Of a stretch of 64,000 nt of DNA, positions 1 to 64,000 are shown one piece after another (position 1 is the stretch's first letter; each line of letters begins with the position of its first letter). The translations under genes and the position numbers were made by a program. The stretch is taken from NCBI GenBank assembly GCA_964034945.1, contig OZ035962.1, positions 106,154,034 to 106,218,033 of the forward strand, read 5' to 3'. A model generated the notes under the pieces. That model did not search any database and was not told where the DNA came from. It was given only the letters and a program-made list of their open reading frames with translations. This stretch comes from Chrysopilus asiliformis (taxonomy: Eukaryota; Arthropoda; Insecta; Diptera; Rhagionidae).

Positions 1-110
1 TTCAGACGACGAATGTTTACTCAGGACAAGATACATGCGAAATTACATATGTTTAATGCGCAGATTGTTTTTCAATTCCAACACGAATAATTAAGGTGTA
101 AGACTAGAAC

Positions 111-123
111 CTATTCAATTTAT
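111..123. repeat. Left 13-bp target-site duplication of the Penelope composite
   Basis: CTATTCAATTTAT precedes the left end of the composite and is repeated exactly at 9688-9700 after the right end. The final T may belong to either the duplication or the element. Confidence 0.9.
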
Positions 124-241
124 GGTTCATTCGGGCTTAGCGGCCATGTAGTTATTAGTGAAGAATTATAAAAAACGGACTAATATAAATTAAAACACAA
201 TGGTTTCTTTTTTATCATCACGTTTTTTTATTTTCTTATCC

Positions 242-274
242 GACGTTTCGTCCAGAAATCCTGGACCTCATCAG
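242..274 (-). ncRNA. Hammerhead ribozyme core (left complete copy)
   Basis: On the minus strand: CTGATGA, then stem II GTCCAG/CTGGAC with a short loop, then GAAAC and GTC, the expected cleavage triplet. ACGT between GAA and C is self-complementary, as expected where stem III is tiny and forms between two ribozymes. Flanking TCC/GGA could start stem I. Hammerheads are known in Penelope-like elements. The downstream stem I pairing is weak by eye. Confidence 0.85.
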
Positions 275-598
275 GGAGTTTATTTCGATTTACTACAATT
301 TTATAAAAATGATAAAAACGTTATAATACGTATGTATGCACTTTTTACTGTTCAAAAATTACTTACATTTTATTCTTTGGAAAAAAGTTAGCTAACCTTC
401 TTAAAATTGTCACTGGTCTGTGTATTGTATTAATATGTCACGAAATTAAAATTGACTGAAGAATAACAATTGCATAAAAAACTTTCATTTTTGTTGTGCA
501 GGAAAGATCATAAAAACGATCAGCTGTTTCTCCAAACAAAAAAGGAAATACTTCTTGCGGGAAAAAACAGCTGGTTAGATATACCAACACAATCACGT

Positions 599-3166
599 CT
601 ATAATCTTTCGTCAGTCAAGTGTCTAGTCCTCTTTGTCATGTTATCGTCATCGGTATTCGTTCGTCTTCTTTTTTTGTAATTTCGCTCTTTCTCCTTGTC
701 TAGAAGCGCACAATATGATGAGTTAATACAATCCGTATCTCTCTTTTTATTGTATGTGTCTTCGGTGTATATGTGCAAGGCTTCGGCTGTTAATCGTTTG
801 AAATACTTTGATTCATATGTGAGGATCTGAGTATTATCAAAGTCCGGTTTGTGTCCTGTCTCTCTGACATGCTCAACCAAGGCTGTTGGTGCGAAAGGGT
901 TATTTTCTTTTTTTATGTCGTTCTTATGATTATTTATCCTTTTTTCCAATAACTGCTTTGTTTGACCAACATACGCTAGAGAACATTGCGATCCAATATT
1001 GTCATCTCCAAGACATGGAATTTTATATACAATATTGGACCTCTTGTTATAAGGTGTGGGAGCTTTCATTTTTGAAAAAACGTTCCGTAGTGTTTTTTTG
1101 TTTTTATATGCCACGCTCACACCTTTTGTATGTTCTTTCACCACTTTATTAATTTTCTCGCTTATACCTTCTATATAAGTGAGGCTTTTATAAGTTTTTT
1201 CCTCCCTTTTTTCCGTCTCAGGTGTAGTCGTTTTTACTTTATGCCAGTCAGCGATCGAACGATTGATTATCCGATTTGGGTAATTATTGCTTTTTAGAAT
1301 TTCTCTGATCTTTTTTATGTTCTGCTTATGAAATTCCTTCGAACTCAAATTAAACACCGTGCTAATAAATTGTCTAACCGTATTCATTTTTTGAGCCCTC
1401 GGATGTTGTGAATAAAAATTCAAGATCCGATTCGAGGCTATATCTTTATGAAACCAATCAGTGCTTATACTATTATCCTCATTCTTAATAATGATAACAT
1501 TGAGATAGGGTAACCTGTTGTTGTTTTCGATTTCTACTGTAAACTGAATCCTTGGGTTAAAATCGTTCAACATCCTTAGAGTACCTTCAACCTCTGGTTT
1601 GGGTATTATTCCAAAGAGATCATCAACATATTTAACCAAAAATCCAGGTTCGTAAGTCAGTTTAGATACACAACTATCCAGAAGGAATCTCATCACGATA
1701 TCAGCGATTACCCCAGACAACGGATTACCCATTGGCATCCCCGCCTTTTGTTTGTAGAAATGTTTGCCAAACTCGAAATAGTTGGAATCAACCAAACAAA
1801 AATGCAACATCTCAAAAAATAGATCTCTTGGAATGTTTGTATTCCTGCCTAATATATCCCACTTCTCATTTATGATTGACATCGCCAAATCTACGGGCAC
1901 GCTTGTGAATAGCGAGATTACATCAAAACTGACCATTATATCCTCCTCTCTAATGCTAACGTTATTAAGACGTTCTACAAAATCCGTCGCGTTTTTTATG
2001 TTGTATGGGTCGTCTATAGTAAGTGTTTTTAGAATTTCAGATATAAATTTCGATAAATTAGATGATGGAGTGTTAATAGAAGCAACGATTGGTCTCATCG
2101 GTATGTTGATTTTATGTGTTTTTGGTAGACAATATAGTTTAGGTGGTATCGCGTTGTAGATTGCGAGTTTAGATCTATTGTACGCGTTCAAGCATTCCTT
2201 GTCATATAACTTACGCACAAGGGCATTACTCCTATTTTGTAAGCTATTCGTGGGGTCGGAGTTCAATTTACAATAAGTATCACCATCGGAAAGCATCGCA
2301 TTAACCTTTTCATTATAACTCTTTTTTGACAGAATCACAGTTGATTTGCATTTGTCACTAGGTATAATGCAAAGTTCATCATGATCTCTTAAGAAATCTC
2401 TGGTGCGATTATATATAGATTCGATCGCAAAACTGACATGATCAGATGTGCTGTTTTTGTTTCTGGTATTACCGTTTTGAATAATGTTCGCGATTTTTGC
2501 TCTAGCAATGTCTTTAATTTTCGGATCTTTAATGGCTCTAACTATTTCTTCTACATCTGCGATCAGGTCAAAAAGAGGAAAATCTCGGTTATTTGGTCTT
2601 AAAGCAAATTTTGGTCCTAAGGACAATAACCATTTTATATCGTCAGGAATATGTATATCTGTCAGGTTTGTGAAACATTTTTCGTCCGTCTTTAAGTCCA
2701 GTTCTTTTAGAAAAATATTATATAGTTTATTAAATTTTATGTCTTTGTTTTTACGTTGATATTTTATTTGATCATCGTATGACCTTTTTTGTCTTGATAG
2801 AAAATCATCTGCCACATCTTCTGGTAAGATGTTTAGGATGTCTTCTTGTAATTCATAGAGTTTGTTTTGTTCTATGTTCGTTTTTATGCAACTGCTATCT
2901 ATAACGACATTAAGAATTTTTCTGTGACAATTTTTTAAAATCCTAGCTAGTTTTTCATTGTTACTAATGTTTAGATTTAGAGTTTTTTGAATAAATTTAG
3001 TAGTGTTAGCTATGAAATTAGGAACAAGTGCATACTTCCGACATTTTTGTAGAAACTCCTTTGTCGATTCCGCTTTTGTGGTCGAGGTGATCTGTTTCGT
3101 ATATTTTTTTAGCAGCTCTGCATTATCCGTCCCAAATTCGTTTTTTATCCAATTGTAGTATCCCAT
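599..3166 (-). CDS. Penelope reverse transcriptase with C-terminal GIY-YIG endonuclease (complete copy, left arm)
   Basis: An intact 855-codon frame starting at the ATG at 3166; an in-frame GTG five codons upstream is not a plausible eukaryotic start. Order: N-terminal Penelope region; reverse-transcriptase core with KTHK near residue 348, FDVISLF (motif A) near 413, GMPMGNPLS (motif B) near 475 and the catalytic YVDD near 512; then a GIY-YIG nuclease with VYKIPC near 711, AYVGQT near 731 and EHVRETGH near 764; then a lysine/arginine-rich tail. In this family the RT copies element RNA at a chromosomal break and the nuclease opens the target. Length and order fit Penelope of flies. No stop or frameshift is seen, so it could encode active protein. 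The ORFs antisense to it are shadows. Confidence 0.95.
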   Translation of the reverse strand: MGYYNWIKNEFGTDNAELLKKYTKQITSTTKAESTKEFLQKCRKYALVPNFIANTTKFIQKTLNLNISNNEKLARILKNCHRKILNVVIDSSCIKTNIEQNKLYELQEDILNILPEDVADDFLSRQKRSYDDQIKYQRKNKDIKFNKLYNIFLKELDLKTDEKCFTNLTDIHIPDDIKWLLSLGPKFALRPNNRDFPLFDLIADVEEIVRAIKDPKIKDIARAKIANIIQNGNTRNKNSTSDHVSFAIESIYNRTRDFLRDHDELCIIPSDKCKSTVILSKKSYNEKVNAMLSDGDTYCKLNSDPTNSLQNRSNALVRKLYDKECLNAYNRSKLAIYNAIPPKLYCLPKTHKINIPMRPIVASINTPSSNLSKFISEILKTLTIDDPYNIKNATDFVERLNNVSIREEDIMVSFDVISLFTSVPVDLAMSIINEKWDILGRNTNIPRDLFFEMLHFCLVDSNYFEFGKHFYKQKAGMPMGNPLSGVIADIVMRFLLDSCVSKLTYEPGFLVKYVDDLFGIIPKPEVEGTLRMLNDFNPRIQFTVEIENNNRLPYLNVIIIKNEDNSISTDWFHKDIASNRILNFYSQHPRAQKMNTVRQFISTVFNLSSKEFHKQNIKKIREILKSNNYPNRIINRSIADWHKVKTTTPETEKREEKTYKSLTYIEGISEKINKVVKEHTKGVSVAYKNKKTLRNVFSKMKAPTPYNKRSNIVYKIPCLGDDNIGSQCSLAYVGQTKQLLEKRINNHKNDIKKENNPFAPTALVEHVRETGHKPDFDNTQILTYESKYFKRLTAEALHIYTEDTYNKKRDTDCINSSYCALLDKEKERNYKKRRRTNTDDDNMTKRTRHLTDERL

Positions 3167-3351
3167 GTTGTTTATGCCCACAACTAATTTGTTAATAATG
3201 ATTCTTTTCGGCCGTATTATTTGTTGAATTCCTGGTTCATTCGGGCTTAGCGGCCATGTAGTTATTAGTGAAGAATTATAAAAAACGGACTAATATAAAT
3301 TAAAACACAATGGTTTCTTTTTTATCATCACGTTTTTTTATTTTCTTATCC

Positions 3352-3384
3352 GACGTTTCGTCCAGAAATCCTGGACCTCATCAG
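3352..3384 (-). ncRNA. Hammerhead ribozyme core (left truncated copy)
   Basis: The core is identical to that at 242-274 and lies 3110 nt upstream of it in element orientation. Cleavage at both would release an exact monomer RNA. Confidence 0.85.
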
Positions 3385-3708
3385 GGAGTTTATTTCGATT
3401 TACTACAATTTTATAAAAATGATAAAAACGTTATAATACGTATGTATGCACTTTTTACTGTTCAAAAATTACTTACATTTTATTCTTTGGAAAAAAGTTA
3501 GCTAACCTTCTTAAAATTGTCACTGGTCTGTGTATTGTATTAATATGTCACGAAATTAAAATTGACTGAAGAATAACAATTGCATAAAAAACTTTCATTT
3601 TTGTTGTGCAGGAAAGATCATAAAAACGATCAGCTGTTTCTCCAAACAAAAAAGGAAATACTTCTTGCGGGAAAAAACAGCTGGTTAGATATACCAACAC
3701 AATCACGT

Positions 3709-4880
3709 CTATAATCTTTCGTCAGTCAAGTGTCTAGTCCTCTTTGTCATGTTATCGTCATCGGTATTCGTTCGTCTTCTTTTTTTGTAATTTCGCTCTT
3801 TCTCCTTGTCTAGAAGCGCACAATATGATGAGTTAATACAATCCGTATCTCTCTTTTTATTGTATGTGTCTTCGGTGTATATGTGCAAGGCTTCGGCTGT
3901 TAATCGTTTGAAATACTTTGATTCATATGTGAGGATCTGAGTATTATCAAAGTCCGGTTTGTGTCCTGTCTCTCTGACATGCTCAACCAAGGCTGTTGGT
4001 GCGAAAGGGTTATTTTCTTTTTTTATGTCGTTCTTATGATTATTTATCCTTTTTTCCAATAACTGCTTTGTTTGACCAACATACGCTAGAGAACATTGCG
4101 ATCCAATATTGTCATCTCCAAGACATGGAATTTTATATACAATATTGGACCTCTTGTTATAAGGTGTGGGAGCTTTCATTTTTGAAAAAACGTTCCGTAG
4201 TGTTTTTTTGTTTTTATATGCCACGCTCACACCTTTTGTATGTTCTTTCACCACTTTATTAATTTTCTCGCTTATACCTTCTATATAAGTGAGGCTTTTA
4301 TAAGTTTTTTCCTCCCTTTTTTCCGTCTCAGGTGTAGTCGTTTTTACTTTATGCCAGTCAGCGATCGAACGATTGATTATCCGATTTGGGTAATTATTGC
4401 TTTTTAGAATTTCTCTGATCTTTTTTATGTTCTGCTTATGAAATTCCTTCGAACTCAAATTAAACACCGTGCTAATAAATTGTCTAACCGTATTCATTTT
4501 TTGAGCCCTCGGATGTTGTGAATAAAAATTCAAGATCCGATTCGAGGCTATATCTTTATGAAACCAATCAGTGCTTATACTATTATCCTCATTCTTAATA
4601 ATGATAACATTGAGATAGGGTAACCTGTTGTTGTTTTCGATTTCTACTGTAAACTGAATCCTTGGGTTAAAATCGTTCAACATCCTTAGAGTACCTTCAA
4701 CCTCTGGTTTGGGTATTATTCCAAAGAGATCATCAACATATTTAACCAAAAATCCAGGTTCGTAAGTCAGTTTAGATACACAACTATCCAGAAGGAATCT
4801 CATCACGATATCAGCGATTACCCCAGACAACGGATTACCCATTGGCATCCCCGCCTTTTGTTTGTAGAAATGTTTGCCAA
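3709..4880 (-). pseudogene. 5'-truncated Penelope copy, left arm (end of RT plus GIY-YIG)
   Basis: The reading frame begins inside the RT domain just before motif B and continues through YVDD and the GIY-YIG nuclease to the normal stop, identical to the complete copies. It lacks the first roughly 465 residues. The apparent ATG start at 4914 reads across the inversion junction and is artificial. Its 3' region (3196-3708) is the upstream pseudo-LTR of the complete minus-strand copy. Confidence 0.9.
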
Positions 4881-6063
4881 CTATTTCGAGTTTGGCAAAC
4901 ATTTCTACAAACAAAAGGCGGGGATGCCAATGGGTAATCCGTTGTCTGGGGTAATCGCTGATATCGTGATGAGATTCCTTCTGGATAGTTGTGTATCTAA
5001 ACTGACTTACGAACCTGGATTTTTGGTTAAATATGTTGATGATCTCTTTGGAATAATACCCAAACCAGAGGTTGAAGGTACTCTAAGGATGTTGAACGAT
5101 TTTAACCCAAGGATTCAGTTTACAGTAGAAATCGAAAACAACAACAGGTTACCCTATCTCAATGTTATCATTATTAAGAATGAGGATAATAGTATAAGCA
5201 CTGATTGGTTTCATAAAGATATAGCCTCGAATCGGATCTTGAATTTTTATTCACAACATCCGAGGGCTCAAAAAATGAATACGGTTAGACAATTTATTAG
5301 CACGGTGTTTAATTTGAGTTCGAAGGAATTTCATAAGCAGAACATAAAAAAGATCAGAGAAATTCTAAAAAGCAATAATTACCCAAATCGGATAATCAAT
5401 CGTTCGATCGCTGACTGGCATAAAGTAAAAACGACTACACCTGAGACGGAAAAAAGGGAGGAAAAAACTTATAAAAGCCTCACTTATATAGAAGGTATAA
5501 GCGAGAAAATTAATAAAGTGGTGAAAGAACATACAAAAGGTGTGAGCGTGGCATATAAAAACAAAAAAACACTACGGAACGTTTTTTCAAAAATGAAAGC
5601 TCCCACACCTTATAACAAGAGGTCCAATATTGTATATAAAATTCCATGTCTTGGAGATGACAATATTGGATCGCAATGTTCTCTAGCGTATGTTGGTCAA
5701 ACAAAGCAGTTATTGGAAAAAAGGATAAATAATCATAAGAACGACATAAAAAAAGAAAATAACCCTTTCGCACCAACAGCCTTGGTTGAGCATGTCAGAG
5801 AGACAGGACACAAACCGGACTTTGATAATACTCAGATCCTCACATATGAATCAAAGTATTTCAAACGATTAACAGCCGAAGCCTTGCACATATACACCGA
5901 AGACACATACAATAAAAAGAGAGATACGGATTGTATTAACTCATCATATTGTGCGCTTCTAGACAAGGAGAAAGAGCGAAATTACAAAAAAAGAAGACGA
6001 ACGAATACCGATGACGATAACATGACAAAGAGGACTAGACACTTGACTGACGAAAGATTATAG
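4877..6063 (+). pseudogene. 5'-truncated Penelope copy, right arm (end of RT plus GIY-YIG)
   Basis: This mirrors 3709-4880 and starts a few codons further 5', at the residues before FEFGKHF. The frame runs to the usual stop at 6063, followed by the 3' region with ribozyme and the 37-nt extension, then directly by the complete copy. Apparent initiation at 4858 is antisense sequence from the other arm. The two arms overlap by the four bases CCAA at 4877-4880. Confidence 0.9.
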
Positions 6064-6387
6064 ACGTGATTGTGTTGGTATATCTAACCAGCTGTTTTTT
6101 CCCGCAAGAAGTATTTCCTTTTTTGTTTGGAGAAACAGCTGATCGTTTTTATGATCTTTCCTGCACAACAAAAATGAAAGTTTTTTATGCAATTGTTATT
6201 CTTCAGTCAATTTTAATTTCGTGACATATTAATACAATACACAGACCAGTGACAATTTTAAGAAGGTTAGCTAACTTTTTTCCAAAGAATAAAATGTAAG
6301 TAATTTTTGAACAGTAAAAAGTGCATACATACGTATTATAACGTTTTTATCATTTTTATAAAATTGTAGTAAATCGAAATAAACTCC

Positions 6388-6420
6388 CTGATGAGGTCCA
6401 GGATTTCTGGACGAAACGTC
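6388..6420 (+). ncRNA. Hammerhead ribozyme core (right truncated copy)
   Basis: CTGATGA at 6388-6394, stem II GTCCAG/CTGGAC, GAAAC at 6413-6417 and cleavage triplet GTC at 6418-6420. It lies in the pseudo-LTR upstream of the complete plus-strand copy. Confidence 0.87.
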
Positions 6421-6606
6421 GGATAAGAAAATAAAAAAAACGTGATGATAAAAAAGAAACCATTGTGTTTTAATTTATATTAGTCCGTTTTTTATAATTC
6501 TTCACTAATAACTACATGGCCGCTAAGCCCGAATGAACCAGGAATTCAACAAATAATACGGCCGAAAAGAATCATTATTAACAAATTAGTTGTGGGCATA
6601 AACAAC

Positions 6607-9174
6607 ATGGGATACTACAATTGGATAAAAAACGAATTTGGGACGGATAATGCAGAGCTGCTAAAAAAATATACGAAACAGATCACCTCGACCACAAAAG
6701 CGGAATCGACAAAGGAGTTTCTACAAAAATGTCGGAAGTATGCACTTGTTCCTAATTTCATAGCTAACACTACTAAATTTATTCAAAAAACTCTAAATCT
6801 AAACATTAGTAACAATGAAAAACTAGCTAGGATTTTAAAAAATTGTCACAGAAAAATTCTTAATGTCGTTATAGATAGCAGTTGCATAAAAACGAACATA
6901 GAACAAAACAAACTCTATGAATTACAAGAAGACATCCTAAACATCTTACCAGAAGATGTGGCAGATGATTTTCTATCAAGACAAAAAAGGTCATACGATG
7001 ATCAAATAAAATATCAACGTAAAAACAAAGACATAAAATTTAATAAACTATATAATATTTTTCTAAAAGAACTGGACTTAAAGACGGACGAAAAATGTTT
7101 CACAAACCTGACAGATATACATATTCCTGACGATATAAAATGGTTATTGTCCTTAGGACCAAAATTTGCTTTAAGACCAAATAACCGAGATTTTCCTCTT
7201 TTTGACCTGATCGCAGATGTAGAAGAAATAGTTAGAGCCATTAAAGATCCGAAAATTAAAGACATTGCTAGAGCAAAAATCGCGAACATTATTCAAAACG
7301 GTAATACCAGAAACAAAAACAGCACATCTGATCATGTCAGTTTTGCGATCGAATCTATATATAATCGCACCAGAGATTTCTTAAGAGATCATGATGAACT
7401 TTGCATTATACCTAGTGACAAATGCAAATCAACTGTGATTCTGTCAAAAAAGAGTTATAATGAAAAGGTTAATGCGATGCTTTCCGATGGTGATACTTAT
7501 TGTAAATTGAACTCCGACCCCACGAATAGCTTACAAAATAGGAGTAATGCCCTTGTGCGTAAGTTATATGACAAGGAATGCTTGAACGCGTACAATAGAT
7601 CTAAACTCGCAATCTACAACGCGATACCACCTAAACTATATTGTCTACCAAAAACACATAAAATCAACATACCGATGAGACCAATCGTTGCTTCTATTAA
7701 CACTCCATCATCTAATTTATCGAAATTTATATCTGAAATTCTAAAAACACTTACTATAGACGACCCATACAACATAAAAAACGCGACGGATTTTGTAGAA
7801 CGTCTTAATAACGTTAGCATTAGAGAGGAGGATATAATGGTCAGTTTTGATGTAATCTCGCTATTCACAAGCGTGCCCGTAGATTTGGCGATGTCAATCA
7901 TAAATGAGAAGTGGGATATATTAGGCAGGAATACAAACATTCCAAGAGATCTATTTTTTGAGATGTTGCATTTTTGTTTGGTTGATTCCAACTATTTCGA
8001 GTTTGGCAAACATTTCTACAAACAAAAGGCGGGGATGCCAATGGGTAATCCGTTGTCTGGGGTAATCGCTGATATCGTGATGAGATTCCTTCTGGATAGT
8101 TGTGTATCTAAACTGACTTACGAACCTGGATTTTTGGTTAAATATGTTGATGATCTCTTTGGAATAATACCCAAACCAGAGGTTGAAGGTACTCTAAGGA
8201 TGTTGAACGATTTTAACCCAAGGATTCAGTTTACAGTAGAAATCGAAAACAACAACAGGTTACCCTATCTCAATGTTATCATTATTAAGAATGAGGATAA
8301 TAGTATAAGCACTGATTGGTTTCATAAAGATATAGCCTCGAATCGGATCTTGAATTTTTATTCACAACATCCGAGGGCTCAAAAAATGAATACGGTTAGA
8401 CAATTTATTAGCACGGTGTTTAATTTGAGTTCGAAGGAATTTCATAAGCAGAACATAAAAAAGATCAGAGAAATTCTAAAAAGCAATAATTACCCAAATC
8501 GGATAATCAATCGTTCGATCGCTGACTGGCATAAAGTAAAAACGACTACACCTGAGACGGAAAAAAGGGAGGAAAAAACTTATAAAAGCCTCACTTATAT
8601 AGAAGGTATAAGCGAGAAAATTAATAAAGTGGTGAAAGAACATACAAAAGGTGTGAGCGTGGCATATAAAAACAAAAAAACACTACGGAACGTTTTTTCA
8701 AAAATGAAAGCTCCCACACCTTATAACAAGAGGTCCAATATTGTATATAAAATTCCATGTCTTGGAGATGACAATATTGGATCGCAATGTTCTCTAGCGT
8801 ATGTTGGTCAAACAAAGCAGTTATTGGAAAAAAGGATAAATAATCATAAGAACGACATAAAAAAAGAAAATAACCCTTTCGCACCAACAGCCTTGGTTGA
8901 GCATGTCAGAGAGACAGGACACAAACCGGACTTTGATAATACTCAGATCCTCACATATGAATCAAAGTATTTCAAACGATTAACAGCCGAAGCCTTGCAC
9001 ATATACACCGAAGACACATACAATAAAAAGAGAGATACGGATTGTATTAACTCATCATATTGTGCGCTTCTAGACAAGGAGAAAGAGCGAAATTACAAAA
9101 AAAGAAGACGAACGAATACCGATGACGATAACATGACAAAGAGGACTAGACACTTGACTGACGAAAGATTATAG
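6607..9174 (+). CDS. Penelope reverse transcriptase with C-terminal GIY-YIG endonuclease (complete copy, right arm)
   Basis: This is the plus-strand twin of the frame at 599-3166, with an identical 855-residue translation from the ATG at 6607. The RT motifs lie at KTHK (about 7650), FDVISLF (about 7845), GMPMGNPLS (about 8032) and YVDD (about 8143). The GIY-YIG segment starts near 8740. The start follows a short leader that begins at the monomer junction (6578). The upstream truncated copy supplies the pseudo-LTR that in Penelope elements is thought to provide the promoter and ribozyme. The frame is open throughout. Two intact, identical frames in one insertion indicate a very recent event. 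Confidence 0.95.
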   Translation: MGYYNWIKNEFGTDNAELLKKYTKQITSTTKAESTKEFLQKCRKYALVPNFIANTTKFIQKTLNLNISNNEKLARILKNCHRKILNVVIDSSCIKTNIEQNKLYELQEDILNILPEDVADDFLSRQKRSYDDQIKYQRKNKDIKFNKLYNIFLKELDLKTDEKCFTNLTDIHIPDDIKWLLSLGPKFALRPNNRDFPLFDLIADVEEIVRAIKDPKIKDIARAKIANIIQNGNTRNKNSTSDHVSFAIESIYNRTRDFLRDHDELCIIPSDKCKSTVILSKKSYNEKVNAMLSDGDTYCKLNSDPTNSLQNRSNALVRKLYDKECLNAYNRSKLAIYNAIPPKLYCLPKTHKINIPMRPIVASINTPSSNLSKFISEILKTLTIDDPYNIKNATDFVERLNNVSIREEDIMVSFDVISLFTSVPVDLAMSIINEKWDILGRNTNIPRDLFFEMLHFCLVDSNYFEFGKHFYKQKAGMPMGNPLSGVIADIVMRFLLDSCVSKLTYEPGFLVKYVDDLFGIIPKPEVEGTLRMLNDFNPRIQFTVEIENNNRLPYLNVIIIKNEDNSISTDWFHKDIASNRILNFYSQHPRAQKMNTVRQFISTVFNLSSKEFHKQNIKKIREILKSNNYPNRIINRSIADWHKVKTTTPETEKREEKTYKSLTYIEGISEKINKVVKEHTKGVSVAYKNKKTLRNVFSKMKAPTPYNKRSNIVYKIPCLGDDNIGSQCSLAYVGQTKQLLEKRINNHKNDIKKENNPFAPTALVEHVRETGHKPDFDNTQILTYESKYFKRLTAEALHIYTEDTYNKKRDTDCINSSYCALLDKEKERNYKKRRRTNTDDDNMTKRTRHLTDERL

Positions 9175-9498
9175 ACGTGATTGTGTTGGTATATCTAACC
9201 AGCTGTTTTTTCCCGCAAGAAGTATTTCCTTTTTTGTTTGGAGAAACAGCTGATCGTTTTTATGATCTTTCCTGCACAACAAAAATGAAAGTTTTTTATG
9301 CAATTGTTATTCTTCAGTCAATTTTAATTTCGTGACATATTAATACAATACACAGACCAGTGACAATTTTAAGAAGGTTAGCTAACTTTTTTCCAAAGAA
9401 TAAAATGTAAGTAATTTTTGAACAGTAAAAAGTGCATACATACGTATTATAACGTTTTTATCATTTTTATAAAATTGTAGTAAATCGAAATAAACTCC

Positions 9499-9531
9499 CT
9501 GATGAGGTCCAGGATTTCTGGACGAAACGTC
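9499..9531 (+). ncRNA. Hammerhead ribozyme core (right complete copy)
   Basis: Same core as at 6388-6420, 3111 nt downstream, in the 3' region of the complete plus-strand copy. Confidence 0.87.
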
Positions 9532-9650
9532 GGATAAGAAAATAAAAAAACGTGATGATAAAAAAGAAACCATTGTGTTTTAATTTATATTAGTCCGTTT
9601 TTTATAATTCTTCACTAATAACTACATGGCCGCTAAGCCCGAATGAACCA

Positions 9651-9687
9651 GGAATTCAACAAATAATACGGCCGAAAAGAATCATTA
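9651..9687 (+). repeat. 37-nt terminal extension of Penelope
   Basis: It begins GGAATTCAAC and ends ATCATTA. The same 37 nt occur at both internal monomer junctions (6541-6577 plus, 3196-3232 minus) and at this outer end, but not at the left outer end (124). A similar short extension (about 34 bp) is described for Drosophila Penelope copies. Confidence 0.8.
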
Positions 9688-9700
9688 CTATTCAATTTAT
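9688..9700. repeat. Right 13-bp target-site duplication of the Penelope composite
   Basis: This is an exact copy of the 13 bp at 111-123, directly after the 37-nt terminal extension. The flanking DNA beyond it differs from the left flank, so this is not a mirrored assembly of one side. Confidence 0.9.
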
Positions 9701-10205
9701 TTCGATGCTCTCACTCGAAACTGATCATTAGAATTGGTCCTGGAGGTGTGCGCTTTTTCCTTTTCCGAATTTGCATAATTATAGGGTTCGAATTTTCGAA
9801 TGTCTACTCAACTGTGCGTGTGCTGGACCTCACGTCTGTTTTTTTTTTTCGGGATGCAGCGATAGTATTATTTAAACGCCATCCTCAATTTCGCTTCCAG
9901 TGTGCTAATAGCCACACAAATGACGGCGATTTCCGTCACGATAAATTTTCGCAAATTTATGATTGCTATATTTTCGGACTTTTTCGGTAATTTTCGGAGC
10001 AATTCAATGTCTTCCTAACCACATAATTTTTAAATCAAATTTGATGACAACAATAATTAATTATGGCGCGTTCAAGCCGTTAACAAATAAATGTAATTCG
10101 CATGTTTCAAGCACATATTGGACATATTTTGTATGAGTTTATTACATAGTTCTTTCTTTTTGGAAAGATCAACAAACAATCATTTTTGAAACTTGTAAAA
10201 CTATT
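9701..10205. other. Non-coding stretch between Penelope and hAT nest
   Basis: No supported gene. The short open frame at 9748-9990 has no recognisable domain. Confidence 0.5.
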
Positions 10206-11171
10206 GTCTAGACCAGGCCTGGGCACCATGTATGTAGTGATTTACAATTACTCGAAGAAATTTTATATTTCTTCATATACTATAACACAAAATGAGAAAA
10301 CGGATCTTTTTCATTTTTTACGCTCTTTCGCTTTTGATGGAGACGTTTAGGAACAGTGGACTACACAATTTATCATGATGCGATTACAAAAAAATAATAA
10401 GTTCCGTCGTGCAAAAAAACTTGTGGGGACGTATTTCCGGTTCTGTGCTTCGAAAAAACATGCGCTAAATTGCATTATGTTATCTGATAGGACAGCTGTT
10501 GTAATGGCGTTCTATATTGAATTTTTTATTCGACATGTAACTGCAAACTAGACATTGACGGTTATCATTATTTGTGGTTATTAAATATTTGTTTTCCCAA
10601 TCACACGGAAGTGGCCGTCGTCTACCAACCAGGGTTGGGACTTTAGTACATATGTACTAGATCTAGTACCTATTTGACTCATTTAGTACCCTAGTAAATA
10701 CCAGAGCCCATGAATCTGGTACCTTTTCATGGTTTATATAAAAAATGATTTTATCTGAATTTATAGCTCCCTTTAAAAAGCTATCACTTTTCTATGTATT
10801 AGAAAAAAAAGTACTTTTTTAAATGATCCCTTACAACTCTTTAATTAAAGACTAATGAATTCGTGTTATTAAGGGAGATATGAAAATCAATCGTAGGCCA
10901 TGGAAATATGATTTATATTAGCAATAGCTCAAAATAATTCTCGAAATTTAAGTTTTTAGATGGAGTTTATACAAAAATTTAAAATTGAAATAAAAGCAAA
11001 AATTTAAAACAAATACATCTAGACAATTTTTATTGATTTTTTGGCGTTTTTCTAGAGTATTTTTTGACCGAAACGGTTATATTTACAACGCAAAAGTCAA
11101 TCCATATGGGTTAAGGATTTTTTTCTCTAAAATTACGAGATTTAGATTTTTCTTGACTTCTATGTAATAAG

Positions 11172-12312
11172 CAGGGCCCGGATATTTAAGGCAAAAAGGC
11201 ATTTTGCCTATTTTGCTTTTTTCGTTCATTTTTGTATAATAACTGCCTTTTAGGCATTTTTGCTTATTTTCCCACTTTTTCGACCATTTAGCCTTTTTTT
11301 AATGCCTTTTTTAATAATTCCGATCTTAAAAAGATTTATAAATTCCTTTTAGGGTAATTTAAGTACCCATAAAAATTATCATTATTTTTTTTTTTGATTT
11401 GGCAATGCCTATATTTATGACAGTTGCGCCAATGTACGATCAGTTTAGTTTTGATAGTAAATTGAAATCTTAGAAATGCCAAAAATCACACGAGAAAACC
11501 GCCTTATACTCGTGAGCCTTGTAAATACATTTGGTAAAGACTGTTTCTCGACAGACGGGAGTTTGCTTTTCTGCAAAATGTGCGAAAAAGTAGTGAATCA
11601 TTCAAAAAAGTATTTTGTAACACAACACATAAAAATTGCCATACACAAGAATTTATTGCAGAAAGCAAGTTCAAAAAAAGTCGGGTTATTCAAAAATGCA
11701 ATCAGCAGAAGAAGCGACTCACAATTTTTTAGAGATTTATGTATGGCATTTGTTAAAGCAAATATTCCACTTTGGAAATTGAATAATTATATTTTGAAAG
11801 AGTTTTTTTCAAAAATATTGCCATGAAAAAATTCCAGATGAATCAACGTTACGAAAGAATTGGAAACCTGCTATTTAGAAACAATTTCGGGGATTAGAAA
11901 AGAACTTTTAGGTAAGTTTTATTAGTTCACTTAATTATTTCTTGCAATCAGTATTAGATCCGTATTACCTATTATGATTCTTAATGCACCTAAAGTAACG
12001 TCACTATAACAAGTTGTAGGTAAAAAGTAGCGAACACTTATATTACTTAAATGAAGTGAGGGTCTTTATACGGCTATTAGCTTTTTATATATTTTTTTAA
12101 ATTTATTTATATGAATTTAATTTATCTGAAATTTTTTGCAAGCGTTCTGCGTTCAATTTTGTGATACATGATATGTCATATTCGTGCAATGAAAATGCCT
12201 TTTGTTTAAATAAATGCCTTTTTTTTGAAAAATTAATGCTTATTCAGTCTTTTATACTGCCTTTTTGCCTGCCTTTTTTCCCATTTTATAAGTGCCTTAA
12301 ATCCGGGCCCTA
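11172..12312. mobile_element. Innermost hAT-type transposon with coding relic
   Basis: The ends CAGGGCCCGGAT and, read inward from the right, TAGGGCCCGGAT are followed by TTAAGGCA on both sides. GTAATAAG is duplicated at 11164-11171 and 12313-12320. Subterminal regions are full of GGCATTTT/AAAAGGC motifs. At 1141 bp it is a deletion derivative that keeps the first part of a coding region. Confidence 0.9.
11476..11878 (+). pseudogene. hAT-associated CGGBP1/BED-like zinc-finger protein, broken
   Basis: The frame from 11476 has a C-x2-C...H-x4-H type finger (CKMCEKV, then QHIKIAIH) followed by a segment of the type AFVKANIPLWKLNN. This matches the N-terminal part of CGGBP1-like proteins derived from hAT transposases. 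After about residue 112 the frame shifts in a run of A (near 11812-11816). The expected continuation, with IPDESTLRKN, resumes in another frame and hits a stop at 11876-11878. The catalytic transposase part is absent. The conserved parts on both sides of the single shift show a formerly real gene. Family assignment is by motif memory. Confidence 0.7.
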
Positions 12313-12684
12313 GTAATAAGCATAAAAAACGATTTTTGTTGCACGATAGTTTAAAAAAAAATCTAGTACCACATTATCTCAATCTAGTACCCTTTTTGGG
12401 CAAAAATAGTACCTTTTACACATCCTCAAGTCCCAACCCTGCTACCAACACGTATCATTGCGTTGGAGAGTTGAGTAAAAATGTTCATACATTGATTGTA
12501 TTTTCGTAAAATTTGAATAAAAATGTTATCGTTGTGAGGAGCCAGACGAGCCAAGGAGTGCCCAGGCCTAGTCTAGACTTTATTTTTTTTTTTTCACAAA
12601 AACTTTTGGTTTTTAAAAAAAACATCTAAAGTATCATTTTTATCAACCCAGACATATGTATGTCAACCGTTGCCGTTGAAATTT

Positions 12685-12786
12685 CACGATTTTGAAATAG
12701 TACGGTTTTTGCAAAGCCCTAGCAGCATCTTGACATAAATGCTGCTTCGGCTATATTTGCAAAAACCGTACTATTTCGAAATCGTG
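12685..12786. repeat. Double hairpin (fold-back element)
   Basis: Arms 12685-12715 and 12756-12786 pair over 31 bp with one mismatch. The loop itself contains AGCAGCAT/ATGCTGCT. No target duplication was identified. It could be a small fold-back element or a structured RNA. Confidence 0.7.
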
Positions 12787-12789
12787 TAA

Positions 12790-14841
12790 ACTCTGGTATG
12801 GTAAAAAATTGTAAATTTACTATTTTCCTACGGGCAAACTTGTTTTACAATAGGCACTTGTTTTAATCGATCAATTCCCTCGACCAATCGAAATGTGTTA
12901 ATTTCATGTGAAGTAAAAATTATCCGTAATTACACAAACTCAGAGAGAAAACTGCAATTCAAAGCCGAAAAATTATTTCTCAATTGCGATCTGAAAATAT
13001 TTAGATACGCACAGCTTTGATTTAAATGCTTGTGTTGTACATATATGTTTTTTGTATTGCCCGCATCTCTTGATAATCACTGTTGAATACCTGAAATGGG
13101 CAATTTTACTTAATTCACTAATTAACCATGCGGACTAGATCATTTGTTGTGCATTTTTCATGCTGAACCCTCTGGAATAATTTCCTCGGTAGAGCACAGA
13201 AAATTTTTGTGATTGTTCCAATAATTGCCGAAGCACCACCATAATCCATATTTGTCTTTCCCACAATGATGGGAAAATTATTCGAAAAACAGGAACGAAT
13301 CCTCCGAGTTTCGGTGAAATATGCGTCAAGTAACGCAATTTAGCGCAATCATCAGCCACAGTAGCTCTTTTTAGCTCTAGCTTAAGAAAACCGAAAGGGA
13401 AACAAACAAGTTTTATATCCCATCAGGTAAATTTTCGCCGTTTCAAAGTGTGTTCAACCTAAATTATACACTCCGATATACATATATGATGTGAAGATGG
13501 CAGGAAGATGTGGTCCCAATCTAGCATCGCTTCAGGGCTAGATTAGTCCGTGTGTGTAACTAAATCAGAAACGGTGTATTCGCTATGACTAGTTATGACC
13601 TGAAATATATGAATTTTTGGTGCCTTACTTTGACGAATTGATGCGAGGCAGTGCTTTTCGTGGTCCTTGGCTTAGCGAATGAAATTCGATTAGGAACGCA
13701 ATTTTTTCACACCTTTAAGAGTGATAGGGGAGGAGAGAATAGTAGGGGAGATGACTTCCTCCTGCTATGTGGCTGACATGGCAAAGGAAGTCAAGAAATT
13801 TTTTGAGGATTTTTCCAAAAGGGTGTTGAGTTTTGTTTTGTTGATCGTGTCTGTATTAGAGACCGATGCTGATCCGATTATTTTGGAAATCAAAGCGTTA
13901 ATTTACATGATCGATTTTCAGTGATAATTACCCGAACCAGATTACTAGCATTTTTTCCTACAATTAGATGAACTGACGATGAGAATTAAATCGATGTTAT
14001 GTGAGGTCGCCAATAATTTACCATGCACTGGCAATTGATCTTGTATTTTCATGCGTGTTAATCCATCTCACGTTTATGTACTGATGTCCAGTAATTACCT
14101 CAATGATTGAGGAGTTAATATAAAGGGTAAGTACTGTACTTTTGCGCAAAAATAATAATCACATATCCATTTACGATAATATTCTCATATTATTACGTAC
14201 TCGATAAGACATTGATTACAGATTTTACAACGAAAATGTTATACAGGAGATGTTGCTTCCTTCCTGAAAGGCAAAGTAATTTCATATCATCTTCTGTCCT
14301 TAAGCATTCTTTCACCACCTTAAGCATATCAACAGCACCGGGACAGGACAGAACTCCTTGTGTTAAGCATCCTGAATTGTAAATAAATCATTTCCCACAT
14401 TCTGTGAGTTGGAATGGACTGATATGTGGGTGGTTTTCCGTTCATCGTCCCAATCTATTACAAATGGCCTGTTAAACTGTCCGCACAAAGGACTCCGATC
14501 GATTGTCACTTTGTCGTTTCTATTCAGGGGCTGTCTGCACTTGCATCCCTGGTCCTAATTGATGGCATGTTCATCTTCGGGAGGTCTTTGATCATTTAGG
14601 GTAGTTTTATGTTTTGTGTCTAATTGTCTGACTGGTAGAACATGAAGGCTTCTTGACTCTGCTGTGTTCAACTATTATTTCTACTTGTAGTCCTCGTTGG
14701 TGGCCATTTGGTGAGTATTCATATGTTTTTTGTGACTTTCAAGTCTTACTGAAATTTCAATTAAAATTTTATTCTCTATAAAATATTGAAAATGTCCACT
14801 TGATCAAATTCATTGTAGATAGATTGTTTTTTTTTCTGTAT
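12790..14841. other. Non-coding stretch
   Basis: No domain-bearing frame. Open frames at 13135-13359 (minus) and 13721-13924 (plus) are short and unlike known families. Confidence 0.4.
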
Positions 14842-17800
14842 ATTTTTACTTTCTTCTACGGAGTATAATAAAGTATTGTATTCATGAAAAATTTCGACCT
14901 CTTAATTTTGCCTAAAAAACATTTCCCGATCACTCCTGAGTCGATTGGAGCCATATTTAAAAAATGGCTTTCTGTCTGTCAGTCTGTCAGTCTGTCAGTC
15001 TGTCAGTCTGTCAGTCTGTCAGTCTGTCAGTCTGTCGGTCTGTCAGTCTGTCAGTCTGTCAGTCTGTCAGTCTGTCAGTCTGTCAGTCTGTCAGTCTGTC
15101 AGTCTGTCAGTCTGTCAGTCTGTCAGTCTGTCAGTCTGTCAGTCTGTCAGTCTGTCAGTCTGTCAGTCTGTCAGTCTGTCAGTCTGTCAGTCTGTCAGTC
15201 TGTCAGTCTGTCAGTCTGTCAGTCTGTCAGTCTGTCAGTCTGTCAGTCTGTCAGTCTGTCAGTCTGTCAGTCTGTCAGTCTGTCAGTCTGTCAGTCTGTC
15301 AGTCTGTCAGTCTGTCAGTCTGTCAGTCTGTCAGTCTGTCAGTCTGTCAGTCTGTCAGTCTGTCAGTCTGTCAGTCTGTCAGTCTGTCAGTCTGTCAGTC
15401 TGTCAGTCTGTCAGTCTGTCAGTCTGTCAGTCTGTCAGTCTGTCAGTCTGTCAGTCTGTCAGTCTGTCAGTCTGTCAGTCTGTCAGTCTGTCAGTCTGTC
15501 AGTCTGTCAGTCTGTCAGTCTGTCAGTCTGTCAGTCTGTCAGTCTGTCAGTCTGTCAGTCTGTCAGTCTGTCAGTCTGTCAGTCTGTCAGTCTGTCAGTC
15601 TGTCAGTCTGTCAGTCTGTCAGTCTGTCAGTCTGTCAGTCTGTCAGTCTGTCAGTCTGTCAGTCTGTCAGTCTGTCAGTCTGTCAGTCTGTCAGTCTGTC
15701 AGTCTGTCAGTCTGTCAGTCTGTCAGTCTGTCAGTCTGTCAGTCTGTCAGTCTGTCAGTCTGTCAGTCTGTCAGTCTGTCAGTCTGTCAGTCTGTCAGTC
15801 TGTCAGTCTGTCAGTCTGTCAGTCTGTCAGTCTGTCAGTCTGTCAGTCTGTCAGTCTGTCAGTCTGTCAGTCTGTCAGTCTGTCAGTCTGTCAGTCTGTC
15901 AGTCTGTCAGTCTGTCAGTCTGTCAGTCTGTCAGTCTGTCAGTCTGTCAGTCTGTCAGTCTGTCAGTCTGTCAGTCTGTCAGTCTGTCAGTCTGTCAGTC
16001 TGTCAGTCTGTCAGTCTGTCAGTCTGTCAGTCTGTCAGTCTGTCAGTCTGTCAGTCTGTCAGTCTGTCAGTCTGTCAGTCTGTCAGTCTGTCAGTCTGTC
16101 AGTCTGTCAGTCTGTCAGTCTGTCAGTCTGTCAGTCTGTCAGTCTGTCAGTCTGTCAGTCTGTCAGTCTGTCAGTCTGTCAGTCTGTCAGTCTGTCAGTC
16201 TGTCAGTCTGTCAGTCTGTCAGTCTGTCAGTCTGTCAGTCTGTCAGTCTGTCAGTCTGTCAGTCTGTCAGTCTGTCAGTCTGTCAGTCTGTCAGTCTGTC
16301 AGTCTGTCAGTCTGTCAGTCTGTCAGTCTGTCAGTCTGTCAGTCTGTCAGTCTGTCAGTCTGTCAGTCTGTCAGTCTGTCAGTCTGTCAGTCTGTCAGTC
16401 TGTCAGTCTGTCAGTCTGTCAGTCTGTCAGTCTGTCAGTCTGTCAGTCTGTCAGTCTGTCAGTCTGTCAGTCTGTCAGTCTGTCAGTCTGTCAGTCTGTC
16501 AGTCTGTCAGTCTGTCAGTCTGTCAGTCTGTCAGTCTGTCAGTCTGTCAGTCTGTCAGTCTGTCAGTCTGTCAGTCTGTCAGTCTGTCAGTCTGTCAGTC
16601 TGTCAGTCTGTCAGTCTGTCAGTCTGTCAGTCTGTCAGTCTGTCAGTCTGTCAGTCTGTCAGTCTGTCAGTCTGTCAGTCTGTCAGTCTGTCAGTCTGTC
16701 AGTCTGTCAGTCTGTCAGTCTGTCAGTCTGTCAGTCTGTCAGTCTGTCAGTCTGTCAGTCTGTCAGTCTGTCAGTCTGTCAGTCTGTCAGTCTGTCAGTC
16801 TGTCAGTCTGTCAGTCTGTCAGTCTGTCAGTCTGTCAGTCTGTCAGTCTGTCAGTCTGTCAGTCTGTCAGTCTGTCAGTCTGTCAGTCTGTCAGTCTGTC
16901 AGTCTGTCAGTCTGTCAGTCTGTCAGTCTGTCAGTCTGTCAGTCTGTCAGTCTGTCAGTCTGTCAGTCTGTCAGTCTGTCAGTCTGTCAGTCTGTCAGTC
17001 TGTCAGTCTGTCAGTCTGTCAGTCTGTCAGTCTGTCAGTCTGTCAGTCTGTCAGTCTGTCAGTCTGTCAGTCTGTCAGTCTGTCAGTCTGTCAGTCTGTC
17101 AGTCTGTCAGTCTGTCAGTCTGTCAGTCTGTCAGTCTGTCAGTCTGTCAGTCTGTCAGTCTGTCAGTCTGTCAGTCTGTCAGTCTGTCAGTCTGTCAGTC
17201 TGTCAGTCTGTCAGTCTGTCAGTCTGTCAGTCTGTCAGTCTGTCAGTCTGTCAGTCTGTCAGTCTGTCAGTCTGTCAGTCTGTCAGTCTGTCAGTCTGTC
17301 AGTCTGTCAGTCTGTCAGTCTGTCAGTCTGTCAGTCTGTCAGTCTGTCAGTCTGTCAGTCTGTCAGTCTGTCAGTCTGTCAGTCTGTCAGTCTGTCAGTC
17401 TGTCAGTCTGTCAGTCTGTCAGTCTGTCAGTCTGTCAGTCTGTCAGTCTGTCTGTCTGTCAGTCTGTCAGTCTGTCAGTCTGTCAGTCTGTCAGTCTGTC
17501 AGTCTGTCAGTCTGTCTGTCAGTCTGTGTACAAGATTTCTCAAAAACTAATAGAGCTAGCGCCATGAAATTTTATAGGCATGTTGGGTCCTGAAATGGGA
17601 CGATCCTATCAACTTTTGGTGGAAATCCGTTAACCGGAAGTATCCAAAATGGCGGTTTTTCAAAAATCGCAATTTCGTTTTTCTCGATTTACTCCCAAAC
17701 TACGCGTTTTTTAGTGGCCTTAAGTATGACAAAACTTGGAGAAAATAAAATTTCCCACACTTTTGTCTTTCGCTATAACTCGATATCTCAACCTGTTATC

Positions 17801-18272
17801 GAGATAAACCGTTATTTCCAAAAAACAAACAGTTTTCTGCGATTATCTCGAAAACTAACGGGTTTTTGCTGACTGAATGTATGAAGTGAATTAATGAGAA
17901 TAGCATTCTGCACAATTTTGTTTCTTACCGTTATCCGTTATCTTTTACCGTTATTGAGATATTTTCATTAATATGTAAAAAAATCATATTTTTGCGAATA
18001 ATTTGCAAAATAACGGTTTTTCGACAAATCAGTTAAAAGAATAATTAAAGATGTTAACATTTTCTACATTTTTGCCATTTACCGTAAATTGATATCTTTT
18101 ACCGTTCTCAAGTTATCTCAAATTTTGTACGTTTTTGATATTTTTGGATGAACCAACAATTTATTGGGAGGTCGTCTTAGGTTGACAACGCGACAGGGCT
18201 CTAGCGTATATTGCACAGGGTCGTAGATTTTGTAGAAGAAAGTTTTGTGTTGACCACAACTGATATTTTTTT
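14842..18272 (+). mobile_element. Dispersed repeat family A, copy 1, with expanded octamer array
   Basis: Both flanks of the octamer array match a second copy at 49592-50479 almost base for base. The shared part runs from ATTTTTACTTTCTTCTACGG to CCACAACTGATATTTTTT, with TTACCG-rich AT stretches between. The DNA outside these limits differs, so this is a dispersed element rather than a large duplication. No transposase or inverted ends are visible. The central GTCT/GTCA tract recalls dipteran mini-me elements, whose core is (GTCY)n. Classification is inference. Confidence 0.75.
14971..17527 (+). repeat. Satellite-like array of GTCTGTCA, about 320 units
   Basis: An almost perfectly uniform 8-bp repeat over about 2.56 kb. 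I saw one G substitution (15037) and two four-base phase slips near the right end (about 17448 and 17512). All three forward frames are open because the 8-mer has no stop, giving a meaningless repeating octapeptide (SVCQSVSL); these are not genes. The related copy at 49.7 kb has only about three units. Confidence 0.97.
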
Positions 18273-20750
18273 ACTATAATCGCAGAAAATTCAAAAGTCT
18301 ACTCAATTTGTTTTATCGAAATGAACAGTGATCCTTACTGCTTGGTGCTAACGATACCATCAGTATATATACTATCACGACTCTGCTCTTGACACGATTT
18401 TTTCTTCCGGTTCGTCACGCTGCAACGATATTTGCTCAAAATTCATTCAAATGACCGATTCCAGAGATATCCAATCCATTCATCGATCGCTGTATCGGCC
18501 AGCGAAACACCACAAGTTATCTGGATAAGTATTTTTGGGTACAAAATTTAAACTTTAATTGGTGGTTCCTCCCTCACTTTCATCTGGTGGTGCTTTTCCC
18601 CAACATCACTGATCAAAACGATGTACGAGTATTAAATCTGCACAAAATCTTAAACTAAATGCAGTCAACCAGATCTTTTGGAGGCATCGAACACGGTAAA
18701 ACATCAAAGGTAGAAAGTCTGATGGGCCGCAAATGCAAAGAGAGAAGGACGCCGGTCATGCGAAAAAAGAGAAAAAACACCGCGCGAAACTTGTGTTTAT
18801 AAACTTAAAGGCTGTAATCACATTAGCATTTGAGCCTTTAGTTATCACCTGAGTTGCCGACACTTTGGCGAATATACACAGGGCTGGATGGTTGCATTGA
18901 TCGGTCCAAGTGCCGACAGACATGATGAAAAGCGACCAACAAACTTTTTCCGGGCTTACTGGATCGATCGGCATGGGCGAAATATATATTTGAAAGAAAA
19001 AAAAACGTGTGTAGTTGAGGGAATTACAGGACGAGACTCCAAGGGCGGCTGCAATGATGCTGCATAGTAATTTACGTTTGTATTGCACACACGATGTAGA
19101 TAAGAGAAATGATTTTGTGTAGGTGATTATTAACGAAACGAACGAACGGACAAATCCATCTCATGGCATCGCGATGATCATTTCCTTGGGTGATTGTTAT
19201 TGCCGATCTGCAGCATTGATTTAGAGTTTCCTATAAAATTCAATTCAACTATAGTGGCTCGGTTGAAAAAAAGAAGATCAAGCGACGATCATCCAGGAAT
19301 TAAGATCACCACCAAGTTCCTGCCGGCCATGGTTCGGAGCTAATCTGCGTGTGATCGCGCACGTCCCAAGGGAATCAGTCTCTATAAGAAGAATGGAATG
19401 ATACGTGGTTTAGATCTAAGAGAGCGGAAAAACGGAGGAAATTATTTTATTATATTGTTGGATCACAAATTGATTGTTATGATGAGGCGGAATATCCGAT
19501 TTGATGATTTCTTTCATTTACTCGTAGATTTGTATTATTTTTTTCACGTTATCTTGTAGTTACAGAAAGACGTGTCCGTTCGTTCACATTGTCATTACGG
19601 ATTGCGGTGAATTTAAAAGAAATCAAAGCCAAGATCAATGTCATTACGACATATCTTATATCCCAACTGAATTTCGAATGATTTACATAAATTATATCTT
19701 TGAAAGAATAAACTTGCACCAGCCGCGCATAACATAAATCCACTGCGAAAAGAGATCAGTGGTGATTAATACGTGATCCTGAGAAAAGGACGCAGTTGTC
19801 TAATTATTCGCCACCCATGCTTGAATGCCACCCAAAAAGAAAATTAAAAAAAGAACGCAAAGGTAGGCACGAGGACAAGGCAATGACAAATATTTAAAAA
19901 GAAACACACACACACACGAACAAAGCCAAAAAAAAAACGTCGTTTCGAGTGTGAATCAGCGGAATAGTAGCAGCCTATCCTCTGGAAGACTGTTCACATG
20001 CTCACGTCCTATCTAGGCTACTTGTACCTACATTTTGTAAATATAACTTTTGGGTCCTTTGTGCCAGCAACAGAACAAGGGACGACTCATTCCCAACTAA
20101 AGTGTTGTCGAGGTGATAATCAACAAAAATCTTTGCCATGTCGAATCGCCATTTTCTCGGTGTCGTCTTTTCTTCTGGTTGGGAAATCGAAGCCCTGATA
20201 AATGCGGCGTTTGCGAGCCGCCGCCTGGTTGGCTGATTTCTCAAAAAATTTTCTCAAAAATAAATTCATCGGCCGGCGTTTTGTCGGTTTTCATATATCG
20301 ATATATTCAAGTCTGTTGTATCCGATTTGTAGCCGGGCTGGCACATTTAAAGAAATTAGTTCCGTATCGGAATTCAATCAATAAGATGCTATCTAAGCAT
20401 ATATAGTTAGTCCTTTTAACTTGTCAAGCGATAAAATCCCATCGATTTACGAGGATAATGGCGAGAATTGCAGCTGCCAGAAAAATGCAAATGGTGCTTC
20501 CATTCGAATCGATTCTGTTGAAATCATTTGGAATTCTAAAAGCCTTTGTTATTAATAGCTTTTAATTTCGACAATTATGTTCGTATGTGTGGGGATGACG
20601 CGGTATGGAAAAACTATGAGAGTTTTACAAATTTTTGCATAACTCTTCTCAGCAGACATGAAATAAAGTTTTGCATTTATTTTGTAACATAATTTTCCTT
20701 GATAGATAACCTACCCAACACTAAAAACCATATAAAAGTCCATGCAGTAG
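18273..20750. other. Non-coding stretch, locally GC-richer
   Basis: No recognisable gene. Short open frames (18756-19088 minus, 19998-20406 plus and minus) overlap on both strands and match nothing I know. Confidence 0.4.
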
Positions 20751-20768
20751 TTTAGGATACAGTAGGAA

Positions 20769-20871
20769 AGGAGGTTCGCATCATGTAGAGGGGAGTGGTT
20801 TGAGTGGGCGAAAAGTTTCCTTCATTTTTCGCCCACTCAAACCACTCCCCTCTACATGATGCGAACCTCCT
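20769..20871. repeat. Perfect 46-bp inverted repeat with 11-nt loop
   Basis: Arms 20769-20814 and 20826-20871 are exact reverse complements around GTTTCCTTCAT. This may be one end of a larger element that includes the minisatellite 150 bp downstream. Confidence 0.93.
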
Positions 20872-21020
20872 CTCTTGCTGAGCCGACCTGTCCAACATTG
20901 AACTGACCTGTTCAACACTGAAACCCGTTTTCATTACAGTCGAAGGGATAAAAGGGGAGCCCATACCACATCTAACTATAAACCACGCTCATGACGCATA
21001 GAACACATAAATAAATTTTT

Positions 21021-21127
21021 GTTGGTGCAAAAGTTGGTGCAAAAGTTGGTGCAAAAGGTGGTGCAAAAGTTGGTGCAAAAGTTGGTGCAAAAGTTGGTGC
21101 AAAAGTTGGTGCAAAAGTTGGTGCAGT
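21021..21127 (+). repeat. 12-bp minisatellite GTTGGTGCAAAA, about 9 units
   Basis: Direct repeats with one variant unit (GGTGGTGCAAAA). The array lies between a hairpin (20769-20871) and a (TA)n run near 21170, a layout like DINE/Helentron-type elements with central tandem repeats. This is inference only. Confidence 0.93.
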
Positions 21128-21179
21128 AGTTCTTTAGTTTATGCGTTACACACAAGCACGTCGCTTTTATATATATATA

Positions 21180-22150
21180 GAGATTTATCAGAAATGCAGA
21201 GGAGTTTTCTTAGACTATACAAATTAAGCTGGTAAAGCCAATCTTAAATTTTAGCTTACATTTTTCACTTTTTCCCCCGATATCTAAAAAATCTCGAGAT
21301 ATCGAACAATATCTCGATTAATCGAAAAAAATATTTCTAAAAATATCGAAAAAAAATCTTGAGATATCGAAAAATAATCCAAGCACAAGATTAGGCCAAT
21401 TCTCAACAACGAAATTTTGTTATATGTAAATCATATGGATTATTTTCCACAAGAGAAACTATTCCCTCTCGTACGTGTAAAGAAATGTACATTTCTTGTG
21501 AAGCAACGCTTTCACTATTTTTAATTCGCCATCGACAAATCCTCCCGGCTCTTCTCTGTTACTTGATAAAAAATTCTGTAAATTCATTCTGTAAGCTGGT
21601 CTAAATGCCACCCACAGGAATGCGGACATGAAAAAACTTAAAAAACTATTCTGGATAATCTAAATTGGACGTGTCTGCAGCGTCACTCCAGGGGACTTTC
21701 AATTTGCTTTCTTATAGAATGTGTGAAGAGCCCTTGGCTATCGTCCTCATATTTGCGTTCATCCTGCTAAAGGCGATTATAGGATAATATGACAGGTCCT
21801 TATCTATATTGCTGACCTGTCGATGATGTCTTCCTTGACACCTAATGCTTGCTTATGTTATTATCAATAATCCCTGCCTTTGTTGCACAGAGGATAGAAT
21901 ATCATTTCAAAACAAAGGCTGATATTTTTCCCTTTTTATCGACTCTAAAATGAATTTATTTACATATTTTGTCAACAAAATTGCAAAATCTATTAAAATA
22001 CATAGTTATCAAGTGGAAAAATTATTAAAAAAAGAGATAATTTTTGGAGTTTTTAGAATTTTAATTGTGATAAGTTGTCTTTTAAATATAATATTATGCA
22101 TTCATTGCTTTCTTAATAGTTTAAATACCTTTTTATTTGTAATATTTTAC
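21180..22150. other. Non-coding stretch
   Basis: Contains clustered ATATCGA motifs (21280-21375). No supported gene. Confidence 0.4.
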
Positions 22151-22152
22151 TA

Positions 22153-22425
22153 CACTCAGAAAAATGAAGGCTAACTCGACGACCTACATACGGCGTAATT
22201 GACCTCGGGCAGGCGCGCGTTCGCCTGCATGAGGGAAAGTAAAACTTGTGTTGACCTGTGACCGGAGAAATTCTGAAATTAAGCCACCAGCAGGTGAAGT
22301 AGGGCCTTGGGAGCTGCACGAGTTGACCTTAGATAGGTTAACTCTGACCGCTAGCTGGCTTACAGATACCTCTGTAAGGTCAGAGTTAACCTGACAAAAA
22401 GTTGACCTGGACATTTTTCTGAGTG
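22153..22425. mobile_element. Tc1/mariner-type MITE
   Basis: Inverted ends CACTCAGAAAAATG and CATTTTTCTGAGTG are each flanked by TA, the target dinucleotide of Tc1/mariner elements. An internal hairpin, GGTTAACTCTGACC with its complement, lies at about 22335-22393. There is no transposase. Confidence 0.85.
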
Positions 22426-22489
22426 TACCTGAAGAACTTTTCCAAAAAAGTCTGGACCAATCCGCTATGGTTAGTCATAACACCCCAGT

Positions 22490-22918
22490 AGGGGTGGCTT
22501 CACTTATTTTCGATCGACCGTATAGTTAAAGGATATCTTTAGTCGATCAAAAATTATTACACAGGCTGGCACTCCTTCTGGTATACACTAGGAGTCGATT
22601 CTCAGCAATTTGGGGTCGCTGAATCGGAATTTGGCCATGGTTTGGCTAGATCAGTCCTACTTTTTGAGAAATATAGCAAAGAATGTTGATTTCCAAATTA
22701 TAAATATTTACACTAATTTATGCGTCACCCTTCATACCTGAAAAAGTAGAACTGGTACTGCGAAACTACCAATCCAGATTCAGCGGCCCAAGTTACCCAG
22801 AAAAGACTCCTTTATCGTGTGCATCAGAATAAGTGTAGGCCTGTGTAATAATATTTGATCAACTAAAGATTTCCTTCGACTAATCAGTCGATCGAAAATA
22901 AGTTACATGAAGCCACCT
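22490..22918. mobile_element. Fold-back MITE family C, copy 1
   Basis: Long imperfect inverted arms of about 190 bp start AGGGGTGGCTTCA and end with its near complement. CAGT occurs on both sides (22486-22489 and 22919-22922) and may be a 4-bp target duplication. It is the older, more diverged of two copies; the other is at 52685-53122. Confidence 0.8.
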
Positions 22919-22922
22919 CAGT

Positions 22923-24570
22923 TTGGCTGTCGGTGCCTTCATCATCTACAATTTTAAAAGCCTTTTACAAGAAATGAGGTCTTACAACGTTCCTTGTCTT
23001 AAAAACGAATTTCCTATCTAAAGATTTTATTTTTCATTGCAAAAGAATTCTAAAATTTTTCAAAATTATAATTTATTCGCTAAAGAAATCAAAACATTGT
23101 TCTTCTATTTCAATTGAAAGACATTTTGCCACGTTCCCATTTCCAACAATCAAAAACATTTCCAAATATTCGATATTTTTAAGCCAAACGAACAGCTGGG
23201 AGAATGAATCCAGCAAAGGCTCCAAAAATTGGTTGGTATTGTTTAATTCTCACGCTTCACGCTATATTATGGCTACTAATTGTAGAAGGAATGCCACTTT
23301 GTTAAATATTACCCAATATTCTGGAAAAAAATAATGACTGGACGATGTGTGCGGTGGTCCCTTTTCTTTTTCTCTCAATGTGTTTCACTCATCGATGTCA
23401 ACCGCCATTTCAGTAGTTTTGGAAACAATTTCCAACATATTTTTTTTTCGTTTACAAGACTTCGCATCGTTATATTTAGCAGTTTGAAATTTTGGGAAAC
23501 AATAAATCCCGGTATTTGTGAATAAGTATCACAAAATAAAAATCTGTTCATGTGTGCATTGAATGCGTGTGCAGGACATTAAATCCTTAGCACAAGTAAT
23601 TTTCATGGCTGTCATGGCGCATGATTTGAACGAAGGTGACTTATGCTCGCGTTCGAATAAAATTCCCTTTGTAAGTCCTGGATATTAACTGCCCTAACAA
23701 AATTGAAAAATAAATAATAAAATGGGGTCTCCGTTCAGGATTCAGTTTAACACTAGTCGCATTTATGTTCATACATTCGAGAATATTCAGATGAAAAAAT
23801 TACGAGGAAATAAGGAGGGTTCTGCGATAATGAAAATAGGGTCTAGTCTGCTTTTTACTTAGATTTCATTGGCAAACTCTGTGATTTAGTTTGCTTCCAG
23901 TTAAACATTTACGAGCATCTTCACCCTTAATCAAACACATGAATTTATTGTGAGACTTGAATGCACTTTTAAACCGAAAGGGGGTATAAAAATGTAAAAA
24001 TGATTTTCCTTGATCCCTAATGACTTTCAAAAGTATAGCCGTTAATGGTGAATTCAGTAAAATGGCTGTACATCTGCTAAAATGCTACAAAAATGTATGC
24101 ATTTTTATAGGGAACATCATTTTTAACGAAAACTAAGAATTGACAAAATGTTACAAATAAAATATGAAATTAGAGCAAAAGGGATCCATCCTACAAAATT
24201 ATTAAAATTATTATTGAGTATAATTTCTTCGAAAAAAAAAACTTCTGTATTAACTCAAAGTTAAGAAATATGATTTGTGACAAATTTTTTCTGCCTGCCA
24301 CCTTCCTGAAACGACAAGTGTAAAAAATTTAAAAAAAACTGGCGCTTCCTTTACAATTTTTCCTTCCTGTGATTCGATTGAATTAAAATTTCAAAAATAT
24401 TTAATCGTTCGCCAGGATAAATCCCGTACAAATGAAGAGAAAATTCGTTTCGAGAGAAGCAAATATTCAAAAATATTGACCAATAAGTTTCGAGATATTC
24501 AAATATCAAATTGGCCACACCAATTATAAAAAGGAGTTTCAATATCATGAGGACAATATCAGTTTTGCAT
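22923..24570. other. Non-coding stretch
   Basis: AT-rich, with no recognisable gene or element. Confidence 0.4.
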
Positions 24571-24571
24571 A

Positions 24572-25355
24572 CGATTTAACATAGATTTTATAATTGTGAT
24601 AGTTTGTAAATCATTATGTAAAATTTTGTATTCGAAAAAAGTAAAACAATAATTGTGGAAAATTACATTTTCATTTGGAATTTTTAACCGCATTGGCGAA
24701 GTCAAGAACAAAATTCTAAGATATGGAGGACACGAAAATATTTCGCAAAAAATATACGGAATTAATCAATTCAAAATCAAATAACAAATTCAAAATTAAT
24801 TGTTATTAGATGAATAATTTATAAATAAATCTCTTATCGTAAGCAAAGAAGTAAATTGTATTTAGTTCAATTAATTTTATGAAAAATAAAAATTTTAAAA
24901 TGTAAGTAAAGCAAAAAATCAGAAAAAAGAATACAAAAAATTAAAATATTATTCCAATTCGTGACTTTAAAATTAAAATAATTGAGAAAGTAGGGATAAG
25001 TGGCTCGAATGATAAAGATATGTATCTTCATACCTAAGATTTGTATAAATAAAAGAAAATTCTCATTTCAAATTATAAAAAAATCAAATTAAACAAAAAA
25101 AAAAAACAATTAGTTTAGAAAAAGTAGTGAAAATTAATATAAATATACCTAATATATTTAATTTTCTTTCTATTTTGTTTAACAAATTAATTAATTGAAG
25201 ATCGTTTTTAAATACAATTTCAATTTAGAAGTTGTTGATTTTTGTACTGTCTCATGATTTCAAGCATTAATATTCGACACACTCTTATATAAGTATTTAC
25301 TGTTAAAATAAAACTATAAAAATAAATTATATAAAAACTCAAAAAATGTTTAAAT
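24572..25355 (+). repeat. 785-bp AT-rich repeat D, copy 1
   Basis: This matches the reverse complement of 56859-57646 over almost its full length with few differences. Neither copy has an open frame, inverted ends or a clear target duplication. Beyond both edges the sequences diverge. Confidence 0.85.
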
Positions 25356-25359
25356 ATTG

Positions 25360-27070
25360 GCGCCACGTCTAGGATTCAAACCAATTATAGCCCTTAGCAT
25401 TTGTTAAAACCAGGGTTTGAGTCCTTGCGGAAAAGTGTGTCTACGGAAAAGTTTTCTTTTTGGTCGCTAGGGACGCGTTTTTCGTTTTTTTACCTGATAC
25501 ACAACTCATTCATACCAAAACCGACAAAATGTTTCAAAGAATTTGCATTTATGGAGTTTTGAAGATTTTGACAAAGATCTTGGAGATTTTTGCACGAAAA
25601 AATACCCTTTCGATCGAAGCAATAAGGCTAGTTTTCGAGTGGCCTTGTGATTCAATTCTTTTTCGTTCCGTTTTTCCTATTTTTCGGCATTCAGTTCCGC
25701 AAATGTCGGTCTTCTGCGGTTCTAACACGGCTCGCGGATTTTCTATCTCATGCGGCGGTAAATTCAAAATCCCAAATATTTTCTTACACACTGTGAGTTT
25801 CAGAAAAAAGTGCAAATTAAAATAATTTCTCAAACGCAAGTACATAAAAGGGTACAACTTTCTGGAAAAAGGGGGTTTAAAGGATCGGTTTGGCATAGTA
25901 AAAGGTGCAATTTCAAAACACCAATAAAAACTTTCACTTGATTTAATTTATTTTAGTTTTTAAATAAATTTAGTTTAAATGTGATTTACAACTAAACAAC
26001 CTACAAAGCAGTAATTTTTAAAAAGTTTTTTATGATCTTCAAATTTTAAAAAATATAACTAGCGAATTTCTTGGAAACACAACCTCAAAAAGTTTAAGAT
26101 AAATTGAAACTGGAATACACTTCATACTTTTCATGTTTGAACGTTATTTTCACTTCGTTTTTTTGTCAATATCTACACGTATTTAACAATTTTTTATTCA
26201 TTTGCTTAATGGTAATGATTGTAAAATTCTGTAAAATGTATCGTTAAATATAAAGATTAGTTAAAGTTTTTAAAACGTTAAATTTAGCGAGTCGATCGTA
26301 AATCATTTGAAGAAGCCACGAATATATTCTCTACAAATATTTTTATTAAATAGTTTTCGTTTAATGATTTCTGATATTAATCTTATTTGGTGACTTATTG
26401 TTCTCTTTTTATTATTTAAGTATAGTTTATTCATTAAGTAAACCGTCATACGATGAATTTTAAATTCATGATTTTTTTTTTAAATGCTAGAATTACTTTT
26501 AATAGAATTGATTTGCAGGATTTAGTTTTATAACTGATTAGTTTTCAGGTTTACTAATATTTAGTCTGATCCAATTACGCTCGGTTAGGTTTTCCGTATG
26601 TAATACTCAACAATTAACCTTAATTCAAAAAAAAAAAAAGAGATTTGATCGAAGTTAAGTGGAAGTCATTTTGAAGTTGAACTCGGTAAGTTTTTTATTC
26701 ACTAATTTATCTAATTATCAAGAAAGGATATCTTTTTTTTTACTAAATAATGCCTTTCCAGGAGATATCCTGAGAGTTAATAAAAGGTAATAATAATAAT
26801 AATAATGGATTTTTAAAACGTATATCACTTGTAGCTTTTAAATTTTTGATTTTTTTTTTATATCCAGATAAATTGTGTTTTTTGTAATTTTTATTGTAAT
26901 ATATTTAATGTATGTTTGTCCTAATCTGTTTTCATAGTTTTTAGATTTGAATCTGCACAATCTTGGATTACTTTTTCAGTCTTAAGAAATTGAAATTTAA
27001 TTATTAAATAAATTCAATTTTTTTAACAAATCACTAATTACGTATATCACACACGCGTCGACTTCAGTCG
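25360..27070. other. Non-coding stretch downstream of gol
   Basis: The overlapping open frames at 25460-25896 on both strands look fortuitous. The part nearest 27074 is likely 3' UTR of the long gol isoform. Confidence 0.4.
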
Positions 27071-27073
27071 ATA

Positions 27074-27334
27074 TTATTGAGGCGAGTCCGAGTCATTTTC
27101 ATCGTCAATTTGAATTGTTGATGACTCGTTAGGCCTTTGATCAGAATCGACTTCGTTTTCTGTCCGCTCTGCAGCCAACAATAGCTCATCATCGCTTTCT
27201 TGACTTATATATGTTGTTTTAGATTTCGGACAAGATTTCTCTGATGGATTTTTCCTCACATAGCAATTGTTACTGCCACGGCAGGCTTCTGGACTTTTAA
27301 GTTTCCGGAGGGTAGATGGAAGGCTGAGTGATCC
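27074..27334 (-). CDS. gol: goliath, alternative last exon (exon B, long isoform)
   Basis: The exon opens after an acceptor (TTTTTTTCTTCTAG, AG at 27336-27335) in phase 0 and codes 86 residues to a stop. The segment is acidic and serine-rich (QESDDELLL, DDENDSDS), with no domain. Its phase fits exon A (28176-28535) exactly. Belonging to gol is inferred from strand, position and phase. Confidence 0.65.
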   Translation of the reverse strand, partial: GSLSLPSTLRKLKSPEACRGSNNCYVRKNPSEKSCPKSKTTYISQESDDELLLAAERTENEVDSDQRPNESSTIQIDDENDSDSPQ

Positions 27335-27690
27335 CTAGAAGAAAAAAACATCGATAAATCGTCAAATACTCTATATGAGGACAGGGAAAATTTTTATTTA
27401 AAAAAATCCATTTGTATGGTGGATTTTTATAAGAAGGAATGGTCCGATTTTGCCCGATCAAGAACTTAGCCTTGTTATTGACGAAAACGTAACTATAGAA
27501 AAATTCAAGTCTCTAACTCAATCCTTTCGAAAGTTATGATGTTCATGGACGGAAGGACAAACTAGTATACTACTACATGATTCTCATATAAGAGGATAAC
27601 AAAAGAGGGGATTCAGGATGAGGTGTGGGCTAAAATTTCCCTTCAGAATCGACCTTTTGAATAATGAATACTGGAGAGAAATTGCTTTAA

Positions 27691-28063
27691 GCGTGGTATT
27701 ACACACGGCAACTTTCGGGCTTACTTAAGCCGATTTTTGGGAGAAACGACTGAGGAGGGAAAAGTTGCCACTCGAAATTATGGCTTATCGGCAGTCTGCA
27801 TACATGCAAACCGTGTAAACCGGTTTGGGAAAAGTAGTAGCCAGAAATCATTTTCGTTCTGACCGTCAGCAGGTAAAGATCTTGGGAAGTATATGAGCAG
27901 CAGCAATTTCAATGGTTTGAGTTCACACACACCCATGTAAACTTGTGTAGCATATGCAAACAGGATTGGCTTATTTAAGCCACAAGTGTAAGCACATTGG
28001 CTTATTAAGCCCAAAAGTTGCCGGCTTAAATAAGCCCGAAAGTTGCCGTGTGTAATACCACGC
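27691..28063. mobile_element. PIF/Harbinger-type MITE in gol intron
   Basis: Inverted ends beginning GCGTGGTATTACACACGGCA, flanked by TAA on both sides (27688-27690, 28064-28066). A 3-bp TWA duplication is the Harbinger signature. It sits between exons A and B. Confidence 0.87.
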
Positions 28064-28093
28064 TAACGAATCAGGAGGCAGCAGGAGACGAAA

Positions 28094-28150
28094 TATGGGA
28101 AAATCGGGTTTTTTATGGGAAAATCAGGTTTTTTATGGGAAAATCGAGAT
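28094..28150 (+). repeat. Short tandem repeat ATGGGAAAATC, three units
   Basis: Three units of about 22-23 bp (ATGGGAAAATCGGGTTTTTT type) immediately downstream of gol exon A, within its intron. Confidence 0.85.
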
Positions 28151-28175
28151 TCTAATAGATTCCAAAGCGACTTAC

Positions 28176-28535
28176 CCGATTTCGATTATCATCGGGACTC
28201 AATAAATGTATTTGTTTGCATTCCCGGCCCGAAGTCGTGCCCTGATTATATCCCGACTTGGTCGAAATTGTATCATCTAGCATTGGATTCAAGCAGGAAA
28301 GTGATGATTGCGATCGAATTGGAATAATTTCCCTCTGGATAGCCGCAATCGATTCTAAGGACGAACTCCGCATCAGTTGGCTTCGCTCGCCGAAACTTTG
28401 TATGTGGAATGTCGGAGTTATGATGCCAGCTCTGGAATTATCGATACTAATATGGTCATCGTCGCCGCCATTCACACCACTGTCTATTTCCATATCGAGA
28501 TCAAGTTGCAAAATACTCTCTTGACTTCCAATAAA
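28176..28535 (-). CDS. gol: goliath, alternative exon A (long isoform)
   Basis: Exactly 120 codons, phase 0 at both ends. The acceptor is ...AACAAACAG (28537-28536) and the donor is CGG|GTAAGT (28175). It begins FIGSQESILQ and is rich in acidic and serine residues, with no known domain. It joins in frame to exon B. Upstream it fits an internal donor in exon 5 after GTG (KHYGFV), where GTGGGT follows. Gene membership is inferred from compatible phases and strand. Confidence 0.65.
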
Positions 28536-28954
28536 CTGTTTGTTTAAAATAAAATAAAATCGTTTCACACATTTTTGACAAATCAACCGGATTAAATGTC
28601 TTCTGGCCTAAAATGATTTTTCTAAATGATATTCAGTTTGCTAAATAATGTCGAAGTGAATTATTTTGATAAAATAGATGATAGATTACCGATTCGTAAA
28701 ATATACCGAGGGAGGTTGCAAACTTTTCGATCTAATAAAGAAGCATCGAAGCTGTGACGAATACCCCAAAAAAACATTTGGACATTTAAAAGCATCAGAA
28801 AATCCGACAAACATACAAAATATTTAATTTATTTTTTTTACTGGTTGGAAATTTTCAACCCAGTTCTGATAGGCTTGCCACTTGAAACCAACCTCCCCTC
28901 CTTCGAATTGCAGCGTGCGACTTCGACGTATTCCGACGTAATTGACAGAAACTC

Positions 28955-29057
28955 TTTTTACTTTCTTATACGTAGTATGGGAATTGCTTGCAAACTAACG
29001 GTTTTTCGGAAAAACAGTTAAATATAGAAATAAAGATATTAAAATTTTCTAATAACT
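28955..29057 (+). mobile_element. Deleted relic of repeat family A
   Basis: It starts with the family A 5' end (TTTTTACTTTCTT) and jumps to the internal part (GCAAACTAACGGTTTTTC). About 100 bp remain and the octamer tract is gone. It lies in the intron between gol exon 5 and exon A. Confidence 0.65.
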
Positions 29058-30303
29058 TGATTTGCTCTCAAAAAACTGTCATTCAAGCTTGTAGTTTTTA
29101 AAATACGTAAAATACTTTTGCAGGAAAACATATAAAAAATAACAAAAGAAAAATAAATATAATCCAAAAAAAAAAGGAAATTGAGAAGAAAATAAAAACA
29201 TTTCAAATTAAAATTGATAGAAAAATGTGATTTAATATTACAATTAAAAATATTCTTAAATTAACAAAAATGAGTTCTTAAAATAAAAATTCCAAGTTTA
29301 CTATTATAGTAAGTAATTAATTATACAGTAATAGGCCAAGCATAATTTATTATTATGTACAAAAAATACAATTAAACATATATTTTTAAACAATGAAACT
29401 AAATAATGAAACAATAATAAAAAAATATACCAATAATTGCAAAGCTACAAATTTCAAATATTAACAAATTGTTTTAGCAAAAATATAATAGTTAACACAA
29501 GTAGCGCTGCATTATACTAATTGCTAAAAAACAAAGTTAAAAATCAATTTCGTCCATTATTATACTTTTTTTTCTGCTGATTTTTCGTATATTAGTTAAT
29601 GCCTTTGATAAACCCATTTTTTTTTAGTAAATTTTCTATTTTGCTATAAAATAATCTTCATTGCCTTTTAATATGTTTATCATATATGTCTGATCACAGT
29701 TATTAAGAAATGTTATGAGCACACACAAATTTTAATTGGTTGCAGTTCATTACTACGACTAGAATCAGTCATTCAACTTTATCGAAAATAGCTAAAGTTT
29801 TGCTATCGAAACGAACTTCCGTCTTAATATTAATTAATTATTTATTAAATGGATCATTTGAATCATCTTTGCTATAATGCTATATTTCTAAATACTGCTG
29901 TAAACTAGTACCTACTAAGACAATATCAATAAAATGACTTGTTAAGATATATGTCAACTTCAAATGACTTTAGAATGTGTTTGTGTATATGAAATATTTG
30001 TATTTTAGCAAAAAAAAAAAAAAAACGTCCGATAAATTGGCACCCAATGCTAACACATTGAAATGATATCTCGTTGTAATTTAAAACTAAAACTTGGGGC
30101 TGATTTCGAAACTAAGTAATCTCTAGCGTAAGTCCCTTTTAAAACACAATATATTTGGCAGTCGATTTCATTTGTTCGTAACGTAATTTCATTCACAAAC
30201 AGCACCATTCTTATTCCAAAAAAAAAACTTAACTATCACGTTTTGTTTACTGAACTATTCTATGATTTTAAAAAAAATTGAAAAATATATTTTTGGCTCG
30301 TAA

Positions 30304-30643
30304 TTACACATCAGTGACCTGACGACTTTCCGTTGGCGCACTATATGCCCGACTACTAGTCGTCGCCCCAACTACGGAGCCCCCGAATAGATCTTGACTG
30401 CTGGAGGGACTTTCGACATCAACCAAACGACTTGAACTTAAATCGCGGCTACTGATTACACTATGCAAGCTACTGCTATTATTGCTACGATCTAAGCTAA
30501 TCTGTAAACTGTGTGTGGCAGGGTATTTTTGGGATGGATCACCCACCACAAAGCCGTAATGCTTCAGGACATCCAATTTGCACATGGGGCAAGTTCGATG
30601 CTCCAATAGCCATGGATCGATGCATGTTTTATGAAATTCGTGT
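30304..30643 (-). CDS. gol: goliath exon 5 (second half of RING-H2, C-terminal tail)
   Basis: Acceptor TTTTTAG at 30645-30644. The exon supplies HEFH-x2-C and CPMC of the RING, then a serine-rich tail ending RQVTDV and a stop. An internal donor (GTG|GTGGGT, cut at 30547/30546) in phase 0 could join it to exon A and skip the tail. Confidence 0.9.
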
Positions 30644-33600
30644 CTAAAAAGAAAATTATTGGAAGATCAGTAAAATTCATTGATTTTTTAGTCTGAAAAA
30701 AATATTTAAAAATCCATTCATCAATAAATTGTCTACGAACGAGCAAATATTTCCGGGTCTAATAAAAAAAACACATGATTTGTGAAAGAAAACCATCTTG
30801 ACGGCTTCTCATAGAAGAAAGAGGTGAAAATAAAATTGCATCCCAATCGGTCAAATGGTTTCAGAGTTGAGCTTTTTGAAGCGAGTCACTAAGATTTCAA
30901 GACCTTGAATAACTTTCAAGAGTAGTGAAATGGAAAATCCTAGTCAAAAATCGGACCTTGGTTACTAGTTTTCAAAACCTTTAACTTTAAAATCACTTGA
31001 GAAATCGAACTGCAATTTCAAGTCTTTTGCCAAGAAAAACATAACAAAAGCTATAATTGCCAATCTGGCAATTATTGAAAACCCGTATGGTGATTTAATT
31101 AAACGGCGTATCAAAATTCCATTTGAATTCAAATTTTCCAATAAGATTTTTTTAAAACTTGTTTTAATCGGATTTTGATGTATGGGAGTTTTATGTAGAA
31201 TAATATTCTAAATAACTTTTGTTCTTGCACTTTTTTGATAACATGTACCGTTTTTTAGATATTCGCAAAAAACGTTTTCGTTCGCATGGGGGGTACCCCC
31301 CCTAATGGTCCGTTTTTGCCCATTAACGAACTTAGCGTCGCATTTTACGAAAAACCAATCTGCGCAAAATTTCAAGTCTCTAGCTCAATCCGTGCGCCCG
31401 CAATCCGCGCCACAGACAGACGGACGGACGGACGGACGGACGGACAGACGGACAGACAGACAGACAGACGGACGGACATGCAGAAATTAATTATTTTTAT
31501 CATTCTAAACACACTGGTGTAATTCATTTTTGTGTGTGATGACGGGATCTTGGCGTTACAAACGGTAAGGCAAATCTAATATACCCTTTGGTTTCACCAT
31601 ACGGGTATAAAAATGATTTTTTTTGCAAAACATGTGTCTTTTTTCTAAACCCGGAACTTTTGATGTCATTCTCGTATTCTTTGGTCAAATTTGAAAGCGA
31701 TTATTTAAACATTTTTGTAGAAATACAAAGTCGTATCAAAGACCCAGTACTTACTTGCATGGAAGCACTCGGATACAATCGGAAACCTTGTACGGTTCTA
31801 TGCATACCGCACAACAGTCACCCTCGCCTTCCTTCTCGTCACATTTTATATTCTTTGTTGGAATTTTTGCTATTATTCGCTTCGCAACGGAGCATAATTG
31901 ACGCTAAAATTGTGCAAAATCGTTATTAACATATTTTTCCAATCGTACGCAATTTTTAACTTACCGAATGCTTATCTTTAGATTGAAGGTATCGGAATCT
32001 CTGGATGTAATAAAATATTAGCCACACAAGTGATATTATCATAAGAACGATGAATGATATTGAGACGAATAAGACAGAAGTTCTGAAAAGAAAAAGAATG
32101 TATTTTTTTTATATATTAAACACAAAAACATATGAGCTGAACGTCTCATTAAAGTAAAAGTAAGCTTTCTTTGTCAGTTTTGACCCAATTTTCAATCATA
32201 TTATCTGCCATTGACTGGGAAAAAAATTTGAATGAAAAACAATTATTTGACATTCAAGACGTTTGCTGTTAATCTATAAATGAACCTGTCTCCGGTAATC
32301 GGTCAAGTAATTTAATTATTTTCTAATTCAGACTCGTTCGCTGATTAGAAAAAAAACTCAGACAAAACAATATCTGGGAGATTCATTACCCGCAACGCAG
32401 TGGCTACGCCGAAAATTTTCGCAATGGTATTTTTGAATTTTTCATTTTATGCACGAAAAACGCTTTCTACCTCATTTCATTGCGTTTAACCCCGTTCGCA
32501 GTAAATATTTTATCGTTATCGAGTCAGAAAGGCGTTGTTGGAGAACATTGGGCTTTGTGAGTCTTTCTGTGGAAATTTTAGATAAGATTTTTTTGTTTAA
32601 GAAAGCAATAAAAACAAGTCTTTTTAAAGATGAATAAAACACAGAAAACTTTGCAAGGAAATTTGGAGATTCTTATCATAAGTAAATTGAAAATGGAAGA
32701 AGCACGAGACTGTCTTATTATGGGTCAGTGTACGTACTTTTTCGTAACAAGCTTTAATAAGAAATCCTTTTCAAATAATTGTAGAATTTGAGATTTTCAG
32801 AAGTGGAAAATCTCTATAATCTTAGATTGGCCCAATTTTGGGTTCATTTACTTTTACTACCATGCATAAAATGGCGACAAGACTTACTTGTTTATGTTTG
32901 GAATCGGCTTCATTCCTCGCTGACCCTCTGATATAGAGATCCAAAGGGTGTTTCCTTCATCAACGATTTTAGCCAATTCCTCACCGATCCATTTGTATGT
33001 GAAAACTGCTGTGATGTTGCCTGAAATATTTTCAAATTCATTAATTTATTGTTTTCAATAACGAAAATAATGAGTTTTATAGAGATAAAAGTGTAAGATC
33101 TGTTGTTTTTTTAGATTTAAAAATAGATGGAAGAAATTTAACACCTTGTTTTAAATTTTCAATTTATTTTAAGCAACATTGACGTTAGCGGTTGACATAA
33201 ATGTTGCATGGAACCGAAGATTATGTTTGAAATGTGTGAGTCTTGAGATGCGCATGTAACTCCCAAATAATTCATATATAAAATTCAACTCATAAATTCA
33301 ATCCACGCCTTTTTTTATTATTTTCATGTGACAAAAATATTTTTCTGTTCGATAATCAAGTACAATTTAGTTTTCGAATGTTTCCTTCAGTCTCGAAATC
33401 ATAATAATTTCAAAATATTTGGTAATAACTTTGCAAACATTAAAAATATTTTCGCTTATCTTAAGAAAACAATCCAAATAAACAAGTTAAATTATTTTGT
33501 TCGCTAATATCGCGAAATATTATTGATAAAGCTCAAATTTCTACACTCTGCTCGTATACCTTATGTGATGCAGACATGACCGTACCAATAGATTTATCAG

Positions 33601-36200
33601 GGCGGGGGGTTTGTGAAAGAGCCAAATCTGCGAAGTGTAGAACAGAGCTGTCAAACTCAATTATCAAGATTAAATTTTCTGCACCAAACCGCGGGCCGCA
33701 TTACAAAAAAAATACAGTAGGAGCTCTTTAATATTAGCACTGAATTCCCAAATTTTCATTTGATCATATTTCTTAAATTTCTAAATCACATCATACTGGG
33801 TATTCACGATTGCCTATTTGTCAATGGTAGCAATTTTTTAAATGTTTTTCTATACGTGCTGATTATTTCCTTAATGCGTAATTAAACAATAAATTATTTG
33901 TAATCGCGGTAGGCATTTTTTTTATTTTAATCATCGCAATTCAAAAAAGGGTGTCTGAATTTCTATTTTTAATTTTACTGATAAAATACTTGATAATCTT
34001 TGTGCTTTTTGTTTTTAGATATTTCCAGTTTTTTTTCGCAAAATCATTTTACTAAAAATATTACCAACAGGCGTATCTTCACTACAAAGCGTGACGAAGG
34101 GAGTACGAAAATACAAAAATTAGCATAACGTATTTCACGACATCGCCTAATTTCCAATAATGAATTTTTAAATCAAATACCTATTTCATGAAATTCAAAG
34201 AGTTTATCGTAGCCAATCCCTGCTAAATTTGATAACTCCAAGTGACATTTCTTCTTTAAAAAAAACCAACAAAGTTTCTTTAATAATTTTTGCTCTTCAA
34301 TCGGTGCAAAAAAATGCGATTGCGATATTTTTGCGAATGGAAGAGAAAAAAAAAACTCTAAAGCCTATAGTACACGGCATGTAAAAAGCCACATATAAAT
34401 GTGGCTCTGACGTCACTAGAAGGTGTCGCATATTGGGTACACATTTCGTATGTGACACAGTGGTTGCATACGGGAAAAATGTGCTAGTACACGGCATGTG
34501 TCTTTTGTCCCAAAATCCATATGTCCATATGTAACCAATGTGGTCGCATATGCTGTGGTTACATTTGAGTGCACATATGAATGGTTGCATATATATCGCT
34601 AGTACACGGTATCCAACGCAGCATGCGCATATCTCATGTGCGCATCACAATTTCACATATATATGTGGTTTTCTAGTACACGATGTGCGACATGCAACCA
34701 TTCGTATGTAGACGATTCATGTTTGACAGATCATTTTCATCATTTCAGTGTTGTGAACAACAAATTCAGTGTCGGTGGAACCATCACCGTCATCGTGAAC
34801 TGATTGTTCGAGCGCCTCGAAATCCTTTGCATTCATATTTCTTTATTCTGAAAAACACACACAGCAAAACAAAGGGAAAAAAAGAAAATAAAATTAAAGA
34901 AAAACGAACGAAAATAGCCGAAATCAATTAAAATTGAAAATTAAAATAAAAAAAAACCAAAAATAATACTAAAACAACGTGCTGCTAGAACAACAAAACA
35001 CAAAAACTGAATGCTGAAATCAGGGTTGCCAACCATAGAAAAAATTTCCTTCTAAAAGCAGGATGAACAAACCCCTAAAATACTATTTATTAAAAAAATG
35101 AGTTAAAACCACTAAATATGTCAGCCTGAAATGTCATTCAAAAGTTACATATAAGGGCTACATGCGATCCATATGCTGTGTCAAGTTTTCGGGCAGACAC
35201 ATATATTGTGACTGCCACATTTATATGTAACCACTGGACAATATGTCACATATAGTCACAAACTGCATGTGCTAAGGTAGTACACGACATTCGAAAAAGC
35301 CACATATCCTTATGTGTCACGAGTGCCACATATAGTACACATTCGTGTGTGTACCATATGTGTGTGTCACAAAGAGAGCTAGTACACGGCATGTGGCCAT
35401 TGGGACCACATGGTGACGTCAAAATGACGTCAGAGCCACATTTATATGTGCTTTTTACATGCCGTGTACTATAGGCTTAACTAAACGACTTTAGGTTTGT
35501 CGCGTGGCTTAAAAAGTTTCCCTAATTGGATTTGATATTTTCAACATCTGCTGGTGCATACCTTTAACAATTCGCATTAAGTTGTTTATTTTGTTTACCC
35601 AAACGTATGAATATTTCCTCAGCGGATTTTTTGACTTTATACACATTGTAAAAGTCTAACTTAATTGAAAAACTTACGTTCTTTTTCGATGATTTTCATT
35701 TTGTCCAAATTGACGGCATTTTCCTCATTGTACACAATAACTCCGACCGCTCTATGCTCCCATGCGTGTTTCACTTTCTCCTCGAAAGTGCATTTACCTC
35801 GTCGGATTAGTGCGATCCATGGCTTCCCCATACTGGGTAAATTCCGGCCGTTGGTGCCACGCATCTGAGGCGAACACCCAGTGTGATCGCTAACATCTGT
35901 AGGTGTCGTCACATGAACGAGAACTCCTTGAACATTTAATACCCGACCCTCGCCATATTTCGCCTTCTCCTCAGCGAAATGGACCTCCGGTCCGTCTAGC
36001 GGTGTGTATGTGTAGTTTAAAAACGCCAGCACATAGCTATCCACTGTGATGCGTTCTTCGGCTGCTGGAAGACCATTTGAGAAGTCGTTCACATTCAAAT
36101 ATGTTCCTAAATCCGCTCGTGATGCACTCACTAACGCGGAAAGCGCACCAACACTCAGCACAATAAGGAAAATCATTTTCGTTAACCAAATGTTCACCAT
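30304..36200 (-). CDS. gol: goliath: PA-TM-RING E3 ubiquitin ligase (gene span, short isoform)
   Basis: Five coding exons: 36200-35678, 33020-32888, 32082-31965, 31903-31755 and 30643-30304. All have GT-AG borders and matching phases, giving 420 residues. Order: signal peptide, lumenal PA domain (about residues 60-200), one membrane helix at the start of exon 3, then a cytosolic RING-H2 finger. Ring ligands: CCAVC at the end of exon 4, CKHEFHKTC across the exon 4/5 joint, then CPMC. Goliath-family ligases sit on endosomal membranes and ubiquitinate trafficking proteins. The last residues, RQVTDV, resemble the end of fly Goliath as I remember it, favouring gol over its paralogue godzilla. Fly Goliath is about 460 residues. 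Two downstream exons suggest a second C-terminus. Confidence 0.9.
31035..31613 (+). mobile_element. mini-me-like repeat family B, copy 1 (in gol intron 4)
   Basis: This shares long stretches with 40625-41445 and 43546-43940, from ACATAACAAAAGCTATAATT to CACCATACGGGTATAAAAA. It has a core of GACGGACAGACGG repeats (31421-31467), which on the other strand is (GTCY)n. Dipteran mini-me elements are described as having such a core. Frames through the core (for example 31286-31522) are not genes. Confidence 0.75.
31755..31903 (-). CDS. gol: goliath exon 4 (juxtamembrane and first RING ligands)
   Basis: Between TTTTAG (31905-31904) and GTAAGT (from 31754). It codes [17 protein letters not shown] and [10 protein letters not shown], ending in CK of the central RING ligand group. 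The intron to exon 3 is only 61 bp. Confidence 0.9.
31965..32082 (-). CDS. gol: goliath exon 3 (transmembrane segment)
   Basis: It encodes a hydrophobic helix ([20 protein letters not shown]) followed by [10 protein letters not shown], a positively charged cytosolic stop-transfer. Splice sites: CAG at 32085-32083, GTAAGT from 31964. A single-pass type I topology follows from the signal peptide in exon 1. Confidence 0.92.
32888..33020 (-). CDS. gol: goliath exon 2 (end of lumenal domain)
   Basis: It codes [20 protein letters not shown] and on to the residues before the membrane helix. It lies between ATTTCAG (33023-33021) and GTAAGT (from 32887). Phases match exons 1 and 3. Confidence 0.9.
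33643..33715 (+). mobile_element. hAT-like terminal fragment
   Basis: CAGAGCTGTCAAACTCA followed by GCGGGCCGCATTA resembles the end of a large class of hAT elements. No matching right end was found nearby. Confidence 0.4.
34362..35477. mobile_element. 1.1-kb Harbinger-like element with repeated sub-ends (gol intron 1)
   Basis: Terminal repeats begin AGCCTATAGTACACGGCATG on both sides and continue for about 50 bp through a TGACGTCA segment. The flanks are TAA (34359-34361, 35478-35480). AGTACACG recurs at least five times inside, in both halves (near 34494, 34592, 34675, 35279 and 35383), with many CACATAT motifs. There is no transposase. Confidence 0.85.
35678..36200 (-). CDS. gol: goliath exon 1 (signal peptide and PA domain)
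   Basis: The ATG at 36200 opens a signal peptide ([18 protein letters not shown]), then a lumenal region with an N-glycosylation site (NYT). The PA domain contains [25 protein letters not shown] and [10 protein letters not shown]. The donor is GAAC|GTAAGT, cut at 35678/35677. Upstream, CTTCTCGTTTCAG at 36503-36515 looks like the acceptor of a 5' UTR intron. Confidence 0.92.
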
Positions 36201-36502
36201 ATTTCTTGTGTATTTCTCGTTTTTATTTTCAAAAGCGAATGAAATTATTATTGGTTATAGCATTAATCACCACTACTTGTAGTACGATCTGATCCGGTTT
36301 CATATAGTCTGGCGATTAAAACTATTTTCTTATATGACTTTCTACTAGCTACGCTTAATTACTATCTCTTGGCTCTGTTTATAATGTTCTCGGACACTAT
36401 TCTAAGAATATCACACGATTTCTTCACTTGAAAACTCTTCGAGACGACAAATGCTTTTCCTATCCGTTTTGCTATTGAAGATGTCTTCGACTCGATGTTT
36501 TT
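36201..36502 (-). other. gol: Probable 5' UTR of gol
   Basis: This lies between a good splice acceptor (AG at 36504-36503) and the start codon. The first, non-coding exon and the promoter are not identified upstream. Confidence 0.5.
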
Positions 36503-36519
36503 CTGAAACGAGAAGAAAA

Positions 36520-38750
36520 ATTATTCAACAATTTTGTAAACGATTATATTTTGTGTCGGAAAGTATTAAAATATTTTATAAGTAACGTGAATTAAAAAGA
36601 AAATCTCTATGACTAAGAAAACCCATTAAATCAGAGTTTTATTAATTTCAATCATTGCACGCTGAATAAATCAAATTTAATAAAATCGAATTACAAAACA
36701 TAAGGAATGAATATGCATAAATTTTTACTCCGTAGTCTAGGGTGAACGTTTTTTTTTGCAATTCTACATTTAAGTGGTGAAATAATCTAAAAATAGCATT
36801 TGAACTTCTTTATTGATTTTCAACAGGCTTGTCTCAAGAAATCAATTAAGAAAAAAATATATTTGAATTCATGAACGCATTCCACCCCACTTAGTTAAAA
36901 CCCTCTCGCCCGCTATCTCCGCAACCAATCAAAATTTTTTAGTTTCTAAAAAAATCTTTAAAAATTAAAATCTATTAATAGACTTTCCGTAAAAACCGGA
37001 AGGACGGAGGAGGAAGAGAACCGACGGTGGGATTCGGGGGTTGTGTGATAAAATATTAAACTTTCAAAAACTTTGGCTTGTTTTAAAGCTGTAATCCCTC
37101 GAAACATGTGTATGTTCAAGAAAAACATTCAATCGATTTCCCGACGTTTTCATTCCTTGTTCCATCCCTTTTGGGGTAAAAAAAACACCTTCCTAAAACC
37201 TATACCGTGAGTTATTATAGAATGTCATGCTAGAGTTTATTATTTTTTCGCAAATAGAAAACGACCTTGTATTCGCCTTACTACAAACAGTTTTTGAGTA
37301 CATATGAGTGTTTGCCCATTTTAGGCTTACATATGACCGATATGTGACTTATCGATCTCAGAGTATTTAATAATCAGGCCCATAAGTACCAAAGAGCGTC
37401 GTGTGTATTTTTGCTACCATATAGGCAAACATAATATTATTATCATTATTGTTATTATTCTTCGAAGGCGTTTCGTAACGAATATTAAAAACCTTCAATT
37501 GGTCGGTGTGTCTGTTTGGATTCGCAGTGCTTTTTAAACAATAAATTGAACACGTGAAGAAGAATCGCGTTCTTTACTGAAAACACAAACAAGAGGGAAG
37601 TTGGAGAAGTCGTTCGAAACAATATCGAATCAATTCCAGACATAACGCTTCTGATTTCCTTTAACGTAATTATTTATATGGCTTATGTTTACTACATGTG
37701 CGTCTGTCTTCGATTCTTCACTTTGAATTTCAGCTCGCCTTGACATTCCACCCAAGCAACCATAAATTGTCCATTCGTAAAATAAAAATTTATAAAACAG
37801 AATTTAATGATGAGGTGGGAGATCCCTAAACTGTACACACTATACTATACACGAAATGAAACTATATTCAAGTGAGTTAACAAATTCCAGCCAAGAATCG
37901 AACGAAAAACGTCCCCCGTCGTGCTGTTCGGATGCTAGAATTCCGTTAAATTACAGCCACATCTCTTTACCATATGGGAATATAGCCATTTACGATTGTA
38001 AAAATAATCTAAAAGCCGTTTAAGTCAAAATTCATATCAGCTGGGGTTTTAATACTAAATGTGTGAATGCATGTTTTTGTTTTCTTTGCATCACGCAGTA
38101 ATTCGTGGCCATAAAATCGCTGGAAATAATGTAAAAATACCATTGTGTTTATTTTATTATCAATATTGTCAATGTTAACAACCCCATACTTGTTAATATC
38201 TGTTCGGAAAAGATTTTTTTGTTTTTGGATTTCCAAAAAAAATATGAGAAATCCTCACCGAAAGACTATAACGAACCACTGATTTAAAATTTTTGATCAT
38301 TTAACTAGAGATTTTCAGTACCATCAGAATCTTACTAGCGCCTAATATTTTTTTCGATCAAAAAATCTTCGAAATTGGGAATGAAGTCACGCCTCTTCAA
38401 TAATCAGTAGAATATCCATCAAGATTTTGATGTAGACTAACAGAACTCCCAACTTAATAGAAATAAAAACATGTTTTTTTTACAAAGAGTTTAATAGCAA
38501 TATTTTCTTATTTTCCCGAATACTTAAAAATACTCGAAACTCGAGTTTGTAAATGTGAGACAATAAAATTTTATAAATAAATTGATAAAAATATCCACAA
38601 CAGGAAATTTATTTTTTATCGAAATATTTGTAGTTTTTAACTTTCATTGATTCGGAAAAAAACACTACCCTACTCATATTTTTTTTTAAATTCAAATCGA
38701 ATTTGAATTAACCTTTTTTAAAAAAAACGATTAGCGATACTGCTTTTCGT
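36520..38750. other. Non-coding stretch upstream of gol coding exons
   Basis: Probably 5' intron and intergenic DNA. No supported gene or element. Confidence 0.4.
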
Positions 38751-38758
38751 AAAATATT

Positions 38759-39229
38759 CAGGGTATTCACAGTCCTCTTTTAATTTTCGGTATTCGGTGT
38801 TTTCGGTAATATTAAAAGACTGAAAATATTCTGCTGTGAACATCCCACAGCACAGATTTGAGAACAGCGCTTTTATTGGATACGTGACCAAGTCATGAAC
38901 TGCGAATTTGATTGTAAAATATGTCACATACCTTTAAATCCATGTTTGATGTATTCTTTTGAATTTCTATTGTGGCAACGGCTATCAAAGTTGAAAAAAT
39001 TTGCAGTCCGATGAGATAACCAGCGAGAAAATTTGACAACTAAAAACATATTCTTGATACCGAATAACCGGGCCGGAAAACACGACTCAAGGCATGTATG
39101 CAATTACCGAATCCGGTAATTCATTTTTACATGAACCAAATTACCGTCTCGGCAAAAATCTGTTAAATTTGACTGATTTACCGAGCGGTAAAATTACTCG
39201 CAATTTAAAAGAGGACTGTGAATACCCTG
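38759..39229. mobile_element. MITE with CAGGGTATTCACAGTCC ends
   Basis: Inverted ends of 25 bp beginning CAGGGTATTCACAGTCCTCT. The interior has repeated TTACCG motifs. No clear target duplication; possibly hAT-like. Confidence 0.75.
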
Positions 39230-39968
39230 ATTAATTACAGCTTTATACCGAGCCAATAGTCGCTGATATTTACGATTTGGAGTACTTACTAAAAAAAAAC
39301 CCCCCTATTACGCAGGCCCGAAGCTGGTTAGGCTGTTCCTGATGAAGCTAATCGGTTTCTGATCTAGAAAAGGGGTTCTAGTTAGCTAATTAAATGAAAT
39401 CTACTAAAAAGGAAGGATTTTTAATATGATAAAATACGAGAATCACCACAAATATAACTAATAGGGCCTAAAAAAATAGTAGAATCCTCTAAGAAATACA
39501 AAAATATACACTCAAACCCTCAATTACTTGACCACTTGCCTGCCTAGAAATTTCGATAGAGTTTTTGCATTGTAGAGCCTTGACATTCGTTTGCTTCAAC
39601 ATGGCTAAAACTGCCACACGGCTACGAATTAAATTTACATTTAAATCACCTTTTTGCAAATCTCTTTCATCGTTTTTTTTACTTGTTTTGCTTTTTTTTT
39701 TTTGTATGTCTACACTGTGTGGTTCATTCCATCATTCGATTTCGAATTCATTTTAGGTTCTTTATGAAAATGCGTACAACTCTTTAAAGGTTATTGAAGT
39801 CTTGTTAATAATACGTTTTTACATATGAAATTACCATTTTTTAAAGGGCGAAAGCATCTCATGCTTGCCCAAAAAATCAACGATTCGTTGCAGTTTATTT
39901 GATGTGGCAACATTGAAATGTTTTGATCGTCATAATTGCAAGAGGTAAAATCTTTTGGGTATGTTTTA

Positions 39969-40330
39969 AGGTAGAAATAGATGCTGCGATGGTCGGTACA
40001 ATCGTCGGGCCGATTTGCGGTTGCAAGCGATAATTGTATAGTGTATGCGCACGAAATGACGGTTGGGCCCGATATCGCACGGTCGTACGTCGCTGAGCCA
40101 AAACCTGCGGTCGCATGCGGCAGATTGTATCGTTTGTGGTCTGCCATGCGACCGTCGATACGATATTATTTCACAATTGTGCTGTGTTGTTCGAGTGATA
40201 TTTGCTAGTAAAAACTGATTATTCGATCAAATCGCAAGTAAATCGTATCGTGTGTGTGCTGTATACAACCGTCAGCCCGATATCGGTCCAACACAAGTCG
40301 GTACGACCATCGCAGCGTCTATTTCTACCT
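39969..40330. mobile_element. PIF/Harbinger-type MITE with GC-rich core
   Basis: The ends pair over about 28 bp starting AGGTAGAAATAGATGCTGCG, flanked by TTA on both sides (39966-39968, 40331-40333). The core is GC-rich, with many CGAT/ATCG inverted motifs. Confidence 0.82.
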
Positions 40331-40357
40331 TTAGAGCTAATCTCTTTTAATATGTTT

Positions 40358-40535
40358 TAGAGGAAAGTCTTCTGCTGTAGGTTATTAACAACAAGGCGAC
40401 GAGGAAGACTGAACTTCAGATGGCAAGACGGCGTTGACCAGGACGCGACGAGAATTGGGATGCAAAACTGAAGGACTTCGGCACGTGACCGAGACCTCTG
40501 GCGAGACACATTTGAGCAGACCTAAATTCAAAGTA
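40358..40535 (+). pseudogene. Fragment of non-LTR retrotransposon ORF2 C-terminus, copy 1
   Basis: The frame reads GRLNFRWQDGVDQD, then an N-stop-R where NWR is expected, then ARDRDLWRD. This matches the GRP-x2-RW-x-D-x-V and A-x-DR-x2-WR tail motifs of insect LINE polymerases. It is cut off upstream near the MITE at 39969-40330. A sister fragment lies at 50985-51240 on the other strand. Confidence 0.7.
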
Positions 40536-40624
40536 AATAAATTTTTTACGCAGTGGGATAGCCCGAAAAGCCTAAAATTGGCGTGACGTATTTTTTGAAC
40601 ATCTGTAGATACCTTTTCGAATAT

Positions 40625-41445
40625 AAAAACATAACAAAAGCTATAATTGCCAATCTGGCTATTATTGAAAACCCTTATACTGACATTTGTATCAAAATTC
40701 GAACAGTTGTACCAAAATTCCACTTTGAAGTCAAACTTTCCAATAAGATTTTTTAAAATTTATTCCAATCGGATTTTGATGTACGGGAGTTTTATGTAGA
40801 AGCATATCCTAAATAACTTTTGTTCTTGGACTTTTTTGATCAGTTGCACCGTTTTTGAGATTTTCGCAAAAAATGTTTTCGTTCGTATGGGGGGTACCCC
40901 CCTTAATGGTCAATTTTAGCCCAATAACACGTTGGCTGCCATGTCTGCCACGACACGTTGGCTGCCACGAAAACGTGCGACACAAAAAAACCGTTATAAC
41001 TGCAAAATTAGGACCAATAATAAAGTCGCGAGTAGTCAAAAAGGATTTTTAGGCACAAAGAAACAAAAAATAACAAAAAAAAATTGGCCTCAGGTGACCA
41101 AAATCGTGAAAAGACGTTGGCACTGCACGATCAAAATCCTGAAAAGGCTTTGGCAGCCAACGTGTTAACGAACTTGGCCTCGCATTTTACGAAAAACGGA
41201 TCTACGCAAAATTTCAAGTCTCTAGCTCAATCCGTGCGCCCGCAATTCGCGCCACAGACGGACAGATGGACGGACGGACGGACGGACGGACGGACAGACG
41301 GACGGACATGGAAAATTCAATTTTTTTTATCATTCTAAACACACTGGTGTAATTCATTTTTGTGTGTGATGACGGGATCTTGACGTTACAAACGGTAAGG
41401 CAAAGCTAATATATACCTTTTGGTTTCACCATACGGGTATAAAAA
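40625..41445 (+). mobile_element. mini-me-like repeat family B, copy 2, interrupted
   Basis: Same family as 31035-31613, including the GACGG core (about 41265-41305) and the ACGGGTATAAAAA end. A 237-bp insertion splits it at 40928-41164. Confidence 0.75.
40928..41164. mobile_element. MITE inserted in repeat B copy 2
   Basis: It begins CACGTTGGCTGCCA and ends with the complement. Copy 1 of family B shows the empty site with TTAA; here the left side reads ATAA and the right TTAA, so a TTAA or TAA duplication is likely. The interior repeats CACGTTGGCTGCC once more. Confidence 0.78.
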
Positions 41446-41449
41446 TTAC

Positions 41450-43540
41450 TCAACCGATTGAATTGAAACTTGAGATAGAGAACCAGGCCTTGTCACGACT
41501 AGAACTTTTTATTCTACTCACGAGTTTTTCAATAAATATTTACGTGCAATTCGTACATATCTTATATACAAAAGGCTCTTCACTTCCAAATACGATCACG
41601 TACGATATTCCTGAACACAACTGTCGGACCAGAATATCACGAGTGGCATTAATATCGGGATAAAATAAGAGGTAGACAAGTGGTTTCCATTGACCCGTAC
41701 CACACATCAACCTACTTATTGTTAGTTAATCCAGGTACTAACTTCAATCCACAACGTATAGACATAGAAGAGTAGTTGTAAGCAATTGTGATTTCAAACT
41801 TTATAAAGCGGATGCATGGAAAACTGGATGGACAGCTTTTGTTTGACATATTCGCGATTAACCTTCAATAAAATTAATTGTGACTCGATTAACGCATTTC
41901 GACACAATAAATAAATAACAAAAATATTAAAAACATTTAGTTTTCGTACTGATAAATTTCTATTAAGGCTTATCAATTGAAATGTTTTCGGGTAATATAC
42001 ATTTTTTTAGCTGATAAGGCACTGAGGAATCACAAAAACAATAAAACTCCCATATTTAAAATGCGACGTCTAGGATTTCACCAATGAAGATACACAGAAC
42101 ATCTGAATGTGAAATTGTAACTCTGTGAAAATCGATGCTGTTGCACTGGACGCAGCAGCGGCACTTTTGGCTTTTGACCTCAGATAAATCCAAAGAAATT
42201 GCAGAATACAAAAGGAGAAAAAAATATTCAAAAAAAAAAAAACAAAATATCAGCAAAGTAGAAGGCTACTAACCTTGAGCGAGATAATGACCCTGGCAAA
42301 AGTTATTATGGTCGCAGATCAGCATCGACTTAAGCATAGTCCAAGCCCAAAGACAATCCCACCGTGGTTTCGATGTAAACGGATTTCGATTTGGACAAAA
42401 TCAATTCCATATAGACTTTCAGATCGATTCGAGCTTACCTACGTTTTTGTCACCCGACCAACTATGCGAAGATTTCTGTGCCAAAAAAGTGTTTACTATT
42501 AGTGAGTTTGGTATATGCATAAATATTCACTTATTTCGAAAATTCGATAATGCCTCATTTTCCTCTGTCGATACTGAAATGTCGAAATGTCTACGACTAT
42601 AGCTAATAGCACCTGTCAATGCAGGTATTTTGTATATAATTTTCAATGTTGTTGCGATAAACAGCACATCATCATTGCAGATCGTGCTTTGTTTTGATCA
42701 AATACAAGTTGCGAAAAGAATGTGCTCAGATATGTACGTTTATTTATAATCCGGCATCTCCGGTATTCGACACTATACCAGTTTATAGTTTATCGCTTTC
42801 GCAAAGACGAAACACCTTTAAACACACGAAGAAAAAAAATTGAAATTCGACAGAGCATGTGAGCATCATATAAACATCACGTCTAAAATCTAGTAGATCT
42901 ATCGATCGTTAAATTCACCCGCCACGCGAATGAGAACCTGCTTTATAATATTAGAAATTAGTGCGTTTAGCGGAGAAGATCAAGGATCATTGCTATTTCG
43001 TTAAGACTTGATTGTATTTGCCTTGAATTGTAAGATTCGTTAAAAGAAAACTTCCTTATTGTCTAGAAGCTTCACCATAAAATACCCAGTAATATTTCTG
43101 CCCCCTTTTGAACACACATCGAACGTGCCAAGATTTCTAATTAACACACAAAAAAAAATTTTTTTCTTGATGTTGACGCGTTACGATTTAAATTTTAAGC
43201 AGCAGCCGTTCCCATCAACGCATTGGCCGCTTTGTAGTGGTTGGTACTTGTTTATCAGACCGTTAAAATCATCCAACCAAAAGCACTTAAGATTTCCGTT
43301 AAAAATTATTAAATCCTCTTCTAATATGACGGTCGGTTGGAAAGTTTTGGGTCTGATATGATTTGTGAGAAATTTTCCCGAAGCTTGTTTGGTCGATTGC
43401 CACCGAAGTTATGAGCCGGCATTTGAGTTCAATCGGTTGAGAGGGTTTTCAGTTAGAATTTTTGAAAACCTCAGGTTTTTTCCTTTGTTGTTATTTTTCC
43501 CGATTTTATACGAATTTTTCTACAGCTCAATAGATTAATT
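41450..43540. other. Non-coding stretch
   Basis: The open frames here (41463-41663, 42275-42502, 43059-43361) show no known domain. Confidence 0.4.
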
Positions 43541-43545
43541 TAAAA

Positions 43546-43940
43546 TAAAAAACATAACAAAAGCTATAATTGCCAATCTGGCAATCATTGGAGACCCGTA
43601 TGGTGATATTCGTATCAAAACTCGAACAGTTGTACCAAAATTCCACTTTGAAGTCAAACTTCCCAATAAGATTTTTTAAAATTGATTTCAATCGGATTTT
43701 GTTGTATGGGAGTTTTATGTAGAATCATATCCTAAATAACTTTTATTCTTGGACTTTTTTGATAAGATGCACCGTTTTTGAGATATTCACAAAAAACGTT
43801 TTCATTCGTATGGGGGGTACCCCCCCCTAATGGTCCATTTATGCCCATGAACGAACTTAGCCTCGCATTTTACGAAAAACGAATCTGCGCAATATTTCAA
43901 GTCTCTAGCTCAATCCGTGCGCCCGCAATCCGCGCCACAG
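43546..43940 (+). mobile_element. mini-me-like repeat family B, copy 3, 3'-truncated
   Basis: It matches copies 1 and 2 up to CGCGCCACAGA, exactly where their GACGG core begins, and then departs. The core and 3' end are missing. Confidence 0.75.
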
Positions 43941-43944
43941 ATTT

Positions 43945-46900
43945 TTGTATTGAGTTTTGTAGCGTTTTCCCACGTTGGCTCCCTTCCCCCTTAAAATGGT
44001 GACATAATTTTATGGACAGCCCTGAGTTTACACGATTTTTCAGTATCGCGAGCCTGTTTAAGTTCCAGGAGTCTAGAAATTTTTTCACAGTAGACTCAAA
44101 TTTTGAGTTACGCGGCAGATTTTGACAAAACCGAAACCTGACCTCACCCCCCTTAATTCGAGTTTTAACTCGAAAACCTCTCGACCGATGGAGATGAAAT
44201 TTTAAAAATGAAACAAGTTCCGATAAAGAGCCTAGGGGCAGTTGGGAAAAAACGTCTAAAATAATGTGATTGCCTTTTTAGTCCCAGAACTTTTCATTGT
44301 ACCCCCGTATCTGCAAATACAACCAGATGTACTCAAATCCCATAGGAAGCTAAAAAGTACTGGAAATCGAAACTTTTGCTTAAGTGATGTGTAAGTTGTG
44401 AATTTGACAATTGATTCACTTCGTTTCAAGCGGACAAAAAATATATTTTAGATCCACTGAAGATCATTGATCGCTGTGTGTCCAGACATGGTTTTGAATC
44501 ATGTTAGACAAATTTTCAGAAAATTTAGGCTAATTTGTTAGAGCGATAATTGGCAAACTAAATAATTTCCAAATGGTGATATTTTACGTAGAAGTTTTCC
44601 AAGCAGAACCACATTTTATGTGTCCAATTCGCAAGACATAATAGCGCAAAACGTATGCAAAGAATAATAGCATTTAGAATTGCCTTTGGAATTCACACGA
44701 TATGGGAAACGTGATGACCGGTCGCCGACATTAGTTAAAATGGGTGTTTATTTGACATCATATGAGGCTATCAGAGCAAGAGTTAATTTTTTGTATTTGA
44801 ATCACTATTGCAAGTGAGTTTTTAGATAAAAAAGTTTGAATGCACAAAAGAACATTTCAACATTGAGTAATAAAGTCCACACTAACTTTTTTTCCAAAAA
44901 TCTACAGTCAATAATAGTACAAAAGTGGAAAAGCTTCAAAAACTCGATTATGTGGCTTGGGTCACTTTTGCTCTCAACGCCTCATATGTCAAATGAAATT
45001 GAGTTAAATCGAGAAGCTTAAGTATCGCAGATTATTGAATATTTTTAATGGGGAATGAGGGAAATTCAAAATATTTTCGTGTCGGTTGCCCCAAATTCGA
45101 ATCCAGCGTAAACTGGCAACTCTGTATGCATCAATTAGCGACCATCTTAAAAACTATTTTTAGATAAAAATCCACTCATTCAGTAATAAGTAGCACCAAT
45201 TTTTCCCCTTTTCCCTGAACACCGCCTTATTCCGCACGAGCAAAAACCAACTCAAAGTTTATCCCTCAAAAAAATTAAAATTATTCTTGCCTCGCAATCG
45301 TACACCAAAATACACTCATCCGCAACCATTCCTCGTCCAAAGTTTAAAGTTATCGCCCTCGATGTTATGATTACGAGCATTGGAGCCGATAAATTCGACC
45401 GAGCCTCCCAATCGCTTATTTAGCGCTCTCCGTAACACATTGGGATAGATATGGGGTCAACATGTGCAAAAGAAAAATAAGCTAAATAATAAAAAAAAAA
45501 GAAAATATGGAAAATATCTAAATGAGGCATAATGGCCACAGAATGTGGTAAGGTCAGCGCTGTTAAATATATGGTAGGTATTATTAAGCTTTATTAAAGT
45601 TTCATAGATGTCACCTACACAAACATTGTTTGAAATTAATTGTGAATAAGATAATTATTTCAGCTCAACAATTATATGTAACAATTCGGTTGGAAATTTA
45701 AAACAAAATAATGGAATATTTTATATTAAACATAATAAACTGGAATCATGACACGTTTATCAAAATTTTGAGATGGCATCACGGCACTCAGACGAGTTTA
45801 TATTGAATCTTTCGCGTTGTCACACAGCCGCAAGCTTCCTCCTTCACTTTTTGAGCCACGCGATCGGGCTTGATTTATTCGTATAGGCTCTAGTTTTCCA
45901 GGTGTTGTCCATCAAATATATCACGGCAATTTTATGCATTTTGGAACCCCATCCCTTCCTCCTTTAGTCTTTTTCACGATTTTCTGTATGGAGTTTAGTA
46001 TCGCCGCCATACTGCCACATATCTACTCTCCTCTCCTGAAAGTGTGACGTATTTTATAGACAGTACCTGACCACCCCCCTCCCCCTACCAACAATTATTA
46101 TCTATTACCCACAAAAATAAATAACTGTTCGTGTAAGATGAAAACCTCAGATCGCTACTATTTCTTCGATTGAATGACTTACACTTTCCGTCATTACTAA
46201 ATACTATGTTAATTGATAAGCAGATAAACTTGCTGATTAATTAATTTCAAATGCGAATAAACGCGTATTTTTTCTTTACAACAAACTGTGTTCATTATGC
46301 GCGACACGCGACATTTTAAGAGGAAGAACTAAAAATCTCGCTCGCCATGGCATAACAAGAAAATTAATTCTCTCTCAATATTTCAAATTGTAATAATTAC
46401 ACCAAGATTTTGTAAAACAAAAAATCAAGCTAGTTTACCATCAGTATTTCACCTTCCATCGCACCGCAATTAAATGTGGATCTCATATCAATTCTGATAT
46501 TTGTATGGGTATTACCGGCGCCAGTCGTATTTACAATTTTTATTGAAAACATGGCTAGAGTTGTTGACTCTTTCTGCAATTACAGTTTCTACCACATCCG
46601 TTAGGTAAACTATTAACTACGAAATCAAAATAAAATTTGTATCAGGTGAAGAACTCCGAGGGTAGGATGACAAGTTTGGGGCCCCTGCACCTGATACTCA
46701 TCGTTTGTGACAAATTTTTACTTTTCTACTAAAAAACCTTTCAAAAAGGAGGCAAAGTTTCAGGTCAATCGGTCAATGGTGTTCGAATGCCAATTTTCGC
46801 CTTTTCGAACCCCTTCGCCCCTCACCTTTCGGTACATTTTTTAGTTTTTCTTTGTGTGGGCTTTAATATCACCGTCACACTGCCGCTTTTCCCATAATTT

Positions 46901-47280
46901 TCTCGAAGACGGCTTCTATTATTTCTATTTTTTCCCATAATTTTCTCGAAAACGGCTTGTGTTATTGGAAAGCATTACTAGCATAACTCCTGGTGCAATT
47001 ATATATCAAAACCTAACCATACCGGATTTCCAAAGCTCTAACTCGAAAACCAATCGACCGATTGACGTGAAATTTCAGATATTTTCTGAGGAAAATTGTT
47101 TTTTTTTTGCAAGGCCGCAACGCCTTCTATATCTCTACGAAATATTTTATGAAATGTTACAAGATGGACACATTCACTGTCACGATCAATCCTCATCAGA
47201 AGTTTAACAGTGAATGCGTTAAATAGAAATTCACCGGGCATTTTATATACGATTCACTGTCTTATTCTACGTAGAAAAAA
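43945..47280. other. Non-coding stretch with faint old repeats
   Basis: Loosely similar segments near 43945-44030, 45960-46060 and 46840-46890 (GTATGGAGTTT..., GACAGCCCTGA...) suggest an old, decayed repeat family. TTTTCCCATAATTTTCTCGA is repeated at about 46890 and 46931. No gene is supported. Confidence 0.4.
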
Positions 47281-47460
47281 AAATGTCGTACCCCAACGTT
47301 AGATGGAATTTTCATTGGCAGTGAGATTAGCGGCTTGGGTGAACCGAAAATTTCGACTGACATTGGTGGCTGGCGAGATAAACGGTTTACCATTTATGCA
47401 AATTAAAGGTACAACTACTCGCTGGCATTCAAATACCACTACAAAGCGGTGGGCAAGGTT

Positions 47461-47717
47461 ACCATATCGCACACCTAGATCAAAACAGCGTCAACTCAAA
47501 AAAAAATCCTTTCAGAAATGACGAAAAACTCATTGTCGTGCCGTTGTACATAAAAGGAATTTGCTGTTTACTTAATTACAGAGAAAATGCATTTAAAAGG
47601 AAAATTTTAGGTATTAGATATTAGGTTAGGTATTGGATTTGGTATTGATATGTATAATTAACTAAAAAATCTAAAATTTTGAGTTAACGCTGTTTTGATC
47701 TAGGTGTGCGATATATG
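47461..47717. repeat. Inverted repeat pair, about 41-bp arms
   Basis: Arms 47461-47501 and 47677-47717 pair with one mismatch and a small slip (TGACGC against TAACGC). The spacer is about 175 bp. Likely a decayed MITE. Confidence 0.75.
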
Positions 47718-47739
47718 GATACCGGTTCGTGCCGCGTCT

Positions 47740-49544
47740 TACAGTCCACGATCAATCATAGCACCCACAGATATACATATAAGATGTCGAATTGATCTTG
47801 GATGCTTATTGTTATTTTATCAAAATACCTAAAAACCGACAGACGCTCATCTCTTTCTTTCGCAGCAAGGCATATGTGGCTGTCTATACCCACAACGTCA
47901 CTCACAGTAAATCACGCATGTGAACTTTAAAAAGTGGTACTTTTTTTTAATAATTTGAATGAAAAGAGCCTCGCACTGACCCCTAAACTATCAGAAATGA
48001 TCTCAAACTTGAAATTGACTTTGAAGGCGCTGATTGCCGATTAATGATAATGGCGTTGTTTATGATGACACATTCTGTTTACTAAATTATACTATAGTTG
48101 CAGTGTCACCAATATTCATTCAATATGTGGTACTTTTTGACATATCAATGTGTATTTCTTTGCTGCCCGTGGCTAATTCGGGTAATGAAAGCGAAAAAAG
48201 AAAGAAAAAAAAGTTTATCGAATTGGAAAGGTGTATTTGATAGCATACTACCTGGATAGAAGAACCTGCCGTTGAATTAACAAGAAAACTAGACCATTTG
48301 TACAACAGTTAGATATTCTCGTATACAATATGCATATCTAAATTATATACTCGTATGTTGATCTGAAATGTGTTTTCATTTGGCTAAGCCATACATATTA
48401 TCGCTTTTTGAACCGAATAGAAGCTTAGAATGAGGCTACTATTTACAAACAAGCACCGTTTACTTAATTTATTTTGAAATTAGGAAATTGGGGCACCGAA
48501 ATGATCGTTTTTTTTACCATTTCTTCTTAATATTCTAAACAAATTCAATTTTTATCGTTGTTTAGACTCCAATCTCAATAGTTTTATACAGTCGATCAAA
48601 ATTGTGAAAGAATACATAAAACACTAGTAGTCGATTGAGTATTATTTTGCCGTATGTGTATATTTTTATGGCCATACAACAGTCAATCGATGCAACATTG
48701 TGTTATGTCAGGTCAGTTTTTGTTTCGTTGTGCCCTATGGAAAATTTTTGAAAACACAATTTAGTGTTCTCAACATTTTATTCGTACGATTATTCGGAGA
48801 GACCTTCAAATCTATTAGCGCAAATTTCAAGTTCGATTTCGAACCCGGTCTAAAATGGTTAGCTTAAAGATGAAATTAGGTCTTAAATGTTGGGCATTCG
48901 AATATTTGACCGGCGACAGGTGGGCGTAAAAGATACAGATTAGACTTGATTTTTTTACCATAAAGAGAAGTTTTTTCGAATTTGATCACTAATCTACGAA
49001 CGAAAAGTACATCACATCATCTTCCCTAGATTGTAAGTTTTTAACGTGTTTTCCATGACCCGTTTTCATGCTATCAGAATTTTTTTGTATGTAAACAAAT
49101 TAAAAGCAGATTTGCGCAGAGATTACGAGATAAAAAGGTATAAATGAACAATTAATGAATTAGGATCATGGAAAACTTTTATGGAATTTACAATAGTCAA
49201 AGATTCATTTTTTTCAACACTAATTATGACAAAATTATGTTTGCACAAGTGATTTCCTGTTAGGGATCGTTTACATTTGCGATTTTACCCGAAATTTCTT
49301 TTATAGAACAAAATCTCCAGAATAAATTCCAAGTCTGGGAAACAAAATGTCACAGAACTCGAATTTATGAAAAATAAATTTCTAGGATTTGGTGTTGTCG
49401 AAAAAGAAATCAAAAATGTGAACGGCCCCTTAGTCGCAGTTGTCACTATTCCTCGCTCTTAAGTTGTTGTCGCAGAGGATTCCAAATCTGTAAATGGTTT
49501 GATTAGATTCGATATACATATACATAGTTCTTGAAATACCCAAT
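47740..49544. other. Non-coding stretch
   Basis: No supported gene or element. Confidence 0.4.
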
Positions 49545-49546
49545 TA

Positions 49547-50843
49547 CAGTAGAGACTCGGTAATTCGAAAACCCCGCTAATTCGAACAACAATTTTTACT
49601 TTCTTCTACGGAGTATAATAAAGTTTTGTATTCATGAAAAATTTCGACCTCTTAATTTTGCCTAAAAAACATTTCCTGATCACTCCTGAGTCGATTGGAG
49701 CCATATTTAAAAAATGTCTTTCTGTCTGTCAGTCTGTCTGGCAGTCTGTGTACAAGATTTCTCAAAAACTAATAGAGCTAGCGCCATGAAATTTTAGAGG
49801 CATGTTGGGTCCTGAAATGGGACGATCCTATCAACTTTTGGTGGAAATCCGTTAACCGGAAGTATCCAAAATGGCGGTTTTTCAAAAATCGCAATTTCGT
49901 TTTTCTCGATTTACTCCCAAACTACGCGTTTTTTAGTGGCCTTAAGTATGACAAAACTTGGAGAAAATAAAATTTCCCACACTTTTGTCGTTAGCTATAA
50001 CTCGATATCTCAACCCGTTATCGAGATAAACCGTTATTTCCAAAAAAAAAACAGTTTTTTGCGATTATCTCGAAAACTAACGGGTTTTTGTTGACTGAAT
50101 GTATGAAGTGAATTAATGACACAATTTTGTCTTTTACCGTTATCCGTTATATTTTACCGTTATTGAGATATTTGCATTAATATGTAAAAAATCATATTTT
50201 TGCGAATAATTTGCAAACTAACGGTTTTTCGACAAATCAGTTAAAATAATAATTAAAGATGTTAGCATTTTCTACATTTTTGCCATTTACCGTAAATTGA
50301 TATCTTTTACAGTTCTCAAGTTATCTCAAATTTTGTACGTTTTTGATATTTTTGAATAAACAAAGAATTTATTGGGAGGCCGTCTTAGGTTGACAACGCG
50401 ACAGGGCTCTAGCGTAAATTGCGCAGGGTCGTAGATTTTGTAGAAGAAAGTTTTGTGTTGACCACAACTGATATTTTTTATTGGGTATCTTGTAATTCAA
50501 ATTGTGGTCGATATATTGGTCTCCGTAATCGAACTTTTCTGGTCGAGCATGGAAATGGATTGAATACAATGCTAAGGCATTTACCAGCAAAATTTGCGTG
50601 GTGGTATGTACAGGCATTAATTTTGAAGCCAAAATTTCAAGAATTGAATGTGGTCACATATGTAGGTATATATGCTTGGGGGACATTGTTACTTAATTTT
50701 AATTTCAAATTTTTCTCTTCTGACATTAAGACTGTTTTATTAATCAAAATGTGCACCATAAAATTGAATCCAGTAATTCGAAAATCTCCGTGGTTCGAAT
50801 TAAGGTCCGGTTTCTATTGATTCGAATTACCGAATCTCTACTG
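49547..50843. mobile_element. pogo/Tigger-like element interrupted by repeat A
   Basis: Ends CAGTAGAGACTCGGTAATTC and, read inward from the right, CAGTAGAGATTCGGTAATTC, each flanked by TA (49545-49546, 50844-50845). Repeat family A copy 2 sits inside, so the original is about 410 bp and non-autonomous. The 133-codon frame at 50419-50820 spans the repeat border and is fortuitous. Confidence 0.85.
49592..50479 (+). mobile_element. Dispersed repeat family A, copy 2 (unexpanded)
   Basis: Nearly identical to the flanks of 14842-18272, but with only about three GTCTGTCA-type units (about 49723-49750). This copy shows the ancestral structure. Confidence 0.82.
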
Positions 50844-50984
50844 TATTTAGATTATTCAGAATTATCCAGAAAAACCTTGCCAAAAAAAAGTTTTTTTTTG
50901 TTGTTGTTGCTGAACAGTGTTACCCGTTGTCAGGAAAATTAAGGAAATAAAAGCAAAGTACGAAATTGGAACCGTACACTTTCT

Positions 50985-51240
50985 CTCTCTTTCTGTCGGC
51001 ACTACAACCGGTTTCCGGTTTTGGCCTTCCGCAATATGTCTTACCAGAGGTCCCGGTCACGTGTCGATGTCCTCCAGTTTTGCATCCAATTCTCTTCGCG
51101 TCCTGGTCAACGCCGTCTTGCCATCTGAAGTTCAATCTTCCTCGTCGCCTTGTTGTTAATAACCTACCGCAGAAGACTTTCCGAGCCGGGTCACTTTCAC
51201 TCATTCGAGTGACATGACCAGCCCACCGGAGTCTGTTGAG
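50985..51240 (-). pseudogene. Fragment of non-LTR retrotransposon ORF2 C-terminus, copy 2
   Basis: The minus-strand frame reads NRLRWAGHVTRM, then KVFCGRLL, then GRLNFRWQDGVDQD. It then frame-shifts before the expected NWR...DRDLW part. The RWxGHVxRM and GRxxxRWxD motifs are typical of LINE polymerase tails in insects. It is closely similar to 40358-40535. Confidence 0.75.
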
Positions 51241-51244
51241 TAGT

Positions 51245-52300
51245 ATGACCTTGACTATCGAACACTTTAGAACGCTTTTTATAGAAAATCCCTTTACAAA
51301 TCGGGCTAAAATTTTTGCTCATAACTCCTGAGAGACAATGCGAAAGAGATTAGGACAATTTTCGGCTCCCATTTGGAAGTAACCTGCTTTCAAGAGCACC
51401 GATTTTTGATAAAAATTATGTTGTGAGTTCATGTAATGAAAAACAAATTAAAAACACTTTGTCCCAAATTCATTTTCGAAAAAAATAAGACCATTACTAC
51501 TTGCTAAACTACCTCATTTGGATTCATGTAACAATATTAATGCGTAATTGTGGTTCATTATTGGTTATTTACTCATATTACAAATACGCATCAAGCCAGC
51601 ATTCACACGTTTTGTGTTGGATTTCTTGGGTGAGGTAAAAATGTGAGAATTGAATTTCCGGGTTGGCCGTTAAGCATGAATTCAGCGCACTTTACACAAC
51701 AAACAACAACACAGCCATACAGGTGTAAAACGTACCAGTCAGCGCCGGCTAATTAAACGCAGCAATAATAAGCGAATCGAGCGATAACGCGGACTTCAGA
51801 TACCACGGCGCGATGACGATTGTATTGGGCAAGAACCAAATGAACCTTGCCGATGACAAAGATTAAGCAATAGAATAACTAGAAGTGCTTTAATAAAATA
51901 TAATGACGATGCTTAGTTAGCCAAGACTAACAAAATGCCGATTAAGGTAGGTAAATACATTAAATTGATTTCATTCAGCCGATCGTCGATATTCATCAGC
52001 GTATATCAGAGTGGTTGGCCTTCGGTCCAAGTCGATCAGCTTCCTTCTCGATCTCTCTTTGACGATTTCTCAATTCAACATTTTTTTTCATACGTTTTGT
52101 TTTTAATTGCTCGACAGTTCCTTGTTTATTGAGAAAACATGAACGCGACACGAACAAAATGGTCAAGTTCAAGATGAAAGGTCCGCCGAGTATTTTAGAA
52201 ACAGTTCAAATCGGATTTTTAACGTTTGTTGCGTGTTCTCGGTAGGCAACTGCTTTTAGGCTGTAAAATAGACGAAAAAATGGATGCAGTGTTTTTAAGA
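51245..52300. other. Non-coding stretch
   Basis: No supported gene. The part from 51600 to 51870 is GC-richer than its surroundings and might be regulatory; this is only a composition remark. Confidence 0.35.
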
Positions 52301-52304
52301 TTTT

Positions 52305-52480
52305 TCAGGATAACGAAAACGAGTCAGAATACCGAAAACGTGTCAGGATACCGAAAACGAGTCAGAATACCAAAAACGAGTCAGGATACCGAAAACGAGT
52401 CAGGATACCGAAAACGAGTCAGCATACCGAAAACGAGTCAGGATACCGAAAACTAGTCACGATACCGAAAACGGCTCAGG
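52305..52480 (+). repeat. 19-bp minisatellite, about 9 units
   Basis: Unit GTCAGGATACCGAAAACGA with scattered substitutions. The frame across it (52226-52456) is a by-product. Confidence 0.92.
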
Positions 52481-52684
52481 ACACACCGGAAAATTGAGAA
52501 CAAGCTAATTACAAGGGAAAATCCTAGCCAAAAATTAGGTTCTAGGTTTCTCGCTTTCAAAAATTCGAACTGGTGATCCACCATTCAGTAGATCGGGCTA
52601 AAATTGTAGCTAATATCTTTTGGAGAAAAGGGTCAGAGGAAATTTAAAAAATTGCCACAATTACGGTGTCTTCCTTGCCAGACC

Positions 52685-53122
52685 AGGGGTGGCTTCATGT
52701 AACTTATTTTCGCTCGACTAATTGGTCGAAGGAAATCTTTCGTCGACTAAAACTGATTAAACAGGAGGACACTCACTCTGGTGCAGACGATATAAGAGTC
52801 TTTTCTGGGTAATTTGGGGTCGCTGAATCCGAATCTGGCAGTGGTTTGGCTGTACCAGCTCTACTTTTTCAAATATGAAGAAAAAAATAATTGTTGATTT
52901 CCAGATTATAAATATGTATGAGTTACCCACCATATCGGAAAAAGTAGAGCTGGTACAGCCAAACCACTGCCAGATTCGGATTCAGCGACCCCAAATTACC
53001 CAGAAAAGACTCTTATATCGTGTGCACCAGAGTGAGTGTCCTCCTGTTTAATCAGTTTTGGTCGACGAAAGATTTCCTTCGACCAATTAGTCGATCGAAA
53101 ATAAGTTACATGAAGCCACCCC
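52685..53122. mobile_element. Fold-back MITE family C, copy 2
   Basis: Arms of about 190 bp are nearly perfect inverted repeats starting AGGGGTGGCTTCATGTAACT, around a short AT-rich centre. It is better preserved than copy 1 (22490-22918). Confidence 0.88.
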
Positions 53123-53124
53123 AG

Positions 53125-56100
53125 GTACTACCTACCTCACCCCAAGATTTTTTTTATAATAACCAGAAGTCCTGTGATTAGGTCTCCACAAATCCGCAGA
53201 CCTCGATGGTTGGGCCCCAAAAAACGGTCTTCAAATTTTAGGCCTTGTAAAAAATTTCTTAAATTTACATTAGTCGAAAGAAGATTTAACAAAAGTTTTA
53301 ACTGACTCGGCGCTACAGCTCTCGAAGAGCCTGGGCCTCCTCAATTGAGGTTTCATAACAATTTCTTCCCTGCTTCGCACCTACAGTTTTACATGGATTG
53401 CGAACCATGAATGAATTACAACATTTGTAAGGTTTTGACGTTTCAACCCATCAACAGCAGAGGCCGTCATAGCAAGACAGCCGGGAATTGAACTTTACCA
53501 CTTGGACTACGCTAGACTTTTATAAGGCCCACAAAAAATTTCCCGCAGAGAAGAGTGGGGGCTAATTTGGAACTAGAAAGAACTTAGGAGCGGTCAATAA
53601 AATACATCACTCTAATTTCGTCGTTTCAAACTCCTCTTCCCCTATTAATGTGCTATTTTTCTTATAGATAGCCTTTTATCCTCATCGCGCCAATTTTTAA
53701 AAAATACATTTTTTTTGCTAAATCCAGTTTAATAAAAATAAAAAGTTATTTACCCTTCGCAATAATGTCATTCACCTACAAAACTTTCAATAGCATTTAC
53801 CCGCCGAAATGCCACAAATATTAGATCATCTTCCAAGATTTCTGTTGACAGCGCCCGAGATTTATTACTCCAGTGTCCAATATTTAAAACCATTCAACGT
53901 AAGCCGAGCCGGTAGTTAGAATTTCCTTACTTTTTTGTTCAAAACATGAAGCTTTTATACATGGAAATGTCATTAGTCAACATGAATTATAAAATATACA
54001 AAATTTTGTCGAGAACAACTTATGCACGAGTCTTTTTCAGACAAAGAAAACGAGAAACCGAAGATAGTGGGACTAAACATGATATAAACAGCCAACACTG
54101 CGGAATTAGTCATTACAGTTTATTTTGGATAATCTAATTTTTGGTTGTAAATACCAGCTCCTCCGCGTTGTGTCCTCATGGAACGGAAATGTCACTTTCA
54201 CTGGACAAAACATACAAAAGATTTTTATCGATCGCTCAGAGTAAAATCTGGGGTCACTTTAAAGTATTTTTGTTATGTTTTACTTTCGTTAATATTATGC
54301 TTTTATGCTACTTGGAGAATTCGATGCGATTTTGGATGACGTCTGTAAATCACGTGGAAACAAATACATTGTACTAACAGGATTAATTATTCAATAATTG
54401 CGAATCACTTGGCGATATATGCATCCAAAACACGTATTTCCTGGAAGTCACATTCCTTCGCTTTTTTGTTTTGCCTTTGAGAATTTATTTTGGTGCAAGA
54501 AAATGGGAAACAACAACAAACAGAGCTTAAATTTTTATAAAAACAATTTTTTTGTCCACACCTTTATTTATAACAAATTATTTAGCTCATTTGAATGTGT
54601 TTTGTAGCGCCACATTTTTTTTACCAAAATCTTAGATTGCGGTTCCAATAAAAACAAGGAAAATTCAAATTTTCTCAAAGTTTTTTGTGTGATTATGGGA
54701 AGTTTTAGCTAATTTTTCTAATTTGTGACTGTGAATAATAATGATGAATAAGTGAGGGCGAAAAGTAAAGAAAATACACAAATCGAAACACAATATTTAA
54801 TTTCCCTTTCCTACAGAAATACGAGTTAAAATTTCAAATCAATCAGTCTGGCGGCTTTCAAGATGAGAACTTGCAAAGTCAGGTTTTTTGGCTAAGATTG
54901 GTTTTTGTAACTACAACACTTTTTGAGCGTTCTGTGAACAATTTTTAAAAATCTTTCTGCAACCGAAAATTTAAGGCCTTTTCTTTAATGGGCAAATCTT
55001 TGGTTGCATTCCTTCCAAACCTGTTTGGTGACCAAAGCCTTTTTTTATAGTTCCAGCCAGAGCTTAGGGGAAAACCCTTTAATGCCGGAGCACAGCACAG
55101 CTTTGAGGTCCTTTTCACATTGAGGATTTAATAACTTCATCGCATCTAGGAGTGAAACTTTGTTTCTCTAACTTTTTCTAGTTGGATTTTTTTTTTGTCT
55201 ATTCTGGCAGCAATTTTTTTCACTCCCACGCATTTCACTTTCCACATATTGACCTGCATTGGTCAATTTTTTTTATGAACTTAGACTGGTTGCACTGTTT
55301 ATATTAAGGTCTGAAAAGGTTAGCTATTTGTTGTCATTCTCCGAAACCAAAAAAATGAGCTTGTTGACGATTTTTTTTAAGGTTTGTCCATAAAATGACT
55401 ACGTTGTAGGGTTGTTGGTAGTGAATAACAGCAGTACGTACGTAATATGTATTCCAATGTGAACCATAGCCCGAAATTATTCAAAGAAAAATATTAAAAA
55501 TCATCTCGAGATGATCAAATAATTAACAGTATATAATCCCATTAGGAAAATCGTGAAATGTAGGGGTGGGTGGAGGGAGTATCCACGAAAAACCTTCACA
55601 CAAAAAAGTCATGAACTAAAGGGTTAATTCGTAATAATATTGATTTGAAGATTACATTTTTATTATAAGTTAACTACGCACAGTCCTGTTTCATGAATTG
55701 AATTTATCATAATATAAATCATGTTCACTTACCCATTAAATTTAGCCTTAGCCGTAGGCTTCAAATTATATTTTCCTTCGGGAAAGTAGTTTTGAAAACT
55801 GGCTAGAATTTTTAGGCGTTTGTTTTCGTACAGGAAAATCCTTAAAAGGAATGACCTCGAAAGGAATTTAGAAACCGATAAAGTTTAGGCAGCACCCAAA
55901 AACGGTGATTAGGATGTCGTTTTTGTTGTTGTTTATGTTACTATTTGCCTGAAAGTGTGTAGTGGAACCTAAGAAAAGATGAATCTCGAACAAGGATATG
56001 TGAATAGACCAAGTATTCAGCTAGTAGCTCAGCAACTTGGGCTCCACTTATCGATTTTTCGCCTTTGTTTTTATCTTTGATTTAGCTGTATTTGGACACT

Positions 56101-56858
56101 GAACCACACAAATATATCTCCTTCAGATGCGTTGCGTTCACTGAATATCCTTTTTTTTAATGTAGAACTGCGAATCGCTATGCTCTCTCTCTTGTTTTCC
56201 TATGTTGGACTATTTTCTGCTTAGTTTTATATTGCGGCAGACTCCTAATAATTTAATTTAGTGTAATTCGAAGCACGAATTCGTAATTTTGCATGGCCAA
56301 AAAAATCCGCCAAATTGAAAACAAAGAGACTTTTCTTGTTTATGAAAACTCTGGCTACAGGAAAACAAACACAATTCAGGATAAAATCGTAGTTATCGCC
56401 GTTCAATGTGTTAAAACTGATTCGATTAGATTCGTTCCTTCACTTTTCACTTTGCGTTCCTGTTTTCAGTCGAAATTCTGAATAGAACTGAGAAAACTAG
56501 CTTCGAGGGCAACGCTTTTGAATTTCCGTCGCAGCAAAGCTATCTGCTCTAATTGAATTATCCGCCGCTCGATTAAGACTAAAATAACGAAAAAACTTTC
56601 TCACAAATCACAATCATTTTATGCTTTTTTCGTGTAGCTTCTTCTTGTTTTGATGGAATTCCCACCACGATTTTCCCAAAATCTTTTCTTATCCATGACC
56701 ACACCGAAGCATTGGAGTTTGAAGGGGTTTGATTTGGACGCCGCGGTTTAAAAAGGAACTAGAAAAGGTGTGGCGCCGTGGCTAAAAAAGGAACTTTTCC
56801 GTTTACAAACAACATGGCGCCGCGCGTGGCCGAAAAGGAAACATTTGAACATTTAAAA
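53125..56858. other. Non-coding stretch
   Basis: Near 53485-53530 a minus-strand patch (GTCCAAGTGGTAAAG, GTTCAATTCCCGGC) is tRNA-like but scrambled. Short frames at 53946-54607 and 56293-56481 match nothing known. Confidence 0.35.
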
Positions 56859-57646
56859 ATTTAAACATTTTCTGAGTTTTTATATAATTTATTTTTATAG
56901 TTTTATTTTAACAGTAAATACTTATATAAGAGTGTGTCGAATATTAATGCTTGAAATCATGAGACAGTACAAAAATCAACAACTTCTAAATTGAAATTGT
57001 ATTTAAAAACGATCTTTCAATTAATTAATTTGTTAAACAAAATAGAAAGAAAATTAAATATATTATATTTATATTAATTTTCACTACTTTTTCTAAACTA
57101 ATTGTTTTTTTTTTTTTGGTTTAATTTGATTTTTTTATAATTTGAAATGAGAATTTTCTTTTATTTATACAAATCTTAGGTATGAAGATACATATCTTTA
57201 TAATTCGAGCCACTTATCCCTACTTTCTCAATTATTTTAATTTTAAAGTCACGAATTGGAATAATATTTTAATTTTTTGTATTCTTTTTTCTGATTTTTT
57301 GCTTTACTTACATTTTAAAATTTTTATTTTTCATAAAATTAATTGAACTAAATACAATTTACTTCTTTGCTTACGATAAGAGATTTATTTATAAATTATT
57401 CATCTAATAACAATTAATTTTGAATTTGTTATTTGATTTTGAATTGATTAATTCCGTATGTTTTTTTGCGAAATATTTTCGTATCCTTTGATAAGATATG
57501 GAATTTTGTTCTTGACTTCGCCAATGCGGTTAAAAATTCCAAATGAAAATGTAATTTTCCACAATTATTGTTTTACTTTTTTCGAATACAAAATTTTACA
57601 TAATGATTTACAAACTATCACAATTATAAAATTTATGTTAAAATCA
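56859..57646 (-). repeat. 785-bp AT-rich repeat D, copy 2 (inverted)
   Basis: Reverse complement of 24572-25355 with few differences. Both copies lie within about 60 bp of a GGCGCC on the same relative side, but the intervening bases differ. Confidence 0.85.
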
Positions 57647-57649
57647 CTT

Positions 57650-59290
57650 TCCCTTCGATTTTCTTTAATTTTGTTACTGCAGAAAATTCCTTACGCAGTT
57701 TAAGGTTCAAATTTCACTGACATAATTTAGTACGTTTAATTAATTTTGGCTTCATTTTATTTCATTTCATCCCTACAAGATTCATCCAGAAGATTCATTT
57801 TTCTCTATGTATTTTCACCACCAATAATTTTTTTTAACTCTTTTTAAATTGTTGTTATTATATTATCATTGTTTTTGCAGAGTAAATGAAATGAAAAATT
57901 AGGTGCAAAAAAAAATTACATACAGTGTCCATAGTAGTGCTCAGTTAACATTTGTTGAGTATCTTCTATTTGTTGAAGTTTAATTAATATATTAAAAAAA
58001 AGTTGTCAAATAATAACTTCGGTAAGCTAAATTATTTTGTCTCAAACGGCATTAGTTTTATGATGCCCATAGGGCAAAATAACTCTCATACGGCGTAAGG
58101 TAAATAAAACAATTTCTGGAACAACTACTGAAATGGTAAAAAGGTATGTAATTTTTATTAAAATAAGAAGTATTTTTTTTTTGTGTATTTTCACCATTTA
58201 TATATTTATTTTGTTAGATTTTGGTATGTGGGAAATTGTCACAAATATAATATTATAATTGTTCGCCTCTTTTTTATTACTTTTTTTATTTGTATTTTTC
58301 TTTTGTATATATATAAAATTTTACAATTTGTGTATACCCTGTTCTGAATTTATTTTTACTTTATCGAGATAAAATTTGATTAGATTTTAATTATTTTTTT
58401 CGTAGATAAAAACTGATTCATTGCTAAAACAGGAAATCATTTTATTGGGATAGATTCTATAATCAAAAAGTGGTTGAAATTATTTACCGGCGATTTAAAT
58501 TCATTCCTTTCATAATTTATTTAAAAGTATCTTAATTTTTGTTTGTCGTTTAAAAAAAAACGATTTTACATAAACTGTTTCGCTTTTTTCTACATATTAT
58601 TTTTTTTTTTTTTTGTAATTTTTGTACATTTGGGTTTTCAGCGTATACAATCTCTAAAACAGAAATATAATTAAAGTTTTTATTATATATATATTTTTTG
58701 TTTATTCCGAAACACACATTATTTTTATTATAGAATTATAATACATTTTCTCCTAAATACATTTAGTGTTTTTTTTTGTTTATAAGTTTTGGTTAGGGCA
58801 AAATTTTTATGATTTTAAGTGCTAACCCTTTAAACTGACAAACTTAATTGGTATATTATTTTTTTTTACAAATATTTAGTTTATATTCACTTATTTCCTC
58901 AATTGAAAATTTTTGAGTTGTTTTTTTTCTTAGCTTCGTAAATTGTCTTGAAATTGCGAAATATTTACATCATCTTATTATGAAATTTATTTAAAATGTC
59001 TACTTTTTTTTGTTATCCCATCTCATTACTTTATTACAATATTTTGTATTTGGTTTCACATAATTATTTATCAAATATTACATTCACGACATTCATTTTT
59101 AACAAATAAAACTTCTTTACAAATCCTTTTTGAGGAATTGTTTTCCTTTTTTTTTAAACAATCAAATATTTTTAATTTTTGGCCAAAAATTTCCATTATA
59201 TAACTTAAGTAAAAACAATAAGGTTTTTGTTTTGAATACCCGACAATTCAACTAAAACGTTGTGTGTTGCATGTTGAAATCAGATCTCTT
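57650..59290. other. Very AT-rich non-coding stretch
   Basis: Long T-runs and no gene. It may belong to intergenic DNA downstream of the pipsqueak-domain gene. Confidence 0.4.
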
Positions 59291-59303
59291 GTTGAAATTA
59301 TAG

Positions 59304-59376
59304 AGCGTGCCGAGGTTTGAAGTCACGACCCCGGCTTACAGGCTGAGTGCTTTACCACTTGAGCCACTCCGCCACC
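59304..59376 (-). tRNA. tRNA-like sequence (pseudogene or SINE head)
   Basis: The minus strand has an A-box-like TGGCTCAAGTGG and a B-box-like GTGACTTCAAACC at tRNA spacing, with TGTAA at the anticodon position. The acceptor and anticodon stems do not pair well, so it is not a convincing working tRNA. Confidence 0.4.
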
Positions 59377-59744
59377 TGAAACTTGACTCTACTTGTTTTT
59401 AAAAGCTGTAACCGAACAATATCCTAAAAAGCGCATAGAAAAAAGCGAAAGACTTTTAGCAAGTCTGAGGTTCTTTTTTCAGGCCAAAAATCTTATATCG
59501 ACCAATAAACAAGAAAATGTCCTACCAAAAAAAAATCGAAATTTTATAGGAAACTATTTTTCAATTATAAGTTGTTAGATTATGTTTATTTCTAAAATTC
59601 TTTAAATAATAGTATTTGAACTCCATTTTGATAGAATTATAAAATAACTCTCTGTTTGTAAAAATTCAATGATAGGACAATTTCTTGTTTATTGAACGAT
59701 GTAGAATATTGTTTGATACTGAAAGTTTTTAAAACAGATTCCAG

Positions 59745-59800
59745 ATTTCCAGAGATTCCAGAGAGTTGAGAGATTCCAGAGAGTTGAGAGATTCCAGATT
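59745..59800 (+). repeat. Short tandem repeat AGAGATTCCAGAGAGTTG
   Basis: Two to three units of about 19-20 bp directly upstream of the MITE at 59852. Confidence 0.8.
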
Positions 59801-59851
59801 TGACTACAAAATGCTGTTTGGAATGAGATCACTTTTTTTAGTTTCTGACAT

Positions 59852-60097
59852 TTACCAGGGCACCAATGATGTATTCCGACGCGTCTCTGTCTTTCGACTT
59901 CGACGCAGCTTTTAACTCTTGACTTCGCCATATCAGCAGCTTCAAATTTCCTGGATTGACAGTCAGAATCACGTTTCGATTCATAGTGACGATTCCGCGA
60001 AATTTCAAGCTGTAGATATGGTGAAGTCAAGAGTTAAAAGCTGCGTCGAAGTCGAAAGACAGAGACGCGTCGGAATACATGATTGGTGCCCAGGTAA
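59852..60097. mobile_element. 246-bp fold-back MITE
   Basis: Arms of about 85 bp begin TTACCAGGGCACCAATGATG and pair with the right end with few mismatches. The two frames that cross it in opposite directions (59689-60030, 59919-60143) have the same peptide segment because of the palindrome, not because they are genes. Confidence 0.88.
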
Positions 60098-60099
60098 TA

Positions 60100-61850
60100 T
60101 ACTGTGTTGTATTTATGAAATTAATCACGTAGCAGCGGCGTAGCCAGGGGGTTTGATCAAAGAAGTGTTATGTTTTGGACCCCTCCCCCTAGCTTCGCCC
60201 CTGTCACGTAGTATTGGTATTTTTAAAGAAAACAAAACTATGCAAAACTCAAGTTTCATAAGAGGGCAAAAAGTGGGTTCCCGGTTTCAATTCGCATCGA
60301 TCATTTGATTTTGTGGTTGCGGCGTCAATTTTTCGCCCTTTTGTGTCACTTGGAAAAATCAACAACAAAAAAAGAAATTGAAAAAACAAACGTAATAAAT
60401 TTTTATTAAAGATTTATTCTCCATATTTTATAAAACATAAAACGTATTTCCATAATTCTAGAAATTCTTAATAAAAATAAAAAAATCAAAAAATTAAAAA
60501 AAAATAGTAAGAAATTCGATATAAATAAATTATAATTTTCTCTGCATTGTAAAAATAGTAATAATAATAAAAGTAAAAGTCTTCAACTTATTATAAAATT
60601 GTTTTGGTTTTTGCTTTTGATCGTTTCACATAAAACTAAAAAAATTAATTTATATTTGCGCGGCGAAAAATATTAAGTTGTGCTCTCAATTTATCACAAA
60701 CCGTTTTGCTCCTTACCCATGTTAAGTATTATATATTTAATTGTTTTTTTTTATTAATATTATTTAAATAATAGTTGCTTTGTGTGTTTTATTCTTGTTC
60801 GCCTTAAAATATAAGTAAAATCTTAAAATAGGATACATCTATTCATATATTTTTTAAAATTTCATTTTCGGATTATTAATCTTTAAGTACTTTTTTTTTA
60901 TTATCCATTCATTTTTTTGATTTATTTAATCGTAAAATAATTTTTCGTAATGATGCGAGTGTCGATTCCCACTTTATTTTAATATTCAATAATTTATTTG
61001 TTTTGCTTACCATTTGATTTTATTACATTATACATTTAAAAATGTTTTGTGTACCTTAAAACAAAATTAGTTTTTATAAATAACAGTTTTTTTATCTTCG
61101 ATTTTGCTTGGTTGCGGAACAAAACATTTTAATTCGTTGAAAAAAATTATCAAAAAAATCATGTGAAAATGAAAATTCTTTTTGTGTTTTTTTATTCTTC
61201 TTTGTGTGTGTCTAATTAAGGAAAAAGTTGGCCATCAGTTTATATAATTTGATAGATTTCTTTAAGTTGGGATTATATTAATTGGCAGAAATTGTTTCTA
61301 GTCTATTTCATAAAAAATAAATGTTGCATATTACAAACTTTTCTATGAATCAATCAAGTTTTAAATTTTATTGATTTCCTGAGTTGCATCTTCTTAAGAA
61401 ATTTCATTCAGAACTCAAAAAACGTCTCTTTTATGAATATATATTTTAAAATTTCAACATTAATATGTGATAAAAATTTTGATTTATCCCTATTTTAGAA
61501 AAACTTTTGGTATTATTGTGCCATTTATTTCATCATCAAATTTACTAAGAATTATTAATTTTTTTTATGCATTAATACCCTGTATATCATTTGTATTGTT
61601 AAGTCTATTATTATTATTATTCTAAAATGACAAGATTTGTATTTAATTTAGCAATACTCTGATTTTTTTAGTGCAAATCAAAATTTGTTTTCTGTTCAAA
61701 AAAAGCTGCAACTCAGGGTCCAGATTTTCTCCTATTGTCACAGAGCGCAATAAGAAATTATCGAAATTATTTAAAGTATTTAGTAAGGCACAGTAAATTA
61801 AATAAATAAATAAAAAATACGGTGCTTTCAATTATTCGTAAGTCAGCCAG
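60100..61850. other. AT-rich non-coding stretch
   Basis: No supported gene. It may include distal 3' UTR of the pipsqueak-domain gene. Confidence 0.4.
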
Positions 61851-61854
61851 AATT

Positions 61855-62220
61855 TACAAGAGGTCGCACAGTGGCCGCCATGACCACACCTCAAAGCGTG
61901 GTGTCTTATTTGTAACCTATGTAATCACGAAGACACAAAGTGGTCATTGCGATTCCACATTTAAGATTGCGACTTAATGATAAGAGTATGGTTAATCGTC
62001 ACTCTTCTTTGAATATGGGCTGTTCGAAATGTCCATCGTTTATATCATGAGGAATTTTTCATTTTCTTTTCAAGTGATTTAAATTTTTGTTAACAATAAG
62101 AAATATTGTTGATCTGTGATTAACAGAAAATATTTTGAAAAATAGCGCTAATAGCTGATTTCAGAATGACCACACTCTTCTTATTAAGTCGCTCTACGTC
62201 CACTGGACGACCTCTTGTAA
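61855..62220. mobile_element. MITE with TTACAAGAGGTCG ends
   Basis: Left end TTACAAGAGGTCGCACAGTGG-type and right end its near complement. GTGGTC/GACCAC motifs recur inside and just outside the right end. No target duplication is clear. Confidence 0.6.
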
Positions 62221-62224
62221 CTCA

Positions 62225-63089
62225 AGACCCCTTGAAACTCAAGTGGTCGCCGTGTCCTCACATTTAAGGCGCAGTTGCAAATTTAACACCCCTAATTTTT
62301 TCTGGAATGTAATTCGAAAATGCGTTTTTGAAATACCATAAATGAATCAATGAAATTCCGAAATTCCATTTTGAAACTAAAAACCTGTGTCGGTTTGAGC
62401 AACATAAAAAAAAATTCTACGCAATTGTTTTTTCGTTTGGCGCGAAAGCTTACCAAAATCTATAAAACAGTAGCGCAAAAAAGCTGATGGCGTATGCAGC
62501 GATTCTCGGCAAAAGTTTTGTGAAAATTACAAGAAAAATTTATTATCCTCCCGAGCATAAACACCAGCCACTACGCCACCAACGCAAAGCAACCAAAATA
62601 CTGAAAAATATATTATACATTCAACTAATTCAACTAATTATAAGATTTCCGTATATATTACAAATCGTAAATATTATATAAGTTTCAGTGATAAAATATT
62701 GAAAGTAACAATATAACAAAAAATCAAAAAAAAAATTATTCCATCACAGCGAAACAAATTAGAAAAAAAAGAACGAATTTCACAGCTAAAATATTTGTTG
62801 AAAAAAACATTGCACAGACTCCTCGCGTCAAATCAATAAGTAATGCTTATTGTAAACTTTGTCCAAGAAAGGAAATTCATAAACTATTTCGTATAAATGA
62901 GATACGAAAAATTAGAGAAAAATTAGAAATTCAAAAATTCTGACAAATGCCGGTTTCGAGCTTCTATAAAAATCGGTTTAAACGACCTACAATTACAATC
63001 AAATTCAATTTGACTAAATTAAAAAAAAAAGTAGAATTAAAAAAAGCAAAAAATTCTTCATAAAATATTTGAAATGAAAGACGGAAAAA
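62225..63089. other. Non-coding stretch, probable 3' UTR
   Basis: AT-rich, directly downstream of the pipsqueak-domain gene on its strand. The frame at 62487-62681 on the plus strand shows no domain. Confidence 0.4.
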
Positions 63090-63206
63090 CTAATAGGATT
63101 TGCTAGCATCGTTTTGGCGTTTTTTCTTCGCCCGCTTAGCCTTTTTCCGTGGCGGGAATAGATTCGGGAAGAAGATCGGGTTGACTGCCCAATCTTGCCA
63201 AAAATT
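63090..63206 (-). other. In-frame open extension after the TGA (readthrough candidate)
   Basis: Same frame as the exon above: 38 sense codons between TGA (63209-63207) and TAG (63092-63090). The peptide starts NFWQDWAVNPIFFPNLFPPR and goes on to a basic run KKAKRAKKKR, like a nuclear localisation signal. GC content is clearly above that of the DNA further downstream. NPIF and LFPP echo motifs in the exon. Readthrough of TGA is known for many fly regulatory genes. A sequencing error or strain-specific stop is the alternative. Confidence 0.6.
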
Positions 63207-63832
63207 TCAATCCTGCCCGTTCTGTTGCAGCAGTTCTCGCCGCTCATCCCGATTGAGGGCCAGCGGCTGTGGAAAATCATCTTCCAACGATTGTTTCGAT
63301 CGGTCGGATTTACAGTCTTCATCCATATTCATGTGCAACGGAGGCTGATGTCGTTCCGGAGGCAGAAGGTTCAGCATTCCTAGTGGGAGTCCTGGAAACC
63401 CACCCGGGAAATCTGGATAAAAACCGGGCGGAAATGGATTGAATATGGGATTTGGACTCGATAGCATATCCGAAGGCTCTGAACTAGAGCTGCGTTGCAT
63501 TGGTCCGTCCATGTCCTTGACATCCTTGCTTCGATTCTCATTCATACTACCCTTACTATTATTGTTATTGCTGTTCATTCCCATGGTCAGGAGCTCAATT
63601 GGTGGCCCACTGATGCAGTCTTTTCTCAATTGCTCCAGTTTTAGACTCTTCCCGTACTTCCCTCGGACGTACATTAGCAGGGAATTGTAGGGAATCCCGA
63701 ATATTCTCGACGCTTGACTGGTGGTCATTTTCTTGTTCCAAACGTGTTGCAATGCTTCAGTCAATTCGGCATTCGTCCAGGATCTGGGAGGTCCGCCTCG
63801 TGGCGCCGAATGCTGTCCCTTTGGTCGAGACA
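63207..63832 (-). CDS. Pipsqueak-domain transcription factor, last coding exon (BTB-psq family, perhaps jim lovell)
   Basis: The exon opens after TTTTTTACAG (AG at 63834-63833), with one base of its first codon in the previous exon; the apparent GTG start is not real. Residues about 15-65 form a psq-type helix-turn-helix: SWTNAELTEALQHVWNKKMT, ASRIFGIPYNSLLMYVRGKY. Such domains bind DNA in the nucleus and are usually preceded by an N-terminal BTB domain, which would lie beyond this window. A proline/phenylalanine-rich stretch (NPIFNPFPPGFYPDFPGGF) follows, then an acidic-basic end QQNGQD and TGA. The family is clear. The jim lovell assignment is from memory of the psq sequence and is tentative; bab and ribbon have different psq helices. 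The frame continues after TGA. Confidence 0.88.
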
Positions 63833-64000
63833 CTGTAAAAAATTGGACAAATTAGTTAAGATTTTGTGATATCGAGTGATTATTTTTTGTGTTGAGTGTC
63901 CGTAAAATACATTGCACTTTAAGGTAGGAGAAGAGGTTTGGGGTATTTTAATGGTGTTGCACTATCCTAAAATCTCGAAAAAACCGAGTAGAAGGCCAAG

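Follow-up and report, generated by a model that had tools for sequence, protein, structure and literature searches.

The locus raises the question of how two opposite arms of the same Penelope-like element came to be inserted, head to head, within a single target-site duplication. Integration of Penelope-like elements is itself unsettled, an enzyme study describing internal starts of reverse transcription and extension of both DNA strands and a genome study proposing self-priming from inverted junctions. In the window, i.e., the whole 64-kb stretch of DNA that was analyzed, an insertion of 9,564 bp lies between two copies of CTATTCAATTTAT, the entire structure occupying positions 111-9700 (Table 1). 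These two copies are the only exact matches to CTATTCAATTTAT on either strand of the window, and a 13-base match would arise by chance at about 5e-8 per site pair given the base composition of the window. When 6540-9687 was used as a BLASTN query against the window (E 1e-3), no further pieces of the element were detected outside 111-9700. At the far end of the window, a single exon (63207-63833) shows similarity to psq-domain proteins. The named matches include those of Anopheles, at 66-70% over the whole length, and a jim-lovell-like protein of Drosophila miranda, at 94% over 42%; this one exon suggests a dipteran host.

Table 1. Features of the Penelope-like insertion and its target site (positions are those of the 64-kb window)
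Feature	Positions	Strand	Remark	Basis
Left target-site duplication, CTATTCAATTTAT	111-123		exact 13-bp match	
Left arm	124-4880	-	4,757 nt	
Left complete unit	124-3233	-	3,110 bp; outer end without tail	identical to 6540-9649
Left complete-unit ORF	599-3181	-	860 aa, GTG start; splicing of the putative intron would lengthen it	ORF list
Left 5'-truncated unit	3234-4880	-	1,647 bp	arm alignment
Inverted junction	4877-4895	+	CCAA, 11-nt spacer, TTGG; CCAA at 4877-4880 common to both arms	
Right arm	4877-9687	+	4,811 nt	
Right 5'-truncated unit	4877-6539	+	extra A in homopolymer near 6434	arm alignment
Putative hammerhead-ribozyme-like core	6388-6417	+	contains the probable start codon (ATG 6391) and the proposed exon 1	by eye
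Putative intron retained in the insertion	6418-6483	+	66 nt	by eye: frame, GT...AG ends
Right complete unit	6540-9649	+	3,110 bp	arm alignment
Right complete-unit ORF	6592-9174	+	860 aa from GTG; reverse transcriptase and probable GIY-YIG-type endonuclease region	ORF list, Pfam, alignment
Tail, right outer end only	9650-9687	+	38 nt	arm alignment
Right target-site duplication, CTATTCAATTTAT	9688-9700		exact 13-bp match	

Alignment of the arms bears out the architecture proposed in the sequence-only reading. In each of the two opposite arms, a complete Penelope unit is preceded by a 5'-truncated one, the tandem period being 3,110 bp per arm (3,111 in the right arm owing to the extra A), so that partial tandem units giving pseudo-LTRs (pLTRs) are present as two partial tandems, one per arm. 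The outer ends of both arms are element 3' ends, as had been claimed, and the single duplication that encloses the whole supports a single insertion event. An extension confined to the right end had also been described; it is indeed found only there. Its length is 38 nt; the figure of 37 nt first given holds when the final T of the left duplication is assigned to the element.

No difference separates the two complete units (3,110 of 3,110 positions identical), and the arm-versus-arm alignment comprises 4,757 identities, no mismatches, and one internal 1-nt gap. The gap falls in the homopolymer near 6434, where the right inner copy has 8 A and each of the other three copies 7 A; because a sequencing error or a later change is an equally likely source, we attach little weight to this difference. 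Relative to the left arm, the right arm is longer by 15 nt on the inside and by 38 nt on the outside, the loop (the inner 15 nt) and the tail thus both being on the same arm. Inner arm ends map to element positions 7988 and 8003 (coordinates of the right complete copy), i.e., 15 nt apart and at nearly one position in the element, so the insertion is palindromic at its center, around an 11-nt spacer. At the left margin, the target has lost no base at its end and has at most 1 nt in common with the element.

By its protein sequence, the element appears to be an endonuclease-containing Penelope-like element of the Penelope/Poseidon type. The 860-aa ORF is intact in both complete units and gives an RVT_1 Pfam match (E 4.9e-7; 30.1 bits, just over the cut-off of 29.6), with the YVDD active site of reverse transcriptase (Y518-D521) conserved in the alignment. 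A PDB search with a 13-sequence profile returned weak matches to group II intron-type reverse transcriptases (best E, 3.6e-4) and to telomerase reverse transcriptases (E 0.045). Eighty-one protein relatives were found at E ≤1e-3 among 7,997 candidates scored, the best at 48% identity. The GIY-YIG assignment is drawn from alignment, Pfam reporting no such domain in the 860-aa protein even at E 10: the region from residue 719 aligns with the Pfam-called GIY-YIG stretch of the relatives P0046, P0047, and P0060, and Y719, Y737, G739, R748, and H752 are conserved in all six rows of the alignment of the endonuclease region. The Pfam model likewise misses the Drosophila virilis relative P0019. Searches for DNA relatives of the element yielded none in plasmids, none from 43 pattern stretches in genome_contigs, and none from 37 in viral_contigs.

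The region around the start of the ORF is consistent with the published Penelope/Poseidon plan. Its putative, hammerhead-like ribozyme core recurs at 9499 (+), 245 (-), and 3355 (-); judged by eye, it has a 6-bp stem with the ATG inside. Rfam gave no hammerhead match to this core and nothing at the gathering score in 1-12000, and at a relaxed threshold the segment 6340-6620 produced one snoRNA match (16.7 bits versus a gathering score of 80), taken as chance. Minimal hammerheads without helix III have been reported from elements of this kind (PMC7761336). Removal of the putative 66-nt intron, also read by eye, would open a 905-aa frame.

These assignments bear on where reverse transcription may have begun. 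The Penelope tail is 30-40 bp long and corresponds to the stretch between two adjacent internal reverse transcription start sites (PMC11167929). In the same study, the purified Poseidon enzyme of the anole lizard (PAc) cleaves and extends both strands, the start site showing no apparent strand difference, and its commonest reverse transcription start is 111-118 nt into the ORF (PMC11167929). Here, the outer ends of the arms are 38 nt apart in the element, flanked by a short target duplication of 13 bp. With the proposed intron discounted they lie 83 and 121 nt after the ATG, the latter being the tail end; with the intron counted, the distances become 149 and 187 nt, not near 111-118, and the insertion retains the intron. 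The start sites of the present element being deduced from the insertion ends, their spacing seems to agree well with the published sites and their position in the ORF loosely. Since 38 nt matches the published tail length and the lizard enzyme extends both DNA strands, priming from both sides of the target is credible. A predicted 5-bp GGCCG/CGGCC stem around the tail-less start was set aside as a structural signal: 179 of 200 shuffles fold as well or better (z +1.24), and no weight was therefore placed on it.

In the mechanism that we favor, a Penelope-like ribonucleoprotein would make cuts in the two strands of an AT-rich site, staggered by 13 nt, and each target 3' end would prime reverse transcription of a tandem element RNA. 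Synthesis from the right 3' end would begin at the tail site, that from the left 3' end 38 nt further inward, at the tail-less site. The two cDNAs would reach the same RNA 5' end in mid-ORF, through either one broken RNA or one stop, after which the cDNA 3' ends could be joined via CCAA/TTGG, the left cDNA losing 15 nt, and fill-in would generate the 13-bp duplication. The sequence itself shows the anatomy, the identity of the arms, the duplication, and the junction, whereas two priming events, a shared template end, and microhomology joining are inferred. The sequence-only reading had already suggested two-sided priming with the cDNAs meeting midway. Its first part matches the extension of both strands observed in vitro (PMC11167929), but a meeting of independent cDNAs by chance fares poorly: in simulations over spans of 3,110, 4,757, and 6,220 nt, random independent cDNA ends fall within 15 nt of each other in only 0.5-1.0% of pairs. 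With the inner ends 15 nt apart, either a shared template end or a fold-back must therefore be added to the two-sided scheme.

Two-sided priming from one shared template end is favored over fold-back and has, in our estimation, an even chance of being correct; this and the weights given below to the competing readings are judgements, not computed values. It has in its favor that a single 13-bp duplication encloses everything, that the 38-nt difference between the outer ends is within the 30-40 bp range of tails (PMC11167929), and that the tail end, at 121 nt with the intron discounted, is close to the 111-118 nt of the anole enzyme. An intact left target end with so little in common with the element is, moreover, what would be expected if the left 3' end had primed synthesis. 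Against it, the 15-nt offset makes it necessary to assume, in addition, a shared template end; an unspliced template, with the intron counted, would put the ends off the anole interval; and the loop and tail would be found on one arm only half the time, whereas fold-back requires it. That alternative holds that the right end alone primed a cDNA whose TTGG 3' end folded onto the CCAA 11 nt away and copied itself to give the left arm, synthesis stopping 38 nt before the primer and the product being joined to the left target end. The exact CCAA-11 nt-TTGG geometry and the near-identity of the arms speak for it, the 15-nt inner offset follows from it automatically, and the right arm is longer at both ends, as it demands, with loop and tail together (which is compatible with fold-back rather than proof of it). 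Fold-back inversions in yeast use stems down to 4 bp, but 4-bp stems less than longer ones (PMC7467729). Head-to-head junction palindromes of Penelope have moreover been published as self-priming, the explanation that the authors working on Adineta vaga prefer, though with an antisense template instead of a folded-back cDNA (PMC3846280). The hairpin at the cDNA end is weak, at -1.1 kcal/mol in a 30-nt context, is not the minimum-energy fold in 50 nt, and does not stand out from shuffled sequences, 93 of 200 and 123 of 200 of which fold as well or better (z 0.39 and 0.07). An exact 4-bp hairpin is available at 5% of end positions with loops of 3-11 nt and at 15% with loops of 3-30 nt. When up to 15 nt of trimming is allowed, a fold-back hairpin becomes possible at 46% of end positions, and 4-nt joining with the same trimming is likewise possible at 46% of shared end positions, so availability does not separate the two mechanisms. 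The 8 A versus 7 A would call for a second slip or a later change, although a sequencing error would also suffice. It also tells against fold-back that the left end halts at the tail boundary, for which a special reason is needed. In the typical copy described in PMC3846280, as we read it, the inverted single pLTR again ends at the pLTR 3' end even though the other arm continues, and fold-back offers no reason to stop there. We regard fold-back as unlikely, though deserving of serious weight.

Other origins appear much less probable. Two-sided priming on two independent RNAs, with cDNAs of independent length met by end joining, draws on the same outer-end evidence as the shared-template version but founders on the rarity of inner ends so close together, and we give it little credence. 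An assembly or library artefact, in which a fold-back read or repeat misassembly made a simpler insertion palindromic, is to be considered given that assemblies are known to handle long, perfect inverted repeats poorly and that the single difference between the arms sits in a homopolymer. The flanks differ, however, as the sequence-only reading had pointed out against a mirror, and an intact duplication joins the inverted element end on the left; a mirror would be expected to duplicate the tail and the right flank as well, and neither is copied on the left. We consider such an artefact just as improbable as the independent RNAs. A two-step origin would have begun with a conventional insertion carrying a short inverted pLTR, subsequently lengthened into long arms by break repair or inter-arm conversion, or with the copying of an already head-to-head source RNA. 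Arm identity is high enough for recent conversion, but the scheme needs extra steps and no remnant of an earlier junction was noticed in the insertion, which leaves this origin barely probable. L1-type twin priming is rejected, because the two arms are copies of the same sequence and each has an element 3' end on its outer side.

To return to two-sided priming, a more specific version would have one Penelope complex prime from each 3' end of one staggered break, with a different start site at each, and make two copies of a single RNA that reach the same 5' end, leaving a record in the genome of what the anole enzyme does in vitro. We put this forward tentatively, as a possibility that falls somewhat short of even. 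If true, symmetric two-sided integration, rather than self-priming, would be what normally gives rise to head-to-head Penelope structures. The present copy combines long near-identical arms, sharp outer ends, and a mid-ORF junction at a distance from any expected RNA 5' end. These properties make the two models separable by counts in a copy-rich genome, scoring the arm that carries the tail, the distance between inner ends, and the position of the second outer end.

A literature search on this point found no statement, in the titles and abstracts that it listed, of Penelope elements integrating from both sides. Among known systems, L1 twin priming yields one 3' end from one RNA, with an inverted 5' piece of one cDNA and without duplication of it. 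The likeness lies in two priming events at one break and an inversion; the difference, as the sequence-only reading had rightly stressed, is that L1 has a single 3' end whereas here whole arms of the same sequence are present, with 3' ends at both outer sides. Yeast fold-back inversions have a similar short-stem, short-loop inverted junction but arise from chromosomal breaks and not from element insertion (PMC7467729). As regards the Penelope of D. virilis, a protein of that species, P0019, is a relative with 38% identity over 96% and is labelled only "uncharacterized protein"; a partial-tandem Penelope copy was active after transfer to Drosophila melanogaster (cited in PMC3846280).

PAc, the Poseidon element from Anolis carolinensis, is alike in what our favored reading would require, both strands being cut and extended and two reverse transcription start sites lying a tail length apart near the ORF start (PMC11167929). 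It also shares with the present element a preference for AT-rich DNA and an ORF start within a (here putative) hammerhead motif. The PAc evidence is in vitro, with no product described in the main text of PMC11167929 that joins both target ends, and the start sites here are inferred from insertion ends.

Novelty of the layout is not borne out: the typical Penelope structure, as given in PMC3846280, already comprises an inverted pLTR beside direct ones, an optional tail on one inverted pLTR, and a single target duplication; a curation guide likewise mentions inverted pLTRs and 3' extensions as oddities of single copies. In A. vaga, two families tend to form long tandem and inverted structures (PMC3846280). 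Pen2a_Av and its relatives resemble the present copy in having an inverted head-to-head pLTR within one target duplication (9 bp in A. vaga) and an optional tail on one inverted pLTR (31 bp), with partial tandem units in Pen2_Av. According to the same paper, the inverted arm in A. vaga is one 181-bp pLTR as opposed to 4.76 kb with a complete unit here, the junction is at the pLTR rather than in mid-ORF, and the pLTR reaches 12 aa into the ORF, or 22 aa when the tail is included, compared with ends at 83 and 121 nt into the proposed spliced ORF. The layout is thus known in kind, the present insertion being a long version of the described Penelope structure, and it stands out for the length of its arms, their near-symmetry, and a junction placed in mid-ORF.

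A putative 66-nt intron is retained in the inserted copies of the Penelope-like element: it lies in the right arm, and its left-arm counterpart measures 65 nt owing to one fewer A. The presence of this putative intron in the inserted copies would imply that the RNA template of the insertion was unspliced.

Elsewhere in the window, about 319 tandem copies of GTCTGTCA (99% matches) form an array embedded in a repeated element, a second copy of which is 95% identical to the flanks of the array. Since this second copy holds just a few GTCTGTCA units, one copy of the element seems to have grown by ~2.5 kb. A 0.79-kb repeat is also present in two inverted copies (97% identity) spaced ~31 kb apart.

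Coordinates of the features in the window
Feature	Position (nt)	Strand
Putative intron, right arm	6418-6483	+
GTCTGTCA array	14974-17524	
Second element copy	49592-50479	
0.79-kb repeat	24575-25358	
0.79-kb repeat, inverted copy	56856-57642	
Self-complementary stretch	52682-53126	
Self-complementary stretch	59852-60097	
Self-complementary stretch	22493-22917	
Self-complementary stretch	20760-20880	
psq-domain-like exon	63207-63833	-

One exon shows similarity to psq-domain (jim-lovell-like) proteins, its top-scoring named relatives being Anopheles proteins (66-70%), which suggests that the host is a dipteran. The four self-complementary stretches, with arm-to-arm identities of 69-90%, look like MITE or fold-back elements.
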